A stretch of DNA of 64,000 nucleotides, taken from the NCBI GenBank assembly GCA_021292105.1, contig CM037870.1:3891058-3955057 (forward strand), written 5' to 3'. The position numbers were made by a program, and so were the translations under genes. A model generated the notes under the pieces. That model ran no database searches. It saw only the letters and a list, made by a program, of their open reading frames with translations, and was not told the DNA's origin. Below, piece by piece: positions 1 through 64,000 of the stretch. The number at the start of each line of letters is the position of its first letter. Position 1 is the first letter of the stretch. The stretch comes from Anadara kagoshimensis. Lineage: Eukaryota; Mollusca; Bivalvia; Arcoida; Arcidae.

Positions 1-464
1 TGAATTAACAGACTTTTTATACAATGATATGATTATATGTTTGCTAATTAGTATTGTGTAAGTCACAAAGCCTTGTAGCAGCATCGTTCAATTTTTAAGA
101 ACATGTCAATTATAAATACATAGTTTATTTTGCTGTTATAAATACATAGTTTATTTTATGAGACTAGTATAATTAAAAGTATTGTCCTTTTTTATCTGTC
201 ATATTACTTTTATTTAATATATTGTCCGTAACAGATCCTTAGCACCTCATTACGCAGCTCAGACTGTGGGTCTCTGGGCATTGAAAACATTACAAAAACT
301 TTATGTGGGATATTCAGTAACGGAGAATCAGAGGACACCATCAATTTAACCGTTACCTTGGTAAAGTGCCAATTAGTTATCACAAAATTATCTCCATTGT
401 AATGGCTATGACAATATTAGAATAAAATCAATTAAGTTATTATAGAAATACAAACTACATAAAA
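1..464. other. Unassigned AT-rich sequence
   Basis: I see no long reading frame, repeat or RNA gene here. A short stretch near 230-360 is somewhat richer in GC than its surroundings, but no product could be recognised. Confidence 0.5.
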
Positions 465-466
465 TA

Positions 467-1352
467 CAGTAGAACTTCGATAACTCGAAGTGCACGGGAC
501 TTCGATGATGACTTCGAGTTATCGGGGTGTTCGAGTTTTCGAAGTTGAAGAATGACGTCACAATGTAACTTTCATTTCTTTGGGAGAAATGTTGGATGGT
601 GTAAAACTGTTTACTGGTACACTGTTGTAATATGTACCGGTATTACATAAAATAATAAATGAATTAAAATCAAATTATTAATTATTTTTTTATAAGGACT
701 GATGGTGACAACAAACCCATACATGAAATACACAAAATGCGTATTACCAATACATGGCCGTAATGCATTTAAAGAACTGAATCAGATAAACATATCCATG
801 TACATTGTATGTTATAATATACTAAACAAGACGCACATTTTATAGAAATTATAAAACTAGTGTGCCTACCACGTGTTAGTCATTAAAACCTGGAAATTTG
901 TTGTTGTCGCCAGCGGCACAAAACTCGGCTTCTACTGAGAGGGTACACGGTTACACTTCATCGCCCATTACGGCACAGAGTACTAATCCTTTAATTGATA
1001 CTAATTAATACAGTAGCAAAACCTTTGATCTGTACCACTTCTCCAATCATTAATCGGATTATACGGAAGTATTATAGTAATTGTCGATTAATTTCCGTGT
1101 TCTAATTGAAACGTTCTATTGGTCACCCATTGTTAAAAATATTTCGAGTTTTAGAAGGTTGTCTTTCCTATTAATTTTAATTTTGCACCTTAACATTACT
1201 TCGAGTTATCGGGGGTATTCGAGTTACAAGAGTTTGAGTTATCGAAGTTGTATTTATATAGTTTATATAGAAAACCGGTCGGGACAAAATTATTACTTCG
1301 AGTTATCCGTGGTATTCGAGATATCGAAGTTCGAGTTATCGAAGTTCTACTG
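467..1352. mobile_element. Non-autonomous Tc1/mariner-pogo (Tigger-like) DNA element
   Basis: The ends are inverted copies of each other: CAGTAGAACTTCGATAACTC at 467 pairs with its reverse complement ending at 1352, and TA dinucleotides lie at 465-466 and 1353-1354. A TA target duplication and a CAGT-type terminus fit the mariner/pogo superfamily. Inner copies of the motif CTTCGAGTTATCG and variants occur near 510-550, 1195-1250 and 1300-1345, making complex sub-terminal repeats. The 886-bp interior holds no transposase-like frame, so the element would depend on a transposase from elsewhere. Superfamily assignment rests on ends only. Confidence 0.75.
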
Positions 1353-1354
1353 TA

Positions 1355-1968
1355 TATAATATTATACAAATTATTTTTAGTCGAATTGCAATGAAATTGA
1401 ACTTGGCTATTAATAAGATGATTTGGGCTGGTGAGAGGGTAGTCAGGATAGTTCTCCAAACGTCATGGACTTAAGAAAATTTCTTTCAAAAAGCGGTTTT
1501 CTAGACTTTACATAAACGCTTGTGCATATATTGAAGTAATATTTACAATTCAAATCAAATTCTCTGTAATAAACTATTTGACAAGTGATTCAGTCTATCA
1601 CAGGCACCGTAAGCTTCACCTGCGACCTTTCGTTTTATGACATCATGGTTTTGTATTGCTGGCAATGTATGAATACATTGGTAACGTGACTACTTTTCAT
1701 AGATTTTAAAACAAATACAAGTGTCAAGTTCGATATTACTAATGCATTGTCATCCAGTTATGGTTTTGTTTACCAATTCAATATTTTATAATTGTAGTGT
1801 GAATATTAAGATGCATTGTAAAAACACAAATAACCTCGACAGGTTTATCTGGTGTTGTCTTTTTTTTTGAAAACGGGTGGGCGTAGCTAACGCAGTTTTG
1901 TCCAATTAAAACCCGTTCAGGCAGTATTCACAAGGAATTTCCATGAAAAACATAAAGGAATTAATTAC
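1355..1968. other. Unassigned AT-rich sequence
   Basis: No coding potential or repeat structure is recognised between the DNA element and the first PLE tail. Confidence 0.45.
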
Positions 1969-2210
1969 ATCTGTGTCCAGGATTGCCTTGGATATATTTG
2001 ACGTCTCATAGTTCCATGTTCCTTTCACACAATTTTGATTACACACGTGGCGGGTGTAGCTAGCTAAACAGGAGGTGCTTACCCTTCCGGAGCACCCGGC
2101 CTCACTTCCCTGGTGGAAGTTCACGTGTCTAACCTAACTTGTCAGTTCCAAAGTTTTTACTTTGCTTCTGGATTGTGATTCGGAAATGGATAAGTATGTT
2201 TGTTTTTGAT
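1969..2210 (+). mobile_element. PLE 3' tail (5'-truncated copy)
   Basis: The segment matches the last codons of the PLE reverse-transcriptase frame (GTGTCCAGGATTGCCTTGGA onward) followed by the complete 3' untranslated region. It ends at the family's shared 3' terminus TGTTTGTTTTTGAT. It is very similar to the tail at 43471-43712, which indicates a young insertion. Confidence 0.85.
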
Positions 2211-2781
2211 TACATCTAAAAAATTTGTAAGTTGTAAGCCATTCTTTTCGTTATCGATGCAAGTATGAATAACAATGACCAGTCCAAATTGCATGAAGGC
2301 GAAGCAAAATACATAATTCTTTGCGTGTATTTTGAAACAATTAGTTCGAATTCTTCCTTGACACCCACCGTCAGAAAAATGGCAGCGTCAACATGGACTA
2401 AGGATAACAAAAAAAAGTTCTTCACTCACCATAAGTTTATTTATACTACTTTGACAAATTACATTTTAATATCAAAAGTACATTGATTAACTGTTGCACA
2501 TAAAAGCACTCCTTTTTTGTATTTAACCTTAAAAAGATACATGTAAAAACAGAAAACTGAATGGAACGTCAGAAGGTACTTTGTGATTGTAGTTTATTGA
2601 AATGCCATGATTTGACGTAACAAGTTAATGGCATATTCACATGTCGATGTCCATTATTATCCACAACACTGTGACATACAATTGCTAAAAATGTGTCATA
2701 GACGGAGAAACAATAACAATGACAATTGTAAATATTTGGATATTATGTATGTGAATTATTAATCATATAGAATATGAAGTT
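2211..2781. other. Unassigned sequence
   Basis: Overlapping short frames on both strands (2216-2425, 2265-2486) look like chance frames. No family is recognised. Confidence 0.4.
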
Positions 2782-2964
2782 GTGCAACTTAACTTATGCA
2801 TGCTTCTTTCTTTTCATGAAAAAAGACTTCTCCGCAGACAAAATGGTGAACCCCAGGATGACTTCTGGGGTTCATTCAAATTGTATTTGAAAGAAATTTA
2901 TGATTACAAGACAGAAAATAAATGGAGGCAGCTGAGAGGAACAGAGAATAGAGAGATACAATAA
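2782..2964 (+). CDS. Short unrecognised frame, possible exon relic
   Basis: A 60-codon frame is richer in GC than its neighbours. Its residues 12-60 are charged and balanced, with EKRLLRRQNGEPQDD near the start and WRQLRGTENRE near the end, which looks more like real protein than the other short frames here. I do not recognise a family. It could be an exon or fragment of a host gene, a processed pseudogene, or chance. No convincing splice sites or neighbouring exons were found. Confidence 0.2.
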   Translation: MQLNLCMLLSFHEKRLLRRQNGEPQDDFWGSFKLYLKEIYDYKTENKWRQLRGTENREIQ

Positions 2965-4058
2965 GTAAGCATTTTTGTACCTATTATGTAAAGTATTACT
3001 TAGCATTTAATTTTTTGGAAAATGTTTATTTTGATGTAATTTATTCCATTTTGTTATTGATTTGTCAATCAGATATGCAGAATTCATATTGGCTATATAT
3101 ACCAATAATTGTAATGTTTTGAAAAGTCGGCACTAAATGGCATGAAAAGTATTTGATTACACTTGAGGTAATATCAATGTTGTTGGATTACATTTGGCAT
3201 CATATATTAGTTGGCATGAACTGATGTATTGTTTTCAGAAATTAAAAATAGCACCTTACTTTAAATTTGCATGCTTTCAATGGGGTTTATAAAGCAGAAA
3301 ATAATTTACAATTAAATGTCTCTGTACACTGTCACTGAGAGCCAATATGCTTGATTATACATCCTATTTGAACTCTAAAAAATAACACAGAAAACCTAAC
3401 AATGGTGTTTTATTTCTTATTTTACAGATAAAAGATCAATAGAACATTAGAAAAATAGAACGAGTTTATTGAATTTTATTGAAATAATTTTAATACAGAT
3501 TATAGATATCTTAACATTGATTTCTTGTTGTTGTTTATGTTAAATGCCTGTATGCTTACAAGAGAGTTTTGGACTTTTTTACATAACAATTTAATATGTT
3601 ATATTGTTTGGCATATTTTATAAATTGTTACTCTTTATTTTTAATGTTTAATTAATCTCATCTCTTTTGAACTATTACATATATAGTTGTGGATGTGTGA
3701 TATTCATAAAAAAGAACAACTTGTAGACAAAATGCAATTATTATTATTATTATTAATCTCTTATTCTAATATAGTAATATATAATTCTGCAGAAACTACT
3801 TATGACAACAGCAAGTTTGCTCTTCAGTTAGAGAAAATAAAATTTGCAAATCATTCCTTAGCTAAGATTTTCCTTAATTTAAATCTAAGATTAAGATTAC
3901 TGAAATTTGATAGAACCTATAGCAAAGAAATGATGGTGAAAGCAAGGCCAGGGTTAATGGAGAATATACCAAGAAGTCTTAACAAGTGTACTTATATGAA
4001 ATCTAAAGACATACACACTTGAAATTACTATCGATCAAAATTTGATATGAAAGCTAAT
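2965..4058. other. Unassigned AT-rich sequence with one MITE end
   Basis: The 111-codon frame at 3687-4022 is unlikely to be a gene. Part of it (about 3846-3905, ATCATTCCTTAGCTAAGATT) is one end of the MITE family found complete at 10731-10980. The rest is AT-rich and unrecognised. Confidence 0.45.
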
Positions 4059-4272
4059 AATATTCACGTGAAATTAACGTTAACGTAACGTTAATTTAAC
4101 ATGATATTAACGTGAATTTGACATGAAAAATTTCACGTGAAATTAACGTTAATCGAGCATATACGTTAAACTCACGTGAATCTCACGTGATATTAATTTC
4201 ACGCGAGTTTAACGTATAAGCTCGATTAACGTTAATTTTACGTGAAATTTTTCAGGTCAAATTCACGTGAAC
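4059..4272. repeat. Long palindrome of CACGTG and AACGTT boxes
   Basis: Two arms of about 70 bases (about 4110-4180 and 4198-4269) are imperfect reverse complements around a roughly 17-base spacer. They contain TTCACGTGAA, TTAACGTTAA and CGAGCATATACGTTAAAC against GTTTAACGTATAAGCTCG. A smaller AACGTTAACGTAACGTTAA cluster lies just upstream (4070-4095). It would fold into a long hairpin. A foldback DNA element or palindromic MITE is the simplest reading. No flanking target duplication was established. Confidence 0.75.
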
Positions 4273-4892
4273 AAAAGTTGCCTGTGTATATAGGCTGAAC
4301 TGGTTTTACAGAAGGGATTCTCGAATGGTGACTTTGTATTTCCTTACCGTTATGAAAAAATAAAACTTGAAGAACAAAAGTGACGACTTCTCTATTTTTC
4401 GTTGTAAAAGAATAACATTGGAGTCCCGATACTACGATTGGCGTTGAACATAAAAAATGACATTATTATTGAGATGTAGCGATGGTCTGTATACAAAAAA
4501 CCCAGCTACACCCTGTTTGAAATTTTATCTAAATATGACAAAAACGATCAGATAGAATTATTAAACTTTGCAAGTTAATGTTTAATTTATGCCCACATCC
4601 ATATTATTGTATCGGGTGAATACAAGCATTAAGGTGTAAAATGTATATTCCTCTAGACCAGCCGTTATGTATAAAATGTTACAGTCCAGACACTTAGTAA
4701 TTTTATTGGAGTAATTGCCAAGGGAAATCTTTATGCGTTGACGCGAAATCTTCTATCTGTACACGGTAATGGCTATGTGGCCGCTGATATACAATAGAAT
4801 TTGTTAATATGATAAAAAAACCTTCCTACTTTGTTTCGTGTAGCCAAGAGTATTGATCCTTTTGTACCTTCAATTACAGTACAGGCCTGTCG
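4273..4892. other. Unassigned sequence
   Basis: The segment near 4760-4890 resembles 23650-23720 and 24366-24440 (GATATAAAG, TGATAAAAC, TTCTACTTTGTTTC), so it is probably another diverged copy of a dispersed repeat. Nothing else is recognised. Confidence 0.35.
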
Positions 4893-5064
4893 AAAGTTTA
4901 ACACTAAACTAACGAATTCCTGCCGAATCAGAAGTTTATCTCCGGCGTTCGATTGCTATTTCTTGGCAGCTGCTATCGATCTTTGTCACTAGTATCCATA
5001 TATGGCCATTGGCCACTCGACAGCCATGCTTTGACTCCTTTTCGTTAGCTTAGCGTTAAACTTT
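4893..5064. mobile_element. Small inverted-repeat element (MITE candidate)
   Basis: AAAGTTTAACACTAAACTAA at 4893 is an imperfect inverted match to the sequence ending in AGCGTTAAACTTT at 5064, about 23 bases per arm with few mismatches. The 172-bp size, AT-rich ends and absence of any frame fit a MITE. Superfamily and target duplication were not resolved. Confidence 0.55.
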
Positions 5065-6216
5065 AGATGGATCTGAAGTGTAGATGTGACTTGATTTTTA
5101 TGTTGAAGACAAACAAATTGTAAAGATATTTTTTCCCCGAAAAATGAGACCGAAAATGTTTTGTAACATCCATATGCACAACTGAAATAAAAAGTTCAAT
5201 CATGCAATGAAATAAAAAGTACAATATAATTTGGAATCATTTTGTCAAGCAATTGCAGAAAAAAATCAAGGAATCGGCTAAAGATATATGGACCAAAACG
5301 GCCCATTTAGGATAAAATTTTATCAAATAACAAGCCATTCAAAACAGTTATCTAAAACCCTTTATGTGGCTATTTTTTCAAGTTGTGGTGTTTGCGGTCT
5401 TCACGGACGTAAGATTCAGCCGTCTTGAACAATCACGATACATTTCACTTAAAAGGTTTTGTCAATCAATATTTTGCCAAGGAATCGGTTAAATAAATAT
5501 TTTGCTAACGATGTACCAATGAAAAATACTGAATAACCTACATCATATTACATAACATAAACCGGCTAGGCATCTACTTATAACGAATGTAAAAAAAATC
5601 ATTCCACAAACACACATGTATGAATTGATACGCAACTGTTTTTATTACAGATAAACTGTTATTATGAATGAATGTCGCATCAGGCTGACAAAAAACAGAC
5701 CAGTTTAGTCCACTTATAAGCCACCTTTGACTGCTAAAAAAATATTTCTACTATTATCGGCGATTTCCAAAGAACTCAACCACTGGGATTTCCACACAAA
5801 ATCTGTTTCAAATTGGTGATGCATATGATTTCGGAGGAAATCTTTCGCTCTTGGATCTTCCACACACACAAAATATTTCTCAATTGTGGTGTTGTCCCGA
5901 AAACGCCAACACCCTGGAACTTCCACAACAAAAAAATTCTAATTGTCGGTAGTTTCTGGAATAATGACTAAAATAAAGTGTATGTCTATTGTAGTAGCAA
6001 GGTCGCATGCTTCGCCATGTCATCACACAGCTAGGTCAAGTAAATTGAGCTAATAAAGATAAATTGATTGTCGAGACGGGAAGAAAAGTCGACTGTCTTT
6101 TAATTAAAATTGGATCATCATATTAGGTTACTGTTAACCGAATCACAAATATAGCTGAAACATCTACAAATTCAGTCAAGTTTGTGAAAGCTAATGACAG
6201 ACGTCGTCTATTTATT
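5065..6216. other. Unassigned sequence with a weak duplication
   Basis: Two loosely similar stretches (about 5735-5800 and 5868-5935) share AATATTTCT, CCAACAC/CAACCAC and TTCCACA motifs and may be an old direct duplication. Otherwise nothing is recognised. Confidence 0.35.
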
Positions 6217-6470
6217 GGCTCAAGTTTCACAAGTCATTCCTTAACCAAGATTTTCCTTCACTTAAATTTTACAAATTGTGACAATATTTTATTAAGTTTT
6301 ACTTTATGGTAATACAAATAAAAGATTTCAACAAAATTAGAATATAGAGAGTGATCTTCAATATAACACCTTAAATCCATGAATATTTGAAAACTAAAAA
6401 AAATGTTCGGATTTCAATTTTGACAAATTTTAGTTAAGGAAATAAATGAAATGAGTGTGAAACTGGGGCC
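6217..6470. mobile_element. MITE, diverged copy of the 10731 family
   Basis: The left end (CAAGTTTCACAAGTCATTCC, then AAGATTTTCCTT) and the right end (AGTTAAGGAAATAAATGAAATGAGTGTGAAACTGGGGCC read through) are inverted relatives of each other. Both match the ends of the 250-bp element at 10731-10980. The interior has no frame. Confidence 0.6.
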
Positions 6471-7810
6471 TGAAAAATTCATATTCAGTCAAAAATATTT
6501 ATGGAGTATGCATAATACATGGGCCTACTGGTATAATTTACTTAACAAACTAGTGGTATATAGAAAAAATGATTTGTAGAAAATCAAACACCTTGAATAC
6601 AGTTTGATATATTTCGCTTGCATGAGCTTATTCCTGAAGGAAACCCCTATTTGCTTCCGCGATAACTTTATAATATCTAAGCCAACCCAAACCCAGTCAA
6701 CGGTAATGATAAAAATGGTCTGTCGTTGTCCTTAGACATAATTGATCAATCTTTACTAGGAAGGAAATCACAATTATCTAATGAATATCTACTGACCTAC
6801 GTATTTGATAAAACATGATTTATAACGAACCGTTTTCTTTATAAAAGTGCAGCGGTGTCTTTTGGTGCTGCATTTTTACTTTAAAAACACATGTTGCCTA
6901 AAGAGGCAAGCAAATAACATTACATATTTTTTCTGCAAGGCTTATCATTAAAAGCGACAGTATGTATTGTTCAAATAATTTTGACAGTTCAGATTATGAA
7001 GTAAATGAGAATTTTGTGTTATGCAAGTAATCAGATTTCAAAGTATTATACGTTATAGTACGCATGTACCGACGGAATCCATTCTATCTATCCTGGTGTT
7101 CGGATAGAATCAAGCGTTATATAATGCGTGTATCTATTGACTTATTACTGTTTTGTTGGTAGCTAGCTGCTATACATGAGGTGCTTACCCTTCCACAGTA
7201 CATGGTTTTTATTTTGGTATAAAATAATGGGAAATAAATATTTTTGTAAGTGAAAAAAAAACAACCAACCGGCTGCTAGAGCGACAAACGGCATACTTTA
7301 GTAACATTAAAGGTAAATTATTTGTAAAGTCTAATCAAACTGTTTGAATACATCAAAAATAAACGAATTACGTTTCAATTATAAATTATGATCTTGGCTA
7401 AGGTTCTTGAAAAGAGTAATTTAAACACGCCAAGCAATAATTAGTTTTTTATGATCGGAGGTGCGTGGAAAGAATATATTTATTCCTCAACATCAAATGA
7501 TTTTTAAACACGATTCCATTTACTTTACTATTCCCTGTATGCCAGCTTAAACATCCAAAAATCGCAGTAATTTCTTGGAAAACTGTTAAACACAAACACT
7601 TCCATTAAGAAAATACGACAAGTACTACGGGACCATCTAGGCACGACTCCACCTACTATTGTTATGATGTATGCCGGTAGCCCCAGACACATAAGATTTA
7701 TTAACACAGTGCATGTATTTCAATGTAAGCGTAATTGTGCAATGGTAAAATAAAACGTGTAGATGCTTACGTTCACATATAATCATGACTGATTAAAGCT
7801 ATTATTTCTT
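6471..7810. other. Unassigned sequence with a small PLE scrap
   Basis: Only 7158-7197 is recognisable. It carries TAGCTAGCTG and GAGGTGCTTACCCTTCC from the PLE 3' untranslated region, plus strand. The remainder is unrecognised AT-rich DNA. Confidence 0.4.
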
Positions 7811-8020
7811 GGGTTGTCCTGGATATATTTGGCGTCGCATGTCTCCTGTTCCTTTCATGCTTATTGTTAATATTACACATGGCTAGTATAGCTAGCTAGT
7901 CAAGAGGGTTTTTTCCCTTCCGGACACGGCATCCATGTCCTGGTTGTCAGATTTTATAGTGTTTAATTTGCTTTTGGTAGTGTGATTTGAAAAAGGACCG
8001 GAATGTTGGATTTTTGATAA
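7811..8020 (+). mobile_element. Old PLE 3' tail
   Basis: This is a diverged version of the family tail, with CCTGGATATATTTGGCGTC, TAGCTAGCTAGTCAAGAGG, CCCTTCCGGA and a degraded terminus ending near GGATTTTTGATAAT. Divergence from the young copies shows it is an old insertion. Confidence 0.65.
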
Positions 8021-9303
8021 TCTTTTTTTTTTTTACTGTAAAAAAGACTTGTGTCAAAAATCCAATTTTTAAAGCTTACCCTTGTTTTAGGAAAGTCAAA
8101 TGATGATCAAATAGCTGTTTTATCAAGTGGGCAAATACCAGTTTTCTTCAAGACGGATACGAATGAAATAAAGCACATTCTACTAATCAACTGCTACGTA
8201 TATGACAGTCTAAAATCAAGGCATTGTCCAGGTTCTCCATTAGGAATAATCTTCCAAAAATGTTCTGTCAAATATCGTCTGACAATTTCAATATTGGAAC
8301 ATACAGTTGGTGACACTTGTACATCAAAAAGTGATTTTACTCTCATATTTTTCCGATTGATTCTCAAATTTTTAACAGTTTTTCCTTGTTCTGTTGTGCT
8401 TGTGAAATGACACCTTATCCACCAACAAGATTCTTCTTCAGCTTTCTTTGCTCTTCAAAAACAAACGGATGAGAGTTTCAATGATTACCCAACAGAAGTT
8501 TCATCAAGTTGGAAATTTCAGTTTTCTTCAAGACAGATTTAACGTTTTCGGGTTCCATTGTCTTAGTATATGTCTTGCAGTCTAACTCACGTGTTTTATA
8601 TCTTGGTAAATTTTGTGCATAAGAACGTAGGACAAAGATGGTGGTATACATCAAGCGATGGCAATATGCGATATATATGGGCTGGACTTATTAACATAAA
8701 AATCTCATCAGATGTAGCCCGTTCTATTAAATCAACTGCTACGAGAATTATTATATGGCAAATCTTAAATGAAAAAATCATCGCCAAGATTCTCTATTAA
8801 AAATTAACTTCTAAAAAGTTCCTTCAAATGGCGTCTAAACATTTTGGTATTAGACCATGTAAGTGGCGAAATACTCCTATTAGTTCCTGAAAAGCAATCC
8901 GTAAGAGGAATAAGCATAATTCATTCTCCTGCTCAAAACGGTGTCTTTAATTCCTAATGCTCTCCATCAATTACATTGGTTACGTTTGCTTTTTCAGATG
9001 TAACGGGTCGTGGATGGTAGTCACGGAAAGACCAAACAAATGAAGATCACTCCCCCTTCAATGTTGTGTCAGATATGGAGCAGATTTTTCATGTCATTTG
9101 CAAGTCATGTTGTATAAAATGTTTTCAAATTCTAGAAAATATCTATCTAAAGTTTCATGGGATGCTTCTCTGATTCCGGCATACTCGGAAGAGTGTTTGT
9201 TTTAAACTTTTATGACAACCACCTGTTTTTAAAATCTTTACCATTCCTTTTCCAATTTTGTTGAGCATAATCCGATTCCAAGTCTGCCACTTCCTGTCTA
9301 GTG
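8021..9303. other. Unassigned sequence
   Basis: A 119-codon frame at 8051-8410 is not recognised. The motif CAGTTTTCTTCAAGAC occurs both inside it (about 8140) and at about 8520, which suggests a diverged repeat rather than a gene. Confidence 0.35.
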
Positions 9304-9532
9304 AATCAAAAACAAACATACTAATCCATGTCCGAATCACAATCCAGAAGCAAAGTAAAATCTTTGGAACTGACAAGTAAGGTTAGGCACGTAAACTTTC
9401 ACCAGGAAAGTGAGACCGGGTGTTCCGGAAGGGTAAGCACCTCCTGTTTAGCTAGCTACACCCGCCTCGTGTGTAATCAAAATTGTGTGAAAGGAACATG
9501 GAACTATGGTACGTCAAATATATCCACAATCC
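9304..9532 (-). mobile_element. PLE 3' tail
   Basis: Read on the minus strand this is the end of the RT frame and the full 3' untranslated region, ending at ATCAAAAACAAACATACTAA (3' terminus). It has moderate differences from the young consensus. Confidence 0.8.
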
Positions 9533-9535
9533 TTG

Positions 9536-10413
9536 CTTCCATATTGATACCCAAAACTGATGCTCTTCTGACTGATGGAATCTAAACTCGTTTTGCAAAC
9601 TACATTTATTGTACATGTAAATACAGTATTTTTTATAATCAATTCCATAATGCCTATTTCTTTTATTGCAAAATTTGCACGATATTTAATTACCATCCGA
9701 AGTTGTCATTTTGTAATGATCTTTAAAAGCTCCTTAACAGTTTCAGTGTTAAAGTCGGGAAATTAATAATCAGTGAACTCCCTATATATCACTAAACTTC
9801 CATTTCTTTTTAAAATAACGGATTAATGTAAGACTTCTTTTCTTGATTCTCCTTCAATTGGAAACATTTTATAAATTGGGCGACATTGTGATTTTCGGTC
9901 AACTAAGTGATATATTCAGCTTTCAGCTGGCAAATTTATAAAATTCTAATACCAAGACAACCCAATGTCAAGTTGATTTTTACAATCGATCATACATTTA
10001 GTATATATTGTTTAGTTTGCTCACTATAATCACGTACTTCAATATTCCTGTCAGATTAAAAACTGCTTAAAAGCAATATATTGAATTTTGTGCAGGAAAT
10101 TATTTATTTATTTCAATTTTTGTGGGTTTTTATGAGTTACAAAGTGATGATTAAAGTATTCGAATACGCCATTGTTATATATTATTTCGTATGTGATCAA
10201 TCGTTAAAGATAATTGAATTTTTAATAGTCATTCCCTGTAAAGACCAGACGATTAGACCAAATCTTGGATTTCGAAAATATTGCACCATATTTGTTGCGT
10301 ATTCCTAAAAAATACTGAAATGCATCAACCACAAAAACATGGTAACCAACCACAAAACACCCGACCTCGTGATTTTATTTCTATTTTTTGGGTCTTAAGA
10401 AATATCTTTCTGA
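9536..10413. other. Unassigned AT-rich sequence
   Basis: Only short frames without recognisable motifs were seen. Confidence 0.4.
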
Positions 10414-10575
10414 AAAAAAAACAAACATACTTATCCATGTCCGAATCACAATCCAGAGGCAAAGTTAAGACTGGAACTGACAAGACATGTGATATTTCGC
10501 CAGGGAAGTGAGGCCGGGTGCTGCGGAAGGGTTAGCATCTCCTGTTTAGCTAGCTACACCCGCCAAGTGTGTAAA
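10414..10575 (-). mobile_element. PLE 3' tail, short
   Basis: The minus strand contains the 3' terminus, the GAATCACAATCCAGAGGCAA block and the TTTAGCTAGCTACACCCGCC block. It is truncated within the untranslated region. Confidence 0.8.
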
Positions 10576-10730
10576 ATATTTTATCTTCCGTCTTTTCATT
10601 TTATTTGAAACTAGGATGACTAGTATAAAAACTGCATATTGTTATAAGTTTTCTGATGTTCAAATATTGGAAAAATGCAGGCACTTGGTAAATGTTATAA
10701 ATGCATTATATATACAAGGATGTCTAGACT

Positions 10731-10980
10731 GGCCCCGGTTTCACAATCATTCCTTAGCTTAGATTTTCATTAACGTAAATCTTGCAAAATTTCAAATCTT
10801 TATAATTTCAAGATATTAAGACTTTTAAAGTGTCGTTTTTAAGACCAAGTCTAGATCAAAACATTTGCCTTTTAGTTTTGACAAAAATATTCATCAGTAG
10901 TTCCAAAAAAGTTATTAGTAAAATTTGCTAAATTTAAGTTAAGGAAAATCTTAGCTAAGGAATGATTGTGAAACCAGGGC
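10731..10980. mobile_element. 250-bp MITE with long inverted ends
   Basis: GGTTTCACAATCATTCCTTA at the left pairs with TAAGGAATGATTGTGAAACC at the right, and AGCTTAGATTTTC pairs with GAAAATCTTAGCT further in, giving arms of about 40 bases. No frame is present. A second copy is at 6217-6470 and one isolated end at about 3846-3905, so this is a dispersed family. The target duplication is unclear. Confidence 0.75.
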
Positions 10981-11031
10981 TTGGTACTTTTTGATATAAC
11001 AAAAGGAAAATCATTTTAAGTTTATTGCTCG

Positions 11032-11122
11032 AGACTCGCAGATGTTGTGGTAATGATCACATTATGATAAAAATGGTTCGGGACTCGCAGATGTGGTAAT
11101 GATCACATTATGATAAAAATTG
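11032..11122. repeat. Two-copy tandem repeat, about 50 bp
   Basis: GACTCGCAGATG followed by TGGTAATGATCACATTATGA is present twice in direct succession, with a 3-base difference in length. Confidence 0.85.
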
Positions 11123-14100
11123 TTGGCATTTTTTTACCTCTCAAGGCATGAAGTCGACAATGATCTGCCACTTCTGATGTAACGTTAATCTGAAATAAAA
11201 ACAATTAGAATGATAAAATTAGAATGCTTGTCAAATCAATGGAAATGCAGTTAATAGAAAAAGGGATGATTCATGAAGATTTAATGAATTTGATGGGGGT
11301 CGTTTTGCTGAACTTGCTTATTTAATACTTTGAAGACTATCAATCTAAGGATGCAATCATTTATGAGTATAGGGTTAAAATCTACGTACTGCTTGTGATG
11401 TATTCAAAGTTTCAATTAAGTAGTAAAGTAGTATACATATCTATACAACATATATTTTTCTCTAGATAAAATTTCTTTTAAAAATATTTACTTATTTTCT
11501 GTGAGAATATTTTAAATTCAGAGTTTTTTAAGACTAGATATATTTACGATAGAAAAATGAAGTCCAATTTCCTTATACAATATATCGTAAAAGACTAAAA
11601 CAATCATAAAACAACCCAATAATAATTTGGAAAAAAATAAAACCATGTACAAACCTTATATATTTTATTCATGCGAAAGCAACCAACCTTATAATCTGTG
11701 TTTATATACCGTTTTGCTTCAAGTAAGCAGTTTTGAAGTTGCCTGGCTCTTTCTTTATCTGGCTCCAATTTATTTGCAATGTCCACACGATCATCAAAAC
11801 TTCTACCCCTTCTCCTAGGTAACATTCTAGTCCTTCAAGAGATTTTCTAGTACCAGAGTATTTTTGAAGTATTTCGAACACAGTGCACGGCCTAGATAAG
11901 AACCACTAATTGTTTTAACCATTTGCTGCTTTTTAATACCCAATCAAACAACGAACACTTTACAAATGGTCAAACTTGTGTCAAAACGCAAAAAGTTTAA
12001 CTATGAATTACTTTATTTGGATTTAACTTATGTTTCTATTCAATACTGTTTATACTGGTTTATAATGGCATTTGGTGCCATTAATCTGATGATGTTTGGA
12101 GCCTTTATGGTTTCCTCCTTCGATGTTTTTATTTTCCTCTGGCCATAAGGTAGATCTTTATTATGAGTAGATGAAGTAAAAAAAATCTAATTTTTTGGGT
12201 CCATTCTCCGACTGTATATCTTCGGTTTCAGATGACGGCAAACAGCAACTTTCTAACATACTATGTTTCTTCCTTCCTAGGAACGGAACTTAGTTAAACC
12301 TGGTATTCAACAAATTATTTTTTTCAGCAAGTGAGTAAAGAATCTGACGTTGGATCTGCCATGATTGTGCTCCTTGATATGACTGAATCAAAGCCTCAAG
12401 TATTTCCTCTGTACTTGTGATTCATATTTTAACTGTTAGTAGTTATGTCTCCATAAAAATGTTTTAGTACTATTTCCTTTTCTTTTTCAAAAATATATCA
12501 GCACTTGTATTAGGAATTCCTAATCCTGATCTGAAAGCTTAGATTAGCAATTGTGATCATACCCCATTAGTCCTCTGCCATGTTTCTTCTGCCGTGCGTA
12601 AACTTAACATTTTAATCTTTTACTCCAAAACTACAGGGTCAAATTTGATGATATTTGGCATACCAATCATGTTGATATTTTAGTGATTTCTATATTGACT
12701 TATTGCTAACGAAGACAATGGAGATGTTTTTGAATTATATATGGTGGAGGGAAGGCATATCACTGAAGGGACATTCGATACAGTTGGATTTGCTATAGTG
12801 ACTTCAAGTACCTCCTTTTTCATACAACATTGCAACTTTTTACTTATTAATATCTTTGACGAATGATATACTTTCTTCATCTGATGTGACTGTGATGTTA
12901 GTACTGCAGAAGTGGTAGTAAAAATAAATCATCAACATTTATAGTGTATAAAATGTTTCCTGATGCTTAGAACTATACCTATATCATGAAAATGTATAAT
13001 ATATATCGTTTGTATCTGAATTATATATACTGTTTGTATCTGAATCTCATAGAGGTTGACACACACACGCGCACACACACACACTATTGCATAAACAAAA
13101 ACCCATACAAAACTGAAAAGAATATACAAGTACAATACAAAAGGAAATATAATAGATAAAATGTTGGAAATATTGGAAACAAACTATATATTTGTCATTT
13201 ACTTAAGTACTTGATGGTGTGTTGTATATATATATATGTTGTATACGTAAAATTGTCCTTTTGTTACCCGGCAAGTGAACCCAGTGGCCCCAACCCTGGC
13301 ACTTGACCATCCCTATTTAGTGTCTGGGACAATAAAAACATGAATTACAAAAACAATTTACTTATCCAATGCGTCGGCTGCATTTGGATGGTTTTCCTTG
13401 CCTTGAATCTTCAGTTGTTTTATTTTGACACTTAAGACGTCACGAAAAAGTAAGGTCCGATAAAACATTGGCACCACACTGCTTTCCTGTAGGTAATGAT
13501 TATGCTGGATTGTCAACACCAAAAACTTGATGGTCCATACTCATATTGATCGTTTGTTTACGTAAAGAAAGAACATAGCAAACAAGTGTGCATCTACATG
13601 GTGTTAATTTAAACCGTGGATCGCCACTCATTTACAGATTTCAGAAAATAAAAAAAAAGATCATGTCGGGCTGTGATTTTGTGAGGTGTTTTTTTTTCTT
13701 CATACTCTCAACCATTTTTTTTTTCATACTCTCAACAAAAGTTTCCGTGTCCATACTCATGCTGATAAATCGACCACTTGTTTATTCTGTTCGCTGAGGG
13801 TCAATCAACCAATCCAATTGCTAAACGTCGCGCATCCAAAATATTGTCCCCTGACGCCATTGTTGTTCACGAAGTTGTAATAATAATTTTTGCAAACCCA
13901 ACGAGAAAGCGGTGATACCCGGGAATCTAGATCGGAGCTTTTTTCATGAAATCCGCAATAAATTTATGTAATTAATTTGTTTAAGTATATGAGATACATG
14001 AAATTTTGAGGCTAAAAATAAAAATCCGCCATTATCAAGGGGATGTGATATCACTTTTCAAAGGGTGTGATTTCACTCGAGCTTATATTTACTTGTGTAA

Positions 14101-14126
14101 TTTTTAGACTTATCCCATCCTATACA
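11123..14126. other. Unassigned AT-rich sequence
   Basis: No gene is recognised. It contains a CA/GT microsatellite near 13059-13084, a TATATA run near 13225-13238 and a short repeated TTCATACTCTCAAC motif at about 13699 and 13723. Confidence 0.4.
13059..13084. repeat. CA microsatellite
   Basis: Short imperfect run of CA dinucleotides with CG interruptions. Confidence 0.9.
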
Positions 14127-14200
14127 CTTGTCAGTTCCAACGTTTTTACTTTGCTTCTGGATTGTGATTCGGACATGGATAAGTATGTTTGTTTTTGATA
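14127..14200 (+). mobile_element. PLE 3' end fragment
   Basis: Only the last roughly 74 bases of the PLE tail are present (TTGTCAGTTCCAACGTTTTT to TGTTTGTTTTTGAT). Confidence 0.8.
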
Positions 14201-14379
14201 TACACAAATGGTATTATTATTAACAAACAATGTATTGCCTTTTAGGTTAACGATATCCAAGGAGATGCTTAGTCCACAAGGAGAGATACAAGCCCAGTGG
14301 TGGTCATTATTACTAAACATTATTTTTTGCTGTACCAGACGAAAACATTCCTAATCACTTTTGTTGCTTTATGTGTTTG

Positions 14380-15240
14380 GTGCTTGTTTTCCTGCAATCA
14401 TTGACTGTAGTCGATTTAAGCTACAAATAACATTTTAACTTTATTTTTAAAATTGTTTGAGAATATGAAATATAGTGAATCGGTATAATTACCGTTTTCA
14501 TAAACAGATTAAAGAAAAGACTATTATCACTTGATGTTATAATCAAAAACAAACTTACTAATCCATATCCGAATCACAATCCAGAAGCAAAGTAAAAATT
14601 TTGGAACTAACAAGTTAGGTTATACACGTGAACTTCCACCAGGGAAGTGAGGCCGGGTGCTCTGGAAGGGTAAACACCTCCTGTTTAGCTAGCTACACCC
14701 GCCACGTGTGTAATCAAAATAGTGTGAAAGGAACATGGAACTATGAGACGTCAAAAATATCGAGGGCAATCCTGGACACAGAGACATCAAACTTGTCAAC
14801 AATACTGTGATGACGGCCATAAAACTTTTTGAGGGCCTTAATAAGCCTAGGCTTATAAAAGATAAATTAAAATCATACATAATTTCTGACTCGATTGAAA
14901 AGTTACAGCCTTAATTTTTATGAGGTTATCGGTGAATTTGTTTTTGTCTTGATTGGTTGTAAACTTTGACTGTTGTCGATCTTTAACTACAAATGTCATA
15001 TAAACTATAATATAAATGTTTGCTAATGTGAAATACAGTGAGTGAGTATAACTACCGTTTTCTTGAACAGATTTAGGAAAATACTGTTATCACTTGATAT
15101 TATAAATGGGTTAATTAACATGATTTCGTAAATTCTAACCCCGATTGAAAACCGCGATAATGATTATGTAGCCTTAATTTTCATGAGTTTTGCGGTGAAT
15201 TAGTTTTTATCTCAAATGGTTGATTAAACACGTAATGTAC
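14380..15240. repeat. Diverged tandem repeat split by a PLE tail
   Basis: The block 14385-14540 (GACTGTAGTCGATTTAAGCT, GAATCGGTATAATTACCG, TATCACTTGATGTTATAA) recurs at 14965-15110. The block at about 14890-14960 recurs at about 15135-15230. The PLE insertion at 14542-14855 interrupts the first block, so the repeat is older than that insertion. Confidence 0.65.
14542..14855 (-). mobile_element. PLE copy, C-terminal RT end plus 3' tail
   Basis: On the minus strand it runs from the codons for KPRLIKALKKFYGRHH through the stop and the whole 3' untranslated region to ATCAAAAACAAAC. It is close to the young consensus. Confidence 0.85.
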
Positions 15241-15469
15241 TGTATTTATCAGAATTTTACCAAGTGACGGGGCGAAAAAGCGTGCTAAAACCTAATTGAT
15301 TTTATGGTAAGCCCATATTAAAACGTACCCTCAAAGTAAGATTGATGATCATTACTATATTGGTGAATTTACATGATGCAGGTTTTTATATTCAAAGAAT
15401 GCAATTAAAATTTAAAAACCCTTAGGCATCATGAGTAGAAGAGAAATGTTTAAGGCATTAAATCATTAC

Positions 15470-16340
15470 CATATATAATTATATCATCTAGATAGGTTAA
15501 TAGGATTCTCTAAGGTTATACGACCTCATAGTTCAGTTACAAAAGCAGGCATTATAAAATGGTCTCGAAGATGTTTTAGGCATTCAATCCTAACTAAATT
15601 TGTATAACATATACACCAGTTTCAATTTTTCAGCACTAGACGGCCTTTTCGGAATACAATTCCTTATCAGAAGTGCTTGGACGAAAATTATGAAAAAAAA
15701 CTGCTTTAAAATGTTAAAAAGATACCCAAAGGACGAAATTATATTTTATATTAAATATTAAGTTGAGGGAGTACTTTGCCTGAGGAAGTATACCTTTGTT
15801 TCTTTGTATATAATAACAGCAGCTACCAGCTTACTCTATATGATAACACAGTGACGCTACAAAAAGTAAGTCTTATAAGACAGAATCTACATGTAGGTCG
15901 TTATATACAATGAATGGAATTTGAATTGAAACCTTATTTATCAAGAATAGAACAAGCCCGTTTTAGGCTTTCAGCTCCAACTACTTTTGTATACAAAAAT
16001 ATCATCTACTAGATATGTTATAAGAACACATAGTGCAGCAGCTACAAAAAAGCCTTATAAGACGCATAATCTACAAGTAGCTCGTTCCATTCAATGAATC
16101 CAATTTAAATTCAGAAACTTTAAAAATAGAGCAAGTCTTGTATATAATATCATCTAAATATGTTATACGAATACATAGTGTAGCTACAAAAGGGGGACTT
16201 ATAAGACAGAGAATCTATAAGATCGCGTGTTGTCAACGAGATGATTAGGATAAAAAGCAATCGAATATAATAGAAAGGAAATTAGTTTACAATATGCCAT
16301 CATACATTTAGATGTGTTATCCTCAATGATTGATTGCATC
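15470..16340. repeat. Degenerate tandem repeat
   Basis: Variants of ATATCATCTA..ATATGTTATA with ACATAGTG..AGCTACAAAA and CTTATAAGACAGA recur at about 15480, 15845, 16003 and 16147. Spacing is uneven at about 145-190 bases or multiples. A decayed hammerhead module (15610-15790) lies inside. Confidence 0.55.
15612..15790 (-). ncRNA. Decayed hammerhead ribozyme module
   Basis: The minus strand carries AGCACTT, CTGATAA, the GGAATTGTATTCC stem, GAAAAGGCCGTC and TAGTGCT at 15625-15672, preceded on that strand by the module's ACTCCCTC-type block. The core differs from the CTGATGA consensus, so self-cleavage is not expected. Confidence 0.65.
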
Positions 16341-16423
16341 GAAGCTGCTTTTGTCTGTAAAAGTCTTTAGATAACACGACTGACATCTTCTTTACAACTT
16401 ATTTGACAGACTTTACGTTAAGA

Positions 16424-16740
16424 TAATGCGTTAACTTTCAGCCACTCTGATTAATGTCCTCGCATAACATGGCTTAAATGACGGAATATTAAGAGGCTCT
16501 TGAGAAGGAAGCTGACCCACTCGTAATTATATAGTTGTAGTAGGAGTGATACTAAAAATAGAAAAAAAGAAAACGAAAACACGTACAGTTATTAAAATGG
16601 AAGATAATGCGTTAACTTTCTGCCACACATAATAGGGTTAAATTAAGAGGCTCTTGAGATGGTATTTGACCCACTCGTAATTATAGTTTTAGTAGGAGTG
16701 GTACTATAAATAGAAAAAAGAAACTCGATACAGTTAAATA
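16424..16740. repeat. Two-copy tandem repeat, about 180 bp
   Basis: ATAATGCGTTAACTTTC (about 16424 and 16603), AGAGGCTCTTGAGA (about 16491 and 16648) and GACCCACTCGTAATTATA (about 16513 and 16669) recur in the same order. Confidence 0.8.
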
Positions 16741-17037
16741 TTTAAGATTCATCGATAATATAGGAGGATAATGGTATTGAACTTTAATATCGTAAATTAG
16801 AGGCCTTCTAGGTAAGGATGCTTTACAGATCATTAAACGCCACATGCAGATATATAGGTGACTTTTCTTCTTAATAATTCTAAATTTGTAGACTAGTAAA
16901 TGCCACGAATCTTAGTGAGCTTGAATTTAAACTACGACTAACTCTGCTTCTTATTTTGATTTATTCCTCAATAATTACACCTCAAATGATCTAATTGGAA
17001 GCTATATGAGAAATGCGATGCCTTGAAATTTTTATTT

Positions 17038-17097
17038 TCCACCTTCCTTTTATATGCAGCTATATACTTGCTTTCTCTGCTTATGGTGTGTTTTATC
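17038..17097 (+). mobile_element. PLE reverse-transcriptase scrap
   Basis: It matches the part of the RT frame that encodes FPFLCSNIPASPAYGVF. It leads directly into a block (GAGCCGATATCTCTGCTGGT) that also follows the first hammerhead locus at 17477. RT sequence and hammerhead module are therefore physically linked. Confidence 0.6.
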
Positions 17098-17235
17098 ACT
17101 GAGCCGATATCTCTGCTGGTGGCTGGTGCCGCGAGGATATCACAAACCCAGAAGGCAATAATTTCGTATTGTCAAAAATATACTATAATTGTCTAAATTT
17201 CCTGCAAGGTAAAATTTGAAATTTCACAAAAACTA

Positions 17236-17308
17236 AGGTCAGTTCCAAAGTTTTTACTTTGCTTCTGGATTGTGATTCGGAAATGGATAAGTATGTTTGT
17301 TTTTGAGT
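17236..17308 (+). mobile_element. PLE 3' end fragment
   Basis: The last roughly 70 bases of the PLE tail end at TGTTTGTTTTTGA. Its second half (from 17261) is included in the 1003-bp duplication and reappears at 18264-18310. Confidence 0.8.
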
Positions 17309-17390
17309 ATACTCCCTCATGCAAAGTATTTCCTTAGCTTATTTTGGTCCTTTGAGGAGCTTTTCAACATCTTTTAAATAATTTTGGTCC

Positions 17391-17437
17391 AAGCACTACT
17401 GATGAGGAATTGTATTCCGAAACGGCCGTCTAGTGCT
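17391..17437 (+). ncRNA. Hammerhead ribozyme with complete consensus core
   Basis: The order of parts matches a type I hammerhead with a minimal stem III. Stem I strand AGCACTA is at 17392-17398, CTGATGA at 17399-17405, stem II GGAAT/ATTCC with loop TGT at 17406-17418, GAA at 17419-17421, short stem III ACGGCCGT at 17422-17429 and cleavage-site C at 17430. The matching stem I strand TAGTGCT is at 17431-17437. Self-cleavage is predicted after 17430. Hammerheads with short stem III are known in Penelope-like elements and in animal retrozymes. Activity is inferred from sequence only. Confidence 0.88.
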
Positions 17438-17717
17438 GTAAATATAAAACTGGTATAATGTGTAATTTAAACTCCTGAGCCGATATCTCTGCTGGTGGCT
17501 GGTGCCCAGAGGATATCACAAACTCAGTAGGCAATAATTTCCTATTATTGTCAGAAATATACTAAATTTCCTGCAAGTTAAAATTTAAAAATTTCTCAAA
17601 AACTAAGGTATACTCCCTCATGCAAAGTATTTCCTTAGCTTAATTTAGTAAAATATATTTTGGTCCTTTGAGTAGCTTTTCATCTTCAAAATAATTTTGG
17701 TTTCCTAATTTTGGTCC

Positions 17718-17765
17718 AAGCACTTCTGATTAGGAATTGTATTCCGAAACGGCCGCCTAGTGCTG
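17718..17765 (+). ncRNA. Decayed hammerhead ribozyme
   Basis: Same layout as the locus 327 bases upstream, but the core reads CTGATTA and the cleavage triplet reads GCC, so it is probably inactive. Stem II and the AGCACT/AGTGCT arms remain. Confidence 0.75.
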
Positions 17766-17798
17766 TAAATATAAAACTGGTATAATATGTAATACTAC

Positions 17799-17935
17799 GG
17801 TATGATAGAGCATGTTCCCAATAATGTAGTCTTATACAACAAAGCAGGCTAGCTATCGTTGACTCAATAATACTGCTTATCCTAATCTTCAAAAAGTTTT
17901 ATGGTCATCATCACAATATCGTGTTCAACTTAATT
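17799..17935 (+). mobile_element. Decayed PLE RT C-terminal fragment
   Basis: GGTATGATAGAGCATGTTCC and AAAAAGTTTTATGGTCATCA correspond to the RT stretch encoding RYGRACSHYGDF...KKFYGRHH, with small indels. It is repeated at 18802-18938. It directly follows the second hammerhead locus, which supports a PLE origin for the ribozyme module. Confidence 0.65.
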
Positions 17936-17983
17936 TGCCAGGTTTCAAATTTGTTATCTTGTTTTTTGGATTAATATTTTTAC

Positions 17984-18241
17984 ATGGACTGGTTTGTTTT
18001 TCGGATGACATTAAATTATCAGGTTCACTTAAATCATACTAAATCTATATTCCTAAAACAATTTGAAATATTAATATACAAAATTAATAAACTTACTTTA
18101 TATTACTTTCATAAACACATTTTTGACGTAAAAAGAGAAGCTGAAAAAAGATATGCAGGTTATCTTTTATACGCACAAAGCAGATCAAAGGAGTACTCGC
18201 GTTCTAAGTTTGTAATCATACGAAGTTTAGAGGGTATATAG
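17984..18241 (+). CDS. Unrecognised 85-codon frame, duplicated at 18987-19244
   Basis: The frame is basic and rich in aromatic residues, and it is identical in both copies of the duplication simply because the duplication is recent. No family was recognised. It begins close to ACATGGACTGGTTTGTTTTT, which resembles a decayed PLE tail end. It is most likely non-coding. Confidence 0.15.
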   Translation: MDWFVFRMTLNYQVHLNHTKSIFLKQFEILIYKINKLTLYYFHKHIFDVKREAEKRYAGYLLYAQSRSKEYSRSKFVIIRSLEGI

Positions 18242-18393
18242 AAATCATCTCGTTGTCCGAGATGCTTCTGGATTGTGATTCGGAAATGGATAAGTATGCT
18301 TGTTTTTGAGTATACTCCCTCATGCAAAGTATTTCCTTAGCTTATTTTGGTCCTTTGAGGAGCTTTTCAACATCTTTTAAATAATTTTGGTCC

Positions 18394-18440
18394 AAGCACT
18401 ACTGATGAGGAATTGTATTCCGAAACGGCCGTCTAGTGCT
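18394..18440 (+). ncRNA. Hammerhead ribozyme with complete consensus core, copy 2
   Basis: It is identical in core and stems to the locus at 17391-17437, carried by the second copy of the 1003-bp duplication. Predicted cleavage is after 18433. Confidence 0.88.
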
Positions 18441-18720
18441 GTAAATATAAAACTGGTATAATGTGTAATTTAAACTCCTGAGCCGATATCTCTGCTGGTG
18501 GCTGGTGCCCAGAGGATATCACAAACTCAGTAGGCAATAATTTCCTATTATTGTCAGAAATATACTAAATTTCCTGCAAGTTAAAATTTAAAAATTTCTC
18601 AAAAACTAAGGTATACTCCCTCATGCAAAGTATTTCCTTAGCTTAATTTAGTAAAATATATTTTGGTCCTTTGAGTAGCTTTTCATCTTCAAAATATTTT
18701 TGGTTTCCTAATTTTGGTCC

Positions 18721-18768
18721 AAGCACTTCTGATTAGGAATTGTATTCCGAAACGGCCGCCTAGTGCTG
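18721..18768 (+). ncRNA. Decayed hammerhead ribozyme, copy 2
   Basis: It is the duplicate of the decayed locus at 17718-17765, with the same altered core and cleavage triplet. Confidence 0.75.
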
Positions 18769-19547
18769 TAAATATAAAACTGGTATAATATGTAATACTA
18801 CGGTATGATAGAGCATGTTCCCAATAATGTAGTCTTATACAACAAAGCAGGCTAGCTATCGTTGACTCAATAATACTGCTTATCCTAATCTTCAAAAAGT
18901 TTTATGGTCATCATCACAATATCGTGTTCAACTTAATTTGCCAGGTTTCAAATTTGTTATCTTGTTTTTTGGATTAATATTTTTACATGGACTGGTTTGT
19001 TTTTCGGATGACATTAAATTATCAGGTTCACTTAAATCATACTAAATCTATATTCCTAAAACAATTTGAAATATTAATATACAAAATTAATAAACTTACT
19101 TTATATTACTTTCATAAACACATTTTTGACGTAAAAAGAGAAGCTGAAAAAAGATATGCAGGTTATCTTTTATACGCACAAAGCAGATCAAAGGAGTACT
19201 CGCGTTCTAAGTTTGTAATCATACGAAGTTTAGAGGGTATATAGAAATCATCTCGTTGTCCGTCCCAATATCTTATCTTGTCCTCTTCATATCTTCCACG
19301 TCTGTATGGATTTTGATCAAACTTGGTACAAAATGTAATCAAACGTAAGACAATGTGTCGCATACTAAATTCATATGTATAAATCAAAGGTCAAGGTCAG
19401 GAGGTTAATGTTATGGGAGTATTTGGCTCTCAAGAGTTAGTTCTAGTTTCAATAGGAAACGTAAGTGGCAAGTAACATTTTTGCCACACGTCGAAGATCG
19501 TGTTAAAGGTCAGAAAACATATTTTTTGCAGAAAATTATATGGGCGT

Positions 19548-19668
19548 TCAAAACTAACACCTTCGAAGCACCCGGCCTCACTTATCTAGGGGAATTTTGT
19601 TAGTTTCATATTTTACTTGTGTTTTGGGATTGTAATTTGGACATGAGTTAGTTTATTGGTTTTTAATA
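19548..19668 (+). mobile_element. Old PLE 3' tail fragment
   Basis: GAAGCACCCGGCCTCACTT, GGGATTGTAATTTGGACATG and a degraded terminus are present in the family order. Confidence 0.6.
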
Positions 19669-20417
19669 TTACATATTTGAACTACATCTTCAAATGTTAA
19701 CCTTTTACCAAATTAACATTTTGCATTATAAAATATTCCTTACAAATATTGCTGTTATTTTCACCATTTCTTTAGTAGCTCCAAGATTCGAATTTCCTTT
19801 CTAAAATAAAATTGTACCGAAAATTCAGAACTACATTAAAATCGATCCAAAAATCGATCCAAACATTTATCATCTCGGTTTTCTAGGTGATGTTTATCTA
19901 GTTAGTCAGTCATAAAAAAATTTAAACATGACAAAGTGCTCATCACCAGAAGAAACTTGACACCCTTAGAACTGAGGTTTAAAGCTCATAAATGTTCATA
20001 AACATTCAAAAATATTGATTTTTCAGTATAAATTCATATGTCAAATACCAGACAATAAATTAAAATTAATGCTTTAAGGTATGTGACTACAAAGTCTGAC
20101 GCAAATTAATAATAGAAATTTAATCTGGAAAACAACGGAATTAAAAAACAAGTATTTGCTTTGGTAAATGAAAACGTCATGGGCAATGGTTTCAATTAAC
20201 TGGAAAACCCTTTGGCTTAATTTCTGTTAATATTATTTTAGTTGATGAAAAATTTTCAAAGCCACACTAAACCTTTGAGAGCTAATTTAAAGCATGTTAT
20301 AATTGCTATAAACCATAGACAACAATTTTTTAAAACATTAAAGCAAGCGCCTTTTCGACTTTTTGAAATGACTCCAAAACAATTGTATATGATTTGTTTT
20401 CTGGATATTAATTTACT
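19669..20417. other. Unassigned AT-rich sequence
   Basis: No repeat or gene is recognised. Confidence 0.4.
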
Positions 20418-21065
20418 GTGTAACAGCCTGTAAGCTCTTTTCTGATAATAGTTTCGTTATATGCGAATTTAAACATAAAATTCAAACACCTATGTATAAA
20501 ATGATGTTGTTAAAAAGTTTTATAAAGTGTCTGTATTGTAAATCATTGTTGATGTGTGGGCTGACAGAATAACACATGTCTGGCTTTATGGTTGATATCC
20601 ATACAACCAGAGTTTAAAATAATTGATAAAAATAAATGTAAGAAAAAGAAAAATATATTCAGGAATATATAAAGCATTACCAAACATAATCCATGTACAA
20701 GTCATAATCCATAAGTAAAGTAAAAACTTTGAAACTGGAAAGTTAGGTTAATCAAAAACAAACATACTAATCCATGTCCGAACTACAGTCCAGAAGCAAA
20801 GTAAAAACTTTGGAATTGACAAGTAGGGTTAGACACGCGAACTTCCACCAAGGACGTGAGCATGAATATAAAGTTACTATATAATAGCCTACAACCTTTT
20901 TTCCTGATAATGGTTATGTTATATGCAAATTTGAACAAAATATTCTATATTTCTTTTGTATAAGATGATGTTGTTAAAATGTTTTAGGAAATGTCTTATT
21001 GTATTATTCATTAATGCTCCTTGGGTTAACAGAAAAAACACGTCTCGTTTATAATAATTTTGAGA
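20418..21065. repeat. Diverged direct duplication around PLE tails
   Basis: 20418-20595 (CTGATAATAGTTTCGTTATATG, AAATGATGTTGTTAAAAAG) recurs at 20885-21065 with moderate divergence. Two PLE tails on the minus strand (20688-20862) lie between the copies. Confidence 0.6.
20688..20862 (-). mobile_element. Two abutting PLE 3' tails
   Basis: An older tail end (20688-20755) is directly joined to a younger one (20756-20862, starting ATCAAAAACAAACATACTAA). The younger copy's 3' end lies inside the older copy's untranslated region. Confidence 0.75.
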
Positions 21066-21487
21066 TAAATAATATACAGAAAAAACTAAACAATCTGTAT
21101 CATGCATATATCTTACTTAAAATGTGAAAATCCTAATAATGACCGTTTGATCAACAGATACAGCTTTCCAGATAATCTTGCAATCAATAATCGTAAGTTA
21201 CATTTGAAATTGGATTGGCTATAGTCAACGAAATATTTATGATTTTTAAGTTTGTCTTTTTTGAATATCCCATTTGATAGTGCATTATGGTCTTGGTATT
21301 ATTTACCATTTAAAAAAAAAATTTTCATCTGCTGTCAGATTTTATTTCACGATTTCCGTGTTAATATTCGTTTTAAATACGATATTCTTGAATTAAATCA
21401 ATGGCGCAAAAGCAATTGATTACATGGGTGATATTCAATATCGTTTCAATATGCGAACGTTATTGTCGACAAATTAATACTGCTATT

Positions 21488-21644
21488 ATCAAAAACAAAC
21501 ATACTAATCCATGTCCGACTCGCAATCCAGAAGCAAGGTAAAAACTTTGGAACTGACAAGTTAGGTTAGACACGTGAACTTCCACCAGGGAAGTGAGGCC
21601 GGGTGCTCCGGATGGGTAAGCACCTCCTGTTTAGCTAGCTACAC
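21488..21644 (-). mobile_element. PLE 3' tail
   Basis: Near-consensus tail, truncated in the untranslated region at the TTTAGCTAGCTACAC block. Confidence 0.85.
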
Positions 21645-21831
21645 ATTACATGTATTATCATATATTTCATTTTTGTCAACATTTGATACACGATTTGGCA
21701 GTAGATTTTTTTGTTTTTATAAAAGAATCATTAGAAACTTCCAGATATTGTTTACTTTATTCGCAGCACAGTTAAATGGAATTTTTATGTACTATAGGTA
21801 GAAACTATTACTTAATCTGTTTTTATTTTGC

Positions 21832-21890
21832 AGCATTTGACGGCCGTTTCGGAATAAAACTCCTCATCAATAGTATTTTGAAGGATTAAG
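21832..21890 (-). ncRNA. Decayed hammerhead relic
   Basis: The minus strand shows CTGATGA changed to TTGATGA, a weakened stem II, GAAACGGCCGTC and degraded stem I arms. The arrangement is recognisable, but it is probably inactive. Confidence 0.55.
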
Positions 21891-22808
21891 CATAGCTTAG
21901 TTTTAATTAAGAATACATACATGATCTTATTGCACCTAATTTTGCCCATTCAAATCAGGAAGTTTGTAATCTTCACATAAAATATCTGCTATATCAGTAT
22001 ATAGTATTCAAACTTCTGACATTATGCGCCGATGTTGTAGTTCTAATGAAGTGTGACATTCTTGATGAAAATATCCGAAGGTTAAAAATAATAAAAATTA
22101 CTAAAGTTCCTGAATGTATCCTAATTAGGTATAAACATAGCTCTTAATGGAATCTTTAGACCATATTTGCGTTGTTAATTGCCATTATATTGGCCTTCAA
22201 TGTAATCAACAAAATTGATTAAAATGTAAACAAACCTTTTGAACGGTAATTTTACGAGCAATTTCCTTATACAATTCATTACAATTAGTCGTCAGCAAAC
22301 ATGAATGGATGTAAAACACATAATGCAAATAAACATCTAAAATATTCAACTAATTTTAATTAGTATCACAATTTTAATACCTAATTATAAACATACTCGC
22401 ATTAACGATTGAATGAGTATTTTTTCAATTTTTTGTTGTCCTTATTCTGATTCTCCAGCTTTTAAAGTATTTTTTGCCATGGCAATAGTGTGGTATGTTT
22501 ATTTTTGACTTATCATACTATTGGTTATTTTATTATTCTATTAACTTGGTTATTTTATTGTTTGCTGTTTCTTGCTCCTGCTTGTCAAAAACAGAAAATG
22601 TTATTGATCAAAATGATTACAAATCCCAATAATGAACTTATTGTCTGTACCCTCATGGAATACCTAAGATAAACGTTGATTCTTAACGTAATGTTATTTG
22701 TTCTTGTGATCACATCAGTAATTATAGAATAACACAAATTGTCACGACATCCTCGCATGTGTTAACAATATACCTGAAAGAGTTATAAAACGGTATGATG
22801 TATATATA
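21891..22808. other. Unassigned AT-rich sequence
   Basis: Only short frames without recognisable motifs are present. Confidence 0.4.
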
Positions 22809-22810
22809 TA

Positions 22811-22989
22811 CAGTCCAACCTGCCTTAAAGGCCACCTCTATATAAGGGCCACCTGCTTATAAAGGCCAGTAAAATTGTATCCCAATTGTTCTTTATTCAT
22901 ATTATTTGAACCTGTATATAAAGGCCACCTGCCTATAGAGGCCAGTTTTTCTGGTTCCCTTGGGTGGTCTTTATAGACAGGTTTGACTG
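22811..22989. mobile_element. 179-bp Tigger/pogo-like MITE
   Basis: CAGTCCAACCTGCC at the left pairs with the inverted GACAGGTTTGACTG at the right, and TA lies on both sides (22809-22810, 22990-22991). Internal AAAGGCCACCT motifs recur four times. The size, TA duplication and CAGT ends fit a mariner/pogo-type MITE. Confidence 0.8.
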
Positions 22990-23009
22990 TATATTGTAAC
23001 AAGGTTAAT

Positions 23010-23140
23010 TTTTACAACACTAGACTGTCGTTAAGGAATACAATTCCTCACCAGTAGTGCTTGTGCTAAAATTATACAGCCAAAATGTTCAAGGGGTTGA
23101 AAAAATACAAAATACACTAAATATAAGTGTACTCATGAAG
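23010..23140 (-). ncRNA. Decayed hammerhead ribozyme module
   Basis: On the minus strand AGCACTACTGGTGAGGAATT is followed by a stem II, a degraded GAA/GTC region and TAGTGTTGTAAA. The upstream block of the module is also partly present. Confidence 0.6.
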
Positions 23141-23390
23141 CCAAACTTTTGACATTTGATTGGGATTGTCTTTTATTTTTCAAATTGATTGTCAATTGTG
23201 ATATGACGACTGTTTGTAAGAAGGTTTTTTGAAAGTATCGCTTCAAAAACTTTTTAAATAATCACTTGTCTATCTAGGTACAACTGCCACGCGTAAAATC
23301 CAAATTATGGATAAATATCACATGGTTCTATGATTTGTCCAATATATTCTAAAATGTTTTTGGTAACGAAATTTCATTGATTTCACCAAT

Positions 23391-24880
23391 ATCGTGATGA
23401 CGGCTATAACACTATGAAAGCCTTCGAAAGTCTAGGCATGCAATATCCCTTAGTCAACAGTATGTTTTAGCAGCTTTTTGTTGTATAAAGTTTCGTAGTG
23501 CAACAACCTCTACGATAGTGTATAAACTGTGATACAAATACATCATTAGCAGAAGAAGCTCGATTGTAAATTTGTATCTATAGACAGGAAAATCATTACG
23601 TATAGACGTGAAACATTCCATCTGAAAACGGTTGTGGTTGTCAGGTCGCTGATATAAAGATTATTGTAACGTGATAAAACATTCTACTTTGTTTCTCGTA
23701 GTCAAGATATTAATTAACGTAATTCAATTAAGTGCGACTGTACAGTAAAATATTTATTACTCAAGATGGTTTGGGGACAAATGGATTGTCCACATGGGTA
23801 AAAAGAGACATCCATTACAGTACAAATTTGCTTATCATATTACGTTTGTTTGAATAGAAAGGTGTATTATAGATACAATCAACACGAACATACTACTGGT
23901 ATATGTTCAAATAAAAAACCCAAAAGTAAAATAACATCTTCGAAAAAAAACTGATAAATTGAGTTAAATACGTTAACTTCCATCAGGGAAGTGATGCCGG
24001 GTTCTCCCGAAGAGTACGGACCTACTGTCCAACTAGCTACATCAGCTACATTTTGAAATCAAAATTAAGGGTGGAGGGAATATGGAATTATTGCACGTTA
24101 TATATATCCAGGTAAATTTTGAATACAGAAAAATGTTTCTCCAACATTATTTTGAAATTGTTTCAGGACTTTTATACGGTTTTATAAGTTTTCAATATCC
24201 TTGAAGCAGCTTGTTGAGTTGCATCAAGTTTGCTGCTTTGTTTCAAGCAGAAGCTCTCAGGTTAAAGTAAGTAACTGTAATTTGGAACAATTTGGTTATA
24301 GATTTTGTAGCTCATAATACCTCGACGTGAGACATTCCATCTTAAAACTGTGGCATCTTTCTGGTCACCGATATAAAGAATATTTTAACGTGATAAAACC
24401 TTCCACTTTGAATCACTGTTATTTGTAATCAGAATATTGATCATCGTAATTCAATTAAGCACATCTGCAGAGTATAACAGTTATTACTGGATATAATTTG
24501 GAGAAAAATGCCAAATGGATTAACCTAACGGGAAAAAGGAGACCTCAATTACATTACATATGTGTTGGTTAAATCAAAAGATGAACATTATATATAATAA
24601 AAACAAAGATACTGATCCATTTTCAATTCAGACTCCAAAACTCAAATTAAAAACTTAAGAAACTAGCAAATTTAGTTGATTATGTTGATTTTAAGAAGGG
24701 AAGCTAGGTTGTTTGCTCCTAAGAAGTAAGCATCTCCTGTCTAGCTAGTTACATTCAACTCTAGTGAAATCAAATTTTAAAATGAGAACAAAATGCACGT
24801 GGAAAATATTCAGAACGATTGTGGATACTGACACATTTTTAGTATAAAAAATTGTGACTGCCATCAAAAATTGTTTGAGT
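23391..24880. repeat. Diverged direct duplication containing minus-strand PLE tails
   Basis: 23640-23845 (GATATAAAG, TAACGTGATAAAAC, GTAATTCAATTAAG) recurs at 24362-24570, offset about 720. Each half also holds a decayed minus-strand PLE tail (23905-24100 and 24600-24800). The first half adds a decayed RT C-terminal scrap at 23391-23530. The duplication therefore included a PLE copy. Confidence 0.6.
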
Positions 24881-24889
24881 TGCTTGAAA

Positions 24890-25754
24890 AGCATAAGATT
24901 GCATCCCGAAATTAAAAAAAATATAAAGCTAATGTAGTGCAAACGAACTCTATCGTAGCATCGTTTTGTTAAACATAATTAACATATAAAATACAATTTT
25001 CCATAGTCAAAGTAGTTGAGTACTCTTAATTACCAGGCAAACTAAACTTATTCACTGATTTATATTATTTTTATATCAATTTGATTTTTTAAAACTTCCA
25101 ATCTTCGTCCATAGGATACCATGACTCGAACAATCTTAGAAAAAACAATACCAGAAGAAAGAGCATTTATTTAATTTAACAGTTCATTTTGTTAAAAAAA
25201 ACACCAAGATAAAGCAGCAGATATATTTGTTTTGTTCAAGAAACAATCCACTCCGATAATCTGGTTGGTTGTTTTTTTTACAATCATATGTTCCGTAACG
25301 TACTTGTCACGTATTCAATTAGACAAATGAATTAGAGTACTGAAATAGACCTACAATTCAAGGAATGATTTTCCTGAAATAATTTACTGATTTTGTTAAA
25401 TACGATAAGCCTTATTGATTTTCCATTACATAAGATAAGCCCTAATCCTTCGATTTATCGACCTAGTTTATATTCGTTCGTTTCATTACAAATAATCAAA
25501 TAAAAACGAAACAATAATTATTAAAGAACGCTTTGCCAGGTATAGTTGTAGTATGACCTTCAAACTCTATTTACAGAGATCAAATATCCATTTAAGTAAT
25601 GTACAATAAAATGTCAAGGCAAAAAGATCTGGTCGTATATAACATAACCTTAAAATATAACGTATACATAAAATAACATAATCTGCACTAACAAAGAACA
25701 TTCCGTGTATTTAAATCACTGTTGCCTTGAGCGATATATGTAACACATATAGTT
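24890..25754. other. Unassigned AT-rich sequence
   Basis: No repeat or gene is recognised. Confidence 0.4.
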
Positions 25755-25893
25755 GGTAAATCAAGTGAACAAGAGGTGCTTCCGGAGCATCCGGCCTCAG
25801 TTCTCATGTCGAAGTTCACATGTGTGGTTTTCAAATTTTGACTTTGCTTAGGGACTGATTTGGACATGGATTAGAATGTTTGTTTTTTAATTT
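25755..25893 (+). mobile_element. Old PLE 3' tail
   Basis: GAGGTGCTTCCGGAGCATCC, GAAGTTCACATGTG and GGACATGGATTAGAATGTTT appear in the family order, with many differences from the young consensus. Confidence 0.7.
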
Positions 25894-26079
25894 CGAATTA
25901 TTATATATTACACCCTCTTTGTGTGAAATAAGAATTGAGAATTAAAAAAAACCAAATCAAATATTTACGTTGTTTATTAACACATATTTTAAAATCGTTT
26001 TCGTAATTTGAATACGGATAGTCATGTTTGTGATTAATTTAGACTAATAATAATTACATTCATGTTGCAGTAATGGTTA

Positions 26080-26280
26080 ACTTCCACTACAGACACCTTA
26101 GTTGCTATTTAATTAACAACCTCATGTAAGTTTGGAAACACGTGTAATAGGTTTGCGTCGGCATAAATTCGGTCGTGTTATTAATATTACATTAAAGTGG
26201 TTAGATGAAAATCATACATTTTACATTATTTCACGCAATGTTGTTATAATAGGTGTAATAACGACCTTTAATTGTTACGT
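26080..26280. repeat. Diverged duplication, copy 1 (copy 2 at 28120-28320)
   Basis: ATTTAATTAACAACCTCATG, GGTTTGCGTCGGCA and TTATAATAGGTGTAAT have matching counterparts in order at 28150-28318. More weakly similar patches continue at about 27510-27800 against 28640-28900, indicating an old duplication of around 2 kb. Confidence 0.65.
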
Positions 26281-26369
26281 GGAAGATCATATTCCCCACT
26301 CCTTGAACTTGATACAACCAAGCAAGCTGCTTATTATTATATTCAAGTTGTTAAGGGAGGGTTATTGTG

Positions 26370-26685
26370 ATCAAAACATTTCATAATCGTCATCACAATA
26401 TTGTATGATGTCTCTGTGTCCTAACTTTGCCTGGATATATATTTCCTCCCATAGTTCAATGCCTTTTTATTCGCAATTTGGACATGGATCAGTATATTTC
26501 ATTTTGATTACACACGTTGCAGGTGTAGCTCCCTAAATAAGAGGTACTTACCATTCCGGAGCACTCAACCTCACTTCTTATGCAGAAATTCACATGTGTA
26601 GTTTTTAATTTTTGAATTTTTTAGGGACTGTAATTTTGACTTGGATTAGTACGTTTGGTTTTTTATTATATAATATGACCGGCGA
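26370..26685 (+). mobile_element. Old PLE copy, RT C-terminus and 3' tail
   Basis: The CATCACAATATTG and TGATGTCTCTGTGTCC blocks, a partial tail, and a second tail-like end are present. The order suggests an old copy with internal rearrangement. Confidence 0.65.
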
Positions 26686-27077
26686 ACTTTACGACTCATT
26701 CTTATTTTGTTTTGGATATGTATTTACATTTTGTTTTTAACGCTAGATCAGTTTCCAAATATTCCCTGGAGTTACATTTGGTAATCGATACATTTGTTTT
26801 GATTGGTATTTTTGTTTTTTATATTTACTAATATTAAACTAGAACTGTTTCTTGCGAGCCACATACCCTGCCCTAACATTTAATGTTTTCCCGCAACCTT
26901 GACCTTTACAATATGACCTTGGTTCAATGTCATGACACCTTTAGGCCATGTAGATTATTCATGTAAAGTTGTTTAACAGTCGTCCAAAGCAGCTATGAGA
27001 TATTGCCCAGACATGGTGATTCACATATATCCACACAAACTAGTTTGCGGAGGATATAATAATCATATCATTTGGTA

Positions 27078-27345
27078 ATCAAAAACAAACATACTAATCC
27101 ATGTCCGAATCACAACCCGGAAGCAATGTAAAAACTTTGGAACTGACAAGTTAGGTTAGACACGTGAACTTCCCCCAGGGAAGGTGAAGCTGGGTGCTCC
27201 GGAAGGGTAAGCTAGCTACACACGCCACGCCCATCAACAACACTGCAATAGCGGCCATTAAACTATTTGAGGGCCTTGACAATCCCAGGCCTGCAACAAC
27301 TCCGAGTCAACAACCCACCCGCAAGCAGCCCGTAAATGTATTGTA
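27078..27345 (-). mobile_element. PLE copy, RT C-terminal end and 3' tail
   Basis: The 3' terminus and tail are close to consensus, followed on the minus strand by a decayed stretch of the RT C-terminus (GAGGGCCTTGACAATCCCAG region). Some internal untranslated sequence is missing. Confidence 0.75.
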
Positions 27346-28119
27346 GTTTGATTCTGTAATAGTAACATTTATCAAAAGGAAATCAAAGTTGCTTCATTAT
27401 TAGCCATTTATCTTTTGAACAAGAAACATAATTCAAAACTATTGGTTCTATCGACATATTCACATTTACGTTTTTTGTAGCTCATGGCTGATGGCTGACA
27501 TATTGCGAATGGTTAACGACTGCCTCACATTGATTCCATAAAAAATATAATTCATTATGCGTTTCGGGGATTTGTAATTGATGTATATACGTTTTTGAGA
27601 CGCAAACATAAAATCCACGGCGAAATTAATGACATTGCCAATGACAGTATTGATAAAATTCACAAACATCGATAAAAACTACGTATAGTGTATATAACTT
27701 TCTGATTGACATCCCTCACATATGGTTACTGTTTTAAATGATGAGAAAGCAAATAGGAAATTTGATTTAAAATTTGTCAATATTTCGAATTGTTTATCAA
27801 TTTAAGAAGACCTCAAAAGTCTATAACAGGAAGGAAATATTGTTACCTTACGTATACAAAACACAAAAGATATGTGTCGATTTTGTATAACTAAAGTCCG
27901 GCTTGTTCGCATTTTATTTAATTAAATGTGTCTCTTAAATTGCTACACTGTTCATGTTGTTACAAATATTTATACCACCCGAAACGTCAATACCTGTGTG
28001 AAAGTATATGTATATAAAACACAAATGTATACCTAATATAGGCATAAATTACAATAAACACAAGTTTGGCACATTAATTCATATTTAACTTATAATAATT
28101 ATATTAATATTTCAGAAAT

Positions 28120-28320
28120 TGTTTTACTCCGACGATTAGTTAGTCGGTATTTAATTAACAACCTGAGGTAAGCTTGAAACACGATTGACAGGTTTGCGTC
28201 AACGGAAACTCGGTCATGTTATTATTTCAATAATGAAGTAATTAAATAAAGATGAAATCATAGATTTTATATTATTTTACACAATTCTGTTATAATAGGT
28301 GTAATTACGGCAGATTTATG
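28120..28320. repeat. Diverged duplication, copy 2
   Basis: Counterpart of 26080-26280, offset about 2045 bases. Confidence 0.65.
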
Positions 28321-28447
28321 TCATACATAAGAGATGAGATTATATGATTCTCTCAAATCACTGTAATATAACTAAATGTAATATCGTTCTAGGTTGTATT
28401 AGTACAATGCTGTCAAAAGTCAACTAGCGTTATTCTGAAAATTTACA

Positions 28448-28532
28448 GGAAGCAAGGTCGTGGCTTACGGAAGTGCAAGCACCTTCTGACTAGCTTACTA
28501 CACCGGTCACGTGTAAAATAAAAATTTATAGC
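28448..28532 (-). mobile_element. Old PLE untranslated-region scrap
   Basis: GCAAGCACCTTCTGACTAGC and CACGTGTAAAAT match the tail's central block on the minus strand. Confidence 0.5.
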
Positions 28533-31500
28533 ATCTTTTCTACAATTGACACATTATAAAAACTCCATTCTATTGAATCTTTACAATAATGTTATTGTTG
28601 CCCATGGGCAATGGTCGATTTCAAAATACACGGTGAACTGCGAACGACTGGCTCACTTATTTGTATAAAACATTCAGGGATTAGTTTTTAAGGCATCAAT
28701 GATTGGATTGCAAGTTTTAATTCTCAGACAACCACTCTACCTTGGCATTTCTATTCACAAAAATACTTTAGAAATTATATATTCGTCCTGATTGACGCCC
28801 TCATATTTAGCTGTTGTTTTTTTTTGAATGACAACAACAGGAACTGTAAAATGTTATTTCGAACACGTCATTTTCTTTAATTGATTCTAATTTTAAGAAG
28901 ACCGTAAAAGTATGTAGACAAATTATTTATTAGGTGCTATATGTATCATTATAAACTCGAAATGCGTGTCTATATTTATTTCTCTGTTGTGTTGACATTT
29001 GCAGTCTCCTCGGGTCTCACGTGTCAATGTTGTCTGAATAAATTGGACACACATATCCATTTATTACTAAGTCTCAATCAGTACTGTAATCGTTGCTTTT
29101 TTTTAAATCCTCAGGATCCAATTAATTTTTTATGTTCCTAAGTGGATGACTTCGTGTTCGGATCATGCTTTTGTGTCTATTTTAGAATACACGTGGAGGA
29201 ATTATACTTGTTGGCTTATACCACACGGTGCTGTTTAAGTCTCAATTAGCTCAGTTAATAGTCATTTTGTCCAAAAGCAACGGGTAGCATTAAGCAACAT
29301 TAAAGTCAATACTGACTACCATATATTTTTTAAATGATAACAGACTCTACAAATTATACATTTTTTGTTGAAAACGGCACTAAATGTCTCTTATTCAATT
29401 TTATTTAGGTTCAAGATTGGTAATGATTTTGTATACTTATTTGTATACCGAAGGTTCTTTGTCTTCATATCTAGGTAGCACCGACATTACCAAAACTATA
29501 TCATGCTAGACGTCAGTCTGCAAAAGACCTTCTGATATTTAAATTGGCTTCTGTACATTTAAAAATCCTTTACTTTAGTTCGATTGTTGGAGGACATGTA
29601 CACATGCCATCGTATGAAATTAGGTAGTGGCTTCTCTCTGGTATGAGAAAAAGTGCTGTTAAAGCACCGAATGCTAAGCTTTTGAAATTATCCAGTCATA
29701 AGATACCAGCTTAAGACTACAGATATCAATCAATAGTAATCAACGTATAAAGGCAGATTGAAATCTATATATTTCTATTTTTCAGTAGTCTTTATTCCTA
29801 TTCACTATGCTGGTAACGCATAGCCGGGCAGATTTTGTATACGACCATAACACATTTGTGGATCTTGATTAGATTAGGTTTGCATTGGCAATGTGTTAAC
29901 AATTAATTTGTAAAATAAAAATTGTATAATATGTAATTAACATCTTGCTTCGTGTTAGAAGTTCGGATTCTTGTTAGTTTTTGATGTATCAATTTGTTTA
30001 CAGGGTGTGTGGTTGTTCATTTTGTGCACTACACGTACGCTCGGATCACATCTGAAAAAATACATTTTCTAGTCAAGTGTTGATGACGATGTTTCTGTTA
30101 ACAGAGATAAACCAGTTTAAATTTAAATGACATGTCTATAGTATATTAGTTATAGTTAGTACAAAAATGGTGTACAGTTTGTGCCTATTGGTATACCAAT
30201 TGTTTGTTGGAAATTAATATTACCAAATACAGCAAATATTTTGTCGATAAAAAACATTTAATTGAAAGTATATTCTTAGGAGTCACATTTATAGTGACTC
30301 AACAAAATAACCAGAATCCCTGTTCAGCATATTATATTTGTGTCTTGGCTTACCGAAAATAATTAAAAAATAAAAAATAAAAATCAGATATCACTATTAC
30401 ACCTTATGTAACTTCATTGTGTAACCTCTTGGCTGTAAAAAGCAAAATACTGTAAAACAATTGTATTCTTCCTTTACCTGACCTACATACATACATTTCT
30501 AAAGTGACGATGATTTTCTCACTGGATTTAATTTTTTTCAATAATGTGTGAAATAGCGTAACCTTTGATATTTTAATGAAATCTTAGATGAGTTTACACA
30601 TTTGTTTCTATTAAATTGCTTTAACATTAAAATTTAAAAGGCGATAGAATTTCGAAAACGAGTACCAGGTGAATAAAACGAAGTAGTCAGTGTAAGCAAT
30701 GTATGCCACAAAATGGTAATCATTACAAATCCGCGTTAAATGTACGTAGTACCTTCAACCTTATGTTTAATCATTGTCAACTAGAGATGAATTTCAAAAT
30801 TTTTTTAAAAATAATTTTATTCCCACGTTAAAGACAAATGGCTTATATCTCACTCGCAGACCGAATTATATTTGAACAATTGTATCAGTATTTTAACAGT
30901 AACCTTATGTATTAGGTAAACATAATCTTTTGGTAGTAATATTTAAACGACAGAATTGGAGTTTGGATCTGAACTACTGTACATTGATGTCATATCTTTA
31001 TGGGGAAAAGATTCATGTATTCCATAACGTATGTGTCAATTACATATTATACCAACTTGAATTTACAACACTAGACCGCCGTCAATTAATTACATTTTCG
31101 TATGCTCCTTACTTTAAATAATAAAAAAAAGCAACTGAAAAACGTGCATTTCGCAATAGCAAAAAACAAAACAAAAACCACAATCACGTTGCATCTAATG
31201 GTTATTACCCTATCCCACTTTGGACGGGCACTTAAACAAATATTCATTGGAAATCGGCTCAAATATCTATTGGAAGAAATCGACAATTATCAATTACTTT
31301 TTCAACCAAATATGGAGCTTGCAAATGGTGAAAACTTATTTGCCAAATTAGCACAATATCTATAATTGACAATGCTTTTTTTGGCTTTCGTTTTCCTGAA
31401 CTGTGTAATTCCTGAATTCACAACTTCATAATACCATGGCACCTAAAAGTGATTATTGTACAAATATTGTATCTATAGCATTGAAAATGCATTGTAGTGG

Positions 31501-33164
31501 TTGTAAAATGTCATATTTACTCAAGTTATATTTTTAAAACGTAACAAGCCATCTTCTCACTTATAGTAGTATGTTGACATCAAAATTGTATGAAATAATA
31601 CAACACATCTGTGATAGATCTGATAGTTTTCCGATAATTGCACACATTTTCTTTATTTCAATTAGTTCATAATCAGGATTTACAACATGATCAGATTTCG
31701 ATTGACATTAAACATGTTTCCAAATATATACGGGTTTGTTAACAACAAAATGGTACAACACTACTTGACTTGTAAGTATATGTTACTAGCAAAGAATTGT
31801 TTCGAAAGATGCAATCATTTGCGATCAACAGATTATAGTATGGCAACAGATATATTGCTTTCAAATTTAACTCATTTTTCATTATAACATACAACTCTGT
31901 TTTTATTAAACAACCGTATTTGTATAGAATTTATTTTGATGTTGGATTAATTTTGATATACATATCGGTACCCATAATTTTACAGCAGTGGTCTGGAACA
32001 GTAGTTATAAAAGAAATATTTATGTAATTAAACCTTTACATATTAATTACAAAGTCTCGGATATTAGATATGTACGTCTGCTACATCTGTAGGCTATTTT
32101 AATGAGAGGCAGATTTATAATACTGCATTGATTTTGATTTGATTTGAATATACATGTTTTACAGACTTAACATATGAAGATAGAAGCACTGTTTGTCAAC
32201 CAAGAGAGACAGGTGAAATATCCTAGTAATCTCTTAAAGTCCTTAGGTTGAATCTAAGTTAATTAGAAACATGTGTATCCATTAAGCATAACGAATTTTA
32301 GAAAGTTTCACACATTTAAATTGATGAATATAAAATCAGGATTACTAAGACACTAATATATAGCCTTTAGCTCTTTATAACAACATTATCTGCTATAATT
32401 GAAGCTAGAAGAACGTTAAAAGTACGCTAAGTTCTGAATGAAAATTATTTAGCCTCAAAGGACAAATTTAGAAATGGAGACAGCGAGCGGTAAAAATTAT
32501 AACCTATTAAAAATTATATAAGTAAATAAAATTTGTTTTAAGTTGAACAAAAATACATAATACAAAATATTTTTCAGCCTTTTCGTTAAAAATTTATCGT
32601 GTTTACAATGGATTGCCATTTGCGAACATATTATCTTGAAATGTAATTGTTAGCGTAAATTTAGTACGAATGAAGTTGATTTTAAGTTGTGTGATTCCCA
32701 ACATTTTGGATTTTAATTAGATTTATTGATATTCAATTTTAACTGGACGGCGATTGCGGTCTAGAAGCCTTCTAACAAACGTAATGTCGTAAGAAAGTTG
32801 TCCATTGTAAACAAGTTCTGTGAAAACGCTTTCATCATAAACAAAGTTAACGGTACCATTAGTAGTAACATTAAAAATAATCAATGCAGTAAACAATCGT
32901 AATTGCATTGATAACAGAAATCTGCATATAAGATGACAGCTCGGCGTAATATGTATCGTTAAAATAATACATTTCTTATGCAATGTCATTGTAGACGAAT
33001 TTCAGGAAAGTATGTTTTTCTAGGAAAAAAATCACATAAACCACATACTGCAACTTAAGTAATTTATTTACTTTATTAACAATCGCAGAGCGTTTTTGTG
33101 TTAAAACATAATCTTTGGTAGAATAAGTTTTAAAAAATTTATTTTCTCATTTGAACGTCTTAAA
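28533..33164. other. Unassigned AT-rich sequence
   Basis: About 4.6 kb shows no gene or clear repeat. The frames at 28941-29141, 30930-31121, 31102-31365, 31687-31887 and 32723-32989 have no recognisable motif and biased AT-rich codons. A possible hammerhead scrap lies at about 31066-31090 (CACTAGACCGCCGTC). Confidence 0.4.
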
Positions 33165-33235
33165 AATATTTTGATTTCCATAAATTGGTCCAAAAACTAC
33201 TGATAAGAAATTTATTCCGAAATAGGGCAATAAAA
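33165..33235 (+). ncRNA. Decayed hammerhead relic
   Basis: GGTCCAAAAACTACTGATAAGAAATTTATTCCGAAAT keeps the order of the core blocks. Stem I and the cleavage-site region are lost. Confidence 0.45.
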
Positions 33236-33704
33236 ACATAGTCATTATCCTATAGTTACATTTGTTAAATGTTCCCCTGATTTTTGCGTATAAAATCTAG
33301 AACTCTAAATATCTACCTTTTCAAATTGTTGAGATTAAATGATCCAATCTTTAATAAACTTTTATAGCATCCCATTGCAATTTTGTATTTTCCAGAAGCA
33401 AACCGTCGTAATATCTTTAATTTCAAACATAAAATAAATGTAAAACATTTTTATAGCTTCATATTGAAAGGGTTCTTTATATAGAATTAAGTAGTTTCTA
33501 GCTGACAATATGTACTTTGCAACAATAATTAAAAGCACGTAAATCGAAACAAAGGGAATAAAACTCATTGTTTGAAAGACGAAACAAATGTTCCATAATG
33601 AAGATTTTATCTTGACTAGATAAGAACCTCCAATCAACCCGGAGATGATAAGCTATGGTTTGTGGTTCTGGACCAACAATTGTTTTCAAAACCTTTAAAA
33701 CATT

Positions 33705-33805
33705 ACTTCACGTGCTTAACCTAATTTGTCAGTTTTCAAAATTTCAACTTTGCTTTGGGATTGTGATATTGACATGGATTAGTATTTTTGTTTTTGGTTG
33801 CTTCT
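33705..33805 (+). mobile_element. Old PLE 3' tail end
   Basis: CTAATTTGTCAGTTTTCAAA through TTGTTTTTGGTTG resembles the family 3' end. Counterparts at 38115-38250 and 51710-51810 show it predates the array. Confidence 0.65.
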
Positions 33806-34167
33806 TACTTATTTCATTTTTTCATAATTAGTATGTAACAAATTTATAAAAACGATGGACGTTTGTTCTGTATATGTGTTGATGCTATTATATTATACCT
33901 TGTATTGCAGTTTGCGATTAAAGCATTTAAAATTTATACTTAATGGTTATACTCTATGATGCTGGTAATGTATCAATTACCCCAATTTACAAACGACTGT
34001 ACTGCAAGAATCATTAAAGTAATAAATCAATTATACAATTTATTATCATTAACACTAATGCTATTTGTAAAATCTTCATTAAAAATAAAGATGTTGGTTT
34101 CTTATACGGTCTTTTCGCGTATAGAAGAAACATTTTATTTGTAGATAGCTTGCAACTTGTTAAAAGA

Positions 34168-34190
34168 CAAAAAAAAAAAAAAAAAAAAGG
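34168..34190. repeat. Poly(A) run
   Basis: About 20 consecutive adenines with no retroelement tail recognised immediately upstream. Confidence 0.85.
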
Positions 34191-34289
34191 TAATAAATGT
34201 ATATTATTGTTAAAATGTGAAACAAAGGGGGCATATAATACCTACTATATTTAATGTTCCATACATTCATCTTCATTTCATTTTTAATT

Positions 34290-34470
34290 TTAATAACACA
34301 AATGTCGGATGTAGCTAGCTAAACAGGGGGTGATTACCCGTTTGGAGCATCGGACCTCACTTCCCATGTGGAAATCCACGTGTTAACTCTAATTTGCTAG
34401 CTTGATTGTTTTTGTTTTGTTATGAGATATGGTTTAGACAAGGATTGTTATGTTTGTGTACCTGTAACTG
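34290..34470 (+). mobile_element. Old PLE 3' tail
   Basis: GATGTAGCTAGCTAAACAGG, GACCTCACTTCCC and ATCCACGTGTT are in family order. No counterpart was noticed in the other array units. Confidence 0.65.
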
Positions 34471-35004
34471 AATCGTAGGATTACTATATAAATATTACAT
34501 GTCTTGTAAGGAACCTTAAGTTGTGAGATTGAAGCAGCTTATCACATTGAGTAGCAGGTCGTCTATTGAATGACATAAAGTGCTGTTAATGCATTACTTC
34601 ATTAAAATGCTTATTAAAATAAGTTCTCAACATGTCAGTTATAATATATGGAGACCTTCGCCGACAAAAGGTGATTTGATTTAATCAATCAATAAGGATA
34701 AAGCATCTTAACATCTCGATGTATGACGATAGATTGTTATTCAATTTCCTTTTTAATACATTCGATTGCTTTTTATTCTAATCAACATGTTGACAACACG
34801 CAACCTCCTTATAGGTTTTGTGTCTAAAATTCTTGAACCTCTTCAGTCTTCATAATAATGCGATTTTCATTTAAAAATTGAATTTCATTAAATAAATAAA
34901 AAGTTCGTTGTAAAAATTTATTGATGATAATGAATGGAAAGAAAGAATGAAAAAGTAAGGTCTTCAATATGATTTAGAATTTCAATCATAAATAGAGGTT
35001 TAAA

Positions 35005-35165
35005 ATCAATCACAAACATACCAGTCCGTGTTTAAACAACAATTTCAAAGCAAGGTAAAATCTTAAAACTGTCAAATTGAGTTACCACGCATGAACTTCA
35101 AAAAGTTATTGAAGCAGGATGCTCAGTAGTGGGTAAGTACAGCCTGTCGAAATTGAGAATGAAAA
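35005..35165 (-). mobile_element. Old PLE 3' tail
   Basis: AATCAATCACAAACATACCA and the decayed tail blocks match equivalents at 40010 and 53645, so the insertion was present before the array formed. Confidence 0.65.
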
Positions 35166-36457
35166 ATAATGGGCTTATAAATGAGATTGAAAGCAAGTTG
35201 GTATTGATAATGCGTGTAATTTTCTCTAGAGCTAAAAGTGCTCCTCAATGAAAATATACTTTTGCTTGGCTGGCTGCTTGTCATCGGGATTTTGGTAAAA
35301 AATATTGATTCCTCGGCAATTGTCTATCATGTTTGACGGAAATATGGCGTTTATTCGCGTAGAACATGTAAAGTAATAACAGTGTTGATGTTAGTGTGAT
35401 TCAAGTTATTTATCATTTTCCTGGCTTGTGTAATTTTTTCATTTACCAATTGATGTTACAGTGGGGAATATCCTGAGAGGGTTTTGTGTTTAAGGATTGA
35501 ACATCTATTAAAGTATCAGAAACAAGACGAGAATTCATCATTACACTTCTAATTTTATCCTTTTAAACATGAAACATATTAAACTTCCAACGATTATAAA
35601 ACATAAAAATGCTCCCTTTTTATGGTTCCACTTTGAAGATAACATGAATTGGAATAACATGCATTTATATTTTTACCTCTGTGAAGCTGTGTCTGATTTC
35701 CTGTTGTGTTCTCATTCGACGTGCAAGTAACGATTGAAAATTGATATACTATATTTGCAATGAGTTCTGGATCCACACAGAATAGTGATCGGGGGTTACC
35801 CATCCCTGTTTTGTTGTAGGCATGAAAGAAAATGTCTTCTAGGCGTGATATACATAATGTCAATACAGAGACGGGGTAGTTATCAGGGTTATTAAGATAT
35901 GGGCTACTAACTGAATTTCTCTACTGTTGTCAGTCAGTGTGTATATCTGAAAATGAGCTACCGAGAATAATTACCATTATCTTAACATGCATGATTGATC
36001 ATTTTGAATTTGGTGTTAATATAAACGTGCTAAATGGAATACAGTCACGCGATATTATACTTTCATTACATAATCTGAAAAAAAGCCGAAAGTAAATGAG
36101 GGTCAAAAATAAATCTTTATCAAGAAGCTGAATTGATTAGATGTTTATATTTCTGGAAAAATGATTGACAAGCATGACATTAACAACATCACTTAGATGG
36201 TGGGGAGGATAGTGGTCGATTGCGATTTAATATTGGAGGCTACTTTTTATGGCTGGAAGTGAGAGAATCAATCTAATACTACAAATTACTGAATCAATGT
36301 GTACTTGTCGAAATGCATATGTTCAACTGAAGCTAGTTTCAAAAATTTGAATTTGTGTTGTGAACATGGTTTGGTATGTTTCTTTTTGATTTCAGATGTG
36401 TGTTTGTTAATCAGCAAAATCTAATGTACAGCTATTATATATATTTTAAAAATAACA

Positions 36458-37572
36458 TCTTGCTTCTAATACTTTATCTCATGTAAAAAGTATAAAAACA
36501 GTTTATTTTTCTACACTATACACCACAATCCCTCATTCTAAATTGAAAGAACGTCTTAAAGAAATTATTCACTTGTCTTTCTTCTACAAAAACGGTAAGC
36601 CAAGATACAAATATCTGGTGCTGAACAGGGATTCTGGTTATTTTGTCAAGCATCATACGGATTCCAAACAAAAATATACTGAAGATACCATCAACAAAAT
36701 GTTGGAGTTTTTGATAGATAACATATTTGTTGTGTTTGGTAATATAGTTTTTCAGCAAACAATCGGTATACCAATGGGTACAAACTGTGCACCATTGCTT
36801 GCTGATTTGTTTCTTTATTCTTACGAAGCAGAATTTATGCAGAACCTTGTTAAATCTGGAGAGAAAACTGTCGCCAAATCATTCAACTCAACATACAGAT
36901 ACATAGATGACGTTCTGTCTCTTAACAATCCTAAATTTGGAGACTATGTAAATGTCATCTATCCTAGTGAGCTTGAAATAAAAGACACGACTGATTCCTC
37001 AAGTTCTGCTTCATATTTAGACTTATACCTGAATTATGACGCACAAGAAAAGCTACATTTGAAACTTTATGACAAACGTGATGACTTCAATTTTTCTATT
37101 GTCAACTTTCCTTTTTTATGCAGCAATATACCTGGTTCTCCTGCTTATGGTGTATTTGTTTCCCAATTAATACGCTATGGTAGAGCTTGTTCCCACTACG
37201 GGGACTTTGTACAACGAAGTAGGCTGCTTGCAAATAAATTGTTGACTCAGGGATATTGCAAGCCTAGGCTTATCAATGCCCTCAAAAAGTTTTATGGCCG
37301 TCATCACAGTATTGTTGATAAGTTTGATGTCGCTGTGTCCAGGATTGCCTTGGATATATTTGACTTACCATAGTTCCATGTTCCTTTCACACAATTTTTA
37401 TTACACACGTGGCGGGTGCAGCTAGCTAAACAGGAGGTGCTTACCCTTCCAGAGCACCCGGCCTCACTTCCCTGGTGGAAGTTCACGTGTCTAACCTAAC
37501 TTGTCAGTTCCAAAGTTTTTACTTTGCTTCTGGATTGTGATTCGGAAATGGATTAGTATGTTTGTTTTTGAT
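36458..37572 (+). mobile_element. Young 5'-truncated PLE copy
   Basis: This copy starts within the RT gene (TGCTTCTAATACTTTATCTC) and runs without internal loss through the stop codon and the complete 3' untranslated region to TGTTTGTTTTTGAT. It closely matches 42600-43712. It lies between array units 0 and 1 and has no equivalent there, so it inserted after the array formed. Confidence 0.9.
36543..37373 (+). CDS. PLE-type reverse transcriptase, C-terminal part
   Basis: The open frame encodes the palm and C-terminal parts of a reverse transcriptase, which would copy element RNA into DNA at the target. Visible motifs are GIPMGTNCAPLLADL at residues 75-89 and the catalytic YIDD at 120-123, followed by the conserved SYLDLYLNYD, LYDKRDDFNF and KFYGRHHSIVDKF stretches. 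The first codon of the open stretch is TTG rather than ATG, because the 5' part of the gene was lost by truncation. The protein ends about 15 residues after KFDVAVSRIAL. No GIY-YIG endonuclease follows, unlike classical Penelope proteins. The Penelope-like assignment rests on motif style and the linked hammerheads. A non-LTR origin other than PLE is less likely. Confidence 0.8.
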   Translation: MKERLKEIIHLSFFYKNGKPRYKYLVLNRDSGYFVKHHTDSKQKYTEDTINKMLEFLIDNIFVVFGNIVFQQTIGIPMGTNCAPLLADLFLYSYEAEFMQNLVKSGEKTVAKSFNSTYRYIDDVLSLNNPKFGDYVNVIYPSELEIKDTTDSSSSASYLDLYLNYDAQEKLHLKLYDKRDDFNFSIVNFPFLCSNIPGSPAYGVFVSQLIRYGRACSHYGDFVQRSRLLANKLLTQGYCKPRLINALKKFYGRHHSIVDKFDVAVSRIALDIFDLP

Positions 37573-39279
37573 TGTTTATTTTGACATGAACTCGTATGTT
37601 TGTGTTTGACCACTATTTTTGATGTATGTTTTTATGGAAACTACAATAGTTGGCATGGGCGACCAATGAAATAAAAAAAGTCATGCCTACATTCAGAAGA
37701 AGTAATTTCGATATGATATCTGTATCTGACTATCAAAAGATTTGTCTGTTTTGTATGACAAATCGATCGTGTTCTTAATGAAAGAAAAAAGTAAGCTTTA
37801 AGCATCAATTTGTTGGAAAATCCAATATCATTTCAAAAGTTGCTGCTTCATCAGAAAAAAGTTTTACGCTACACTTATTGATATAAATTACCGACAGACG
37901 AAATATACATCTTACACAACATAATGGCGATCTAAAGAAATCAAAGTCTAGCTACAAGCGTGATTATCTAGACCAAATACAAGACTTAAAAATAATACAG
38001 AGTCAGCTTGTGTAAAAATCTGACAATCAAACAGAATTATTAATAGAATGCCGATTATACATTCCAGTCAGTGTAATATCAAAGCATCGGAAAAATGGAT
38101 ATTTATCTGTGAAGTTATCGGCCTCACTTCAATGATGGAAATTCGCGTGATTACCTACATTTTCCAGTTTTAAAAGTTTTTATTTTACTTTAATTGTTGG
38201 AGTGTGTTTTAAACATAGACTGTAATGATTGTTTTTTATTTCAGGAAAGTTTAATTTATTCTAAAAATTACATATCCAATGTTTTTTATTCACTTAATGA
38301 AATCTCGTGTTTGTGTTCAAGCAGAATATTGGGTTTTATTGAACATTATTCATAATCTTTAGTTATATAATTTTTACATTGATGTTTTGAGGATATAATG
38401 GATTTTTTATGAATCTAGAATTGACTTAATTTATTCTTTTTTTTAATTTTTTTAGGTTAAATGATCCAATATGCAATAAAATGTTGTTAAGGCATCTCAA
38501 ATGTTTTATTTGGCTGTCTCATTTCATTTCAAACATAGAATAATATAAAATATTTTAGAGTTAAATATTGACACAACCCTTTATATACAAGGAGGAAGTT
38601 TGTAACTAAAGACATGCACTTTATCATATTTTAAGTGCAATGATATATGAATCAAACGAAAGAAAACTCGTTTGGTTTGATCTAATGCACTTATGAAAAC
38701 TGATTTTTTACTAGATCAAATTGCAAATAGTAGGATATTTTTGTGATTTTGGCCCAACAATGGCTTTAATAACCTTATAATTATTATTTCTTTTTCACAA
38801 TTATTTTGTAACTAATTGGTCCTCTATAACTTCCATAAACTTTTTCTTCTGTTGATGCTATTAGTGTATATTTACATTGCAGCCTCCGATAATGCAAAAG
38901 CGTTTAAAATTAATACATAATAATTTTAAATTATGGCACTGGTAATAAATCAATAAACCCAATTTACACATGGTGTACTGTAAGAATCATTAAAGTAATA
39001 AATCAATTAAACAGTTTATCATCATTAACACTAATGCAATCTGTAAACGCGTCATTAAAGGATGTTGGCTTCTATACTTCTATAGCTACAGTAAATTTGT
39101 GAATAAACAAAATGACAATATCTTTGAATTTGCTGATAGACCATCGTGTTTTTTTATAACAAAATATTATTATTACTAAATTTGTTTTCATTGAAATCAA
39201 TGTATATCATTTTTAAATGAAACAAAGACGATATATAACACTTCGGCAGATGATTTTTGTGTCTTAAGACAACGGTTAG

Positions 39280-39490
39280 AGAACCCAAAACCAAACATAC
39301 CAATACATGTCAAAATCACAATCCCAAGGCAAAGTAGAAATGTTAAAGCTTGTAATTACATATTATACTAGCTTTATATTTATTTTCATTGATTAGATTA
39401 AGAATTAAACTTCCACCAGGGAAGTGAAGCGAGGTACTGCGGAGAGGTAAGTTCCCCTTGTTTAGCTAGCTACATCCACAGAATACATCA
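39280..39490 (-). mobile_element. Old PLE 3' tail, array member
   Basis: AACCCAAAACCAAACATACC and AACTTCCACCAGGGAAGTGA are on the minus strand. The equivalent is at 52868-53110. Confidence 0.7.
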
Positions 39491-40009
39491 AGGGTATTTT
39501 GGATTGTAATGATTACTGTAAATATTTCTATATAAATCGTACTAAGGAACCTGAAATTGAGATGTGGGATTACACCAGCTAGTCTATAGAATGACATTAT
39601 AAAGAGCGCTGGTAATACATTATTTCATCATTATGTCTATTACAATTAGTTCCTCTAAACATGTCAGCTATGATATATTAAGACCTTCACAGACAAAATG
39701 TGATTTTATTTAACCAATCAATAATTATAAAGCATCTTAACGTCTCAATGCATGAAGATTGTAATTCAATTTCCTTTCTAATACATTCAATTGCTTTTTA
39801 TTTTAATAAACATGTTGACAACACGCAGCCTCCTTATAGACTCTGTGTCTAAAATGCTTCCTCTTCAGTCTTCATTATAATTTCATTTCCATTTTAAAAA
39901 TTGAATTGCATTGAATAAAAAAAACACGTTAAGAATTTTTATTCGTGATAAAGAATGAAAAAGTATGATCCTAAATATGATTTAGAATTGCAATCACAAA
40001 GTCGTTTGA

Positions 40010-40330
40010 AAATCAATCACAAGCATACCAACCCATATCTAAACAATAATTTTAAAGGGAAGTAAAAATCAATTTAACACAAGTGAACTTCCAGCTACTT
40101 GAGACAGATTGCTCCGGTAGTATCGCCTGTCGAAATTGTGAATAAAAGGAAAACATAGAAATTTATCCAGGGTAGGACAGGTAAGACTGGATATAGAGAT
40201 TACTTATGAGTAATATTGTGATGACGGCCATAAAACGTTTTGAGAACCTCGGAAAGCCTATGCTTGAAATGTTCTGGAGTCAACCCTTTATTTGCAAGCA
40301 CCGTGTTTCGTCGTATATAACTTCCAGAAG
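40010..40330 (-). mobile_element. Old PLE copy with RT C-terminal scrap, array member
   Basis: It has a decayed tail plus ATTGTGATGACGGCCATAAA of the RT end. The equivalent is at 53645-53990. Confidence 0.7.
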
Positions 40331-40787
40331 AAGGAACATGCTCCATCATACAGTATAAACTGTAACAATTACAAAATGCTGGAGGTAGTATACAGTATAA
40401 AAAAAGAAAATTGATTATAAAATATTGAAGTCACCACGTTTGTCATACAGTTTTAAATATTTGTATTTGTAATTGTTTCACAGTTAATATTATCGTCCAT
40501 GAATTGAGATAAATTTTGCAAACTAAATATACATTGCAAATGAGTAAAGTTCCTACATAGCCTAATGAAACAGTATTTCTTCTGGCTGTTTAAACCTAAA
40601 CCTGAAATAAAATAATGATAATTATTCAAACTTGATTTAGATATTTTTAAAAAGTAGTACCCAAAATAGTAATGATATGTTTGTAAACTAGTTATTTGTG
40701 ATGTTAATAAGCATGGAAAAGTTTGAAAAGCCGAAAGGTTTGTTTTCCCGCAGGTAAAATATTATATTATGTCTTTACATACATAAC

Positions 40788-40975
40788 CAAAATCAAACAT
40801 ACTGATCTATGTCTAAATAACAATCCTAAAAAAAGTAAAAATTATGAAACTGACAAGCTAAGCTACACACGTCTACGTAAACCAGGCCAGTGAGACCGAA
40901 TGTTCTGGAAGATAAATCGGCACATCCTGTTTAGGTACCTACACCCTTATGTGTGAAATCAATACCATAAGTTAA
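40788..40975 (-). mobile_element. Old PLE 3' tail, array member
   Basis: Decayed tail on the minus strand (TAACCAAAATCAAACATACT onward). The equivalent is at 54438-54620. Confidence 0.7.
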
Positions 40976-41011
40976 GGAACACCTAATTTCAAAATCATGG
41001 TGCTGAACATT

Positions 41012-41907
41012 TGATGATAAGGAAATGGGGGTTCTACGCCACCATGCTTTATAATGGGGAAACCTCAATGCTTGAGGTTTGTGTGAGGTTTGTATATACA
41101 CCTATGGGGGATCGCCCGACCGTGAAGTTATCGAGTCTTAACATGCCTGTGTATCGGTTGGGGATTTTCAGTAGCTATTTTTAAACAGGTCTTTTCATTT
41201 AAATGCTCGCTGATTGGGGAATTTAATTTATTCTACCTTTGGAGATTATCTTTGCTAATTAATAGACGTATATACGTTGCATAGCACCATATATTTTACC
41301 GATATTAAGAAGATATTTGATTTTAGTTTTATTCATATGTAGGGACGTTTTTAGGGAAAAAGTCAGTGTGGTCTAATTAGAACTTTTAAAGGATGGAGAT
41401 TTTGCTTTCGCTATGCTAACATATGGGAGACCGTCCGACCGTGACGTTATCGAGTATAAGCTTTAATATTTCACTTCGGTAGATAATCATTTATGTGGTA
41501 TTGATGGTACATGTATTATCTAATTACACTATAATGCAGTGTTTAAATGCAAGTGGATTTCAGGTTTTCAATGAATACGGATATCTCTACATTTATTTTT
41601 AAATCAACTAATATTTAAATGAAAATAAATAAATAAGTTTGATGTATAACCATACATGTTTATACATGAATGAACACGTCTATTTTAAAAGGTTTAAAGC
41701 TATTGTGAAATTACAGGTCGGCATATAGCGTTTCAAGGGAAATAATTTTCGCCTTAGTTTCTTAGCATCACTTGGGGTTTATGTAAAGAAAGACAAACGA
41801 ATATATGTAATCTAGTATTATTTTTTCTTCCTCCGTCAATAGGTCATTATAGGTCGGAGAACATCCTATAATGCCTGTACCTACATTTTAAATATACAGA
41901 GTTTTAG
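41012..41907 (+). repeat. Polinton left terminal inverted repeat
   Basis: The arm begins TGATGATAAGGAAATG and ends in CAGAGTTTTAG. Its reverse complement is the right arm, with only scattered differences seen by eye. Confidence 0.9.
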
Positions 41908-43712
41908 TCCTGAACATCAAGTTCATTTTGTTCTTCAGAGTCCTTATCTTCTGAGGTAGTGCTTACATTATCAGTTCATCGTCTTGCCAATATTCTTCTA
42001 TTAGAAGATGTTGAGCTTGATACCTTATCCGACTGGATAAAGGTTGTTAGATCTTTCGTTAAAACTAGGATTGCCAAACTTAAAGGGTCTATGAGTACTA
42101 AACCGTCTTCAGTACTCAAGGATCCAGAAATCAGGCAATTCTTACAGACATACACAACAAATATGTTGTTGTTCCAGCTGATAAGGCTTCCAACAACATT
42201 ATTCTCGTTTGTAAGAGATTCTACCTTGAATGTCTTATTAAGGAGCTTGGTTTAGATAGTATATCAAATAACCCTGCATATTCTAGAACTAATTTTACCA
42301 AGATGAAGTTCTTTCCAACCATAGGGGAGTTCTCGAGTCTTTTGGTATCAATCTTAAAGAGGAAGATCTTGATCTTCCTTACTTGTATTGGATTCCTAAA
42401 CTCCATAAAAATCCATACAAGGAAAGATATATAGCAGGCTCATCTAAATGTACTACTAAATCATTATCGATAACTCTAACACAAATTTTGACAATCGTCA
42501 AAGATGGTCTTCAGTCTTATTCAGAAAAAGTATATTCTACATCTGGAATCAACCAAATGTGGATTCTAAAAAATTCTAAAGAATTACTTGAACATCTTGC
42601 TGCTTCTAATACTTTATCTCATGTAAAAAGTATAAAAACATTTGATTTTTCTACACTATACACCACAATCCCTCATTCTAAATTGAAAGAACGTCTTAAA
42701 GAAATTATTCACTTGTCTTTCTTCTACAAAAACGGTAAGCCAAGATACAAATATCTGGTGCTGAACAGGGATTCTGGTTATTTTGTCAAGCATCATACGG
42801 ATTCCAAACAAAAATATACTGAAGATACCATCAACAAAATGTTGGAGTTTTTGATAGATAACATATTTGTTGTGTTTGGTAATATAGTATTTCAGCAAAC
42901 AATCGGTATACCAATGGGTACAAACTGTGCACCATTGCTTGCTGATTTGTTTCTTTATTCTTACGAAGCAGAATTTATGCAGAACCTTGTTAAATCTGGA
43001 GAGAAAACTGTCGCCAAATCATTCAACTCAACATACAGATACATAGATGACGTTTCTGTCTCTTAACAATCCTAAATTTGGAGACTATGTAAATGTCATC
43101 TATCCTAGTGAGCTTGAAATAAAAGACACGACTGATTCCTCAAGTTCTGCTTCATATTTAGACTTATACCTGAATTATGACGCACAAGAAAGGCTACATT
43201 TGAAACTTTATGACAAACGTGATGACTTCAATTTTTCTATTGTCAACTTTCCTTTTTATGCAGCAATATACCTGCTTCTCCTGCTTATGGTGTATTTGTT
43301 TCCCAATTAATACGCTATGGTAGAGCTTGTTCCCACTACGGGGACTTTGTACAACGAAGTAGGCTGCTTGCAAATAAATTGTTGACTCAGGGATATTGCA
43401 AGCCTAGGCTTATCAAGGCCCTCAAAAAGTTTTATGGCCGTCATCACAGTATTGTTGATAAGTTTGATGTCTCTGTGTCCAGGATTGCCTTGGATATATT
43501 TGACGTCTCATAGTTCCATGTTCCTTTCACACAATTTTGATTACACACGTGACGGGTGTAGCTAGCTAAACAGGAGGTGCTTACCCTTCCGGAGCACCCG
43601 GCCTCACTTCCCTGGTGGAAGTTCACGTGTCTAACCTAACTTGTCAGTTCCAAAGTTTTTACTTTGCTTCTGGATTGTGATTCGGAAATGGATAAGTATG
43701 TTTGTTTTTGAT
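41908..43712 (+). mobile_element. Longest PLE copy, nested in the Polinton
   Basis: This 1.8-kb copy covers the upstream part of the RT protein region (about 41960-42400, including the DKASNNII-type stretch in another frame), the main RT domain and the entire 3' untranslated region to TGTTTGTTTTTGAT. It is disrupted by at least two small indels relative to the other copies. Its 5' edge sits exactly at the inner edge of the Polinton left arm, and its 3' edge cuts the Polinton ATPase gene. Some Polinton DNA was probably lost between them. High similarity to 36458-37572 and 55515-56226 indicates recent activity. Confidence 0.88.
42383..43066 (+). pseudogene. PLE-type reverse transcriptase, N-terminal and palm part
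   Basis: The frame includes YWIPKLHKNPYKERYIAGSS (finger region typical of this RT group), FDFSTLYTTIPH (RT motif with the first catalytic aspartate), GIPMGTNCAPLLADL and YRYIDD. The frame is then lost by a one-base length difference from the copies at 36458 and 55515; the rest of the protein lies in the frame at 43047-43310. Translation here starts at a TTG, and no ATG start was identified. It is a retrotransposon pseudogene. Confidence 0.82.
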
Positions 43713-45056
43713 ATGTCTATATTTCCGAATTGTCATACGGATGGCCTTCTTCCACTCATATCCTTGATCAATAAGTTCGTACACTTTATTCATGATTTTG
43801 GTATGTAGTTTTCCGTGCTTTAACTGCATGGTATTTAAAATCAGTTCGGTGTATTTGTTTAAAAAGATAGGAATGTCGCTATCCTTCATAGATTCCTCAG
43901 CTTTCAATTCGGCTTTTTTGTCGGATAAACCTTGCTTTCTATATCCATAATATTTCTTCTGCCATTCACACTCGGATTCTGATTTTACTGTTTTTCTTAG
44001 TTTGATAAAAACTTCGTCTTCTTTATCCTCTTTGGTTTTCTTAAAGTCCGATTCTCCCCATTCAGGATCTCTTTTTCTTTTAAGTGGATTTTCTATATTG
44101 TTTGCTGAGCACCAAGACTTGATATGTTGTTGTAGTGACGAGAGATCTGCAAAAATTATACCACAATCCTCACAATAAGGCATCTCTTCCAGATCTGTAT
44201 GCTGTGGAAATAAGGAAGGTTTTTCTGACATATGGCTCATATGCTTGATTTCTTGAGACTGGGGGAAAATGCTGTATCCAGTATTCGATTCTGTTTTAAA
44301 TGTAGGAGTCGGTGTGTTTTCTCTTTGACTTCTTCCTTGTAACTGATAATTTGTTTTAAATTCACTCTCTTTTATACCAGCTGGAGTATTAGAACATTCT
44401 TTATTTGACTGTGGCATTGTTTGATTTGTTAAATCGGTTGATTTTTCGTTAACTGTTCTAAAAGTTGGAGAATTTACCTCGGTTGTAAAAATGTTTTCTC
44501 TCAATCTATTGGTTTCTGATATAGTCGGTTTTAAATCCACTAGTAAAAATCCCCTTTCTTTACTCGTAGCCTTATCAAATTTGTCCATGAATATTTGGCT
44601 TTTTCCGGGATACATTTGTCTGGCTAGCGTCATGATCTGTTGTTTATCAATCGGGTTTTTAAACAGTACTAAATAATGACAGTTCCTTCTCTGAGTCGGG
44701 TCTTTACTAAAGTATAAATTCTGATTTAACACAATGACAGATAAATTTCGATGATGACTCCCTTCTGTAAACAAATCATTAAATCTGATGTCTTTGACTA
44801 AACTGGACATCAAATCATCTATTACAATCAAATTGTTCTGATTTGTATTGATAAAACTGTCTTTGTCTAAATCTATTGGTATCCCTTGTACGAATTCCAC
44901 CTGTGGAGAAACAGAAAACTTAATGACGTCATACAATGGTTGCCATCTTTTGTACAGCCAGATGATTCTTTCAGGCCTGGGTTCAATCATATTTCTTTGT
45001 AGCAGGTCTTTCATTAAATGCGTTTTTCCCGATCCAGTCATACCCGAAATAATCAT
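43713..45056 (-). pseudogene. Polinton packaging-type ATPase (fossil)
   Basis: This is an FtsK/HerA-superfamily ATPase of the kind Polintons and related viruses use for genome packaging. The Walker A motif GMTGSGKT lies at about residues 5-12, and a Walker B-like stretch NLIVIDDLM follows near residue 75. A two-cysteine, histidine zinc-finger-like stretch (YCEDCGIIF...QQHIKSWC) lies near residue 300, and a lysine/glutamate-rich C-terminal region follows. The PLE insertion at 43712 truncates the gene's 3' end; the frame runs on into PLE sequence to 43659. It lies next to the zinc-finger/acidic segment upstream, on the same strand. Confidence 0.85.
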
Positions 45057-45343
45057 AGTGAATGGATGAAGAAATTGAAATGACAGTATAACGTTTTCTC
45101 TACCTCCTCCGCCTCCTCCTCCTCCTCCACCTCCTTCTCCGCCTCCTCCACCTGCTCCTCCGTCGCCTCCTCCTCCTCCTCCGTCGCCTCCTCCTCCTCC
45201 TCTTCCTCCTCTCCTCCTCCTCCTCCAGAGTGTTGATAAAAAGTGGTTGTTGTTTGTGATTGTTTCTGATGTACATTGAGAAAGTGCCTTTTAAGATTAT
45301 CAGCCCTATTCAGTGTTTTGTAACAAAGGTTACATGTAAACAT
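45053..45343 (-). pseudogene. Polinton zinc-finger and acidic segment (fossil)
   Basis: The frame starts MFTCNLCYKTLNRADNLKRH, one C2H2 zinc finger with the usual Cys-x2-Cys and His spacing, followed by a glycine run and a long glutamate-rich stretch. The stretch is encoded by a CTC/CCT repeat at about 45100-45228. It sits immediately upstream of the ATPase segment on the same strand. A zinc finger next to the ATPase is common in Polintons, to my knowledge. The repeat makes this part prone to length change. Confidence 0.7.
45100..45230. repeat. CCT/GGA-rich low-complexity tract
   Basis: Runs of CCTCCT with CCGCCT and CCGTCG variants. On the minus strand they encode the glutamate-rich part of the preceding entry. 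Confidence 0.95.
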
Positions 45344-45415
45344 TTTGTCTCATTAACAATACGTGGTTGAATGACTTACGATATTTTTTTTAGTATATAT
45401 AAATAGATTTTTACA

Positions 45416-45620
45416 TGAAACAAAAACAGCTGTTCTCCTAAATTTTACATTGACTTGAATACAATTTTTACGAAAGCAACAGCTGTTCTTCTACATTTTA
45501 CATTGACTTTAATACAATTTTTACGAAAACAACAGCTGTTCTTCTATATTTTACATTGACTTGAATACAATTTTTATGAAAACAACAGTTGTTCTCCTAA
45601 ATTTAGATTGACTTGTATAA
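45416..45620. repeat. Four-copy 53-bp tandem repeat in the Polinton
   Basis: CAGCTGTTCT recurs at 45427, 45480, 45533 and, as CAGTTGTTCT, at 45586, exactly 53 bases apart, with TTTACATTGACTT between. The array lies in the gap between the minus-strand genes (ending upstream at 45343) and the plus-strand genes (from 45745). It could therefore be a shared control region. That role is inference. Confidence 0.9.
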
Positions 45621-45744
45621 AGTAATAAATATAAAATAAGAATGCTTTATAAAGCATTGTGTATTTAGCATTCAGAGGAGCATTGCGTTACAATAACATT
45701 TTATCCTTATTCACCCACCCGGCACTTGGATATCTTGGATTAAT

Positions 45745-46168
45745 ATGAAGAATGATTATTATATTCTTATAGATAGTGAAGATTCTAAAGCATACTTTCC
45801 ACAAAATACTGCATCTGCTTTTCGTGTATTGTTAGATACGAGATTGGATTTCAAAGGACAATGATATATTGGTTTATGTGAAGTGCAATGTACTAATATA
45901 ACATCTTCAGGAGAAATTTATATATGCAGCAACATTTGTGGTGAAACGTTATTGGCTGGTAAAAAAGAACAACTTAAGAACAATTGTAGTAAAAAAAGAT
46001 AAAGATATAAGTACAGTGTTCACCGCACCGTTTTATTTACCGTTGACGACGTCTACCTGGCAAGACATAGAAATCTATATAAAGGATAAACAAGGACATT
46101 TATCTACACTCATAGGAGGTAGAGTGAGCTTAACACTTCATATAAGAAGATATCCCTTTTTCATTTAA
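45745..46168 (+). pseudogene. Small Polinton protein (fossil, function unknown)
   Basis: The region begins MKNDYYILIDSEDSKAYFPQ and ends with ...RVSLTLHIRRYPFF, just before the next gene. It resembles a small protein I associate with Polintons of invertebrates, but I cannot assign a role. It is broken. It is the first plus-strand gene after the 53-bp repeats. Confidence 0.55.
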
Positions 46169-46170
46169 GT

Positions 46171-46551
46171 ATGGCAGAACTATATGTACCAGATACTAAT
46201 AAATGGATCAAGTTTTTTAGACAATTGAATTCTGGAAAAGTAGATTCTTATCAATATGGCCGAGGGCAAAAAGGAAGTGGCATTGACAATTTCAGTCGCG
46301 GGACTTACATGATTCCAATTGATCCATATATTTCCGAGCATGATAGAACTGAAGATAATTCTAATGATGCCAAAGAACCACTAAAACCGATTATCAAAAT
46401 GGTCTCACCAGTAGCAGCTAATCTTGAGCAGGCTAAAAGTTACTTGAAACAGGAACAAGAACAAGAGGGCGGTGCACGTACCATAGGAATAAGACGAAAA
46501 CCTTCTGACTTTATGGCAGAATTTCAACAGAAAAAGCGCCGAACATACTAA
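46171..46551 (+). CDS. Small Polinton protein, about 126 residues (function unknown)
   Basis: The frame opens with ATG at 46171, three bases after the previous region ends, and stops at the inner edge of the right terminal repeat. Notable features are MAELYVPDTNKWIKFFRQL at the N-terminus, a glycine-rich YGRGQKGSG stretch, YMIPIDPYISEHD, and a basic C-terminus (KKRRTY). It looks like a virion-associated or structural accessory protein of Polintons, but I do not recognise a named family. Confidence 0.6.
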   Translation: MAELYVPDTNKWIKFFRQLNSGKVDSYQYGRGQKGSGIDNFSRGTYMIPIDPYISEHDRTEDNSNDAKEPLKPIIKMVSPVAANLEQAKSYLKQEQEQEGGARTIGIRRKPSDFMAEFQQKKRRTY

Positions 46552-47445
46552 AACTCTGTATATTTAAAATGTAGTGTACAGGCATTATATGGATGTTCTC
46601 CGACCTATAATGACCTATTGACGGAGAAAATAAATACTAGATTACATATATTCGTTTTGTCTTTCTTTACATAAACCCCAAGTGATGCTAAGAAACTAAG
46701 GCGAAATTATTTCCCTTTGAAACGCTATATGACGACCTGTAATTTCACAATAGCTTTAAACAACCTTTTAAAATAGACGTGTTCATTCATGTCTAAACAT
46801 GTATGGTTATACATCAAACTTATTTATTTATTTTTCATTTTAAATATTAGTTGATTTAAAAATAAATGTAGAGATATCCGTATCTCATTGAAAACCTGAA
46901 ATCCACTTGCATTTAAACACTGCATATAGTGTAATTAGATAATACATGTACCATCAATACCACATAAATGATTATCTACCGAAGTGAAATATTAAAGCTT
47001 AATACTCGATAACGTTACGGTCGGACGGTCTCCCATATGTTAGCATAGGAAAGCAAAATCCCCATCCTTTAAAAGTCTAATTAGACCACACTGACTTTTT
47101 CCCTAAAAACGTCCCTACATATGAATAAAACTAAAATCAAATATCTTCTTAATATCGGTAAAATATATGGTGCTATGCAACGTATATACGTCTATTAATT
47201 AGCAAAGATAATCTCCAAAGGTAGAATAAATTAAATTCCCCAATCAGCGAGCATTTAAATGAAAAGACCTGTTTAAAAATAGCTACTGAAAATCCCCAAC
47301 CGATACACAGGCATGTTAAGACTCGATAACTTCACGGTCGGGCGATCCCCCATAGGTGTATATACAAACCTCACACAAACCTCAAGCATTGAGGTTTCCC
47401 CATTATAAAGCATGGTGGCGTAGAACCCCCATTTCCTTATCATCA
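46548..47445 (-). repeat. Polinton right terminal inverted repeat
   Basis: Reverse complement of the left arm. The arm begins within the stop region of the last small gene, so the repeat starts where coding sequence ends. Confidence 0.9.
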
Positions 47446-49150
47446 AACATTTATTACACTTTTGTTTAAAACTCACAAAACGTTGTCGCATTCTCAAAAG
47501 AAATATACTATTTTCTTAATTTCCTGCAAGTTACAATATGAAAATACTCAAAAAATAAAGCATACTCCCTCATGCAAAAGCTTAATCTGGTTAAATATAT
47601 TATATACAGGACATAGAGCTAAGAAATAATCCATATACACAAACGAACAAAAGCCGAAAAACCACGCTTTTCCTGAAAATAATAAATATATAGAGCTCAT
47701 TTATAAGATTGGAAGCAAGTTTTCATTGATTATGCGTGTACTTTGCTATAAGTGCTCTTCAATGGAAATTTACTTTTGATTGAATGACAGCTTGTCATCG
47801 GAATTTTGGTAAAATATTGATTTCTGGGTAATCATTTAACATGTTTGACGGGAGTATCGCGTAAAACATAAACGTGGACAGTAATAACAGCTTAGATGTA
47901 TGTATGATCCGAGTTATCCATCATCTTCTTGACCTATGTAACTGTATCAGTTACACTCTGTGTCAAGATGAGGCATCATTACCCACTAATGCTACAGTAG
48001 GAAATATCCTAGAATATTTATGCTTAAATGTATAACTTCTATTAAAGCATTAGAAACAAAACGAGAACTCATAATTAAATGTGTTAAATTAATCTTTTTA
48101 AGCATGCAACAGTTTAAACTTCCAAAGATCAAAAACATCATAAATTTGTTCCTTCTTTTGATGTTTCTGGTTTGAAGATTACATAAATTGCAATTGGATG
48201 CATTTGTATTTTTAAACTCGAAAAAGGAAAAAGATTCTAAATATTGATATATACAGTATTTTCAATGATTTCTGGATGCACACAGAATAGTTATCAGGAC
48301 TTATCTCTCCCCGTTTTTGTTGTTGGCGGGACCGTGTTTCATTCCATGCAGAGTTATCAGTAGGCGTGCAAAAAAAATCTACTGAGATTGATATACATTA
48401 TTTTGAATGTCTGACCGATACACAGACATAAAAGAAATCGCGACTAACCCATCCCCGTTATGTTGTAAGCGGGTCCATGTCCAGCAAGGAAAGGGTCTTC
48501 TGAGCTTGATTTCCAATTTCTTAATGATGGACTGATACATAGACAGAGTAGTAATCCGGACTCACCTACTCTCGTTTTGTTTTCGGCTGCTGGACCGCGT
48601 TTGATTCCCTACCTTGTTAACAGTCGGCATACAAGGAAAGGGTCTTCTGAACTTGATGTCCGTGATTTCCAATGTCCTGCGAATACACAGACGGGAAAGT
48701 AATCAGGGGTCATGTAAATATAGGCCCATAACCTACTATTGGAAGTCAATGTGTATATCTGAAAATAAGCTACCAAGAATTATAACCATTATGTACAAAT
48801 GCAAGCGCGATCATTTTGAATTTAAAGTGTTAATATGAACGCGTTTTATGGAATTCAGTCACGCGATATTATACTTTCATTACATAATCTGAAAATAGCC
48901 GATTGTATATGCGGCTCAAAAATAAATCTTTATTAAGAAACTGAATTAATTAAACGTTATATTGCTGGGAAATGATCGACAAGAATGGTATTAACATCAT
49001 CACTTAGATAGTGGAGGGATGGTGGTCGATTGCGATGTAATATTGGAGTCTTTTTATATGGATGGAAGTGAGAGAATCAATCTTATATAACAACAAATAA
49101 CTGAATCAATGCGTACTTTTATACAAGATTACAAATAATATTGACTAATT
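47446..49150. repeat. Segmental array, unit 1, second part
   Basis: It continues the unit interrupted by the Polinton, matching 54641-57140 and 35160-36370. A decayed hammerhead-module block (TTTCCTGCAAGTTACAATAT, CATACTCCCTCATGC) lies at 47520-47620, with its equivalent at 54720-54900. Confidence 0.75.
48280..48720. repeat. Internal tandem repeat in array unit 1
   Basis: A block with a CCCCGTT..TTGTTG..GCGGGACCGTG core, GGAAAGGGTCTTCTGA and ACACAGACGG recurs about three times at uneven spacing of 118-143 bases. Related repeats are present at 35690-35880 and 56235-56650 in the other units. Confidence 0.7.
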
Positions 49151-49344
49151 GTTGTGGATTTCTTTACATTTTGTTAAAATAGCAACATTACAAAACATAC
49201 CTAGACTTATTGAAAAGTCCTAGGCAAAACCATAAAATTCAGAAAGCTGTGCGAATGTTTTGTTCATTTTATAGTGTTTTCCTCTTTCGAGGAAAAACTG
49301 TATACATGAACATCAACACAGTATGAAATGTTACCAGACGGTCG

Positions 49345-49515
49345 TCTCGAAATACAATTCTTCATCAGTTGAGCTTGGACTAAAATTGTGAACCCAAAAA
49401 TGTTCTAAAGATGTTGAAAAGATATAAAAAAGACCAAAAATATATATCAAATTTTAGCTAAGGGAATACTTTGCATCACGGAGCATACCTTAGTTTTTGA
49501 AGAATTTAAATTAGA
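49345..49515 (-). ncRNA. Decayed hammerhead ribozyme module
   Basis: The minus strand has CCAAGCTCAACTGATGAAGA, a stem II, CGAGACGACCGTCTGGTAA, and further along the TACTCCCTC-like block. The CTGATGA core is kept, but the GAAA segment and stem I are altered. It is likely inactive. Confidence 0.6.
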
Positions 49516-50589
49516 TTTCAACTAGCAGCAAATGTAGACAATAGTTTATGTTTAACAGATTTGTAAGTTTAAACTTCGATTTTTTAATCATGATAACGCG
49601 TTTAATCTTTGCCATCTTTAAAGTTTTTTACACTGCTTTGGATTTTAGGTTTGGACATGGATTGGTATTTTTGTTGTTGATTGAACATTGACTGGTATCT
49701 TTTATTTACATTTAATATATTTTGAATATAAATACTATTAAAAAAAGAAGTTGCATCAAATTTAATTCGAGAATATCTTTTAATGTAAAAAATAAACATA
49801 CTATCTATGTCTTATTGTTTTGTTGTTGTAGAAAAAATAAGTACTATTATATACACCGAATGTTACTATTTGGTACTGAAGTTAATTAAAAAACGCCCTT
49901 TGAATACTTCCGGCCAATACATAGACGCAGTAATGAAGGTACCGTCTCAATTCAAATAACTTGTTTAGACAATTTTAGACAGAAAATGTATTTTCTTCCA
50001 GTAAATCCAAAATATAACATAGTAATAATTATGAATATTTTTATAAGTCCTCAAGACATTTGTCTTATGAACAATAAAGAAATATTGAATCATCTACAAT
50101 TATATTCGTATAAGACAGTACGGGAATATAGCATTAAACATTAATGAAAAACTTTGGATGTATATCCTATCGCAAGCGTTCACAATTGTGACTTGTATAA
50201 CTGTATATGAATCATTTAAAGTTACGAAAAATTAATGCGTCTAGCACTAGAAATATCGGTAATGGCATTTACACCATAGTTACACCAATGATGCTAACGA
50301 TTTTCTATTGTAGTAGTAATTTCTAAATATATAAATGAATATAAATTTAACCCCAGAGAATATCCTATCTGATCTGGTGTAACATAAAGAAAATCCGAAA
50401 CAAAAAGAAATTGATCGTAAAGTGCGAAAGTTATTATATAACCTAGAAAAAAAGAAAAATTTCGCATACTATAAAATATCGTCATCAGAGATGATGTTGG
50501 AACATTACAAATATATTATCTGCTAATTCCTGTTTTACATTTTCAGTTTTATTGCACGCAAGGCAACGCCATCAAAATGTTATTATTGT

Positions 50590-50890
50590 CATCACAATAT
50601 TGTTTGTATAAGTTTATTATTGTCTATGTATCCAAAATTATCCTGGATGTATTTTACGCCCGATATTTCCAAGTACCTTTCATTCTTAATTTCGAAATCA
50701 CACATGGCATATATACCTAGCTAAACTGCAGGTAATTGCCCTTCACACATGGCATATATACCTAGCTAAACTGCAGGTAATTGCCCTTCCGGAGCACCCG
50801 GAATATCTTCCTTGTGGAAGTGCACAGGTTGAACTAAATTGGATCGTGGATTGTACTTTGTACATGGACTGATATGTTTCTTATATATTT
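50590..50890 (+). mobile_element. Old PLE copy with a 46-bp internal duplication
   Basis: It contains a decayed RT C-terminal scrap and tail. The stretch ACACATGGCATATATACCTA to AATTGCCCTTC is present twice in tandem (about 50700-50745 and 50746-50791). Confidence 0.75.
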
Positions 50891-50939
50891 TTTGAGATGT
50901 TTGTTGTTAATAAGAACAAACTATATTATATATATTGTA

Positions 50940-51118
50940 AATCAAAAACAAGCATGCTAATACATGTCCGGATCCCAATCCAGAAGCAAAGTATAAAACT
51001 TTGGAACTCACAAGCTAGGTTAGACACGTGAACTGCCAACAGGGAAGTGAAGCCTGGTGCTCCGGAAGGGTAAGCACCTCCTGTTTAGCTAGCTATATAC
51101 GCCACGTGTGTAAAATGA
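50940..51118 (-). mobile_element. PLE 3' tail
   Basis: Fairly close to consensus (ATCAAAAACAAGCATGCTAA to CGCCACGTGTGTAAAATGAA). Confidence 0.8.
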
Positions 51119-52867
51119 ATCGACAATACCTGTTTGTTTTCATATGAATTGATATGTTTGTTTTTAATATATACTTTTGATATATGAAATTTGTATGAAA
51201 ACTAAGTGTACGCAACAGTTGTCACGGAAGACTGAAACAAAAGCTGCACCTGCGCTCAGAAAACAATTTCATAAGATGTATCTGACTATCAAAACATTCG
51301 TCTATGAATATGATATATAAATATGTATGTAAAATGACAAATCAATTGTTCCCTAGTGAATTAAAAAAAGAAAGCGTAAAGCATCGCTTTGTTGGAAAAT
51401 TCCACATCATTTAAATAGATGCTGCTTCATCAGAAAAAGTTTTAAACTACACTTATTGATACAATTTGACGACTAACGGAAATCTACGTATGTTACAATA
51501 TAATGGACATCTATAGAAAGCAAAGTCTAGCTACAAGCGTGAATCACATGATTATCTGCATCAAATACAATGATTAACAATAAGACATAATCAGCTGATG
51601 TAAAATTCTGACAATCGAACAGCATTATAAAGATTGCTGATCATACATTTAAGTCAGTTTAATATCAGACAACCGTGTAAAATGGAAATTCATTTGTGAA
51701 TTTATCTAGCCTCATTTAATGATGGGTGTTGAACTAAATTTCCAAGTTTTTGGTTTGATTTTTTAAATGTGATTTGAACATGAACACTAATGCTTGTTTT
51801 TTTTTCATTTTAGATTTTTTATTCATTCTGAATACTACATATCCAATGTAACGGCAATGTATCTTATCAACTAAATAAAAACATGTTTTCGAACAGAAAA
51901 TTGAATTTTAGTGTCATTATTCATAACCTTTAGTGATATATGTAAAATTATCGGCTGATGTTCGGCTGACATTAGAGTTTTGATGATATAATGAAATATA
52001 TCAATCTAGTACTGACTTAATATTTTCTTTTTAATTTTTTTAGGTTGAATGAACGCATAAAATGTTGCTATAGCATATCAAATGTTTTATTTGACTGTCT
52101 CTCGCAAATATTTCATTTCAAACATAAAATAGTTATAAAATATTTTAAAGTTAGATATTGATACAATCCTTTATATAGACGGAGGAAGTTTGTAACTGAA
52201 GACACGTTTAAGTGCAATAAAATTGAAACAAACGAAAGAAAACTCGTTTGGTTTGGTATAATGAACTGATGAAAAGCTAATTTTACTAGATCAAATTGCA
52301 GACGGTAGGATATGTTTTGTGATTCTGACCCAACAATTGCTTTAATAACTATTATTTCATTACAATAATTTTGTAACCAATCGGTACTTTATTAGAACGA
52401 TAAACTTTTTCTTCAGTTTATGCTATTAATGTATATTTTATATTGCAGATTTTGATAAAGGAAAATCATTTTACTTGATGATTATAAAGTATGTTGCTGG
52501 TAATGTATCAATTAACCCAATTTACAAATGAATTTACTAAAATAATAATGAAAGTAATAAATCAATTAAACAGTTTATTAGTATTAACACTAATGCAATC
52601 TGTGAAATCTGCATTAAATTTAGGACGTTTGAGTTGCATGACATTTGCAGTTGACCTCTATACTTCTAAGGGTATAGTAATTTCTCTAATATAAGAAAAT
52701 ATATTTTGACGATATTTTGGAGTTTGCTGATAGACAATCGTGCTTTGGATAACAAAATGGTTTTATTACTAAATTAGATTTCATTGAAATCAATGCAGAT
52801 CATTTAAATATATAACAAAGGGGGAATTTGACACTTTAAGACATGATAATTGTATCTATAGACAACG

Positions 52868-53110
52868 GTTAGAGAACCCAAAACCAAACGTGCCAATACA
52901 TGTCGAAATCACAATCTCAAAGAAAAAATAAATTGAAGCTGGAAACTTAGGTTGAACACATGAACTACCACCAGGGAAGTAAAGGGATGTACTGGGAGGG
53001 TAAGTACCTCCTGTTTAGCTAGGTGCACACACCCACGTGTGTTATCAAATTTGGGAATGAAAGGAACATGGAACTATAAGACGTAAGATATATTCAGTGT
53101 AATTTTGGAT
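52868..53110 (-). mobile_element. Old PLE 3' tail, array member
   Basis: Equivalent of 39280-39490. It extends to AAAGGAACATGGAACTATAA and beyond. Confidence 0.7.
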
Positions 53111-53644
53111 TGTAAGGATTGCTCTAAATATTATTGTATAAATCATACTACATGTCTTCTAAAAAAATCTGAAATTGAGTTGTAAGATGACATTAGCTCG
53201 TCTATAGAATGACATTATATAGAGTGCTTTTATGGCATCATTTCATCATTATGTCTATAACAATAAGTTCCTCTAAACATGTCAGCTATGATATATAAAA
53301 CTGTTACCCACAAAAGGCGATTCGATTTAATAATCAATAAGGAAAAGGCATCTGAACATCTCAATGTATGAAGGTAGATCGTGATTCAATTTCCTTTCTA
53401 TTACATTCAATTGCTTTTTCTTCTAATAAACATGTTGACAATACGCAAATTGTTTATAGATTTTGTGTCTCAAAATACTCCCTTTTCAATCTTCATTATA
53501 ATTTTATTTTCATTTTAAAAATTAAATTTCATTAAATGCATAAAAATCCTTATAAAATCCTGATTGATAATAATAAATGGAAATAAGAATGAAAAATATG
53601 ATACCTAATATAATTTAGAATTGCAACCACAAAGTAGTTTTGAA

Positions 53645-53990
53645 AATCAATCACAAGCATACAAGCCCATGTGTAAACAATAATTTCAAAGCGAAGTGAA
53701 AGCTGAAAACAGACAAACTAAAAAACACGTGAACTTCCGGCTACTTGAGGCAGGGTGATCCGGTAGGGAATCTATATCGCCTGTCAATGAAAAAAGGGAC
53801 ATAGACATGTAGTACGATAAATTTATATCCAGGGTAAATTTGGATACAGAGATTACTTATCAGTAATATTGTGATGACAGCCATGGAACGTTTTGAGAGC
53901 CTATAAGAGCCTATGCTTGCAATGTTCCTGAGTCAACAATTTATATGCGAGCAGCTTGTTTCGTTGTATCAACTTCCCGAAGAAGGAAAA
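53645..53990 (-). mobile_element. Old PLE copy with RT C-terminal scrap, array member
   Basis: Equivalent of 40010-40330. It includes ATTGTGATGACAGCCATGGA and CCTGAGTCAACAATTTATAT from the RT end. Confidence 0.7.
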
Positions 53991-54437
53991 AGCTCTGCCA
54001 TAAAACATTAACTCAAGGACTCAATACAGCAGGTAGTTTGCTGTATAAAAAGGAAAGTTGACAATAGAAAATTTGAAGTTATCACAGTTATACAGCTTAA
54101 AATATTTCTATTTGTAATTGTTTAACAGATAATGTTAATATTATCGCCCAAGTATTGTGATTGAATTGATAGCTAAATATATAAAGCAATTGAATACAAT
54201 TCGTTTATAGCATTAATAAACAATATTCCCTCTGGTTGTTTAAACCTTAACCTGAAATAGAAAAATAATAAATAATTAAAACGTGATTTATATCTTTCTA
54301 TAAACTAGTATTCAAAACAGTATGTGCATTTGTATTTCTGATGTTAATAAAGCCTGAAAAGGTTAAAAAAAACACAGGTTTGGTTTCCCGGAAGACAATA
54401 TATTGCATAATTTCTGAAAGTCTGTATATACATAATT

Positions 54438-54620
54438 AAAAACAATAATACTATCAATGTCCAATTCACAATTCTAAATAAAAAATAATTTTGAAACTGA
54501 CAAACTAAGTTGAATACTTTGACGCTCACGAGTGACATGAGGCCGGATGCTCGGGAAGGTTAGGCTCCTCCTGTTTAGCTAGCTACATCCTCCATGTGTG
54601 AAATCAAAATTACAAGTTAA
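54438..54620 (-). mobile_element. Old PLE 3' tail, array member
   Basis: Equivalent of 40788-40975, with the TTTAGCTAGCTACATCC block. Confidence 0.7.
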
Positions 54621-54640
54621 GGAACGCCTGATTTGAAAAT

Positions 54641-57140
54641 CATTGTATTGTTCATTTATTTTTACTTTTGTTGTAAATTTACAAAGCGTTGACGCATCCT
54701 CAGAAATAAATATACTATTTTCTAAATTTCCCGCAAGTTAAAATCTGAAAATCCGCAAACACATGCATAATCACTCATGCAAAGTATTTACTTATCTTAA
54801 TTTGGTGAAATATATGGTGGCCCTTTGGATATTCCTTTTTTGTTTTTGGTTTATCAGAACTTGTTAAACTAAGATAAATTTCGGAACACTCCGGGGCTGA
54901 GAATTAACCTCTTTCCACAATCAACAAACAAAACTCACAAAACACCACACTTTTCCTGAAAATGAGAGATATATTAAGCTATTTATACGATTAGAAGCAA
55001 GTTTTCATTGATAATGCATGTACTTTTCTGTAAAGCTAGAAGTGTTCTTTAATGGAAATTTACTTTTGCATGACTGACAGCTTGGCATCGGAATTGTGGT
55101 AACATATTGATTCCTTGGTACTTAACTAACATGTTTGACGGAAATATCACGTTTATTCACGAAGAGAATAAACATAGACCGTTATACCACCTTAGATGTT
55201 TGTGTGATCCGAGTTATCCATCATCGTCTTGACTTGTGTAACTATATTGGTTACACTCCAATTTAAGTTGATCCATCATTACTAACTAATGCTACAGTGG
55301 AGAATACTCTAAGATGATTTTGTGATGAAAGATTTAACATCAATTAAAAAATCCAAAAACAAAACATAATCTCGTCATTAATTTTGCTAAATTAATCTTT
55401 TTAAACATGCAACAGTTTAAACTTCCAACGATCACGAAATATCTAACAAATTTCTTCCTTCTTTTGATGTTTCTGGTTTGAAGATTACATAAATTGCAAT
55501 TCCATGCATTTCTACTAAATCTGGAGAGAAAACTCGCCAAATCATTCAACTCAACATACAGATATATAGATGACGTTCTGTCTCTTAACAATCCTAAATT
55601 TGGAGATGTCATCTATCCTAGCGAGCTTGAAATAAAAGACACGACTGATTCCCCAAGTTCTGCTTCATATTTAGACTTATACCTGAATTATGACGCAAAG
55701 GAAAGGCTACATTTGAAACTTTATGACAAAAGTGATGACTTCAATTTTTCTATTGTCAACTTTCCTTTTTTATGCAGCAATATACCTGCTTCTCCTGCTT
55801 ATGGTGTATTTGTTTCCCAATTAATACGCTATGGTAGAGCTTGTTCCCACTACGGGGACTTTGTACAACGAAGTAGGCTGCTTGCAAATAAATTGTTGAC
55901 TCAGGGATATTGCAAGCCTAGGCTTATCAAGGCCCTCAAAAAGTTTTATGGCCGTCATCACAGTATTGTTGATAAGTTTGATGTCTCTGTGTCCAGGATT
56001 GCCTTGGATATATTTGACGTCTCATAGTTCCATGTTCCATTCACACAATTTTGATTGCACACGTGGCGGGTGTAGCTAGCTAAACAGGAGGTGCTTACCC
56101 TTCCGGAGCACCCGGCTTGACTTCCCTGGTGGAAGATCACGTGTCTAACCTAACTTGTCAGTTCCAAAGTTTTTACTTTGCTTCTGGATTGTGATTCGGA
56201 AATGGATTAGTATGTTTGTTTTGATTACTACTTTGTAAAACTGTAGGCGGGGCTGTGATTGATTCCCTGTTATGTCTTCATTCGGCGTGCAAGGAAAGAG
56301 TCTACCAAAATTGATACACTATATTTTCAATGAGTTCTGGATGCACACAGAAAGTAATCGGGAATTACCCATCCCTATTTTGTTGTAGGCGGGGCCGTGT
56401 CTCGTTCCATGCAGTATTACCAGTCGGCTCTATTGAGATTGGTTACTTCCATTGTTTGTAAAAGAAGACCGATACACAGACAGGGTAGTAATCCGGAATC
56501 AACAAACCCCGTTTTTTTTGAAGAGTGGACCGTGTTTAATTCCCTACCGTGTTAGCAGTGGACATGAAAGGAAAGAGTCTTATGAGTGTGATATCCTTCA
56601 TCTTCAATGTCCGTCCGATACACTGCAGACGGAAAGTAATCAAGGGTAATGTAAATAGAGGCTATTGACAGCCAGTGTGTATATCTGAGAGTAAGCTACC
56701 GATAATGATAACCATTATGTACACATGCATAATCGATCATTATAAATTTAATGTGTTAATATTCAGAGTTAATGTAAACGCGCTTTATGGAATACAGTCG
56801 CGCGATATCATACTTTCATTACATAATCTGAAAATAGCCGAATGTATATGCGGGTCAAAAATAAATCTTTATTAAGAAGCTCAATTGATTAGACGTCCAT
56901 ATTGCTGGGAAAATGATCGACAAGCAAGGCATTAACAACGTCACTAAGATAGTAGTGAGATGGTGGGCGACTCTGATTAATATTGGAGGCTACTTTTTAT
57001 GGTTGGAAGTAAGAGAATCAAACTAATACAACAAATTACTGAATCAATGTGTACTTTTATACAAGATTACAACTAATATTGACTATTGTTGTGGATTTCT
57101 TGTATTTTGTTAAAAAGCAACATTAGAAAACATCCCTTTA
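54641..57140. repeat. Segmental array, unit 2, second part
   Basis: It matches 47446-49150, with the young PLE copy at 55515-56226 as an extra insertion that interrupts a contiguous block in the other unit (around 48190-48215). Confidence 0.75.
55515..56226 (+). mobile_element. Young 5'-truncated PLE copy
   Basis: It starts at AAATCTGGAGAGAAAACT of the RT gene and runs to the shared 3' terminus. The RT frame (55494-56027, partly from flanking DNA) stays open after truncation, with YIDD, LYDKSDDFNF and KFYGRHH visible. A 9-base in-frame loss relative to the other copies lies just after PKFGD. It is absent from the matching place in units 0 and 1, so it is a recent insertion. Confidence 0.9.
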
Positions 57141-57703
57141 AGTTAATGAAAAGTTCTAGGCAAAACCATAGAATGGAGAAAAACAATGCCAAAGAGTTTT
57201 CCGTTATTTAGGTAATGTTAACCCAGGAAGTATCTCGAGACTGATCTGGTGTTACATATAGACACAACATACATATCCGAAACATAATGATAGGAATAAA
57301 AATGTCGATTGTTATAAAACTTAAAAAAACATAACACTTTTGCATATCATTCAATTTCTACACTAGATATGTCGATTGCACAATAACAAAATAATATTTG
57401 CTAACTCCTTAATTCATGTAAACATTTATAAAACAATGCCTTCAAAAACTTTTATAACCGTCAACATATAATGTTCATAATTACGACTGTGTTTCCAGAA
57501 TTATCCTAGATAATATTATATTAAACGAACAGTTTCATGTTCCTTGCAATCTTAATTTTGATTACGCGTGTAGCTAGCTAAACAGTAGGTACTTCGCCTT
57601 CCAGCGTAACCGGGATCCCTTCTGGAAACGCACATGTTCAACTAAAGCTATTTTTAAAGTTTTTACTTTTCAATAATGGATTTTGGACTGGTATGTTTCT
57701 TTC
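57141..57703. repeat. Segmental array, unit 2, last part
   Basis: It matches 50200-50890 and includes an old plus-strand PLE copy (about 57480-57700) equivalent to 50590-50890. Confidence 0.6.
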
Positions 57704-57922
57704 TATATTTGACGTCCCATAGTTCCATGTTTCTTTCACACACATTTGATAACATACGTGACGGGTGTAGCTAGCTAAAAAAGGAGGTGCTTACTCTTCC
57801 AGAGCACCCGGCCTCACTTTCCTGGTGGAACTTAACGTGTTTAACCTAACTTGTCAGTTCCCAATTTTGTACTTTGCTTCTGGAATGCAATTCGGACATG
57901 GATTAGTATGTTTGTTTTTGAT
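57704..57922 (+). mobile_element. PLE 3' tail joined to an older tail
   Basis: A younger tail starts (TATATTTGACGTCCCATAGT) exactly where the older copy's terminus ends (GACTGGTATGTTTCTTTC). It ends at TGTTTGTTTTTGAT. Confidence 0.8.
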
Positions 57923-58094
57923 TATTTCAGATGTTATGGTTATTGAAAAGCATAAGCATAGATACTAGTTTTGTTATCATAAGTCTGCGGTCATAGTTGT
58001 GGTGGCCTGTTGCCAAATACATTTTTTTAAATTCATTTTTTTCCATTAAATCTTTCTTTATAGTTAGAAAAGATCATACAAAGATCATATATTT

Positions 58095-58320
58095 AAAAGG
58101 AACCAAACATATAAACCCATGCCCAAATCAAAATCCAAAAGCAAAGAAAAAAATTAGCAAAATGCGTTAATGTATTAGTATGTTTGTTTTTAATTAAACA
58201 CGTGAACTTCCCCCAAGGTCCAATACTTCGGAAGGATAAGCACCTTCTGTCTAACAAGCATACTCGTCATACGCGAAACCAAAATTGAGAATGAAAAAAA
58301 ACTTGGAACTATGACACAAG
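58095..58320 (-). mobile_element. Old PLE 3' tail
   Basis: GGAACCAAACATATAAACCC and GGAAGGATAAGCACCTTCTG are on the minus strand. A small embedded TATTAGTATGTTTGTTTTTA stretch near 58171 looks like a plus-strand PLE terminus inserted within it. Confidence 0.65.
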
Positions 58321-58439
58321 AATATAAATACTAATAGCAATCTATGTATTATGACAAGATGGAATCGTCACAAGGAAAATGTATGTCGAATTCAATTAAA
58401 TTTAAAGTTGTTTTACAAAATTATTTAAAGATACATGTT

Positions 58440-58990
58440 ACATTGTCAAAATTTTTGTGTATGTATCAATATGAAAACCTTAAGTACGTAACCGTTGGTA
58501 CGGGCGACGGATAAAATGAAACAACACAAAATACACCTACGCTCAGAAAAATAATTACGATATCTGCATTCAAGTATCAAAAGATTCATCTGAGAATATA
58601 ATCTAGAAATATAGTATATATGACGAATCAATCATATTATTAATGACAGAAAAAGAAAGCAGCCTCGAGCATCAATTTGCTAGAAAGTCCAAATTCATTC
58701 CAAAGATGCTGTTTCATCAGAAAAAGGTTAAACGCCACACATACTGATCATATAAATTCACGACTTGTGGACATACACATTTTGTATAACATACTAGGTT
58801 GTTATGAAAATCAAAGTCAACAAGATCACAAGATTATCTACATCAAACACAATGATTGAAAATAAGATATAATCAGCTTATATATAAATAAGTATAGCTT
58901 CATTAAGATTTCCGATCAAACATTTTATTCAGTGTAATTTCAAAGAAAACGTCTAAATAGAACCTAATTTAGTTTGTCTGTGAATTTGTT
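58440..58990. repeat. Segmental array, partial unit 3
   Basis: It matches the first roughly 550 bases of units 1 and 2 (37620-38120 and 51180-51690). The array appears to stop here. Confidence 0.65.
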
Positions 58991-61867
58991 GGACCCTGTG
59001 ATAAAAATTAATTGCGTTGATCTGTTGACGAGTACAAATGTATTAGTCTTTCCGTTACAAGTGCATTTTGTCTTAGATATCGGGATAAAATGACTTAGAC
59101 ATCAGATCATATTTAAAGAAATTAAAGATTTAAATCAAATTACAAGTTAATCATGAAATGAAATAAATTAGGTTTAGGATAATTAAAGGAACTTCTAAAA
59201 TAAAAACAAACATTTTGAAAGAATTTCTATTTTGAAGTTAAAACAAAAATCTAGCAAAGTTTTAGTATCATTTGACAAAAAATCCTTAATTGTCTACATA
59301 TACACAGCTGGGTGTTAAAAACTTCTGCTATGCTTATTGGAATTAGTAATGCCATCCAATTAAAATTATTAGGGTCTTGTTGCCGAATTTATAAAGTAAA
59401 CTCTTCCCAATGAACACCTATCACAGCGAAGTTTGTATCCAACTTGGAGAGATCCTAGTGTGAGAAAGTTTGTCAATCTGCTTGCGGCAAGCGTGTGTTT
59501 TTCTTGGAACGGTGAAGTTCTCTATTATCCTTAGACTGAATGCATCGGTATAAGGTAAGAAACTTGACTGAGACCTTATAGCACCATTTTTCCGCTCAGC
59601 CCTATCACAATTAATACTTCACACTTGTTGTACAATGTCTGTTCTTTGACGAGTAATGTGACTACGGTTGATTTACCGAAATATATCGTTTAAATTAAAA
59701 AATGAGTTCTAATACGCCTTCACAATCAAAGAAACATATATATAAAACAAAATATAGAAGTAGAATATTTCGCTTCAATCGGTGGATAATTGGATAAAAT
59801 CAATTTCTGAGAATAAATCATTAACATATATATTTGGCAAATTGAAGCTTCTTAGCGATTGTCTAGATAACGAACTACAAAGAAAAAGAAAATTACAAGC
59901 ATTACTTGTCTGGAAAGTCCTCAATCATTCCAAATAAGTCATACGAAATAAAAATCCTTACACAATCTTTGATACGGCTAACACATATTAAGATGTCAGG
60001 AGACTATTGATATCAAAGGCCGGTAATTAAATTAGGGTAAGCTATGTAGCCGAATTGATAGAATTGTCTGCAACACATTCAAATTTCCTAAAAAAATATG
60101 TCATCCGCAGATTATGCAATAGCATGTTAAGTGATAGGAAAGATCCAATGACAATTAATGTTGGTAAAACTTTCATGAAACATATTTTGTAAGCGGTTTT
60201 CAAAAAAAAAATTAAATAAACAGTCGAGATGTTTATTCTTTTTATAGAAGGATGTAATATGAAAATCAGTACTAATACATAAAGTACATGGTGTATAAAG
60301 TAAATTGAATGGTCACTAGAAAGAAATTTAATTGGTAGTAAAATCCAAACTGGCTACCTAATAACAAGTATCATGGTTACATATTCGTTCATATAGTGAT
60401 ATAGAGTACATGTAGTTAAAACACCATTACATACTGAATAAAATTTGCTATATACCCAGTAGTAGAAAGTCAAAATCGTCGCCGGTTCATTCAAGTCGTC
60501 AGATTACCAGCATTACATACATTTCATCGTCATATAAATGTTTCACATGAAAATGCTACACCCGAGGTGATAAGGGGGTCGTCAGATTCAGTCGATCTGT
60601 TGTTTTCGGTTTTAAAGAAGGGACTGACTTTTTTCTGACGGGTTACTAATGGTTGTTTTTCTTTCTGGTTCAATTATTACCCAGACTGATTTTTTGTTTT
60701 AATGATCGATTACTGCACTAAGATATGCATATGCAATTCTTTTGTGTAGATTTCGTAATTCAGCTTCCTATTAGATTCATTAGATACCAGACAACAGTCT
60801 GGGTCAATCAGTTCTGTTTACCAGGGAATGATGTTTTGATGTTTAAAATGTAAAATACATTAATTTTTTGTAAATTTACTTTTCATATCCTGCTTCAGAC
60901 GTAAATACCTTAACGCATTACAAATTTCTATCTGGTAAAGTCTTTGTTGTCGTTTTGAATTAAAGGTTATTGAAAATACATACCGTATTACACTTCCTAA
61001 AAGCTGTGCAGAAAGGAAACCCCCATGTAGATGGATAATTGAATGTTATTTTATAGTCTACATATTATTTATGTTGCAACCAAAGCTGATATATTCTCTC
61101 CAAAAGATGTATTGTGGATTATTGCTTGCTTATGACATTACCCTTGCTTAGATCGATCCAAAAGACCAAGAACATTTTGTCATTTCCGCCAAAACTTATT
61201 TAGAAAGAGGGTTTTAGAATGCATTTAAAAAATGGGGTCGCGATTTGTATTCGCGAATGATTATACAAGTAATAAAAGTTTAAGTAATAGAAACTGAAAA
61301 TCAAATCCCAAAAATTCCCACCGAGAAGGGATTAAAACAACTTCTGAATTAGCAGTCAGAAACATATATTATTATTTTATTTATTTATACATGTTTTATC
61401 CATGTTCGCTATGCTTGTGTTTGATTGAATAATATCGAAACGTTGTGGAGATATCTAACTTGAGGCATATACCTCCAAATGGTTGGGTGAATCACATTCA
61501 AATAGTGACAAACATGCACCATATGGTCTTTATAATCAATTGAAGTGTTAAAGGGTAAACATGTCCTATGTTATTTTATTCAATCTAAATGGGGTAAACG
61601 TGCAAACATACAGTTCTTGTATCAAAATTGACATATACAATTAACAGTAGACTTTTCCTCATGTGTCTGTTAAATGTCTGTGTAAGCAATCGCTTGAAGT
61701 GATGTACAAATTGGAAATCGATGCAAAAAAGGGTTTAAGGGGTAAATGTTAACGCAAATTGTTTACTATAATCGGTTTGTTTGAAATATTTCAACATGAT
61801 CTGATAGAGTACTGGATCTTTGTGGCTTAAAACCACTTCGAATACGTTAACATGTCGATTTTGTTTT
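58991..61867. other. Unassigned AT-rich sequence
   Basis: No gene or clear repeat is recognised in about 2.9 kb. A 10-base inverted pair (ACCCAGACTG near 60679, CAGTCTGGGT near 60795) is too short to define an element. Confidence 0.45.
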
Positions 61868-62910
61868 ATATTTTTCTACACTATACACCACTTTCACTCA
61901 TTCTAAATTGAAAGAACGTGTTAAAAAAATTATTTACTTGTCTTTCTTTTATCAAAACGGTAAGCCAAGATACAAATATCTGGTGCTGAACAGGGACTCT
62001 GGTTATTTTGTCAAGCACAATACGGATTCCAAACAAAAATATACTGAAGATACCATCAACAAAATGTTGGAGTTTTTGATAGATAACATATTTGTTGTGT
62101 TTGGTAATATAGTTTTTCAGCAAACAATCGGTATACCAATGGTTACAAACTGTGCACTGATTTGTTTCTTTATTCTTACGAAGCAGAATTTATGTTGAAT
62201 CTGGAGAGAATACTGTCGCCAAATCATTCAACTCAACATACAGATATAAAGATGACGTTCTGTCTCTTAACAATCCTAAATTTGGAGACTATTTAAATGT
62301 CATCTATCCCGGTGAGCTTGAAATAAAAGACACGACTGATTCCTCAAATTCTGCTTCATATTTAGACTTATACCTGAATTTTGACGCACACGAAAGGCTA
62401 CATTTGAAACTTTATGACAAACGTGATTACTTCAATTTTTCTATTGTCAACTTTCCTTTTTTATTCAGCAATATACCTGCTTCTCCTGCGTATGGTGTAT
62501 TTGTTTCCCAATTAATACGCTATGGTAGAGCTTGCTCCCACTACGGGGACTTTGTACAAAGAAGTAGCTGCTTGCAAATAAATTGTTGACTCAGGGATAT
62601 TGCAAGCCTAGTCGAGGCTCTCAAAGAGTTTTATGGCCGTCATCACAGTATTGTTGATAAGTTTAATGTCTTTGTGTCCAGGATTGCACTGGATATATTT
62701 GACGTCTCATAGTTCCATGTTCCTTTCACATATTTTGATTACACGCGTGGCGGGTGTAGCTAGCTAAATAGAAGGTGCTTACCCTTCCGGGGCACCCGGC
62801 CTCACTTCCCTGATGGAATTCACGTGTCTAACCTAACTTGTCAGTTCCAAAGTTTTTACTTTACTTCTGGATTGTGATTCGGATATGGATTAGTATGTTT
62901 GTTTTTGATT
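61868..62910 (+). mobile_element. PLE copy, moderately decayed
   Basis: It starts close to the same RT position as the copy at 36458 (TATTTTTCTACACTATACAC) and runs to the shared 3' terminus. The RT frame is broken by several indels and substitutions; the pieces at 61908-62198 and 62404-62589 remain open. The catalytic YIDD reads YKDD, so no active enzyme is expected. It is older than the three young copies. Confidence 0.88.
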
Positions 62911-62937
62911 GATATGTATGATCTGTTTTAATACAAA

Positions 62938-63140
62938 ATGATTCCGGATATATTTTACGCCCAATTGTTACACGTTCCTTTTATTTTTAATTCCGATTTT
63001 TCAGATTGCGGGTGTAGATAGGTAGACAGAAGACTTTCTGTTTTCAGAAGCACCTGACCTGACTCATCCCCGTGTGAAAAATTACGTGTTAGCTATACGT
63101 TTTTACTTTGCTTCCTTGATTATAATTTGTGCTGGAAAAA
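62938..63140 (+). mobile_element. Old PLE 3' tail
   Basis: GATTCCGGATATATTTTACG, GCGGGTGTAGATAGGTAGAC and CTTTGCTTCC are in family order. It lies 28 bases after the end of the younger copy in the same orientation. Confidence 0.65.
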
Positions 63141-64000
63141 TTGTGTTTGATTTGATTGTTAATGATAAAAGTCATTCTGTTTAATATAGTTTGATTCTGT
63201 ATGTAGCAGTTTTAGATTACAAATGGGAATTGATTATTAATTCTACCTCAATACAAAGTCATCTTCATCGCCAAAATATCCGATTCTTAATAGATTAATG
63301 TCACGTAACTGACATTACCTAATAGAAGATTTCAATTCAATTTGTCGTCACATCGTTAACAAATTAAATGATAATATAGAAAGATAGTTTTGTAGTAAAG
63401 CGATTTATATAAAAATACAGTTTGTATTATGTAAAGTGCGGTAGTACTTGCTTTCAATTCTATTTGTTGCCAATTCATTTCTAAAACGAAAATCTATATA
63501 AACACAAAGTTCTCTTGCTTATTACTCGATACGCAATTGCTCCGTTGCGTTCAGAACCTAATTGTCTTTTCATAGAACAAACTGAATAAACCGATTCAAT
63601 GAATTTCATTTGTCTCGTAAATACCATAGTTACTGATCCACAGATTGTCAAAGTTGTCATCAAGCACACTATTAGTTTAAACAAGAGTGGATTTTTCTGG
63701 TAGTTACGATAGTTTCATGTCTTTCCTTAAACAATTATTTCCTTATAAAATCCATAAACGCATGGACATTCACATTTATTTCTAAAACGAATTAAATATC
63801 TAATGATAAATGGTTTTGTAAGAATAAAAAAATCCTTTTTGTAATTGTCTAAATATGTTATTGGTGTCTCAAAGATTAGTCTTTTTTAACCTTCAGATCT
63901 TTTTTTCATCATCTTCTAAATATACCCCTGGTTAAACTCGTGGCGAGTTATAATAAAGTGCATGTGTACTAACGCATTTCATATTTCCTCACACAATTAA
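63141..64000. other. Unassigned AT-rich sequence
   Basis: Only short frames with no recognisable motif are present. Confidence 0.4.

What the first reader, a model, noticed from the sequence alone, without database searches (positions are those of the whole stretch)
17391..18440. Two hammerhead ribozymes with complete consensus cores
Seen: both loci have a 7-bp stem I (AGCACTA/TAGTGCT), CTGATGA, a 5-bp stem II with a 3-base loop, GAA, a very short stem III (ACGGCCGT) and a GTC cleavage site. Known: hammerheads with minimal stem III occur in Penelope-like elements and animal retrozymes and often act as dimers. Inference: these are self-cleaving RNAs if transcribed, predicted to cut after 17430 and 18433.
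Basis: partly seen in the sequence, partly recalled or inferred. Interest (0 to 1): 0.75.

Follow-up and report, generated by a model that had tools for sequence, protein, structure and literature searches.

The report
Duplicated hammerhead retrozyme in animal genome
The two hammerhead ribozymes are real but are one copy duplicated; they belong to an abundant tiny retroelement (a retrozyme) whose genomic copies nearly all end at one fixed point just past the predicted self-cutting site, as expected if RNA circles were copied into the genome.

Summary
They are not independent: a 1,003-bp tandem duplication (2 differences in 1,000 bp) copied one locus. That locus is a two-unit retrozyme insertion (17099-17793), interrupted by a 67-bp tail of another retroelement; its second unit has a dead core (CTGATTA, GCC site).

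The unit (325 or 339 nt, 35% GC, non-coding) is a dispersed family of this animal genome: 2,938 exact copies of the 34-nt core. It fits the known metazoan non-LTR retrozymes (Cervera & de la Pena 2020).

New detail: in 33 of 40 copies chosen by a mid-unit sequence, the 3' end lies 35-43 nt past the predicted cleavage site, while 5' ends scatter; 15 of 40 exceed one unit. A self-cleaved linear monomer primed there could give only about 37 nt, so templates were religated circles or uncleaved multimers. This looks like target-primed reverse transcription from a fixed internal site. Cleavage, circular RNA and the partner enzyme are not shown; target-site duplications were not above control. New member of a known kind.

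The parts
17099..17793 (+). Two-unit retrozyme insertion: 5' end at unit position 45, 3' end at unit position 36 (positions counted from the base after the cleavage site)
   Evidence: Alignment to the 325-nt unit of the five-copy array L009
17240..17306 (+). 67-bp insert in unit 1: 3' tail of another retroelement family of the window
   Evidence: Unit 1 and unit 2 align on either side of it; 17238-17306 matches 43643-43711 at 100% and other element tails
17392..17437 (+). Hammerhead, type I, core intact (unit 1); predicted cleavage after 17430
17719..17764 (+). Hammerhead of unit 2, broken: CTGATTA in place of CTGATGA, GCC in place of GTC, stem I mismatch
17260..18259 (+). First copy of the 1,003-bp tandem duplication
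   Evidence: 99.8% identical to 18263-19262; two differences in 1,000 bp
18263..19262 (+). Second copy of the tandem duplication; it begins inside the 67-bp insert
18395..18440 (+). Hammerhead, core intact; duplicate of 17392-17437; predicted cleavage after 18433
18722..18767 (+). Broken hammerhead; duplicate of 17719-17764
15602..15801 (-). Older 5'-truncated retrozyme copy on the other strand; core CTGATAA
22991..23086 (-). Older retrozyme fragment with a decayed hammerhead
31038..31082 (-). Short 5'-truncated fragment that ends at unit position 37
49337..49542 (-). Old retrozyme copy with a decayed hammerhead

Best explanation
The motifs belong to a non-LTR retrozyme: a non-coding unit of 325 or 339 nt with one type I hammerhead. 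Multimeric transcripts are cut by the hammerheads (inferred), unit-length RNA is closed into a circle by a host ligase (inferred from published retrozymes), and a reverse transcriptase acting in trans starts copying at one internal site about 37 nt downstream of the cleavage site, at AT-rich DNA, reading backwards across the religated junction and sometimes more than once round the circle (the fixed 3' end, scattered 5' ends and more-than-one-unit copies are shown; the circle is inferred). The window copy is one such insertion of about two units, later invaded by a 67-bp retroelement tail and then duplicated in tandem with its flank.
For: 2,938 exact copies of the 34-nt core in 1.115 Gb, control with the pattern reversed 0. 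Arrays with 325- or 339-nt spacing. In 40 elements with both ends in view, from 40 loci picked by a mid-unit pattern, the 3' end falls at unit 33-45 in 33 of 40 and the 5' end in 0 of 40; in loci picked by the hammerhead or its unit, 42 of 50 and 4 of 50. 15 of 40 and 17 of 50 are longer than one unit. Of 10 places picked by the 18-nt 3' end alone, 10 of 10 are retrozyme, with 25 to 242 nt upstream of it; one of them (L102) is a unit-to-unit junction. Units of one array resemble each other: p-distance mean 0.030 in 42 pairs against 0.102 in 6,822 pairs between loci, and 186 of 196 against 18,609 of 27,699 agreements at six columns that vary in the family (the window array is counted twice and L010/L011 are near-duplicates). 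Penelope-like elements with RT and GIY-YIG domains are present.
Against: No expression, cleavage or circular RNA data. Target-site duplications do not exceed shuffled flanks in 41 elements; the one long match (32 nt, L035) lies in a target that is itself repeated. The folded circle of one genomic unit is not unusually stable (z -1.04, 16 of 100 shuffles as low) and the hammerhead fold costs 4.8 kcal/mol there. No compensatory support worth the name: 5 of 1,575 cells. 7 of 40 and 8 of 50 elements end elsewhere. Homogeneous arrays could also come from uncleaved multimers of a homogeneous array or from later amplification; arrays L021 and L084 mix unit lengths.
Confidence: 0.82

Rival explanations
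1. Uncleaved multimeric transcripts, not circles, are the templates; the hammerhead is a passenger or serves another step, and array length is inherited from the source array.
For: A Penelope-like element of Anolis uses unprocessed RNA in vitro and starts internally whether or not its hammerhead works (PMC11167929, parts 1-2 read). Within-array homogeneity would also follow.
Against: Cleaved linear monomers are excluded as main templates for either view, but nothing here separates circles from uncleaved multimers; thousands of exact cores and intact cores in 61 of 100 flank-selected copies suit a working ribozyme in the sources, though the copies carry no covariation that proves it.
Confidence: 0.3
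2. An ordinary satellite DNA spread by unequal exchange or by extrachromosomal DNA circles.
For: Tandem arrays of up to five units in the loci seen; a recent 1-kb tandem duplication in the window.
Against: Dispersed short copies with one fixed end and scattered other ends; DNA-circle reinsertion would scatter both ends.
Confidence: 0.04
3. The repeat is a pseudo-LTR or remnant of a Penelope-like element.
For: Penelope-like elements share type I hammerheads and internal initiation (PMC7229834, PMC11167929) and occur in this genome.
Against: Units repeat head to tail with no open frame; three fetched Penelope-like loci show no stretch matching the unit below E 0.25 and no hammerhead by the descriptor, though none shows a complete upstream region.
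Confidence: 0.05
4. Chance match, not a ribozyme.
For: Rfam score under the gathering threshold; weak folding z-score.
Against: Descriptor control 0.03 per 64 kb; the core is repeated thousands of times in a defined unit.
Confidence: 0.02

Closest known systems
Metazoan non-LTR retrozymes, in particular the mussel Mytilus galloprovincialis (PMC7229834; parts 1-4 of 6 read)
   Same: Type I hammerhead; low GC; non-coding unit of a few hundred bp (mussel 350-390); dispersed tandem copies in the thousands (about 5,000 hammerheads in mussel); co-resident Penelope-like elements. The mussel motif also lacks most of the usual loop contacts; here loop II is only three bases.
   Different: Unit sequence not comparable (no mussel sequence was held). 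The fixed 3' end, 5' truncation and their position relative to the cleavage site were not described in the parts that I read. Circular RNA is shown for mussel, not here.
Penelope-like elements with hammerheads; Poseidon of Anolis (PMC11167929; parts 1-2 of 4 read)
   Same: Reverse transcription starts at an internal site downstream of the hammerhead, at AT-rich DNA; tandem arrangement.
   Different: That element codes for its RT and endonuclease, has two start sites that give a tail of 30-40 bp, and starts 111-118 bp into its ORF with the cut at +26; here one site at about +37 from the cut and no protein.
Plant LTR retrozymes (PMC4918200, search listing only; features as told in PMC7229834)
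   Same: Small non-autonomous element with hammerheads and tandem arrangement.
   Different: Type III hammerhead, about 700 bp, GC over 55%, LTRs, primer binding site and 4-bp target duplications.

Membership tests
Metazoan non-LTR retrozyme | Type I hammerhead with complete core | tested here: met
   (28.1 bits, below gathering 34)
Metazoan non-LTR retrozyme | Unit of about 170-400 nt in tandem copies, dimers to multimers | tested here: met
   325 and 339 nt; 2 to 5 hammerheads per array
Metazoan non-LTR retrozyme | GC under 45% and no coding capacity | tested here: met
   GC 0.351, longest stop-free run 62 codons in three tandem units
Metazoan non-LTR retrozyme | Many dispersed copies in the genome | tested here: met
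   2,938 exact cores; 8,390 exact 18-nt 3' ends, junctions inside arrays included
Metazoan non-LTR retrozyme | Target-site duplications longer than 4 bp, when present | tested here: inconclusive
   No excess over shuffled flanks in 41 elements
Metazoan non-LTR retrozyme | Self-cleavage and abundant circular RNA | not testable with these tools
   Needs RNA or a bench assay
Metazoan non-LTR retrozyme | Co-existence with autonomous Penelope-like elements | tested here: met
   GIY-YIG: 50 matches among 150 scored candidates; three of three translated loci carry GIY-YIG over cut-off, RVT_1 over cut-off in two of three
Metazoan non-LTR retrozyme | Highly self-paired circle | tested here: not met
   z -1.04; 16 of 100 shuffles fold as well. 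A descriptive, not a defining, feature; one genomic unit tested
Penelope-like element | RT plus GIY-YIG open frame within the repeating unit | tested here: not met
   no similarity to three Penelope-like loci
Rfam RF00163 Hammerhead_1 | Score over the gathering threshold | tested here: not met
   28.1 against 34 bits, full model length

The most novel reading that the evidence does not exclude
The start point of reverse transcription lies so close downstream of the hammerhead cut (about 37 nt) that a self-cleaved linear monomer can leave almost nothing, whereas a religated circle gives copies of any length; the layout itself would make this retroelement a circle-only template, and the thousands of genomic copies are then a fossil record of circular RNA being copied into an animal genome by target-primed, rolling-circle reverse transcription.
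Probability: 0.5. Interest if true: 0.62.

Novelty: new member of a known kind. Interest (0 to 1): 0.42.

Why it matters
How animal retrozymes get into genomes, and by whose enzyme, is described as open in the papers read: a review passage says that their repeats show no conserved motif that would point to the autonomous partner (PMC7761336, passages). A sharply defined 3' end gives such a motif, a testable start site for purified Penelope-like or LINE reverse transcriptases, and a way to recognise copies as short as 25 nt. It also shows why the ribozyme and the start site may be placed together.

Tried and rejected
Rfam on the whole genome: 0 matches, but only 73 of 112,716 candidates were scored and none of the 14 control genomes rang, so it says nothing. 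Rfam with E-values on six loci listed no hammerhead although L009, L012 and L013 hold the exact or nearly exact motif: a filter effect, so absence in L059-L061 by that route is worth nothing.

Penelope partner: similarity of the unit to three Penelope-like loci: none below E 0.25; descriptor: no hammerhead in them. Their upstream regions are incomplete (L059 runs into an inverted fragment, L060 starts inside the RT), so the partner is undecided. Ten 3'-end-picked places showed no autonomous element with the same end; ten are few.

Whole-number copies: I expected an excess of copies that start where they end (one full turn). 6 of 75 elements have 5' ends at 28-46 against 4.4 expected: no excess.

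Selection on the ribozyme: in 72 gap-free of 100 flank-picked copies, non-CpG core positions vary at 0.036, stem I 0.045, stem II 0.036, linker 0.059, the two central stem III bases 0.167: core no better kept than stem II. Of one-sided stem changes 53 keep and 103 break the pair. So most copies decay freely.

Other hammerhead families: a looser core pattern has 6,710 places, control 0; the 100 listed look like variants of this family, the rest were not seen.

Sampling limits: the mid-unit sample is 40 of 100 listed places, all on C1, of 1,925; it requires unit positions of about 185-250, which pushes 5' ends upstream and lengths up. The hammerhead-picked loci have a like bias. Elements under 100 nt were dropped (under 120 nt), as were copies cut by a locus end and repeats of the same flank.

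Literature: searches (listings). I found no account of a fixed 3' end of animal retrozymes, but saw in text only PMC7229834 (parts 1-4 of 6), PMC11167929 (parts 1-2 of 4) and passages of PMC7761336; supplements could not be opened.

Full report
What was claimed. Two hammerhead ribozymes with complete cores at 17391-18440. The motifs are there exactly as written and are far above chance (0.03 descriptor hits per 64 kb in 60 simulations). Rfam's type I model covers the motif at 28.1 bits, under its gathering score of 34, when 91 bases are searched; scans of longer stretches did not list it. The predicted fold forms stems I and II but prefers a rival pairing of part of the core over stem III.

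They are one locus. 17260-18259 and 18263-19262 differ at two of 1,000 positions. Each copy holds one intact hammerhead and, 327 bp downstream, one with CTGATTA, a stem I mismatch and GCC at the cleavage site. The duplication begins inside a 67-bp stretch (17240-17306) that interrupts the first unit and equals the 3' tail of another retroelement family present several times in the window (100% to 43643-43711).

The family. The window lies in a 1.115-Gb genome of an animal: 68 matches to the wnt family, none in 14 control genomes. The species is not identified. The unit search scored 40 of 2,775 candidates, all 40 matching. On C19 five units of 325 nt stand head to tail. In 81 loci, the window included, 133 hammerhead-like places form 25 groups of two or more, mostly 325 or 339 nt apart (one group, L036, has an odd spacing of 147). 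Exact copies genome-wide: 2,938 of the 34-nt core, 8,390 of the 18-nt 3' end, unit junctions included, reversed controls 0. In 100 listed copies picked only by the sequences beside the hammerhead, of 3,201, 61 keep the invariant core pattern and 17 the exact 46-mer. The unit is 35% GC and has no frame over 62 codons in three tandem units.

How copies end. Aligned to the unit counted from the predicted cleavage site, copies share one 3' end. In loci picked by a mid-unit pattern that includes neither the hammerhead nor the 3' end, 33 of 40 elements with both ends in view end at 33-45 (seen: 35-43), and 0 of 40 begin there; 13/325 would be expected, binomial 1e-39. In loci picked by the hammerhead or its unit 42 of 50 end there and 4 of 50 begin there. 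The remaining 7 and 8 end at 8-30, 98, 138, 208, 283 or 311. 5' ends are spread over the unit, with no excess at whole turns (6 of 75 against 4.4). 15 of 40 and 17 of 50 are longer than one unit; both samples favour long copies. In 10 places picked only by the 3' end, all carry retrozyme sequence upstream, from 25 to 242 nt; nine are followed by other DNA and one, L102, by the next unit. The window copy itself ends at unit position 36.

What that means. One fixed end and one ragged end is the classical trace of reverse transcription started at the target (established for non-LTR elements and, with an internal start, for a Penelope-like element, PMC11167929). The start lies about 37 nt downstream of the cut. 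A monomer cut by its own hammerhead begins at position 1, so copying from 37 would run off after about 37 nt. Nearly all copies seen run on through position 1 into the hammerhead. Hence their templates were either closed circles or uncleaved multimers. Units within an array come from like sources, which suits repeated turns on one circle but would also follow from multimers of a uniform array. Published retrozymes are abundant as circles (PMC7229834), which tips the balance to circles; this is inference.

What speaks against it or is missing. Target-site duplications are not above shuffled flanks in 41 elements. The circle is not remarkably structured. Stem changes give no useful covariation and the core is no better kept than stem II, so the sequence record does not by itself prove ribozyme function; most copies are simply decaying. 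No RNA data were available.

Partner enzyme. Penelope-like elements with RT and GIY-YIG domains are in the genome (50 matches of 150 scored; three loci translated). None of three fetched loci shows the retrozyme end or a hammerhead, but their upstream parts are incomplete. The partner is open.

Class. By size, tandem order, GC, lack of coding sequence, type I hammerhead and co-resident Penelope-like elements it is a metazoan non-LTR retrozyme; expression as circles could not be tested. It is a new member of a known kind with a mechanistic detail that I did not find in the text read.

Noticed in passing
window 36456-37573, 42293-43712, 55482-56226, 62161-62910 (+); tails at 2141-2212, 9306-9374, 14126-14203, 14538-14611, 21489-21557, 27076-27147: A second, coding retroelement family with an RT-like frame (RVT_1 E 4.9e-6 and 3e-4 in two frames scanned, both under the curated cut-off; 24% identity to a Penelope-like RT of the same genome) is also 5'-truncated to a common 3' tail; that tail is the insert in the retrozyme.
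   Followed up: partly
window 41010-47447: Inverted repeats of about 900 bp, 97% identical (41010-41908 and 46547-47447), enclose a frame at 43659-45290 (-) with matches to Adeno_IVa2 and Pox_A32 packaging ATPases and an RT-element copy; no duplication was seen in the few flanking bases that I printed. Possibly a Polinton- or adintovirus-like element (name recalled).
   Followed up: no
window 45103-45226: CCT triplet array of about 42 copies within the reading frame of the ATPase-like ORF, coding a long glycine-rich run near its start.
   Followed up: no
window 17099-17140 and other units, unit positions 45-97: Each retrozyme unit holds a possible hairpin CTGAG..GATATC..GATATC..CTCAG whose role is unknown; it is paired in the predicted fold of the L009 circle.
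   Followed up: no
L059 1-5501 (G000 C15:54985500-54991000): A Penelope-like ORF of 762 aa faces an inverted copy of its own endonuclease end 3.5 kb away; one search lists other close pairs on opposite strands, such as C3:1658447/1660515 and C15:59520667/59523173.
   Followed up: partly
G000 C14:9.45-9.82 Mb and 10.32-10.62 Mb: wnt gene fragments occur as near-identical sets in two places of C14, which may be a large duplication or an unmerged haplotype in the assembly.
   Followed up: no
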